Positions 1 to 25,071 of a DNA stretch of 25,071 nucleotides are shown piece by piece (within the stretch, counting starts at the first letter, position 1; each line of letters begins with the position of its first letter). The translations under genes were made by a program, and so were the position numbers. The notes below the pieces were generated by a model. It saw only the letters and a list, made by a program, of their open reading frames with translations, ran no database searches and was not told the origin of the DNA. Origin of the DNA: a virus. The stretch lies in the IMG/VR virus record IMGVR_UViG_3300044825_000173, positions 1-25,071 of that record. One strand, 5' to 3'.

Positions 1-29
1 CCGAGAAACTGAGGTCCATGAATGGATAA
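1..29 (+). CDS. 3' end of an upstream gene (partial)
   Basis: An open frame enters from outside the window and ends at TAA 27-29, leaving only about eight codons. It overlaps the ATG of the next gene (22-24) by 8 nt, the same coupled style seen throughout the window. From the order of comparable phages it could be the end of the portal or another head gene. That is inference from position only, since too little sequence is present to identify it. Confidence 0.35.
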
Positions 30-474
30 GCGCACACCCCGCGAAAGCGAATCCCGCGAAGCAACTTCGCGCAAGAAGTCTTGGGCTCCGCCCACCGTGC
101 TTCCAGAACCGAACAAGACGGATGGCTGGCGTTATCGCTGGATCCGGACATCGACGCTGAATAATTCGGACAACACGAATGTTTCGTCGAAGTTTCGTCA
201 GGGCTGGGAGCCTGTGAAGGCCGAGGAACATCCCGAGATCACCGTCCTTCGTGACCGCAAGTCGGATTTCAAGGATAACATTGAGGTTGGCGGGCTCCTG
301 CTCTGCAAAGCACCGGAAGAGACAATGGCTGAGCGCGACGATTACTATCGTCAGCATGCGATCAATCAGATGACTTCCGTGGAAAACAACTTCATGCGTG
401 AAAACGATCCGCGAATGCCTCTGGTCAAGCCAGAGATCTCTACGCGGGTAACTTTTGGCAAGGGGCGGAAATAA
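22..474 (+). CDS. conserved phage protein upstream of capsid genes, function unknown
   Basis: A 150-aa, highly charged, soluble-looking protein with no signal peptide or membrane segment. The N-terminus (about residues 1-30) is Arg/Lys/Ser-rich and probably disordered. A central segment with a WRYRWIRTSTLN motif (about 37-48) followed by an FRQGWEPV motif resembles proteins found just before capsid genes in uncultivated aquatic phages. The start is ATG 22, preceded by GAGG at 11-14. It lies directly upstream of two capsid genes, so a role in head assembly (for example a scaffold-like protein or a minor head protein) is reasonable but not shown. No protease or catalytic motif is visible. Confidence 0.8.
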   Translation: MDKRTPRESESREATSRKKSWAPPTVLPEPNKTDGWRYRWIRTSTLNNSDNTNVSSKFRQGWEPVKAEEHPEITVLRDRKSDFKDNIEVGGLLLCKAPEETMAERDDYYRQHAINQMTSVENNFMRENDPRMPLVKPEISTRVTFGKGRK

Positions 475-500
475 TCCGCCTCACAATGAGGTAAGATAAC

Positions 501-1136
501 ATGGCTTCTACGGCTTCCCCGTATGGTCTGCGCCCTGTTAATCTGATCGGCGGTCAGCCCTATGCTGGCTCGACCCGTCTGGTCAAGATCAACAATGCGT
601 ATGGCTCGAACATCTTCTACGGTCAGCCCGTGTCCATCAACTCTTCGGGCGTTGTCATCGCTGAAACCGGCACATCGAATGTGGCCGCTACAGGCGTTGT
701 CGGCGTTTTCGTCGGTTGCACGTACACGGATCCGAACCTGAAGTACAAGCTCTTCCAGCAGTACTGGCCCTCGGGCACAGTCGCTACGGATGCTTTCGCC
801 TATGTGGTGGATGATCCGGATGTGGTGATGCAGATTCAGGCTGACGACGCTGTCACACAGGCGGCTCTCGGTGCCAACATTGGCTTCAGCACCTTCTCGG
901 GTGACACAGCCACCGGCAACTCGGAAACATCTGCTGACGCTGCTTCGATCAACACAACCGCCACTCTGCCGCTGCGCATTGTTGGCTTCGTGGACGGTCC
1001 CGAGTCTCAGGTCGGCGACGCCTTCACGGACCTTCTTGTTAAGTGGAACATGCCCGCCGCCGTTTCGAGCAATGCTTCGAACGCTGCGGTTACCATGACC
1101 TACGGTCATGCGTACATGAACCCGACTGGCGTGTAA
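501..1136 (+). CDS. putative capsid-associated structural protein (decoration type)
   Basis: A 211-aa protein rich in Gly, Ser, Thr, Ala and Val, with a beta-rich appearance and no charged low-complexity region. The N-terminal SPYGLRPVNLIGGQPYAG segment (about 6-23) and the GVFVGCTYTDPN and QYWPSGTVA segments (about 68-95), followed by a VDDPDVVMQIQAD stretch, recall a protein family that repeatedly sits next to the major capsid gene in marine and freshwater podovirus-like genomes. A head decoration or capsid-stabilising role is inferred from that context. The start is ATG 501 with TGAGG at 487-491 as ribosome binding site. The gene ends in a tandem TAATAG stop, as do the MCP gene and two other virion genes here. 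Confidence 0.8.
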   Translation: MASTASPYGLRPVNLIGGQPYAGSTRLVKINNAYGSNIFYGQPVSINSSGVVIAETGTSNVAATGVVGVFVGCTYTDPNLKYKLFQQYWPSGTVATDAFAYVVDDPDVVMQIQADDAVTQAALGANIGFSTFSGDTATGNSETSADAASINTTATLPLRIVGFVDGPESQVGDAFTDLLVKWNMPAAVSSNASNAAVTMTYGHAYMNPTGV

Positions 1137-1152
1137 TAGGAGAATATAGAAA

Positions 1153-2064
1153 ATGGCTATTTCACGCGCACAACTCCTCAAGGAACTGCTGCCGGGTCTA
1201 AACGCCCTGTTCGGCCTTGAGTACAAGAAGTACGAAAACGAGCATGAGGCGATCTACGAGACCGAAACCTCGGAGCGCTCGTTCGAAGAAGAACTGAAGC
1301 TGTCTGGCTTCGGCACAGCCCCGGTCAAGGCCGAAGGTTCTGCCATCGCCTACGACAACGCTCAGGAAGTCTGGACGGCTCGTTACAACCACGAGACCAT
1401 CGCTATGGGCTTCTCCATCACCGAAGAGGCGATGGAAGACAACCTGTACGACTCGCTGTCCTCGCGTTACACCAAGGCCCTCGCCCGTTCGATGGCCTAC
1501 ACGAAGCAGGTGAAGGCGGCTTATCCGCTTAACAACGGCTTCTCCGGTGGCGCGTTTGTGTCGGGCGACGGCGTGACGCTGTTCAACACAGCCCACCCGC
1601 TCGTGTCTGGTGGCACGAACAGCAACACGCAGGGCACACCGGCTGATCTGAACGAGACCTCGCTTGAGGCCGCCGTTATCCAGATCGCTGGCTGGCGCGA
1701 CGAGCGTGGTCTGCTTATCGCAGCCCGCCCGCGCAAGCTGATTGTTCCGCCGAACCTGATGTTCGTTGCGACCCGCCTGCTGGAGACAGAACTCCGCACG
1801 GCGACCGCCGATAACGACATCAACGCGATCAAGAACAACGGTACGATTCCGGAAGGCTACTCGGTCAACCACTACCTGACCGACACCGACTCGTACTACC
1901 TGATCACGGATGTTCCGAACGGCATGAAGCACTTCGTTCGTACCCCGCTCGCCACCTCGATGGATGGCGACTTTGATACAGGCAACGTCCGCTACAAGAG
2001 CCGTGAGCGTTACAGCTTCGGCGTGTCGGATCCGCTTGGCATCTGGGGCAGCCCGGGCGCTTAA
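1153..2064 (+). CDS. major capsid protein, Mu gpT-like (HK97 fold)
   Basis: A 303-aa protein that would assemble the icosahedral head. It follows the gpT-like major head subunit pattern: an N-terminal helical region with TETSERSFEEELKLSGFG (about 37-54), a middle part with WTARYNHETIAMGFSITEEA (about 75-94, the strand and spine-helix region), the diagnostic DGVTLFNTAHPLVSGG stretch (about 137-152), an IAARPRKLIVPPNL segment (about 193-206), and a C-terminal part ending in SFGVSDPLGIWG. The length is typical of this family. It starts at ATG 1153 after AGGAGA, ends in TAATAG, and is followed by a strong terminator at 2085-2110, as expected for a highly expressed capsid gene. No separate prohead protease or scaffold gene is visible beside it. 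Confidence 0.92.
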   Translation: MAISRAQLLKELLPGLNALFGLEYKKYENEHEAIYETETSERSFEEELKLSGFGTAPVKAEGSAIAYDNAQEVWTARYNHETIAMGFSITEEAMEDNLYDSLSSRYTKALARSMAYTKQVKAAYPLNNGFSGGAFVSGDGVTLFNTAHPLVSGGTNSNTQGTPADLNETSLEAAVIQIAGWRDERGLLIAARPRKLIVPPNLMFVATRLLETELRTATADNDINAIKNNGTIPEGYSVNHYLTDTDSYYLITDVPNGMKHFVRTPLATSMDGDFDTGNVRYKSRERYSFGVSDPLGIWGSPGA

Positions 2065-2084
2065 TAGCGCTACGATAGACTAGG

Positions 2085-2110
2085 AAAGGCCCCCGCTTTG
2101 GGGGCCTTTT
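2085..2110 (+). terminator. intrinsic terminator after the major capsid gene
   Basis: A perfect 10-bp stem, AAAGGCCCCC at 2085-2094 with GGGGGCCTTT at 2100-2109, loop GCTTT, and a T-rich end (TTTT at 2107-2110, then CATTT). It lies 20 nt after the capsid stop and closes the capsid transcription unit. Confidence 0.9.
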
Positions 2111-2116
2111 CATTTG

Positions 2117-2125
2117 TGGTACAAT
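2117..2125 (+). promoter_or_regulatory. candidate extended -10 promoter
   Basis: TGGTACAAT matches the extended -10 form (TGnTATAAT) with one mismatch, and it starts directly downstream of the MCP terminator. No clear -35 box is present 17 nt upstream, where the terminator stem lies. Extended -10 promoters often do without one. The host sigma factor is unknown, so this is a positional and motif-based inference. Confidence 0.35.
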
Positions 2126-2227
2126 TTAGCTATCCCCCGAATGGTGGACCGGGTTCCCCGGCTTCGTGAGACAGTCCCGGCTGACGCTCGCAGAGACTCC
2201 GAAGCTACATCCTGCGAGGATAATCCA
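2126..2227 (+). promoter_or_regulatory. structured 5' leader with interleaved inverted repeats
   Basis: About 100 nt between the MCP terminator/promoter candidate and the ATG at 2228. It contains three inverted repeats: CCGGG 2149-2153 with CCCGG 2157-2161; GCTTCG 2161-2166 with CGAAGC 2200-2205; and CTCGCAG 2187-2193 with CTGCGAG 2212-2218. The second and third interleave, so they form either a pseudoknot or alternative folds. The third stem covers the ribosome binding site (GAGG 2216-2219) of the next gene. Regulation of translation is inferred, and base pairing has not been tested. Confidence 0.4.
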
Positions 2228-2422
2228 ATGGCTAACACAAGCTTCTCCGGCCCCGTCAAGGTGTCCGACACATTCACAGTCGCCACGGTTCCGGATGCTA
2301 CTCTCAGCACCGGCGGCATGATCTACGTGAGCAATGGCCGCAACGGCGCTCCGATCATTGCGTTCTCGAACGGCACGGCTTGGCTGCGCGTCGATACCGC
2401 TGGTGCCATTTCTGCCACGTAA
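2228..2422 (+). CDS. small virion-associated protein, function unknown
   Basis: A 64-aa protein beginning MANTSFSGPVKVSDTF, resembling small proteins beginning MANTSFSGPV in uncultivated aquatic phages where they sit among head genes. A GGMIYVSNGRNGAPIIAFSN segment suggests a small beta-structured domain of the kind used in fibre or decoration proteins. The start ATG 2228 has GAGGA at 2216-2220. A longer frame upstream would run through the structured leader and is not credible. It ends with TAATAG and is followed immediately by a UUCG-loop terminator. A head or tail structural role is inferred from position. Confidence 0.75.
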   Translation: MANTSFSGPVKVSDTFTVATVPDATLSTGGMIYVSNGRNGAPIIAFSNGTAWLRVDTAGAISAT

Positions 2423-2423
2423 T

Positions 2424-2448
2424 AGGTGGGGCTTCGGCCCCGCCTTTT
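2424..2448 (+). terminator. intrinsic terminator with UUCG tetraloop
   Basis: Stem from 2424-2432 with 2437-2445 (9 bp including one G-T pair), capped by a C(TTCG)G tetraloop and followed by TTTT at 2445-2448. It overlaps the second stop codon of the 64-aa gene and ends 16 nt before the next start. It probably reduces but does not abolish transcription into the downstream genes. Confidence 0.85.
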
Positions 2449-2464
2449 AGCTTTGGAGGGCAGA

Positions 2465-2746
2465 ATGGCTCTATATCTCGGTGACGTTAAGTCGAATGTG
2501 GCCACATCCAGCAACGTGGTTGTTGGTGGCCCCGCCCGCGTTCGCGGCATCCATTATCTTGCGAATACAAGCCCCGGCTCTATCGTCGTAAAGGACGGTG
2601 GCTCTGGCGGCACAACTGTTCTTACGGTCGCCACCGCTGCGAATGCGTATGGCAATGTGGTGATTCCGGGTGACGGCATTCTTTGCTCGTCGAACGTGTA
2701 CGCCGCGCTCACGAATGTGGTTTCGGCAACAATCATCTACGGATAA
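2465..2746 (+). CDS. small virion protein, function unknown
   Basis: A 93-aa protein, beta-rich, with many Gly, Val, Thr and Ser residues, and no catalytic motif. A VRGIHYLANTSPGSIVVKDG stretch (about 27-46) is the most distinctive part. The pattern of a jelly-roll-like or Ig-like small decoration protein fits, but this is inference. Start ATG 2465 is preceded by an excellent ribosome binding site GGAGGG (2455-2460). An in-frame GTG at 2426 lies inside the terminator stem and is rejected as the start. The gene belongs with its neighbours to the head region. Confidence 0.75.
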   Translation: MALYLGDVKSNVATSSNVVVGGPARVRGIHYLANTSPGSIVVKDGGSGGTTVLTVATAANAYGNVVIPGDGILCSSNVYAALTNVVSATIIYG

Positions 2747-2754
2747 GGGGCATC

Positions 2755-3534
2755 ATGTCCGAGATCGCCTCCATATCGCGCTACGGCAAGACTGAGCCGT
2801 TTGAGCTTCAGGTTTCTCGCGGTCAGGTCGCTTGGCACCGCCCGGTTATCGTGTTTGGATTCAATGGTGATGTTGACGCCAGCACTGAGACGATCTGGCC
2901 GGGTGGCGGGATTTTGACATATCCATCCGCCGCCATCCAGATGAAAGTAAGCTCCTCGAACGCGAATGACACAGCCGCTGGCACTGGTGCCCGTACTGTT
3001 TACATAGGCGGTCTTGACGCGAACCACAACGAGATCTCTGAGACAGTCACTCTCAGCGGGCAGACCGCTGTTACGACGACAAAATCTTACCTGCATATCA
3101 ACGAGGCGTATGTCACATCTGCGGGCTCTGGCAACTCTGCCGCCGGTTCCATATACATTGGCACCGGCGTTGTTACCGCTGGTGTGCCCGCCACGGTCTA
3201 TGACATCATAGCGTTCGACTACAACAGGCGAGTCACCGGCAGTTATACGATCCCCGCCGGATATACTGGCTATTTGGTTCAGGGGCTGTTCTCAACTGGT
3301 CAGGCTGGTGGCTCAAACGCCGTGACTGGTCGCCTGATGACCAGAGGGGAGAACAACATCCGGCTGACGTTTGCGGTCGTGACCCTCAACAACGGCTCTG
3401 CTGATTATAAGTTTGAGCTTCCTGCCGCAATCCCCGAGAAGACAACCGTTGAAGCTCAGGCGTTTGGCTCCTCGGAAAACAACTCCTGTTCGTCCATGTT
3501 CATCATTCTTCTGGTAAAGAACGACAATGGCTAA
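2755..3534 (+). CDS. putative virion structural protein, beta-sandwich type
   Basis: A 259-aa protein with an N-terminal SRYGKTEPFELQVSRGQVAW motif (about 8-27), then FGFNGDVDASTETIWPGGG (about 34-52), a pattern I associate with structural proteins of marine podovirus-like phages, where it lies downstream of the capsid gene. The remainder is rich in Gly/Thr/Val strands and ends with a hydrophobic SSMFIILLVKND segment, which looks like a final beta strand rather than a membrane helix. The start is ATG 2755, 8 nt after the previous stop. Its last 8 nt overlap the start of the next gene, suggesting translational coupling. The exact position in the particle is unknown. Confidence 0.75.
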   Translation: MSEIASISRYGKTEPFELQVSRGQVAWHRPVIVFGFNGDVDASTETIWPGGGILTYPSAAIQMKVSSSNANDTAAGTGARTVYIGGLDANHNEISETVTLSGQTAVTTTKSYLHINEAYVTSAGSGNSAAGSIYIGTGVVTAGVPATVYDIIAFDYNRRVTGSYTIPAGYTGYLVQGLFSTGQAGGSNAVTGRLMTRGENNIRLTFAVVTLNNGSADYKFELPAAIPEKTTVEAQAFGSSENNSCSSMFIILLVKNDNG

Positions 3535-3775
3535 GACACCAGCTTGGACTCGTAAAGAGGGCAAGAACCCGAAGGGCGGTTTAAACGCCAAGGGTCGCGC
3601 ATCCTACAATCGTGCAAACCCCGGAAAGCCGGGCCTCAAGCCGCCGCAGCCTGAAGGTGGACCCCGTAAGAAGTCCTTCTGCGCCCGCTCTGCTGGCCAG
3701 ATGAAGATGTGGCCCAAGGCCGCGAAGGATCCAAACAGCCGCCTCCGCAAGGCGCGTAGGGCGTGGGACTGCTAA
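3527..3775 (+). CDS. DUF6321-like small basic protein
   Basis: An 82-aa, very basic protein (Lys/Arg-rich) with the family-typical order AWTRKEGKNPKGGLNAKGRA (about 5-24), a Pro/Lys stretch, and KKSFCARSAGQMKMWP (about 48-63), ending in WDC. This matches my memory of DUF6321, common in phages infecting cyanobacteria and other aquatic bacteria. The function is not known. The charge suggests nucleic-acid or virion contact. It overlaps the preceding gene by 8 nt and the following gene by 1 nt (TAATG), so it is translated as part of a coupled run. Confidence 0.8.
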   Translation: MAKTPAWTRKEGKNPKGGLNAKGRASYNRANPGKPGLKPPQPEGGPRKKSFCARSAGQMKMWPKAAKDPNSRLRKARRAWDC

Positions 3776-4146
3776 TGGGCCGCACCAACGAAGCATTGTG
3801 GGCAAAAGCCAAGGCCGAAGCAAAGGCCAAGATGGGCGGCAAACACTCCGCCCGGGCGATGCAGTTGGCTGGCAAGATCTACAAGGATCGTGGCGGCGGT
3901 TACACGGGGCCGAAGACAAAGGCCCAGAAGTCCATGACGAAGTGGACGAAGGAAGAATGGGGCACGAAGAGCGGAAAGCCATCTGGCAAGACCGGAGAGC
4001 GTTACCTGCCGAAGAAGGCCCGAGAAGCCCTGTCGCCTGCGGAATATGCGGCGACAACCCGAGCAAAGCGTGCCGGGACAAAAGCTGGAAAGCAGTTCGT
4101 CGCCCAGCCGAAGAGAATCGCCAAGAAGACGGCAAGGTTCAGGTGA
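3775..4146 (+). CDS. DUF5872-like basic protein
   Basis: A 123-aa protein, strongly basic throughout. The N-terminal third is a Lys/Ala-rich helix (AKAKAEAKAKMGGKHSARA). The second half has the signature KWTKEEWGTKSGKPS, GERYLPKKAREALSPAEYAA and TTRAKRAG, then KQFVAQPKRIAKKTARFR at the C-terminus, which I recognise as the DUF5872 pattern found in phages and some giant viruses. No enzyme motif is known to me. The start ATG 3775 overlaps the previous stop (TAATG). An in-frame GTG at 3763 inside the previous gene is less likely. It pairs with the DUF6321-like gene as a small basic doublet. Confidence 0.82.
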   Translation: MGRTNEALWAKAKAEAKAKMGGKHSARAMQLAGKIYKDRGGGYTGPKTKAQKSMTKWTKEEWGTKSGKPSGKTGERYLPKKAREALSPAEYAATTRAKRAGTKAGKQFVAQPKRIAKKTARFR

Positions 4147-4151
4147 CGGAA

Positions 4152-4370
4152 ATGGATACAAAAGTCGAAATTTCGGTTGCCCGTATGGAAGTGCAGGTAG
4201 AGCGTCTTGAGAAAGACGTAGCAGAAGTAAAGGATGACGTGAAGGCGATCCGTGCCACATTGGATAAGGCAAGCGGTGGCTGGAAGGTCTTAATGATGGT
4301 TGGCGGGGCTTCTGCCGCCATCGCAGCGTTCGTAACAAAGATCTTAGCATCATGGCCATTCGCAAAGTAA
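4152..4370 (+). CDS. coiled-coil plus single-TM protein, holin-like / XhlA-like
   Basis: A 72-aa protein. Residues about 4-40 form a heptad-type coiled coil (VEISVARMEVQVERLEKDV and onwards). Residues about 46-66 form one hydrophobic membrane span (VLMMVGGASAAIAAFVTKIL), and the C-terminus is short. This is the layout of XhlA-type and similar small phage lysis-accessory proteins. Placement at the head of the endolysin/holin block supports a membrane role in lysis. It starts at ATG 4152, 5 nt after the previous stop, and overlaps the next gene by 19 nt. The ribosome binding site is weak. Whether it is a holin, antiholin or accessory protein cannot be told from sequence. Confidence 0.72.
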   Translation: MDTKVEISVARMEVQVERLEKDVAEVKDDVKAIRATLDKASGGWKVLMMVGGASAAIAAFVTKILASWPFAK

Positions 4371-4753
4371 TTTCTCTCGTTGTCGCTGCCCTCTTTCTGA
4401 TTTCAACCCCGGCACTCGCTAATCAGTGCGTCACGATTGATCAGTTCCACTACACGCTGATGTCTCAAGGCATCAAGTCGTATGGCTCCAAGTCTGCCGC
4501 GACAGGCAAGATGGAGAAGCTGATCAACAGCAACCGCACGAAGGCTGGCAAGGATACGATTGATGCCTCCATTGTTCTTGCGGCATACGGACAGGATCAG
4601 AAGGGGCAGATCATTGTTATCGTCGCGGTCGTGGATCAGAATGGCTGCATTATCGAGGACACGTTCACGACGCTGACGGCGGATATGTGGCTTTCCTTTC
4701 TGGGGTCTTCCGGGGTCGAGCTTGAGGACTTCATTCCGATTGATGGTGCATGA
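4352..4753 (+). CDS. secreted protein with signal peptide, function unknown
   Basis: A 133-aa protein with a clear Sec signal peptide: basic MAIRK, a hydrophobic core VISLVVAALFLIST, and a likely cleavage after PALA (about residue 23). The mature part of about 110 residues contains two Cys (about positions 25 and 94), with an IVIVAVVDQNGCIIEDTF segment that looks like strands. It lies between a coiled-coil/TM protein and the endolysin, so a periplasmic role in lysis or superinfection control is possible, but no known domain was recognised. Its stop overlaps the endolysin start (ATGA). Confidence 0.75.
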   Translation: MAIRKVISLVVAALFLISTPALANQCVTIDQFHYTLMSQGIKSYGSKSAATGKMEKLINSNRTKAGKDTIDASIVLAAYGQDQKGQIIVIVAVVDQNGCIIEDTFTTLTADMWLSFLGSSGVELEDFIPIDGA

Positions 4754-5163
4754 TGCAGTTCAGCAGAACATCGCTCAGTAAGCTGAAGGGTGTCCACCCT
4801 GATCTGGTGCGTGTCGTCATGCGCTGCGCCAAGGACTGGAAGGACAAGCAGTTCACATTCGGCATCACATGCGGTGTGCGAACGCTTGAGGAGCAGAAGA
4901 TTCTCGTCAAGAAGGGTGCCTCGAAGACACTTCGTAGTCGGCACATTCCGGCGCAGAATGGTTACAGCCACGCGGTGGACGTGGTTGCGTTTATTGACGG
5001 GGCTGTTCGCTGGGATTGGCCCCTGTATGGTAAGATTGCTACGGCAATGAAATCTGCCGCAAAGGCGGAGAAAGTGCCGATTGAATGGGGCGGGGATTGG
5101 GTTTCGTTTAAAGACGGGCCTCACTACCAGCTTCCGTGGAAAACATACCCGGGAAAGAAATGA
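4750..5163 (+). CDS. endolysin, M15 (VanY/D-Ala-D-Ala carboxypeptidase-like) peptidase
   Basis: A 137-aa zinc peptidase predicted to cleave the peptide part of peptidoglycan (L-Ala-D-Glu or D-Ala linkages), releasing progeny. The M15 zinc signature is visible: SRH at 63-65, then SHAVD at 73-77 with H65 and D77 as probable ligands, a WGGDW motif at 113-117, and DGPHYQL at 122-128 with H125 as the third ligand. FGITCGVRTLEEQ (38-50) is the typical lead-in. The spacing between H65 and D77 is longer than in the compact SxHxxGxAxD form. There is no signal peptide, so export depends on a holin. The size matches single-domain endolysins. It starts at ATG 4750 (overlap ATGA), with a second ATG at 4753 possible. 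Confidence 0.93.
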   Translation: MMQFSRTSLSKLKGVHPDLVRVVMRCAKDWKDKQFTFGITCGVRTLEEQKILVKKGASKTLRSRHIPAQNGYSHAVDVVAFIDGAVRWDWPLYGKIATAMKSAAKAEKVPIEWGGDWVSFKDGPHYQLPWKTYPGKK

Positions 5164-5172
5164 GGGAATACA

Positions 5173-5340
5173 ATGAAGTTTACTGCTGAACAGATCTGGG
5201 GCATTGTCCGCACCATCCTCGCCGCGATTGCTGGCTGGGCTGCGGGTCAGGGCTACGTTGACAACGAGACCGCGATGACTGTCATTGGCGCTCTCGGCAC
5301 AATCTTCGTTGCCACTTGGTCGTGGTGGGTCAAGAAGTGA
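5173..5340 (+). CDS. small holin-like membrane protein
   Basis: A 55-aa protein reading MKFTAEQIWGIVRTILAAIA at its start. It has two hydrophobic spans (about 8-24 and 36-52) around a short polar turn GQGYVDNETAM, and it ends WSWWVKK. This two-span, tiny, Trp-capped layout is that of phage holins, and it resembles the family described for cyanophage Pam3 gp28, by memory. It begins at ATG 5173 after a TGAGGGA ribosome binding site, 9 nt after the endolysin stop. Its TGA overlaps the GTG start of the next gene. A holin directly after an endolysin is a classic lysis cassette. Confidence 0.8.
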   Translation: MKFTAEQIWGIVRTILAAIAGWAAGQGYVDNETAMTVIGALGTIFVATWSWWVKK

Positions 5341-5570
5341 ATTGGCTAGAGATTGCCGCCGTCGTCGTGCTGCTTGTCGGCCTCGGCGCTGGCGGCTTTC
5401 TCGTTGTCCAACGTCCGTCATTTTGGTTGGGCATTTTCTCTGCGGCACTCACAGGCCTCCTGCCGCACATCACAAAGCGCATGACGCCGGAGCAGGAAAA
5501 GGCGCTTCAGGAGTGTCATCGCCGTGGTGGCAATTGGGATCATTTCAGGAAGAAGTGCAGGTATAAGTGA
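5337..5570 (+). CDS. small membrane protein in the lysis cassette
   Basis: A 77-aa protein, starting at GTG 5337 (GTGA overlap with the holin-like gene). The N-terminal span (about residues 5-25, IAAVVVLLVGLGAGGFLVV) is followed by a second moderately hydrophobic stretch (about 30-44), and then a charged cytoplasmic or periplasmic tail with MTPEQEKALQECHRRGGNWD. Candidates are a spanin-like, antiholin or second holin component. The short tail lacks the long coiled coil of a typical Rz inner-membrane spanin. Function is inferred from position only. Confidence 0.65.
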   Translation: MNWLEIAAVVVLLVGLGAGGFLVVQRPSFWLGIFSAALTGLLPHITKRMTPEQEKALQECHRRGGNWDHFRKKCRYK

Positions 5571-5767
5571 TGGCGATGTCTCGCAGCAACATGGGCAAGC
5601 AGGTTGCCCGTCCGGCCAAGGTAAAGAAGGTCATGAGCGAGTTCAAGTCGGGCTCGCTCAAGTCTAGCTCTGGCCAGAAGGTAACGAACCCGAAGCAGGC
5701 TGTTGCTATCGCGCTCAGCGAGGCTCGTCGCCAGCGCCGCCCTCGGCGTCCCAAGAGGATGAAATGA
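5570..5767 (+). CDS. DUF6496-like small basic protein
   Basis: A 65-aa protein with KVKKVMSEFKSGSLKSSSGQ followed by KVTNPKQAVAIALSEARRQ, matching the pattern of DUF6496 (KVMxEFKxGxLxSGSGKKV, then KQAIAIALSEA), found in many phages and bacteria. The C-terminus is Arg/Lys-rich. The function is not established. The start ATG 5570 overlaps the previous stop (TGATG), and ATG 5576 is an alternative. The last 4 nt overlap the next gene (ATGA), and the sequence AAGAGGATGAA just before supplies its ribosome binding site. Confidence 0.85.
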   Translation: MAMSRSNMGKQVARPAKVKKVMSEFKSGSLKSSSGQKVTNPKQAVAIALSEARRQRRPRRPKRMK

Positions 5768-7968
5768 GCAAGAAGAAGAAAGTCACAGCGCCTCTTTCCT
5801 ACGACCCCGGAAAGGGCCGCCCAAAGGAATATCTTGCCTATCTGAACTGGCAGGAGATGCAGGCGCTACAGCGTTTAAATGGCGGCAATATGGAGCGCGG
5901 TCCTATGGGGCTGCCTTCCTTCCCGCCTGACTGGCGTGGGAATCCGAACAGCACTGGCAACTGGTCTGGGGCAGGTGGAACATCACCGGGCGGCACTCAG
6001 GGCGGTGGCTCTGACAGCGGCAGCCGAGGGAGCGAGTCGGCCTCCTCTGCTTCTGATTCGGCAGATGCAGCCAATGCAGCAGAGTCTCAGCAGCAGTCCT
6101 CCGATACGGCAGCCCAGCAGGAGGCTGCCAATAAAAATGCTGCGGAAGCGGCGAAGACGTCTGCGTTTGCCGAGGATGCCCGTAAGGCTGGCATTGGCTC
6201 GCTTAATGTTGGCCCCATGCAGACGCCGGTCAAGATTGGTGGCGGTGCTATTTCGCAGGCTGTCTCAAGCGCCACAGCACCAACAAGTGTACCGTCTGGC
6301 TTTATGACGCCACAGCAGCAGATGGCTGATCGCATGAACACCATGTACAGCCCTAACGCCCTGAAGGGTCTTTACAGCGGGACAAACGCATTTGGCATTT
6401 CGGATCCGGAAAAGCGATCAAAAATTCAAGAGTCTCTTCTCGGTCAAACCATCGAGCTTTCTCGCATGGGCAAGAGTGTTGGCTACACTGCTGCACCTAA
6501 GATTGCGACATCCGGTTACGTGGACCCCTTGAAGTCTGGGGTTGTTACTCATTGGACGGGAACACCGCAAGGCCAACGGATCGCTGCGCTTGGCACTCGG
6601 AAGGGTTATGGATATGGTGTTGCCATTGACCCCGCTGGCAACATCGCATACACGAAGCAATTCAACAAGGAGGGTGATTACCCACAAACCTTCCATGCAA
6701 AGGGCTACAATACCGGCACCGTTGGTGTTGCGACTGTTGGGCTGGGAGAGCCAAACCCCTCTCAAGTGGCATCCGCTCGCGCTCTGGGGAAAGAATGGTT
6801 CAACCCCGACGCAAGCGTAACCTCACATGGTTATCTCGCTGGTGATATTGCTGCCCAGCGCCGTGCCGCTGGTGAAAAATTTGAGGGCAGAATGACGCGA
6901 GAGGGCAAAGCTATTGCTTCTGCATTCTCTGGGGGTCTGTCTGACATCACAACTCCGTCTTTTGCTGGAGCATCTCCCATCAGCGGACCACCAACGACAA
7001 ACGCTGTTGTGTCACCTGCTTCGATGAGAATTCAGCAGGTCGAGAATCAGTACAATCCGGCGACGACCCCGCAAGTTGTAACAGAGACTTCAAAGCTGAC
7101 TTATGACAGGCTTCGCAGCACACCTGATGGAGTCACCACAGAAGCAAGCCCGGAGGAAGTAGAATCTCTCGACCCTGCAAATCGTGCTGGATTTGAAAAC
7201 GCCCAGCAGATGCAGCAATATTCGCCCAAAAGGGGGACGGTCAAGCAGCCGACACCTGAAGAGCAGAAAAGACTCGACATGCAGAATCAGTGGCAGGGTC
7301 TTGATCTTGGGCCTCAAAATTACGACACAGACCAAGAGACGCTCGATAGGCTTGCTAGTGTTTACGAGGGTGCCGGTATCGGGCCTAAAATGGTTCAGAG
7401 GGACGATTATGTAATCGGAGACGAGGCGCAGACGTATCCGAAATACGTTACACCCGAGACACAGCAGATCGTTGAGGATCAGGAGAGGATCAATAGGCGG
7501 GGTGTTGGCGTAATTAAACGCGGTATGCCGTTCTTTGGTGGCATTGTGTCTGGAATCGAGAGGCTCCAAGAGGTGTTTACGGACAAGGACATTCCCGATT
7601 ACGCAACAGACCAGAAGTACAAGTATATGCAGGCCTCTCCGGAAGAGCAGGCTGCTATGCGTGAGAAGTACCCCGACATCAGAAGGTTCGCGGTTTCCAT
7701 TGGTGACATTCCGCCAAATACCGGGACACAGTACGCGGGTGGCTATCCTAGGAAGGAGCTTGGAGGCAAGTCTGATCCGTATTCGAAGACGAGCAGCCGC
7801 ACAAGCTACTCGCCGTCCGGTGGTCCGGTTTCGGCAGCAAGCGATACTGGCCGTTCCCAGCAGTACTACCTCTGGGATCTCGGGATCGGAATTCCATCTC
7901 CGGGCGAGCCGGAATATAATGATTACCAGAGATACCTCAGAGAACGCGGGGCCTCTGCGGAGGTGTAA
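5764..7968 (+). CDS. large protein with candidate internal Amidase_2-like domain
   Basis: A 734-aa multidomain protein. Residues about 17-56 (GRPKEYLAYLNWQEMQALQR, then ERGPMGLPSFPPDW) form a conserved-looking start. About 57-130 is a Ser/Gly/Ala/Gln-rich linker. About 255-365 follows the Amidase_2 (AmpD/T7 lysozyme type) order: VVTHWTG with H263, a GYGYGVAIDPAGN strand with Y284, FHAKGYNTGTVGVATVG with H311, PSQVASARAL, then VTSHGYLAGD with H355 and D361. That would be an N-acetylmuramoyl-L-alanine amidase cutting peptidoglycan. The long C-terminal part ends in YYLWDLGIGIPSPGEPEY. It may be a virion-borne hydrolase or a late scaffold-like protein. The third zinc ligand is uncertain. It follows the lysis cassette (ATGA overlap) and precedes the adaptor genes. 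Confidence 0.7.
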   Translation: MSKKKKVTAPLSYDPGKGRPKEYLAYLNWQEMQALQRLNGGNMERGPMGLPSFPPDWRGNPNSTGNWSGAGGTSPGGTQGGGSDSGSRGSESASSASDSADAANAAESQQQSSDTAAQQEAANKNAAEAAKTSAFAEDARKAGIGSLNVGPMQTPVKIGGGAISQAVSSATAPTSVPSGFMTPQQQMADRMNTMYSPNALKGLYSGTNAFGISDPEKRSKIQESLLGQTIELSRMGKSVGYTAAPKIATSGYVDPLKSGVVTHWTGTPQGQRIAALGTRKGYGYGVAIDPAGNIAYTKQFNKEGDYPQTFHAKGYNTGTVGVATVGLGEPNPSQVASARALGKEWFNPDASVTSHGYLAGDIAAQRRAAGEKFEGRMTREGKAIASAFSGGLSDITTPSFAGASPISGPPTTNAVVSPASMRIQQVENQYNPATTPQVVTETSKLTYDRLRSTPDGVTTEASPEEVESLDPANRAGFENAQQMQQYSPKRGTVKQPTPEEQKRLDMQNQWQGLDLGPQNYDTDQETLDRLASVYEGAGIGPKMVQRDDYVIGDEAQTYPKYVTPETQQIVEDQERINRRGVGVIKRGMPFFGGIVSGIERLQEVFTDKDIPDYATDQKYKYMQASPEEQAAMREKYPDIRRFAVSIGDIPPNTGTQYAGGYPRKELGGKSDPYSKTSSRTSYSPSGGPVSAASDTGRSQQYYLWDLGIGIPSPGEPEYNDYQRYLRERGASAEV

Positions 7969-7970
7969 AC

Positions 7971-8111
7971 ATGGCAAAGAAAGACGCAATCGGGAACGCT
8001 GTTCCCTTCTCCACCAAGAGGGGGCGTGGCAGATCCAAGCCCGTCCATCGTCGTGGATCCAAAAAGCTAGGCCCGAAAGATCCAGACCGGGGAAATCGCG
8101 GTAAACACTGA
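7971..8111 (+). CDS. 46-aa basic protein, function unknown
   Basis: A short frame starting at ATG 7971 after an excellent ribosome binding site (GGAGG at 7959-7963) located inside the end of the previous gene. The product has 46 residues, beginning MAKKDAIGNAVPFSTKRGRG and ending DRGNRGKH, with about one third basic residues. It resembles the other small basic proteins of this phage in composition. No domain is recognised. The strong ribosome binding site and the tight placement are the evidence that it is translated. Confidence 0.6.
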   Translation: MAKKDAIGNAVPFSTKRGRGRSKPVHRRGSKKLGPKDPDRGNRGKH

Positions 8112-8199
8112 GATTGTGGGGAACGTGAGCATTTGGGCAGGCGGCTCCTGTAATCGGCGGTATGCCTCTTGGAGCGGGGCTCACACTTAGGATACGAGA
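8112..8199 (+). promoter_or_regulatory. 88-nt gap with a nested inverted repeat before the adaptor gene
   Basis: One of the few gaps in the window. It contains GTGAGC 8125-8130 pairing with GCTCAC 8179-8184, and inside it GCTCC 8144-8148 pairing with GGAGC 8171-8175, giving a two-part stem of about 60 nt that ends 15 nt before ATG 8200. A 21-codon frame starting at GTG 8125 spans the same stretch but has no recognisable product. A cis-acting RNA fold or a tiny leader peptide are both possible. No terminator T-run or convincing promoter is seen. Confidence 0.3.
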
Positions 8200-8901
8200 A
8201 TGGCAACGAGCGGAACAACAACTTGGAACCCCGACATCGGGGAATTGGTCGAGGAAGCCTACGAGAGGGCTGGCCTCGAATTGCGTTCGGGCTACGATCT
8301 GAAGACGGCTCGCCGGAGTCTGAACTTCCTTCTCGCTGAGTGGGCCAACAAAGGTTTAAACCTCTGGACTGTGCATTCCGGCACACTAACTCTGGTGCCG
8401 GGTCAGAAGACCTATACGTCCGCTGACGGCCTTCCCGCCGACGCTATCGACTACATCGAGCATGTGTGCCGCACGACCACAGCGGGCATCGCTACAGACA
8501 TCTCCCTAAACCGGATCTCGGTGTCCACATACGCGAACATTCCGACGAAGGATCAGGGCGGTCGCCCCTACCAGATCTATGTGAACCGCGCCACAAATTC
8601 GCCGCAGATCACGCTCTGGCCGGTTCCCGACTCTAGCGCCACATACACGCTCGCGTACTGGTACTTGAAGCGCATGGACGACGCGACAAACCCCGTCAGC
8701 CAGACAATTGAGATCCCTTTCCGGTTCTACAATGCTCTCGTGGCAGGCCTTTCCTATCATATCGCGCTCAAGAAGCCGGAGGCTGCGGAGCGTGTTTCCA
8801 TGCTCAAAGACCTGTACGACGAGGCATTCCAGCTTGCTGCGGACGAGGACCGTGATCGGTCCAGCGACCGATTCGTGCCATTCCTTGGCTACGATTTCTA
8901 G
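8200..8901 (+). CDS. head-tail adaptor candidate (P22 gp4-like)
   Basis: A 233-aa protein with an N-terminal helical start NPDIGELVEEAYERAGLELR (about 10-29), then TARRSLNFLLAEWANKGLNLW (about 36-56), followed by a beta-rich centre and a C-terminal helical region (about 180-225). This arrangement is typical of head-completion/adaptor proteins that sit beneath the portal in podovirus-like particles, such as P22 gp4-like proteins. It would form a dodecameric ring joining portal to tail nozzle. The start is ATG 8200, after the structured gap. It is one of two adaptor candidates in this window (the other begins at 11804). Confidence 0.8.
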   Translation: MATSGTTTWNPDIGELVEEAYERAGLELRSGYDLKTARRSLNFLLAEWANKGLNLWTVHSGTLTLVPGQKTYTSADGLPADAIDYIEHVCRTTTAGIATDISLNRISVSTYANIPTKDQGGRPYQIYVNRATNSPQITLWPVPDSSATYTLAYWYLKRMDDATNPVSQTIEIPFRFYNALVAGLSYHIALKKPEAAERVSMLKDLYDEAFQLAADEDRDRSSDRFVPFLGYDF

Positions 8902-8913
8902 GGTATAATCAGG

Positions 8914-9270
8914 ATGTCAGTCCCATACGCAAGAGGTAGGCTGGCCTTTGGTTTCTGCGATACGTGCGGACAGAGGTACGACCTCCACGATCTGAAGGTC
9001 CAGATTGTCGCCGGTCGTGCAACGAACATCAAGAATTGCATGTACTGCCTCGACAAGGACCATCCCCAGTACTTTGTTGGCCGCGTTCCTGTAAACGATC
9101 CGCAGGCGCTTCTGAATCCCCGGCCAGATACCGCTCAGGTTGAAAGCCGCGAACTTTGGGGTTGGAACCCCGTAGGAAACAACGCCGTTTACGGAACCGG
9201 ACAGGTTGGCGTTATCGGCATTTACCTCAACGGGGTGCCGAGCCCCATTACCTATTCTGGAGAACTGTAA
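8914..9270 (+). CDS. small zinc-ribbon phage protein
   Basis: A 118-aa protein. Two CxxC knuckles, FCDTCGQRYDLHDLK (C15, C18) and NCMYCLDKDHP (C42, C45), make a treble-clef or ribbon-type zinc site. The flanking RYDLHDLKVQIVAGR and a later SRELWGWNPVGNNAVYG segment match a protein type commonly seen next to adaptor genes in podovirus-like phages. The role is unknown, perhaps structural in the head-tail joint or nucleic-acid binding. The start is ATG 8914 with TAGGG at 8899-8903. The stop overlaps the next start (TAATG). A TATAAT string at 8904-8909 lies in this short gap. Confidence 0.75.
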   Translation: MSVPYARGRLAFGFCDTCGQRYDLHDLKVQIVAGRATNIKNCMYCLDKDHPQYFVGRVPVNDPQALLNPRPDTAQVESRELWGWNPVGNNAVYGTGQVGVIGIYLNGVPSPITYSGEL

Positions 9271-9776
9271 TGAAGAAGAAGTCTCACAAGCGCATGCAGA
9301 TGGGCGGCATGGCCAAGATGGACGACGCCGCCGGTCGCGCCATGATGAAGGATCTCCGTGGCTCTCGCGGTGCGCCTATGCCAATGAAGTCAATGACCCC
9401 GAAGGACCGCGCCTCAATGATGCAGGGCCTTATCGGTGGACGCGGCGCTCCTGTTGTCAAGAAAGCCCCCATCATGACAACAACAGCACCAGTCGCCAAT
9501 ACGGCTGTAATTTCCGGCGCTCCAACTTCTGGGATCGCCCCAGTATCGACAACGACACTGCCGATTGCTGGGCGTGGTGCAGCGGCTCCCGGCAACACGG
9601 ATGCCATGAAGGCCTCTCTCATGACTGGCATGAAGAAGGGCGGCGCTGTCAAGTCCAAGAAGATGCGTGGCGGTGGTCTCGCCCGTAAAGGTGTCGGCAT
9701 GGCTCTCGCCAAGGGTGGAATGGTTCGCGGAGCCGGTTGTGCAAAGCGCGGCGTTAAGAAGGCTAAGACCTACTAA
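9270..9776 (+). CDS. low-complexity protein with Gly/Arg C-terminal motif (family member 1)
   Basis: A 168-aa protein rich in Met, Ala, Gly and Lys, with a Thr/Ala/Pro-rich middle (about 60-120). It has no membrane helix or catalytic motif. The C-terminus carries MRGGGLARKGVGMALAKGG (about 132-150) followed by MVRGAGCAKRG, a motif repeated in the next genes of this cluster. The start is ATG 9270 (TAATG overlap) and the stop at 9776 overlaps the following start the same way. Comparable Gly/Arg C-terminal motifs occur in uncultivated aquatic phage proteins, but no function is known to me. A structural or nucleic-acid-contact role is speculation. Confidence 0.7.
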   Translation: MKKKSHKRMQMGGMAKMDDAAGRAMMKDLRGSRGAPMPMKSMTPKDRASMMQGLIGGRGAPVVKKAPIMTTTAPVANTAVISGAPTSGIAPVSTTTLPIAGRGAAAPGNTDAMKASLMTGMKKGGAVKSKKMRGGGLARKGVGMALAKGGMVRGAGCAKRGVKKAKTY

Positions 9777-10942
9777 TGACACGGTACGCAAGGACAAACA
9801 CCAAGGCTGCACCGGCAAACACTACTAAGGTCAAGCCAGCCCCAACAAAGGCTGGTGCCGCGCCTGTGAAGTCGTCGGCAAAGGCACCCGTGAAGCCGTC
9901 TGTACCTCCTTCGAAGACTAGAGCGAGGCCGGGATTGACAGAGAAGCCTAAGGCAACACAGGTTTCGTCTAAGCCCATTCAGGCGAAAGGTGGTGCCGCC
10001 CAGAATAAAGCCGCTCCGGCTCCCGTTAAGACCGCCAAGGCTCCCGTTAAGACCGCTCCGGCTAAAACCAAGGTTGCCACAACATCTGCGCCCAAAGCTA
10101 GTTCTGCCCCTGCAAAGCAGGCTAAGAATGAAACCAAGGCAGAAAAGAAAACCCAGAATCAGGTAGCTGGGAAGGGACAGGGCAACCAAGGGGCCTCCGG
10201 TAAGGGCGGCAAAAATTTTGGCAGCGGCGGTGGCAATCGTGGTGATGGCAATCGCGGCAATGATGTCCGTGGCGGCGGCAATCGTGGCGGTGGCCGTGGC
10301 GGTGGTGGCCGTGGCGGTGGTGGTCAGGGTGGCAACAACTCCAATCGACCAGCACAACCAGTAATGCCCGTAGCTCCCAAGCCCGGGCCAGTCGCCCCCC
10401 TTCCTGTTGGCGCTCCCGCTCCCGTCGCGGCCCCGCCAAGACCAAACCAAAGCGGACCCATTGCGGCTGGTCCGATTGCAAATCAAGGAGTCCTTCCTTC
10501 GGCACCCGCTCCATATTCGCCGACTAGCGGTGGCGGGATTGGTGCAATTGCGCCACCCACTCCCGCCGCTCCGGTTCCCGCCGCTCCGGTGGCTCCGGCG
10601 GCTCCAAGGCCCGCTCCGGCTCCTGCTGCTCCGGTGGCTCCGGCGGCTCCAAGGCCCGCTCCGGCTCTTGCTGCTCCGGCTCCTGCTGCTCCGGCTCCAA
10701 AACCTGCCGGATTGAGGACGCTCAGCGCGGAGGAAAGCCAAACAGCAGCCCGGCGTGGTAAAACTCCATTGGGGATGCGTGGCGGCGGTCTTGCACAAAA
10801 GGGTTTTGGCTCGGCGATGCGCGGTAGCGTAAACAATGCGAAGCCGACTTCTTCTTCGCGGCCCCAGTCAATGAAGCCCTCAAGCGGTTCTCGCGGAATG
10901 GGCGCTGCAACTCGCGGCTTTGGTCGCGGAAGGATGGTATAA
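9776..10942 (+). CDS. Lys/Ala-, RGG- and Pro/Ala-rich low-complexity protein (family member 2)
   Basis: A 388-aa protein, almost wholly low complexity. Residues 1-130 resemble a histone H1-like Lys/Ala/Pro tail with repeated APVKTA units. Residues 131-186 form a Gly/Arg RGG-box region (GGNRGGGRGGGGRGGGGQGG). Residues 191-312 are Pro/Ala-rich with a 15-residue tandem repeat APVAPAAPRPAPAPA (about 271-300). The end carries MRGGGLAQKGFGSAMRG (334-350) and GFGRGRMV. The first two regions look suited to nucleic-acid binding. The Pro/Ala part could be an extended spacer. The frame is intact with normal phage-like junctions, so it is very likely real despite its composition. Function is unknown. Confidence 0.7.
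   Translation: MTRYARTNTKAAPANTTKVKPAPTKAGAAPVKSSAKAPVKPSVPPSKTRARPGLTEKPKATQVSSKPIQAKGGAAQNKAAPAPVKTAKAPVKTAPAKTKVATTSAPKASSAPAKQAKNETKAEKKTQNQVAGKGQGNQGASGKGGKNFGSGGGNRGDGNRGNDVRGGGNRGGGRGGGGRGGGGQGGNNSNRPAQPVMPVAPKPGPVAPLPVGAPAPVAAPPRPNQSGPIAAGPIANQGVLPSAPAPYSPTSGGGIGAIAPPTPAAPVPAAPVAPAAPRPAPAPAAPVAPAAPRPAPALAAPAPAAPAPKPAGLRTLSAEESQTAARRGKTPLGMRGGGLAQKGFGSAMRGSVNNAKPTSSSRPQSMKPSSGSRGMGAATRGFGRGRMV
10583..10672 (+). repeat. tandem repeat, two copies of 45 nt
   Basis: Near-identical 45-nt units at 10583-10627 and 10628-10672 inside the low-complexity gene. They encode two copies of a 15-residue Pro/Ala unit differing at one residue (PAPA versus PALA). A third, degenerate partial copy follows to about 10710. 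The near-identity at DNA level suggests a recent duplication. Confidence 0.85.
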
Positions 10943-10943
10943 A

Positions 10944-11339
10944 ATGGCATACGATAGATCTGGACGTGCCCCGGACGGCTCCCTCGATCCAAAGAGGTTG
11001 TTTATCGCAAAAATCATGCATATGGCGAATATTGGCGGTGGCGGGGGATCAATTGATCTGAGGAAGAGGGCCGATGACCTATACCAGACCATGGTCACAG
11101 GCGAGTCTCACGGCGGCTGGAAGATCAAGGGTGCCAAGGGCAAGGAAAGCGAAGAAGACGTTAAGGTTGACCCCGGTAAAAAGATCAAGGATACGGATGT
11201 TGACTTCGGCATGAGACGCCGTTCCGCAAACCTTTCGGATGTGTATCGTCCGAAGGTGACTCCAACAATGAAGGAAGGCGGTCTTGTCCGTGGTGCCGGT
11301 TGTGCGCAGCGCGGTCGCGGTCGCGGAAAGATGGTATAA
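10944..11339 (+). CDS. small phage protein with Gly/Arg C-terminal motif (family member 3)
   Basis: A 131-aa protein. The first half (MAYDRSGRAPDGSLDPKRLF, then IAKIMHMANIGGGGGSIDLR) has a predicted helical part. The middle is Lys/Asp/Glu-rich. The last 23 residues are the family motif MKEGGLVRGAGCAQRGRGRG followed by KMV, closely similar to the end of the gene at 9270 (VRGAGCAKRG). The start ATG 10944 has GGAAGGA at 10928-10934 as ribosome binding site, supplied by the codons for the previous protein's C-terminus. Its own end forms the same type of junction with the next gene. No function is recognised. Confidence 0.75.
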   Translation: MAYDRSGRAPDGSLDPKRLFIAKIMHMANIGGGGGSIDLRKRADDLYQTMVTGESHGGWKIKGAKGKESEEDVKVDPGKKIKDTDVDFGMRRRSANLSDVYRPKVTPTMKEGGLVRGAGCAQRGRGRGKMV

Positions 11340-11340
11340 G

Positions 11341-11637
11341 ATGAAGTACACATACAAGAAGATGGCAAACGGTGGCCGCGTCGATAAGGACAAGGGCTAC
11401 ACCGCCAAGGAGCGAAAGGAACTCAAGAGCCTCATCGAAGAGTTCGGCGACAAGTATTCCAAGGACGTGACGGGCAGTAGTTCTGTGACGTTCGAGAAGA
11501 AGAAAAAGGCCCCGCCGAAGAAGATGGCTCGTGGTGGCATCGTTGGCAAGCCTGCCCGCTCTGCCCGCGACATGAGGGCTGGTGCCGGTAGCGGTGTTGG
11601 CCGTATCCAGAAGACAAAGATCCAGAGGGGGCGTTAA
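11341..11637 (+). CDS. small basic phage protein (Gly/Arg family member 4)
   Basis: A 98-aa protein, Lys/Arg-rich. The N-terminus has MKYTYKKMANGGRVDKDKGY. A helical KERKELKSLIEEFGDKYSKD segment (about 23-42) follows, then a Lys/Pro spacer (EKKKKAPPKK), then MARGGIVGKPARSARDMRAG and GVGRIQKTKIQRGR. The MARGGIV segment is a shortened form of the shared Gly/Arg motif. It starts at ATG 11341, one nt after the previous stop. Its own last nt is the first nt of the next start (TAATG). Function unknown. Confidence 0.75.
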   Translation: MKYTYKKMANGGRVDKDKGYTAKERKELKSLIEEFGDKYSKDVTGSSSVTFEKKKKAPPKKMARGGIVGKPARSARDMRAGAGSGVGRIQKTKIQRGR

Positions 11638-11804
11638 TGGCCAAGCAGAATGCACGACTCAAGCTTCCGTCTGATGCCACCGTTGAGAACGGCATGCGGC
11701 GTGGTGTAAACGTCGGTAACATGAAAATGCTCAAGAAGCCCATGAAGATGCGTGGCGGCGGTGCTGCTACGAGGGGCCTCAAGATCTCGGAGAAGCAGGG
11801 CTAA
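11637..11804 (+). CDS. 55-aa basic protein with MRGGGAATRGLK motif (family member 5)
   Basis: A short frame, ATG 11637 (TAATG overlap, with AGAGGGGGCG as ribosome binding site) to TAA 11802-11804. The 55-aa product ends MRGGGAATRGLKISEKQG, a motif often seen at the C-terminus of small phage proteins in uncultivated aquatic phages, and related to the MRGGGLA motif of its upstream neighbours. The ATGCGTGGCGG stretch at 11748 is shared at DNA level with 9663 and 10775. The TAA overlaps the start of the second adaptor gene. Function unknown. Confidence 0.7.
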   Translation: MAKQNARLKLPSDATVENGMRRGVNVGNMKMLKKPMKMRGGGAATRGLKISEKQG

Positions 11805-12448
11805 TGTCCTTCACGTATGCACAACTTGTAGATGCGATCCACGGCTACCTTCAGGTAGACTCGAATGGTATTTCGACTGACGATATGAACACGATCATTC
11901 GTCAGGCGGAACAGCGTATCTACTACGATGTGCAGATCCCCGTTCTCAAGAAGAACGTGACGGGTAACCTGTCGGCGAATAATCGTTACCTGACGACGCC
12001 GACAGATTACCTTTCGACATATTCCATCGCCGTCAACAACAACGGCAACTACGAGTATCTGCTTCCGAAAGAAGTTGCATTCCTGCGCGAGGCATATCCG
12101 TCCACAACGGCGACGGGTGTGCCGCGCTACTATGCGATCTTCGACAACGATACATTTCTGATTGCCCCGCCGCCGAATGCAAACTACGAGGTCGAGCTTC
12201 ATTACTTCTATGAGCCGCCGTCCATCGTAGATCAGCCTTCCGGCACGTGGCTTAGTGAAAATGCAGAGAACGCCCTTCTTTACGGGTGTCTGTTCGAGGC
12301 GTATACGTATCTCAAGGGCGAGCAGGATCTCATCGGTCTTTATGCCGGGAAGTACAAGGAGTCGTTGCAGGCTCTCCGGATCATCGGTGAGGGTCGCAAT
12401 CGTTCCGACACGTATCGCAATTCTGAACCCCGGATCACACCGAACTGA
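11804..12448 (+). CDS. phage adaptor protein (head-tail joining)
   Basis: A 214-aa protein with AQLVDAIHGYLQVD at the start (about 6-19), then IIRQAEQRIYYDVQIPVLKK (about 31-50), LSANNRYLTTPTDYL (about 56-70), EYLLPKEVAFLREAYP (about 84-99) and ATGVPRYYAIFDNDTFLIAP. This is the pattern I know from phage adaptor proteins of the SU10 type in podovirus-like phages. The C-terminal WLSENAENALLYGCLFEAYT is helical, as expected for a ring-forming joining protein. It would sit between portal and nozzle. The start overlaps the previous stop (TAATG) and its own stop overlaps the next start (TGATG). Confidence 0.85.
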   Translation: MSFTYAQLVDAIHGYLQVDSNGISTDDMNTIIRQAEQRIYYDVQIPVLKKNVTGNLSANNRYLTTPTDYLSTYSIAVNNNGNYEYLLPKEVAFLREAYPSTTATGVPRYYAIFDNDTFLIAPPPNANYEVELHYFYEPPSIVDQPSGTWLSENAENALLYGCLFEAYTYLKGEQDLIGLYAGKYKESLQALRIIGEGRNRSDTYRNSEPRITPN

Positions 12449-12732
12449 TGAGCAATGGATTTGGCTCCGTAGGAGCATTTGAGGTCAGAACCACGCATGA
12501 GCGGGGTTTCACCGTTGAAGAGATTGCCGAAGACCTTCTGAACAAGCTTCTGTTCATTTCGTCGGAGGCCCATCCGGCAATAAGGGATCAGGCTCTGGCG
12601 TTCAAGAACCAGATCCGGCCCGCGATCATCCACTACATGAAACAGGCTGTGAGATCAGACCGCACAACTCTGGCGGCGCAGCTAGGCAAACAAGGCCATC
12701 ATGATATGGCCGAAATTATCAGGAGGCTCTAA
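12448..12732 (+). CDS. small conserved phage protein, function unknown
   Basis: A 94-aa protein with a mainly helical composition: VEEIAEDLLNKLLFISSEAH (about 23-42), then AIRDQALAFKNQIRPAIIHY (about 44-63) and MKQAVRSDRTTLAAQLGKQG (about 64-83), ending MAEIIRRL. Proteins of this type, ending in a helix with SDRTT, follow adaptor genes in related phages, again by memory. It may be an assembly chaperone or a small head-tail protein, but no function is established. It overlaps the endonuclease gene by one nt. Confidence 0.75.
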   Translation: MSNGFGSVGAFEVRTTHERGFTVEEIAEDLLNKLLFISSEAHPAIRDQALAFKNQIRPAIIHYMKQAVRSDRTTLAAQLGKQGHHDMAEIIRRL

Positions 12733-13187
12733 TGCCGAGAAAGTTTTGTGCTGGGTGCCAAAGCGATCTCGACATAACAGAATTTACAATCAGGAAGACC
12801 GGAAAAAGATCTGGTCAACCCGTCTCTAGATGCAAAAAGTGCAGGCTATACAGGCAGAGCAAGTACAGAAACGGAGAGAAATTCCGCGAGAAGAGCTTGT
12901 ATGATCTTGTTGAGTGGCCATCAAGGATAAGGCGGACCTACGGTGTAGAGCCGGAAGATTATTACAGGATGCTGGAGGAACAAGGGGGAGGTTGCGCCAT
13001 ATGCAAGTCCAAGGTTCCGGGGTACAAAGGGAAGAAAAGATTTGCAATTGACCACTGCCACACAACTGGAAAGGTTCGCGGCGTTCTGTGCCACCCATGC
13101 AATAAGGCATTGGGCTCATTCAAGGACGACCCCGACATTATGACTGAGGCCGTGAATTACATAATAAAATCAAGACAGGAGAATTAA
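12732..13187 (+). CDS. endonuclease VII-like HNH endonuclease (free-standing)
   Basis: A 151-aa protein. The N-terminal zinc ribbon (C6, C9, C34, C37) is followed by a recombination endonuclease VII domain with C88 and C91 in GCAICKSK, the DHCH active-site block (IDHCHTTGKVRGVLC; D107, H108, H110) and CHPCN with C120, C123 and N124. T4 endonuclease VII resolves branched DNA. Free-standing relatives in phages are commonly homing endonucleases. The gene sits alone among virion genes and uses far more AGA/AGG arginine codons and A/T-rich codons than its neighbours, so recent insertion is likely. A role in DNA resolution or packaging is the alternative. The junctions (TAATG at the start) are nevertheless tight. 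Confidence 0.88.
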   Translation: MPRKFCAGCQSDLDITEFTIRKTGKRSGQPVSRCKKCRLYRQSKYRNGEKFREKSLYDLVEWPSRIRRTYGVEPEDYYRMLEEQGGGCAICKSKVPGYKGKKRFAIDHCHTTGKVRGVLCHPCNKALGSFKDDPDIMTEAVNYIIKSRQEN

Positions 13188-13188
13188 A

Positions 13189-13617
13189 TTGCCAATTTCT
13201 ACAGCCATGTGTACGTCGTTCAAGAGCCAGCTTATGTCTGGGCTTCACGACTTCGACAACCCGGGTGGCAACACCTTCAAGATTGCACTCTACACCTCGT
13301 CTGCCACACTTGGCGCTTCGACGACGGCATACAGCGCGACAAATGAGATCACCGGGACTGGCTACACCGCAGGCGGCAACACGCTGACATCCGTGAGCCC
13401 GACAACATCCGGCACAACAGCCTTTGTTGACTTCGCCGACACAACGTGGTCGGCTTCGACAATCACCGCAAACGGGGCTCTTATTTACAATTCGAACTCC
13501 TCGAATGCCGCAGTTGTCGTTCTTGCCTTCGGCTCCGATAAGTCGTCTTCAAACGGCGACTTCGTGATTGTCTTCCCGACTGCCAACGCTACAGACGCGA
13601 TCATCCGTATCGCCTAA
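13189..13617 (+). CDS. putative tail/virion structural protein
   Basis: A 142-aa protein beginning at TTG 13189. The choice rests on the perfect AGGAG at 13177-13181, 7 nt upstream, within the end of the endonuclease gene. The next in-frame ATG (13207) would be too far away. The sequence has CTSFKSQLMSGLHDF (about 8-22), FKIALYTSSATLGASTTAY (about 30-48), EITGTGYTAGGNTL and a C-terminal FVIVFPTANATDAIIRI. This resembles a widespread phage structural protein of beta-sandwich appearance, found near tail genes. It ends in TAATAG, like the capsid genes. The particle location is not known. Confidence 0.78.
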   Translation: MPISTAMCTSFKSQLMSGLHDFDNPGGNTFKIALYTSSATLGASTTAYSATNEITGTGYTAGGNTLTSVSPTTSGTTAFVDFADTTWSASTITANGALIYNSNSSNAAVVVLAFGSDKSSSNGDFVIVFPTANATDAIIRIA

Positions 13618-13629
13618 TAGGAAGACCAG

Positions 13630-14598
13630 ATGGCCGACGCAATCGTCCCATTCCAAGGTTGGGGCTCGTTCGGCTGGGGCGAGGCCCCGTGGGGTTACTC
13701 CGGAATACTCAACACTGGCGCTACTGGCTCGGCTGGTAGCGTCACTGTTTCTGCTGGCGCAAGAACAAGCGTAACAGGGCTCTCTGCTACGGGGGCTGTA
13801 GGCACTGTTCTTGTCACCGGGCGGGCGAATGTTCCCGTCGTGGGGGTTTCTGCTACCGGGGCTGTCGGCACCGCTCAGGTCGTCGGCAGGGCAAACGTAC
13901 CTGTAACTGGCGTTGCAGCGACTGGCGGTGTCACCGCCCCAACTGTGATTGGGAAGGCCAACGTATCCGTAACCGGCCTTCAGGCGAATGGATCTGCCGG
14001 TGCGGTAACCGTTTCTGGTGACGCGAATGTAGATGTAAACGGTCTCTCGGCCACGGGCTCCGTTGGCACGGTAGAAGTCCGCAGCATTAACTACATCAAT
14101 GTCACCGGGGTTGAAGCCACAGGCTCAGCCGGAAATGCTACCGTATCAGCAAGCTCCAATGTCGATGTGTCTGGGCTCTTTGCAACCGGAGAGATTGGAA
14201 CTCCGGAGGTCGCAACCAGCCAGATCCTTGATGTTACCGGCGTCTCTGGCATTACGGCGGTCGGCGATGTTATAATAAACGTAAATTCCACCGCGATTGT
14301 CGCGGGAGTGTTTGCAACCGGCGTGGTCTCCGAGGTCACGATTGGCTTCGGGGTCGCCGTAAATGTCGTCGGCGTCTCCGCGACGGGATTTGTAAACGAC
14401 AACGTCCTGATCTGGGGTCTCGTGGACACGAATCAGACCCCGAACTGGAACGGCATAGCTGATGGTCAGGTGCCGGGCTGGACAGAAATACCGGGCACAC
14501 AGACCCCGGGATGGACCGAGATAACAGGATCGCAGACCCCGAACTGGGGATCAATTAGCGACACACAGACACCCAATTGGACGCAAATAGCGGCGTAG
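13630..14598 (+). CDS. repeat-based fibre protein (22-aa and 11-aa repeats)
   Basis: A 322-aa protein. Residues 1-45 hold a Trp/Gly-rich start (GWGSFGWGEAPWG). Residues 46-265 are ten tandem 22-residue repeats with the consensus VxVTGVxATGxVGxVxVxGxAN, and residues 266-320 are five 11-residue repeats of the form TQTPGWTEI. Such short-period, Gly/Val-rich repeats are typical of beta-solenoid or trimeric fibre shafts. The protein probably forms a thin tail fibre or appendage. There is no signal peptide or enzyme motif. It starts at ATG 13630 after AGGAAG. Its position immediately before the large tail fibre supports a fibre role. Confidence 0.8.
   Translation: MADAIVPFQGWGSFGWGEAPWGYSGILNTGATGSAGSVTVSAGARTSVTGLSATGAVGTVLVTGRANVPVVGVSATGAVGTAQVVGRANVPVTGVAATGGVTAPTVIGKANVSVTGLQANGSAGAVTVSGDANVDVNGLSATGSVGTVEVRSINYINVTGVEATGSAGNATVSASSNVDVSGLFATGEIGTPEVATSQILDVTGVSGITAVGDVIINVNSTAIVAGVFATGVVSEVTIGFGVAVNVVGVSATGFVNDNVLIWGLVDTNQTPNWNGIADGQVPGWTEIPGTQTPGWTEITGSQTPNWGSISDTQTPNWTQIAA
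13765..14589 (+). repeat. coding tandem repeats: 10 x 66 nt then 5 x 33 nt
   Basis: Protein-level repeats with constant register: 66-nt units from 13765 to 14424 (22 residues each) and 33-nt units from 14425 to 14589 (11 residues each). The length of the first unit is exactly twice the second. DNA copies have diverged while the protein pattern is kept, so these are old repeats under selection. Confidence 0.88.
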
Positions 14599-14602
14599 GA
14601 AA

Positions 14603-17600
14603 ATGGCATCCACATATTCACCGAATCTTCGTCTTGAGCTTATCGGAACCGGCGAGCAGCAGGGTACGTGGGGCAGCACCACCAACACCAACCTCGGCAC
14701 ACTCCTTGAGGAGGCCATTGGCGGTTACACCTCTGTTACGGTTTCGAACCTCGGCGACACAACGCTGACCACGAACAATGGGTCTGCCGACCAGTCCCGC
14801 AATATGGTGATCAACCTGACGGGCACGATCTCCGCCGCCCGTAATGTTATCTGCCCGGCGATTGAGAAGCTGTACGTCGTAAAGAACGCGACGACGGGTG
14901 GCTTCGACGTCACGTTCAAGGTGTCCGGCCAGACCGGCGTCACGATCCCGAACGGCGAAACCTACTTCCTTTATGTGAACGGTGTAGACGCTCAGAAGAT
15001 CGTTGGCAATGTCGCCTCGACGAACACCACAAACACGTTCACGTCAAATCAGATCATTCAGGTAACCGATAACACAAACGCCGCGCTCCGTATCACGCAG
15101 CTTGGTACGGGCAACGCTCTCCTCGTCGAGGACAGCGCTAATCCAGATGGAACCCCCATGGTCATCACGGACGCAGGGCGTATCGTCACTGGGAACACAG
15201 CAGGGATTAGTGTTGACAATTCATATGGCGGTCAAATCAATCCGCGCATCCAGACCCATGGCAACACGACTGAGAGTGCGTCTCTCGCCGCAACAGTATG
15301 GACGGCTTCGGGCGCTGGTAGTCAGGCTATTCTCTCCAAATCGCGTGGCACCACAATCGGTACTAACGCGGTTGTGCAGAACAACGACGATCTTGGTGCC
15401 ATTGCTTTTGACGGCGATGACGGATCGTCATTCATTGTTGCTGCATCCATAGTCGGGTCTGTTGATGGAACACCCGGCACGAATAACATGCCGGGTCGCG
15501 TCACAATCAACACAACTCCGGCTGGCGGATCTGTCCCTGTTGAAGCGGTTCGTGTAAACAATCTTGGGTATATGGCTGTAAACACACAGCGGAACCCAGA
15601 CTCGACACTCGAAGTTCGCGGAACCGGCACACCCACGGGTATCATGATTGCCAGCATCAGCGGAACCACGCTGACCGTGGACGGCGTCACCTCCGGTGAT
15701 GTTGCAGTAGGCGACCGCGTCTTCGCTGATGGTGTCGAATACAACACATATGTCACCGCCCTTGGTACAGGCACAGGCGGCGTTGGCACATACACGATCA
15801 ACAACACCCAGACCGTTGCGCAGACAAGCCTTTTCTTTGTGCCCGCTGGCGACACCCGTATGTCGTTCTACGACTCGGACACAACATCAATCACCAACCA
15901 GCCCATTGGCGCTGTTGAGTGGTTTAACACGGACGCAAGCACACCGGGCGCTGGTGTCAAGGCATACATCGCAACGATTGCAGAAAGCGCAACACCTGAT
16001 ACTGCCATGCTGTTTGGCACGTCAGATAATGTCTCCAGCACTCAGGCAGTGGAGCGCATGCGTCTTACCTCTGCCGGTCGCCTTGGCATCGGCACAAGGG
16101 TTCCGGACGCCATTCTCTCCGTCAATGGAGTTGCTTCATTTGGTGATGGCGCTGTAGGCACACCATCAATCGCCAACTTCGGCGATCTTAATACAGGCAT
16201 TTGGTTCCCCGCCGAAGACACAATCGCGTTCAGCGAGGGCGGCGTCGAAGCCATGCGAATCAATTCATCCGCGAATGTCGGCATTGGGACATCCTCTCCG
16301 GGGGGCAGGCTTGATGTTCAGGGCGGCACAATTGAATTCGATCCCGGTGCCGGAGCAGACGCCACACGCGCGTTTAACTTTAACATTGGCGGCTCAAACT
16401 ACGGCAAGATTCTAATCCCGTCCGGCGGTGGTGGGGCCATGGCTTTCTGGACTGGCGCTGCCGGTCTTGCCGCTGAGCGTATGCGCATCGGAAGCGCTGG
16501 TAATGTGGCAATCGGCGGTACGATTAACACGGCCTTCTCGCTCCGCGTTGCAAAGGACATCACAGGATCATCTGCCGCATCGGGTGTGTACAGCGATGGC
16601 ACAATCCAGACCGACGCAAACGCTATTCCAACATATTTTTCCGGCCTTCTCAGGACTGCGGCGGCTAGCTTCACGGTTTCTGATGCACAGATATATCGCG
16701 CAGCGCACACAACGCTTGGTGCCGGATCAGCAATAACAAGGCTATACGGTTACACTGCTGCCGATCTTACCGCCGCAACAACTAACTATGGATTTTTCGC
16801 ATCAGCAACTGCGGCAAGTATAACAACGGGGAAGACTTACTTCGGTTATTACGAAGGATCCAACGCAGCATCTGGCGGTGGTGTGAGTTGGGCTTTCTAC
16901 GCGAACGGAACCGCAAACAGCTATTTCGGCGGTAACGTCGGCATTGGCTCTACGGCCCTTAGTGCCGTCAACCTCCGCATCTCCCGCCAGATAACTGGTG
17001 CAACTTTTGCTTACGGCTCTCTCTATGACGGTGTTGTGCAGTCTGATGTTACGTCTATTGCGGCTGGTGTCACAACGTTTATTTCAACAGCGGCGGCTTC
17101 GTTCAGCACAACCCTTAACCACTTCCAAGCGGTTCAGGCGACTATGGGCGCTGGGTCAAGCCTTACGGCACAAACGGGTTACCTCGCGTCTGAGTCTAAC
17201 ATTTTTGCGACGAATAATTACGGCTTCTTGGCCGCAAATACCGCTGCTGTCACATCCGGCAAGACGGCATACGGTTTCTTCTCTAACGTAAATGTTGCAT
17301 CAGGCGGCGGCACGACATGGGGCTTCTTCGCCAACGGTACAGCATGGAATTACTTTGCTGGTCCGGTTATCCTCGATACAAATCTTTGGGTAGACGCACC
17401 CGCGCCGACGGTTGCCACAGGTGCGGCCACGCTGACTGCGGCGCAGATCCGCACCGGCATTATTAGCACCACGGGCACCACTTACACGCTCACACTGCCG
17501 ACCGGGACCAGTATTGACTCCGGCTTTACGGGTATCCCGGCCAACACAAACGTCGGCTTTGATGTGAGCTTCGTAAATACAGCGTCCGGAACAATCACTA

Positions 17601-17719
17601 TCGCAGTAAACACAAACGTAACGTCCCTCGGTTCGCTGACAATCGCAACAGGAACATCCGCCCTGTTCCGGTTCCGTAGGACTGCGGCCAATACCTACGT
17701 TGTGTACCGCATGGCGTAA
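14603..17719 (+). CDS. tail fibre protein (1038 aa)
   Basis: Residues 1-135 are a conserved-looking attachment region (SPNLRLELIGTGEQQGTWGS, TNTNLGTLLEEAIGGYTSVT, and YVVKNATTGGFDVTFKVSG). The long shaft is Gly/Ser/Thr/Asn-rich with repeated fibre motifs such as RMRLTSAGRLGIGTRVP (about 485-500) and MRINSSANVGIGTSSPGGRL (about 550-570). Two copies of a 143-144-residue module follow (634-777 and 778-920), each opening with NVxIGxT and closing near FANGTA. The final 110 residues form a beta-rich tip with no S74-type autocleaving chaperone domain visible. It would recognise the cell surface. The start is ATG 14603, after TAGGAAA. An exceptionally Thr- and Ala-rich composition is visible. Confidence 0.88.
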   Translation: MASTYSPNLRLELIGTGEQQGTWGSTTNTNLGTLLEEAIGGYTSVTVSNLGDTTLTTNNGSADQSRNMVINLTGTISAARNVICPAIEKLYVVKNATTGGFDVTFKVSGQTGVTIPNGETYFLYVNGVDAQKIVGNVASTNTTNTFTSNQIIQVTDNTNAALRITQLGTGNALLVEDSANPDGTPMVITDAGRIVTGNTAGISVDNSYGGQINPRIQTHGNTTESASLAATVWTASGAGSQAILSKSRGTTIGTNAVVQNNDDLGAIAFDGDDGSSFIVAASIVGSVDGTPGTNNMPGRVTINTTPAGGSVPVEAVRVNNLGYMAVNTQRNPDSTLEVRGTGTPTGIMIASISGTTLTVDGVTSGDVAVGDRVFADGVEYNTYVTALGTGTGGVGTYTINNTQTVAQTSLFFVPAGDTRMSFYDSDTTSITNQPIGAVEWFNTDASTPGAGVKAYIATIAESATPDTAMLFGTSDNVSSTQAVERMRLTSAGRLGIGTRVPDAILSVNGVASFGDGAVGTPSIANFGDLNTGIWFPAEDTIAFSEGGVEAMRINSSANVGIGTSSPGGRLDVQGGTIEFDPGAGADATRAFNFNIGGSNYGKILIPSGGGGAMAFWTGAAGLAAERMRIGSAGNVAIGGTINTAFSLRVAKDITGSSAASGVYSDGTIQTDANAIPTYFSGLLRTAAASFTVSDAQIYRAAHTTLGAGSAITRLYGYTAADLTAATTNYGFFASATAASITTGKTYFGYYEGSNAASGGGVSWAFYANGTANSYFGGNVGIGSTALSAVNLRISRQITGATFAYGSLYDGVVQSDVTSIAAGVTTFISTAAASFSTTLNHFQAVQATMGAGSSLTAQTGYLASESNIFATNNYGFLAANTAAVTSGKTAYGFFSNVNVASGGGTTWGFFANGTAWNYFAGPVILDTNLWVDAPAPTVATGAATLTAAQIRTGIISTTGTTYTLTLPTGTSIDSGFTGIPANTNVGFDVSFVNTASGTITIAVNTNVTSLGSLTIATGTSALFRFRRTAANTYVVYRMA
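16502..17362 (+). repeat. duplicated 143-144-residue module in the tail fibre
   Basis: Two successive modules (16502-16933 and 16934-17362). Matching landmarks are the NVAIGG and NVGIGS starts, DITG and QITG, the RTAAASF and STAAASF pairs, TTLGAGS and ATMGAGS, TNYGF and NNYGF, TGKTYFG and SGKTAYG, ASGGG, and FYANGTA and FFANGTA. The fixed offset and one-residue length difference show an internal duplication. Confidence 0.85.
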
Positions 17720-17753
17720 TTGACGCTGCGGTCGGAAGTGTTTAAATAAACAT

Positions 17754-17773
17754 GGCGGTCGATCTTGACCGCC
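17754..17773 (+). other. hairpin upstream of a small gene
   Basis: A perfect 7-bp inverted repeat GGCGGTC / GACCGCC with a 6-nt loop, preceded by an A/T-rich TTTAAATAAA stretch and followed by TTGCAC. It lacks a T-run and so is a poor classical terminator. It could moderate transcript passage or mark an RNA-processing site between the tail fibre and the 50-aa gene. Confidence 0.5.
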
Positions 17774-17790
17774 TTGCACAGAGGAAGAAA

Positions 17791-17943
17791 ATGAATATCG
17801 AATTCACCAAGGAAGAAGCCAACGCTCTCGCGGCTATGATTGATCTTGCTGTCAAGTCTGGTGGCCTTCAGGTCGCTGGTGCTGCTGTCCTGATCATGAA
17901 GAAGCTTGAGGCTGCCGCGAAGTCCGCCGAAAAGAGCGAGTAA
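17791..17943 (+). CDS. 50-aa conserved small phage protein
   Basis: A 50-residue helical protein, MNIEFTKEEANALAAMIDLA followed by VKSGGLQVAGAAVLIMKKLE and a charged Ala/Lys end. Small proteins with this EFTxEEAN and GGLQVA pattern recur in uncultivated aquatic phages, and their function is unknown. The start ATG 17791 has GAGGAAGA at 17781-17788. The in-frame ATG 17752 would put a hairpin inside the coding sequence and has no good ribosome binding site, so it is rejected. Confidence 0.75.
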   Translation: MNIEFTKEEANALAAMIDLAVKSGGLQVAGAAVLIMKKLEAAAKSAEKSE

Positions 17944-17948
17944 GCTAA

Positions 17949-18287
17949 ATGACCACACAGTATTCTTGGTCCTTCCCGCAGCTTGATGTGATATACAGCG
18001 AAGGTCCGTATAGTAACGTCGTCAGCGCCGTCCACTGGATTTATCAGGCGACCGATGGAACTCGATATGAGACATGCGTTGGCTGCACACCACTTGAAAG
18101 CCCTTCCGGTCAGTTCGTGAATTATAACGACCTGACCCCAGAAATCGTAACGGGGTGGGTTGTCGGCACTCTTGGCGAGGAAAAGGTTGCCGAGATGACA
18201 GAAGACCTCGATGGTCGTCTTGCGGCAGCGAGAAGCCCCAAAGGCGGGGCTGAACTTCCTCCTTGGGCTGGCCAGCAGGGTGAATGA
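17949..18287 (+). CDS. DUF7936-like phage protein, possible structural protein
   Basis: A 112-aa protein, TTQYSWSFPQLDVIYSEGPY at the start (about 2-21), SNVVSAVHWIYQATDGTRY (about 22-40) and a later LTPEIVTGWVVGTLGEEKV segment (about 62-80). This resembles the DUF7936 type of phage virion-associated protein from cyanophages, by memory. Its C-terminal 30 residues are polar and proline-rich. A particle-surface or baseplate role is inferred from its place between the tail fibre and the nozzle. Start ATG 17949 follows 5 nt after the previous stop, and its stop overlaps the next start (ATGA). Confidence 0.75.
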   Translation: MTTQYSWSFPQLDVIYSEGPYSNVVSAVHWIYQATDGTRYETCVGCTPLESPSGQFVNYNDLTPEIVTGWVVGTLGEEKVAEMTEDLDGRLAAARSPKGGAELPPWAGQQGE

Positions 18288-18646
18288 ATATGATCGAAGA
18301 GCTTATCGCCCGTGTATTCAAAACCCGCAATCAGGCCCACCTCGCTCACTGGAAGACGAAGTCCTTTGCGGAGCATAAGGCTCTGGGTTCATTTTACGAG
18401 GATGTGATTGAGAAGCTGGACGACCTTGTCGAGGTATGTCAGGGCTCAACAGGCATCATTGGGCATGTCGATTTGTCCTGTAGGGACGAGTCCATGGATG
18501 TCATCAAGGCGATCACTGGGGATGCCAACTGGATCTCGAAGAACCGCTCCAAGATTGCACACGGAGTTCCCGCAATCGAGAACATACTCGATGAGCTTGT
18601 AGCGATCCACCTGACGACGCTCTACAAACTGAAGAACCTTTCATAG
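18284..18646 (+). CDS. ferritin-like (DUF5856-type) protein
   Basis: A 120-aa all-helical protein. The first helix carries RNQAHLAHWKTKSFAEHKAL (about 15-34), followed by FYEDVIEKLDDLVEVCQGS (about 37-55), a middle region, and a last helix ENILDELVAIHLTTLYKLKN. The HxxHW and EH patterns and the Glu-rich second helix recall a Dps/ferritin-like four-helix bundle, and the family matches DUF5856 by memory. Such proteins recur in phages and large viruses. Whether it binds iron is uncertain because two full ExxH motifs are not seen. It overlaps the preceding gene by 4 nt. Confidence 0.72.
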   Translation: MNMIEELIARVFKTRNQAHLAHWKTKSFAEHKALGSFYEDVIEKLDDLVEVCQGSTGIIGHVDLSCRDESMDVIKAITGDANWISKNRSKIAHGVPAIENILDELVAIHLTTLYKLKNLS

Positions 18647-18654
18647 GGCGATAA

Positions 18655-20850
18655 ATGCTCTCCAAGCTTAAATTCCAGCCCGGCATCAACCGAGACATGA
18701 CCAGCTACACAAACAGTGGTGGCTGGTTTGACTCGGATTTTGTGCGGTTCAGAAACGGTCTGCCGGAAAAGATTGGTGGCTGGACGAAGATCTATGCTAA
18801 CCAAACCGCGCTTATTGGTAGGTGCCGTAAGCTGTTTAGCTGGTCGAGCTTGGTCGGCAACGAATATCTAGCCTGCCCGACTAACATCAAGTTTTATGTC
18901 GATGATTCGTCACAGATCATCGACATAACACCACTTCGCCGTTCAGTCACACTTGGATCGAACCCGATAGCAACCTCTAACGGATCGAGTGACATAACGA
19001 TCACTGACGTGAATCACGGAGCCATAAGCGGCGATTACATCACCATTTCTGGCGCAGCCAATACGAATGGCATTCTGGCTACCGACATCAACAAGGAATT
19101 TGTAATCCAGAGCGTTGCAAACGCAAACGCCTACAGCGTCACCACCGCTGGCACGGCGACGTCAACTGGATCAGGTGGCGGTTCGAATGTATCGGTACAG
19201 TACGAATTTCATCCCGGCACGGCCACAACTGCCGCATTCACTGGCTGGGGCTCTGGCCCGTGGGGCGGCATTTCTGGCTTGTATGGCTGGGGCTTCGGTC
19301 CTTCCACAACGCTCACCACTTACTATAGTGGCCTCTGGACCGTAGACAACTACGGCGAAGACATGATTGCGTGTCCCCGCGATCTGACGAATTTCTACAC
19401 GCTGGGCAATACGCCGATCTCCGTCACGAACGGCAGCAACGTCGTTACTGTCACGCAGGTTAATCACGGCTTCTCGAATGGCAACGCCGTTATTATTGGC
19501 GGTATCGACACCACCCTCGGCGGCATTTCTACGCTTGACCTGAACGGTACGCACACAATCAGTGTCGTAAACGCAAACGCCTACACGTTCACTGTGACTA
19601 GCGCAGCATCTTCCAGCGAAACTGGTGGCACTGGTTGTGAAGTTTACACGTCCTCAATCATTTACTGGGACATCACGAACGCCAGCGGTCCTGCTGTCAG
19701 CCTTAGCAACCTTGGCTCGATTTACGCGAAGAAATACCTGCCGTATGTGGCGACTGAAGTTCTCGTATCTGACCAGAACAGGCAGGTCATTGCGTTCGGA
19801 TGTAACCCATACGACGTTACGCAGGGTCAGGATAAAATGACCATCAGATGGTCAGATTCCAACGATCCAACGAATTGGGATGCCGCAGATCTGACAACGA
19901 CATCTGGGGACAATCGCCTGTCTTCGGGGTCTTACATCGTAACCGCCGTTCAGAACCGCGAAGAGATCATCGTCTGGACCGACACGGCACTCTACAGCAT
20001 GACATACATTGGCCCGCCCTATGGCTACGGCTTCAACTATGTCGGCTCCAGCTTCGACATCATTGGTCCGAATGCTAAGATCGTCGCAGGCTCTGCGGCC
20101 TTCTGGATGGGCTCTAACAACTTCTATGCGTACAGCGGCAAGATCGAGCCGCTTCCCTGCACAGTCAGAGACTACGTGTTCCTTGATCTCGACACCAGCA
20201 ACGGCGACAAGGTGTATTGTTCTGCCGACTCCGGCAACAACGAGATCATCTGGTTCTACCCATCGAAGAGCCAGTCAACGAGCGGCGGTGTTTCACCCGC
20301 TAACGTCGAGGTTGATCGTTACGTCGTATACAACTACCAAGACAATGCTTGGTACTACGGCACACTGGCCAGAACAGCTTGGATCGACCGCAGCGGAAAT
20401 AGCACACCCCGTGCCGTCAGTGCAGATGGGTATCTGTACCAGCACGAGGTTGGCTTCAACGACGGCAGCACAAACCCCGAAAGCCCGATCAACGCCTATA
20501 TTCAGTCGAGCCCCGTCGAAATTGGGGACGGCGATAAATTCATGTTCGTGAACAGGATCATCCCAGATCTTACGTTCCGGAACTCGACAATGGTCAATGG
20601 TAACGGCGAGCCGATTGTAAAATTCACGATACGCCCGCAAGATTATCCGGGCGGTGCCATTGGTGCGGGCGACGAGAGAGATGTACAGCGCAATGCCGCA
20701 GCGACTCTAAAGGTAAACAGGTTCACTGATCAGATGTTTACACGCATCAGGGCTCGCTCTGTCGCGCTCAGGGTTGAGAGCGACGAGCTTAACGTGGCGT
20801 GGCGTCTGGGAACCCCGCGAATTGACATGCGAGAGGACGGTCGGAGATGA
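18655..20850 (+). CDS. tail nozzle protein (P22 gp10 / T7 gp12-like)
   Basis: A 731-aa protein with a typical opening FQPGINRDMTSYTNSGGWFD (about 7-26) and VRFRNGLPEKIGGWTKI (about 30-46), a beta-propeller-like body (DRYVVYNYQDNAWYYGTLAR) and a conserved end SVALRVESDELNVAWRLGTP (about 702-721), the layout of the packaged-DNA stabilisation/nozzle proteins of P22-like and related phages. It would plug the end of the tail channel. Two inserted copies of a small beta domain are present (about 103-179 and 252-329), each with a VNHG(A/F) motif and VxNANAY. A Trp/Gly-rich loop (GWGSGPWGGISGLYGWGFGP) is found near 198-217. Start ATG 18655, after TAGGG. Its stop overlaps the next start. Confidence 0.9.
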   Translation: MLSKLKFQPGINRDMTSYTNSGGWFDSDFVRFRNGLPEKIGGWTKIYANQTALIGRCRKLFSWSSLVGNEYLACPTNIKFYVDDSSQIIDITPLRRSVTLGSNPIATSNGSSDITITDVNHGAISGDYITISGAANTNGILATDINKEFVIQSVANANAYSVTTAGTATSTGSGGGSNVSVQYEFHPGTATTAAFTGWGSGPWGGISGLYGWGFGPSTTLTTYYSGLWTVDNYGEDMIACPRDLTNFYTLGNTPISVTNGSNVVTVTQVNHGFSNGNAVIIGGIDTTLGGISTLDLNGTHTISVVNANAYTFTVTSAASSSETGGTGCEVYTSSIIYWDITNASGPAVSLSNLGSIYAKKYLPYVATEVLVSDQNRQVIAFGCNPYDVTQGQDKMTIRWSDSNDPTNWDAADLTTTSGDNRLSSGSYIVTAVQNREEIIVWTDTALYSMTYIGPPYGYGFNYVGSSFDIIGPNAKIVAGSAAFWMGSNNFYAYSGKIEPLPCTVRDYVFLDLDTSNGDKVYCSADSGNNEIIWFYPSKSQSTSGGVSPANVEVDRYVVYNYQDNAWYYGTLARTAWIDRSGNSTPRAVSADGYLYQHEVGFNDGSTNPESPINAYIQSSPVEIGDGDKFMFVNRIIPDLTFRNSTMVNGNGEPIVKFTIRPQDYPGGAIGAGDERDVQRNAAATLKVNRFTDQMFTRIRARSVALRVESDELNVAWRLGTPRIDMREDGRR

Positions 20851-21104
20851 CATCTTCAACGACGGCGTTACCGCTTCCGCCGAAGGAATACAATCAGGAG
20901 TACATGAACCGCCTGATTAAGCAGTTGGACTTCGCAATAAGAAAGCTTCAGTCCATTCGCCCGATCACTGTTGGGTCAGATCTTAGCAGTCAGATCGCGG
21001 CATTCCCCATCTCGGGGTTGACAATCCAAGACATTCCAACCTCCCCCACAGGGCTTCCGGCAGGCAGCGTTTGGTCTGACTCCGGCATCCTCAAGATCGT
21101 GTGA
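20847..21104 (+). CDS. small conserved phage protein downstream of the nozzle
   Basis: An 85-aa protein. The N-terminal half has a helix, EYNQEYMNRLIKQLDFAIRK (about 14-33). The C-terminal third holds PTSPTGLPAGSVWSDSGILK, a pattern that recurs in the small protein following gp10-like nozzle genes in many uncultivated phages, by memory. It may be a trimeric needle-like or capping component, but nothing proves this. It overlaps the nozzle gene by 4 nt (ATGA), so stoichiometric co-translation is likely. Confidence 0.75.
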   Translation: MTSSTTALPLPPKEYNQEYMNRLIKQLDFAIRKLQSIRPITVGSDLSSQIAAFPISGLTIQDIPTSPTGLPAGSVWSDSGILKIV

Positions 21105-21109
21105 GAACC

Positions 21110-21835
21110 ATGTATTTTAACGGCATCCCCATGGGCTTCGGGCAGGCCCAGCAGCAGAACCCCGCTGACCTTATGAATAAGCCTATTCTCGGCTATAATC
21201 AGGGTATCGGTGGGCTACAGCAGAACCAGCAACAGAACCAGTGGCAGCCCGCACCCCAGATGTCCAACTTCTCGGCACAGGAGGAGACATCGCGCAGGGC
21301 TCTCATGAACCAGCCCAACCAGCAGATGCAGAGCCCCGCAAGCTCCACGGCGGGATACGCAAACAAGTCCCTCACACCCCTCCCGCCCTTTCAGAAGCCC
21401 CGTGCAGGGCAGGCGATGGCGAAGGGCGGTGTTGTTCAGCAGAATCTGGAAAAGGGTGGCATTGTCGCCAGCGGTATCGCAGCCCTTCGCGGGCAGCATC
21501 CCAACCCACGGGAAGCAATTGACCAGTACGACAAAGAATTCGGGCCTGATGCCACAGCAGAACTCATCCGGGCGTATGCCGATGGTGGTGTTGTCAGTGG
21601 ACCCGGCAGCGGTGTTGCAGATCTCGTCCCCGGCTCTATTGATGGCCGCGAGGATGTCCGCATTGCCAGCGGTGAGTACGTGATCCCGGCTTGGGCGGTC
21701 GCCACATTGGGAGACGGCTCCACAGAGGCTGGTGCGAAGGTTTTGGACGCCATGGTTGCGCGTCTCAGAGAAGCCGGTTCAGAACTCATCATGGGCTCAG
21801 AACCGATCAACCCCAGTGAATTTGTACCGGCATAA
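21110..21835 (+). CDS. Gln-rich virion-associated candidate, function unknown
   Basis: A 241-aa protein. The N-terminal 100 residues are Gln/Asn/Pro-rich (QQNQQQNQWQPAPQMSNFSA). Residues about 104-125 carry MAKGGVVQQNLEKGGIVASG. The C-terminal region has ADGGVVSGPGSGVADLVPGS, DGREDVRIASGEYVIPAWAV and ATLGDGSTEAGAKVLDAMVA, a recurring phage module, by memory often in tail- or ejection-associated proteins. The function is unknown. ATG 21110 was preferred as the start. An in-frame GTG at 21101 that overlaps the previous stop (GTGA) is an equal alternative. It lies between nozzle genes and ejection-type proteins. Confidence 0.72.
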   Translation: MYFNGIPMGFGQAQQQNPADLMNKPILGYNQGIGGLQQNQQQNQWQPAPQMSNFSAQEETSRRALMNQPNQQMQSPASSTAGYANKSLTPLPPFQKPRAGQAMAKGGVVQQNLEKGGIVASGIAALRGQHPNPREAIDQYDKEFGPDATAELIRAYADGGVVSGPGSGVADLVPGSIDGREDVRIASGEYVIPAWAVATLGDGSTEAGAKVLDAMVARLREAGSELIMGSEPINPSEFVPA

Positions 21836-21840
21836 ACAAC

Positions 21841-23331
21841 ATGGCTAAGACAAAGACAGGCGAAAAGACATCAAAGTACGTTCAGGACGTACTCGGCACT
21901 GCTTCAAAGGGCGGCAAGGCTGCCGTAGAGGCGGGCTATCCGGAGCTATCGAGGTACACAAAGGCGTACCTCCGGGGTCTTCCCGGTCTGAAGGAGTACG
22001 GTGACGCCGAACAGCGGCAGGCTCTCCGCCGCGTCGGTGATCTCTACGGTGACTATCGCCGCGCTGGCGACTATGACATGACGAGCTTCCGCGATCTTGA
22101 GCGGCAGTATGGTCGTGCCGGTGAATACGATACGACGGACTACGCTGACGTGGAGCGTATGTATCGTCAGGCCGGACAATACGGCCCCGAAGAGTTCTCC
22201 GGCATCCAGCGTCAGCTTGATCAGGCTGGCCAGTATGACCCCACACAGTTTGGCGACCTTGAACTTGGTTCACTCGCTCAGTCCCAGTACGATCCTTCTC
22301 AGTTTGATCGTGCGGACTACACGACGGCGAACATTCAGGAGCGCATGTCTCCCTATGAAGAGCTTGTCGCCAAGAGAGCCACTGATCGTTTACAGCGTCA
22401 GTTTGAGGAGGCGGACGCAAGCCGAGCCCTTGAGGCAGCCCGCGCTGGGGCGTTTGGTGGATCCGGTGCCGCAGTTTCGAAGGAAGTCGCTCGCCGCAGC
22501 ATGCAAGAGCAGATGGCGGATGTAAACGCGCAGAGCCTCCAGTCTGCATATGAATCCGCAGTTGGGCTCTACGGCAAAGAGTTTGCCGACAACATGGCCG
22601 CCCAGCAGGCCGAAGAGCAGTCGCGCCAGTTTGGTGGCCAGCTTGGTCTGGAGGGTATCCGTCAGGCCATGGCTGCACGTCAGGCGGAAGAAGCCTCCCG
22701 CCAGTTTGGTTCGCAGACGGGTCTTCAGGCTCTCCAGCAGAAGTTTGCGGCACAGCAGGCTGGTGAGGCATCTCGACAGTTTGGACAGCAAGCGGAGTTT
22801 CAGGGTCTGGAAGGCCTCATGGCTGCACGTGGTGCAGAAGAGGCATCCCGTCAGTTTGGCTCTCAGCTTGGCATGCAAGGTCTTGCTGGTCAGATGGCCG
22901 CCCGCCAGCAGCAGGCTGGTCAGGTCGCAGCCGCCAAAGAAGCAGAGCTTGCGAGCCTTTCGGGTCGCTCTCAATCGGCTCGTGAGCAGGCGCTCCTCGC
23001 GGAACAGCGCAAGAACATGCAGCTTGCGAACCTCGCGGCCCTTCAGCAGGGCGGTCAGTACCAGCAGGCATACAACTTGGCGCGGCGTCAGTACCCGCTT
23101 GACATTGCCCAGCAGCAGGCGAATGTTCTCGGCACAATGGCGAGCGGTTCTCAGCAGCTTCTTCAGAAGCCGGATCAGCCGTCTATGTTCCAGAACATTC
23201 TTGGCACGGCTGGCGCTGCCGCAGGGCTACTTCAGGGGGTCGGAAGTTTCTTCCGTGATGGTGGCGTCGTCTACCGAGGCGGTGGCTTAGCCGACCTTGA
23301 ACCGCAATACTACGACAGGTACGAGCGCTAA
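21841..23331 (+). CDS. repeat-rich candidate ejection (internal virion) protein
   Basis: A 496-aa protein, Gln/Ala/Arg/Tyr-rich. Residues 67-156 are five 18-residue repeats (LERQYGRAGEYDTTDY type). About 168-250 is a conserved-looking core with MSPYEELVAKRATDRLQRQF and ARAGAFGGSGAAVSKEVARR, which matches a module common in late virion proteins of aquatic phages by memory. Residues 252-376 are four regular 25-residue repeats (MAARQAEEASRQFGSQ type) plus a degenerate fifth, likely a long coiled coil. A hydrophobic stretch near 450-475 and a FRDGGVVYRGGGLADLEP tail follow. Placement after the nozzle, as with P22 gp7/gp20/gp16, suggests an ejection protein. That function is inferred. Confidence 0.78.
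   Translation: MAKTKTGEKTSKYVQDVLGTASKGGKAAVEAGYPELSRYTKAYLRGLPGLKEYGDAEQRQALRRVGDLYGDYRRAGDYDMTSFRDLERQYGRAGEYDTTDYADVERMYRQAGQYGPEEFSGIQRQLDQAGQYDPTQFGDLELGSLAQSQYDPSQFDRADYTTANIQERMSPYEELVAKRATDRLQRQFEEADASRALEAARAGAFGGSGAAVSKEVARRSMQEQMADVNAQSLQSAYESAVGLYGKEFADNMAAQQAEEQSRQFGGQLGLEGIRQAMAARQAEEASRQFGSQTGLQALQQKFAAQQAGEASRQFGQQAEFQGLEGLMAARGAEEASRQFGSQLGMQGLAGQMAARQQQAGQVAAAKEAELASLSGRSQSAREQALLAEQRKNMQLANLAALQQGGQYQQAYNLARRQYPLDIAQQQANVLGTMASGSQQLLQKPDQPSMFQNILGTAGAAAGLLQGVGSFFRDGGVVYRGGGLADLEPQYYDRYER
22039..22308 (+). repeat. coding repeat, five 54-nt units (18 aa)
   Basis: Five in-register units with the consensus D(L/V)xRxYxxAGxYDxxxFx, spanning residues 67-156 of the 496-aa protein. 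The first three are most alike, while the last (DLELGSLAQSQYDPSQFD) keeps only the YDPSQF part. They probably form helical hairpins or a coiled array. Confidence 0.85.
22594..22968 (+). repeat. coding repeat, 75-nt units (25 aa)
   Basis: Four clear units and one degenerate unit with the consensus MAARxAEEASRQFGSQxGxQxLxx, spanning residues 252-376. The SRQFG core is invariant in the four good copies. The DNA copies are diverged, so this is not a recent expansion. The segment is expected to be alpha-helical. Confidence 0.87.
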
Positions 23332-23332
23332 C

Positions 23333-24844
23333 ATGCCGAACATAATCGAACAGCAGGATCTCCTCAAGGGCCTCCCCGACAATCGGCTTGCTATGATGAT
23401 GCAGAACCCGACGGGAGACATCCCGCCGTTTCTGGTTGCGGCAGAGGCTCAGCGCCGTCAGGCAATCCGTGAGCAGTTCTCCGGTGGCCCGCAGGAATCG
23501 GTCGTTGATACACTGACGAAGCAGCTTGCCAATGTGCCGCAGAATGTTCAGGCACAGCCGCAGACCCCGCCTCAGATGCCGCCTCCGATGATGCAGCCAG
23601 AAATGGCCGGGGTTGCAGCCCTTCAGCAGCAGATGCCACAGCAGGCTCCGCAGCAGGCCATGCGCCGTGGCGGATATGTGCAGCGCTATCAGGAGGGAAG
23701 TCTTGTTGTGCCGAGTGTTGGTGGTCTTGCGGGGTCCATCACTGGGATGACAAAGGAAGAATTTCTCAGGGAACAGGAAAGAAAGCGCCTTGAATCTCTG
23801 GGGCCGGGCAAGGCCCGCTACCTGCTTGAGAACCCGACACTCCCGACGAGCGAAAGAGAGATCGCAGAGCGAGAGTTAAGGGCAGCTACAGAAGGTCCGC
23901 TTAGCGGCTTCTACTCGCCTGAGTCCGTCTACGAGGCGGCGAAGTCTGTTACCGAAACTCAAGCCCCGAAGTCCGATCCATTTAGCTATGGTATGACCCG
24001 CGACGAGCGGCAAATGATGCAGAGAGCGCCAGTTCCCGAGCCTCCTCCCATTGAACCGGGCAAGGAGCCGACCTCCGCCGAGAACCAGAGCAAGGTCTCC
24101 CTTGAGGAATACAGGAAGCAGCTTGAGAATATTTACGGTGTAAACGCTGGCGACAGCGAGTACATCAAGGGCAAGATCCAAGAGCTTTACGGCAGCGGCG
24201 AGCCATCTAGCTGGGAGAAGTCCCAGAAATGGTTCGCAGCCGCACAGGCCGCTATTCAGCCCGGCCAGAACAATTGGCAGGCAACGATCAACGCTCTTTC
24301 TGCCCTTGGTGGTGGCATGGCGGAAGAGCGGGCTTCGGAGCGCGAGAACCAGCAGGCCTTGGCAGAAGCAATGCTTCGCTATGAGATGGCCGACATGCAG
24401 GAGCGCCGTCAGTCTGAGCGGGATATTGCAAAAGCCTCTCTTGCCTTCCAGATCCAAGAGCAGGAAGATGCTGACGCCCGGGCTGCTGCGGCAAGGGCTG
24501 AGCGTCTTGGCGCATATAAATTCTACGCAGAGGGCGCGGGGGAATCTATTGAAGCCGCAAACCAGTCTATTCGGTCACTGGTGATGGAGCGGAAAGAGTA
24601 CCTCGACAGCCTCCCGAAGGATATGGCAACTGGACAGCCGGTTACCGCAGATGGCAAGCCAGTCTCCGCCGAGAATGATCCGGTCCTTCGTTCGATTGAA
24701 GAGCAGATCAGGAGCTACAGAGACATGATCTCTGGCGCATCTGCGCAGAGGCAGAAGGCTCTTGGCGGCTACGGCACTATGACCGGGACAGATCCTTCTG
24801 TGTTAACATACAGCCCCGGAAGGCTTACTCCATACGGCGGGTAA
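23333..24844 (+). CDS. candidate ejection/internal virion protein, Gln- and Ala-rich
   Basis: A 503-aa protein. Residues about 1-45 include IEQQDLLKGLPDNRLAMMMQ and IPPFLVAAEAQRRQAIREQF, a recurring start of late phage proteins by memory. About 60-120 is Gln/Pro/Met-rich (PPQMPPPMMQPEM). MRRGGYVQRYQEGSLVV (about 109-125) resembles the Gly/Arg motif of other genes here. The C-terminal half is helical with an EERASERENQQALAEAMLRY stretch (about 332-351) and ends in SPGRLTPYGG. No enzyme motif is seen. It lies directly after another repeat-rich late protein. Start ATG 23333, one nt after the previous stop. Confidence 0.75.
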   Translation: MPNIIEQQDLLKGLPDNRLAMMMQNPTGDIPPFLVAAEAQRRQAIREQFSGGPQESVVDTLTKQLANVPQNVQAQPQTPPQMPPPMMQPEMAGVAALQQQMPQQAPQQAMRRGGYVQRYQEGSLVVPSVGGLAGSITGMTKEEFLREQERKRLESLGPGKARYLLENPTLPTSEREIAERELRAATEGPLSGFYSPESVYEAAKSVTETQAPKSDPFSYGMTRDERQMMQRAPVPEPPPIEPGKEPTSAENQSKVSLEEYRKQLENIYGVNAGDSEYIKGKIQELYGSGEPSSWEKSQKWFAAAQAAIQPGQNNWQATINALSALGGGMAEERASERENQQALAEAMLRYEMADMQERRQSERDIAKASLAFQIQEQEDADARAAAARAERLGAYKFYAEGAGESIEAANQSIRSLVMERKEYLDSLPKDMATGQPVTADGKPVSAENDPVLRSIEEQIRSYRDMISGASAQRQKALGGYGTMTGTDPSVLTYSPGRLTPYGG

Positions 24845-24878
24845 CGCTATAATCGAACCACAACAATGGCGAGTTTAA
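24845..24878 (+). promoter_or_regulatory. short gap with TATAAT-like element
   Basis: A 34-nt gap after the 503-aa gene includes TATAAT at 24848-24853, 26 nt before the next ATG. No matching -35 hexamer at 16-18 nt is found, so this is at most a weak promoter candidate. An ATG at 24866 is in a different frame that stops within about 160 nt. Confidence 0.25.
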
Positions 24879-25071
24879 ATGGCCCGTTCTGTATATGTTC
24901 CGCAGGTGGGTGGCTTTGTTCAATTCAAGGACACTGCCACCGACGCGGAGATCATTTCATACCTCGACAACCAGTTTGCCCCGAAGGCTACAGCGGCTAC
25001 TGCTCCGGCAGCGCCCCCGCCGCCTGAAGGCCCCGATGAGTCCGGCATCCTTGGCCGGGCTGCATACGGCT
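24879..25071 (+). CDS. N-terminal part of a further late virion protein (truncated by window)
   Basis: A frame starting at ATG 24879 stays open to the end of the window (64 codons). It begins MARSVYVPQVGGFVQFKDTA, then TDAEIISYLDNQFAPKA, which resembles the short N-terminal module that opens many late phage proteins (virion-entry or ejection type) by memory. A Pro/Ala spacer (ATAPAAPPPPEGPDESG) follows, then GILGRAAYG at the cut. The ending lies outside the window. Its place after two ejection-protein candidates suggests a gp16-like large internal protein, which is inference. Confidence 0.65.
   Translation, partial: MARSVYVPQVGGFVQFKDTATDAEIISYLDNQFAPKATAATAPAAPPPPEGPDESGILGRAAYG

Follow-up and report, generated by a model that had tools for sequence, protein, structure and literature searches.

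The gene cassette and its terminal motif

Why should consecutive phage genes with different protein bodies end in one and the same short sequence? The question is raised by five genes in the window, i.e. the whole stretch of 25,071 nucleotides analysed here (IMG/VR record IMGVR_UViG_3300044825_000173), whose products were described in a first-pass annotation as sharing a Gly/Arg-rich C-terminal signature. The ATG starts given there (9270, 9776, 10944, 11341, and 11637) were all confirmed by an ORF check. The genes, designated P1 to P5, lie between two adaptor genes, and the features are as follows:

8200..8901, + strand: adaptor 1 (SU10_adaptor), left cassette border (Pfam PF24175, E = 5.8e-14)
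9270..9776, + strand: P1, tagged, hypervariable body, 168 aa, net charge +28 (ORF)
9666..9692, + strand: P1 internal core copy, RGGGLARKG
9726..9752, + strand: P1 C-terminal core, RGAGCAKRG, 7 residues before the stop (tag profile E = 9.3e-7)
9776..10942, + strand: P2, tagged, Ala/Pro/Gly-rich, 388 aa, net charge +50 (ORF)
10778..10804, + strand: P2 internal core copy, RGGGLAQKG
10892..10918, + strand: P2 C-terminal core, RGMGAATRG, 7 residues before the stop (tag profile E = 1.8e-9)
10944..11339, + strand: P3, tagged, 131 aa, net charge +10 (ORF)
11289..11315, + strand: P3 C-terminal core, RGAGCAQRG, 7 residues before the stop (tag profile E = 2.1e-11)
11341..11637, + strand: P4, without core, second tail type, 98 aa, net charge +18 (alignment of 12 relatives)
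11533..11634, + strand: P4 second tail type, GGIVxxPARSxxDMxAGAGSGVGRxQKTKIxRGR, nearly invariant in relatives
11637..11804, + strand: P5, conserved tagged protein, 55 aa
11751..11777, + strand: P5 C-terminal core, RGGGAATRG, 8 residues before the stop (tag profile E = 2.3e-12)
11804..12448, + strand: adaptor 2 (SU10_adaptor), right cassette border (Pfam PF24175, E = 1e-26)

The shared ending is present in four of the five products (P1, P2, P3, and P5), where it takes a stricter form than first described: a nine-residue core, R-G-x-G-x-A-x-[RK]-G, the last copy of which stands 7–8 residues before the stop. The window contains six core copies (two each in P1 and P2, one each in P3 and P5); when the 33 window proteins were shuffled 2,000 times, the mean was 0.007 copies and six were never reached. 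MRGGGLARKG and MRGGGLAQKG, originally read as the ends of P1 and P2, do exist but are internal copies. Because the real ends, immediately before the stop, are RGAGCAKRGVKKAKTY (P1) and RGMGAATRGFGRGRMV (P2), the match at the termini is closer than had been stated. P4 (MARGGIVGK...) lacks the core and carries a different tail. The proposed conserved Cys did not hold either, since position 5 of the core is A in 111, L in 16, K in 14, and C in 12 of 178 unique tails. Likewise, the late proteins starting at 21110, 21841, and 23333, in which a related signature had been seen, contain no core and are acidic (net charge −6, −8, and −14), whereas the net charge of the five cassette proteins ranges from +10 to +50.

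No Pfam or PHROG match was obtained for P1, P3, or P5, and P2 and P4 gave weak, sub-threshold ones only; a tblastn search of cultured phages with P3 matched nothing, and no recognised effector domain was found in the tagged bodies. When folded alone by AlphaFold, P4 and P5 were predicted to be disordered (pLDDT 57 and 55, respectively).

Distribution, position, and specificity of the tag

In IMG/VR, 102 dereplicated tagged proteins (one of them a chance match) were identified, with bodies falling into 58–82 unrelated clusters. The first pattern scan of this database also included chance matches, on unrelated contigs and at random positions (e.g. L089, L090, and L092). All but two of the 102 adjoin terminase, portal, GroES, or adaptor genes, and the tagged genes occupy three slots of the head module: between terminase and portal, between portal and GroES, and between the two adaptors. 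A 'ferredoxin' PHROG, an auxiliary gene also present in cyanophages, adjoins many tagged genes and offers no functional lead.

The position of the tag is fixed as well. The last core lies 6–8 residues from the stop in 87 of 117 ORFs in a set picked by adaptor homology alone, and 5–8 residues from it in 122 of 136 ORFs in a scan without selection for position. Five core positions (R, G, G, A, and G) are invariant. In an unbiased test of 12,642 gene pairs for 28-aa segments that are alike in otherwise unrelated proteins, 33 such segments were found at C-ends, one at N-ends, and one in mid-protein.

The tag profile is not a generic match to glycine-rich proteins, the outcome that the first-pass annotation had named as refuting its idea: none of 177,635 PDB sequences was hit at E ≤ 10. 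In 84,980 cellular genomes, the strict pattern gave two chance matches only, neither of them a C-terminal tag. Cultured phages yielded no match to a conserved 67-aa tagged protein. Matches of a 34-aa tag query to cyanophage terminases were dismissed as chance, because their E-values were at least 3 and they were internal rather than C-terminal. No description of the tag was found in the open-access literature, nor did a particle proteome of any tagged phage come to light.

These features bear on the suggestion that the tag is an RG/RGG-type nucleic-acid-binding anchor on DNA-condensing proteins. The tag is indeed Arg/Gly-rich and basic, and the bodies are rich in lysine. RGG boxes, however, repeat at variable spacing and are not tied to a terminus, whereas the core found here, nine residues long and invariant at five of them, lies 5–8 residues from the end of unrelated bodies; moreover, lysine-rich bodies would by themselves suffice to bind DNA. 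With a fixed core at a fixed distance from the stop, such an anchor seems to us unlikely.

Replacement of bodies and selection on the tag

Adaptor 1 is covered in 39 of 49 close loci with a median identity of 88.8%, and P5 is found in 46 of 49 relatives (91.8%). The P1 body is present in none of these 49 and the P3 body in one (L004); for P2, body coverage of at least 70% was observed in only three, with 26% identity. In relatives with 85–89% identical adaptors, the P1 and P3 bodies are unrelated and the tags are the same. An alignment of P4 with 12 relatives revealed that the sequence upstream of its tail has been replaced in three of them (L019, L020, and L040), the tail being kept. P5 is too conserved for a rapidly evolving effector and may thus be structural.

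Such swapping of bodies upstream of a conserved 3' end could also be expected if the tag DNA were a recombination seam for body exchange, the protein sequence being incidental. At invariant residues, however, the codons of paralogous tags in one genome match at a frequency of 0.348, barely above the 0.296 expected from codon usage; synonymous sites are therefore nearly random, and selection acts on the protein. This codon test largely refutes the seam explanation, to which we give next to no credence.

As judged from these comparisons of sequence, the tag is a common, position-fixed, and modular element under protein-level selection, borne by unrelated bodies and confined to the head module.

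A putative C-terminal virion-loading signal

The tag is encoded only beside the genes of the head's DNA gateway, which points to an address label for the loading of proteins into the particle. We infer that it probably serves as a C-terminal head- or virion-loading signal for cargo proteins. The original idea of a packaging tag recognised by a common partner thus gains support from position, modularity, gene context, and hypervariable bodies, packaging and partner themselves being conjectural.

According to this model, the cassette between the two adaptor genes would encode small, basic, largely disordered cargoes with fast-changing bodies, each ending in the short linear motif R-G-x-G-x-A-x-[RK]-G followed by 5–8 residues. 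The motif would dock on a single common head-assembly partner, allowing different cargoes to enter the procapsid and later to exit with the DNA. As this partner we would first expect an acidic coiled-coil protein whose gene stands between those for GroES and capsid and which is presumed to be the scaffold (gp37 in HTVC023P); the portal or an adaptor would come next. The N-termini of the presumed scaffolds carry a charge of −12 to −15 within 60 residues; in the tagged bodies positive charge prevails, with a median of +0.15 per residue, and 94% of them are positive, compared with 36% of other genes. The alternating small residues of the core (G, G, A) would permit docking as an added beta-strand, which is guesswork. 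The cargoes might contribute to DNA charge balance, counter-defence, or take-over, and might likewise be injected. Points against a loading signal are that the phage capsid targeting signals so far known (T4 and P1 DarB) are N-terminal, that the tagged bodies show no recognised effector domain, and that P5 is so conserved.

Alternatively, the tag might dock small neck proteins outside the portal or adaptor ring, as structural connector parts rather than internal cargo. That portal or adaptor genes adjoin all three slots, and that P5 is highly conserved, would fit. Yet lysine-rich, disordered proteins of up to several hundred residues with unrelated bodies would make poor neck parts, each genome has several tagged proteins with different bodies, and these bodies vary freely, whereas neck proteins do not. 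We therefore consider this explanation rather unlikely.

A cleavage or degradation signal for a phage or host protease has also been considered. Processing sites can be fixed C-terminal motifs, and Gly-rich sites are cleaved in other systems. No prohead protease family was found, however, among the scanned head-module proteins of the cultured phage HTVC023P (the window does not include the portal region), a cut would release only ~15 residues, and P1 and P2 have second, internal copies. The processing site proposed in the first-pass annotation is on these grounds highly improbable.

Cultured relatives and wider significance

The window phage fits an SU10-adaptor podovirus of the HTVC023P/DSL-LC04 supergroup, having SU10-type adaptors, a nozzle, and a capsid family like that of HTVC023P; this assignment is based on Pfam/PHROG matches and a PDB match of the nozzle. 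A window adaptor is 37% identical to that of HTVC027P, and matches to Phage_capsid_4 and Mu-like gpT were obtained for the capsid protein. HTVC023P, a cultured Pelagibacter phage, carries the tag on two unrelated proteins, gp32 and gp51, and one body occurs with it (HTVC023P gp51) and without it (HTVC027P, 023Pt_psg01, and HTVC106P). In CRP-902, a relative of HTVC023P, an N-terminal segment is common to four proteins, with a PBECR5 nuclease and a GNAT enzyme among them, and in CRP-901/902 the N-terminal sequence MANPVKGAIGQLGExVI is common to proteins encoded between portal and GroES. Recognised effector domains occur only on the CRP-902 proteins, whose tag differs.

It is conceivable, although we put it forward tentatively, that these are parts of a widespread, undescribed code for head cargo loading, in which each SU10-adaptor podovirus lineage uses its own terminal tag to load and inject interchangeable proteins. 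Candidate lineage tags are C-terminal RGxGxAxRG, C-terminal ENYNDQVKRKFGGGKL, N-terminal MANPVKGAxGxxG, and perhaps KTKI-type tails. If so, sequence alone could suffice to list the proteins that uncultivated phages of marine and fresh waters inject.

Nearly all small basic genes of these head modules are annotated as 'hypothetical'. Should the tag indeed direct loading, the sequence of an uncultivated phage would by itself predict which of its proteins are brought into the host, and the tag could readily be used to package reporter proteins. To our knowledge, it would be the first C-terminal head-loading signal for multiple cargoes in tailed phages. Since HTVC023P is cultured on a SAR11 strain, Ca. 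Pelagibacter HTCC1062, the loading idea is directly testable.

Comparison with known systems

A close functional parallel would be the capsid targeting sequence (CTS) of T4, a short signal that is the sole conserved part of diverse, fast-evolving internal proteins and takes them into the scaffolding core; these cargoes contact DNA through lysines (PMC3012670). Its hallmark, a short sequence on unrelated proteins of one genome, was also found here (33 C-end pairs versus one N-end and one mid-protein pair). The CTS, however, is N-terminal (PMC9024508) and unrelated in sequence to the C-terminal tag, which ends 5–8 residues before the stop; a T4-type CTS is moreover removed by the prohead protease, and no such protease family was found among the scanned head-module proteins of HTVC023P. 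Head loading of the tagged proteins is presumptive. In P1 DarB, a terminal stretch of no more than 30 residues directs a reporter into the head (PMC9024508), but this signal is N-terminal and its authors found no consensus with other Dar proteins, whereas here many proteins share one consensus.

SU10 has the same adaptor family as the window phage, and its ejection proteins, like those of P22, are internal to the head (PMC9509320); in P22, the scaffold is required to bring them into the procapsid (PMC4992974). The SU10 ejection proteins gp20–24, however, are encoded after the nozzle gene gp17, and their positional counterparts in the window, the genes that follow the nozzle (20847–24844), lack the tag. 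The genes of polyvalent and PBECR proteins lie among virion genes, and packaging and injection have been predicted for their products (PMC5512222); in CRP-902, a PBECR5 nuclease bears the common N-terminal segment. The window proteins, by contrast, are short and have no effector domain.

Encapsulins are not viruses, and their cargo loading peptides, which bind a hydrophobic luminal pocket, have no sequence relation to the basic, Gly/Arg-rich tag. These peptides are nevertheless short, typically C-terminal, and borne by varied cargoes that dock inside an HK97-type shell, with cargo and shell genes adjacent (PMC7355545), and a C-terminal tag encoded beside HK97-type shell genes is the arrangement observed here.

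Gene organization of the window and the C-terminal core

The window, a linear IMG/VR virus record of 25 kb, covers late genes of a phage with a short tail, including the following:

1153, capsid protein (Phage_capsid_4, Mu-like gpT match)
4750, M15 endolysin
5173, Pam3-type holin
8200 and 11804, two SU10-type adaptors
14603, tail fibre
18655, nozzle

The interval between both adaptor genes is filled by the genes for P1–P5 (9270, 9776, 10944, 11341, and 11637), preceded by one small gene at 8914. The motif R-G-x-G-x-A-x-[RK]-G (hereafter, the core or tag) occurs in six copies in the window, compared with 0.007 in shuffled proteins, and six copies were never reached in 2,000 shuffles. The first-pass annotation had assigned one shared end to all five proteins; P1, P2, P3, and P5 carry a terminal core, 7 or 8 residues ahead of the stop, whereas P4 contains no core. 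The MRGGG strings quoted as the ends of P1 and P2 are present but belong to an additional core copy located upstream of the terminal one, and the Cys described as conserved is one of several residues tolerated within the core. The late proteins encoded at 21110, 21841, and 23333, previously listed as bearing a related signature, lack the core and are acidic, in contrast to the basic P1–P5 (net charge, +10 to +50).

The region at 21110–21835, located 3' of the nozzle gene where SU10 encodes ejection proteins, holds a DGG...GEYVIPAWAVATLGDGS...GAKVLDAM stretch that recurs in the tape-measure protein of Caulobacter phage GB2A and, close to its end, in HTVC027P gp82. Three further small basic proteins, belonging to unknown-function families (DUF6321, DUF5872-like, and DUF6496), are encoded at 3527–4146 and 5567–5767; they are kept in relatives and carry no tag.

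Distribution and position of the tag

The first set of relatives was retrieved by adaptor homology alone and was thus not selected for the tag; in this set, the last core lies 6–8 residues from the stop in 87 of 117 ORFs. A position-unconstrained DNA pattern scan of IMG/VR placed the core 5–8 residues from the stop in 122 of 136 ORFs among the matches listed. Because many contigs are near-duplicates, the ORFs behind these counts are not independent. A third scan brought in the KPRGVGAALRGYGKALK* form. After dereplication, at least 102 tagged proteins (45–832 aa) remained, falling into 58–82 body clusters depending on masking; one of the 102, L118, is a chance hit. In a motif-free unsupervised test of 12,642 within-contig gene pairs, a similar segment with an unrelated rest was located at the C-end in 33 cases, at the N-end in one, and in mid-protein in one, compared with three cases for shuffled ends, in agreement with the motif-based result.

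The 29-position tag profile recovered the window copies (best E = 2.3e-12) and matched 19 of the 23 virus records searched, a measure of sensitivity rather than prevalence because most of these records were retrieved through tags. The profile found no match among 177,635 PDB sequences (E ≤ 10). The strict pattern matched 88 of the viral loci and gave two matches in 84,980 cellular genomes, neither being a C-terminal tag. These controls argue against the possibility, raised in the first-pass annotation, that random glycine-rich proteins are matched as often.

Using terminase, portal, GroES, capsid, adaptor, and nozzle genes as context markers, 100 of the 102 dereplicated tagged genes among the matches listed adjoin a marker, and their neighbours match the terminase, SU10 portal, SU10 adaptor, capsid, and GroES families. 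These 100 genes occupy three slots: terminase–portal, portal–GroES, and between the adaptors; the slot label 'adaptor2-adaptor1' probably arose because the two adaptors are related and cross-match. A 215-aa protein of PHROG 3704 ('ferredoxin / PurM'; contig L159, 3364–4008, minus strand), ~70–74% identical to cyanophage copies, adjoins many tagged genes in marine contigs.

Variable bodies with a constant tag

In 49 relatives with adaptors 85–89% identical (medians) to those of the window, no P1 body and only a single P3 body could be found, but the same tags are nevertheless present. P2 has no conserved body, and P5 is 92% identical. Paralogous tags within one genome show a codon identity of 0.348 (0.296 expected); this nearly random codon use indicates selection on the protein, not the DNA. 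The 734-aa protein encoded at 5764–7968, whose body falls to ~29% identity among close relatives while the last ~35 residues (YYLWDLGIGIPSPGEPEYNDYQRYL...) are still recognisable, may be a further case of a fixed C-end on a variable body.

The cultured Pelagibacter phage HTVC023P carries the tag on two proteins:

gp32, 245 aa, immediately 3' of the portal gene, ending ...GIRGVGAAIRGHKFIGVK*
gp51, 127 aa, ending ...YSRGGGAAVRGMGFKGVF*

Their bodies are unrelated, and two cores occurred in 0 of 5,000 shuffling trials. A degenerate core form ends gp30, encoded between terminase and portal. One body exists both with and without the tag: gp51 is tagged, whereas proteins of HTVC027P, 023Pt_psg01, and HTVC106P share its first 36–41 residues and lack the tag. 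The PHROG of this body spans residues 1–46 of gp51 only.

Other tail types

The last 34 residues of P4 constitute a second tail type, nearly invariant across twelve relatives with the upstream sequence exchanged. This tail ends ...GRxQKTKIxRGR*, and possible cousins in other phages end ...GQGRVIRSKKTRIC*, ...KKKTKIY*, and ...SKRxxTKI[YF]V*; together they may represent a second tag family. In another branch, ENYNDQVKRKFGGGKL* is the common end of two unrelated proteins within one genome; a pattern scan matched eight contigs, four with two copies. In the relatives CRP-901 and CRP-902, several proteins encoded between portal and GroES, a PBECR5 nuclease and a GNAT enzyme among them, begin with a common MANPVKGAIGQLGExVI segment, which is a candidate for a loading signal at the N-terminus in these Roseobacter phages. 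Locations in the window and other loci are as follows:

P4-type tail, window 11533–11634
Possible cousins, L088 (cultured phage DSL-LC04) 7313–7657 and 7667–7918; L138 6571–6738; L158 3173–3361
ENYNDQVKRKFGGGKL*-ended pairs, L057 8306–8599 and 9650–9997; L063 8459–8752 and 9803–9997
MANPVKGAIGQLGExVI proteins, L349 (CRP-902) 24155–29406, minus strand; L086 (CRP-901) 1224–4932

DSL-LC04 also encodes a 75-aa protein with the core (GRGMGCATRGGG) at its N-terminus (L088 1315–1542, minus strand), and this gene immediately precedes an adaptor gene.

Possible role in head loading

The bodies of tagged proteins are highly basic, with a median charge of +0.15 per residue versus -0.02 in other genes. 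P4 and P5, folded alone from shallow alignments, are predicted to be disordered, and a conserved end with predicted disorder has the appearance of a short docking motif. These features, together with the parallels to T4 and P22, the N-terminus of CRP-901/902, and the ENYNDQVKRKFGGGKL* branch, lead us to infer that the C-terminal tag is a head-loading tag and that each lineage may use its own tag for this purpose. Between the GroES and capsid genes lies a gene for a coiled-coil-like protein with an acidic head (PHROG 28737), presumably the scaffold, which would serve as the docking partner; the tag might dock by strand addition, and the cargo would then be injected. The open literature yielded no particle proteome for any tagged phage. 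For PBECR proteins whose genes lie among virion genes, packaging and injection have been predicted (PMC5512222), and P22 ejection proteins need the scaffold to enter the procapsid (PMC4992974). The internal proteins of T4 are likewise a diverse set, their sole common part being a targeting sequence that takes them into the scaffolding core (PMC3012670), and resemble the present system in combining diverse bodies with one common short signal.
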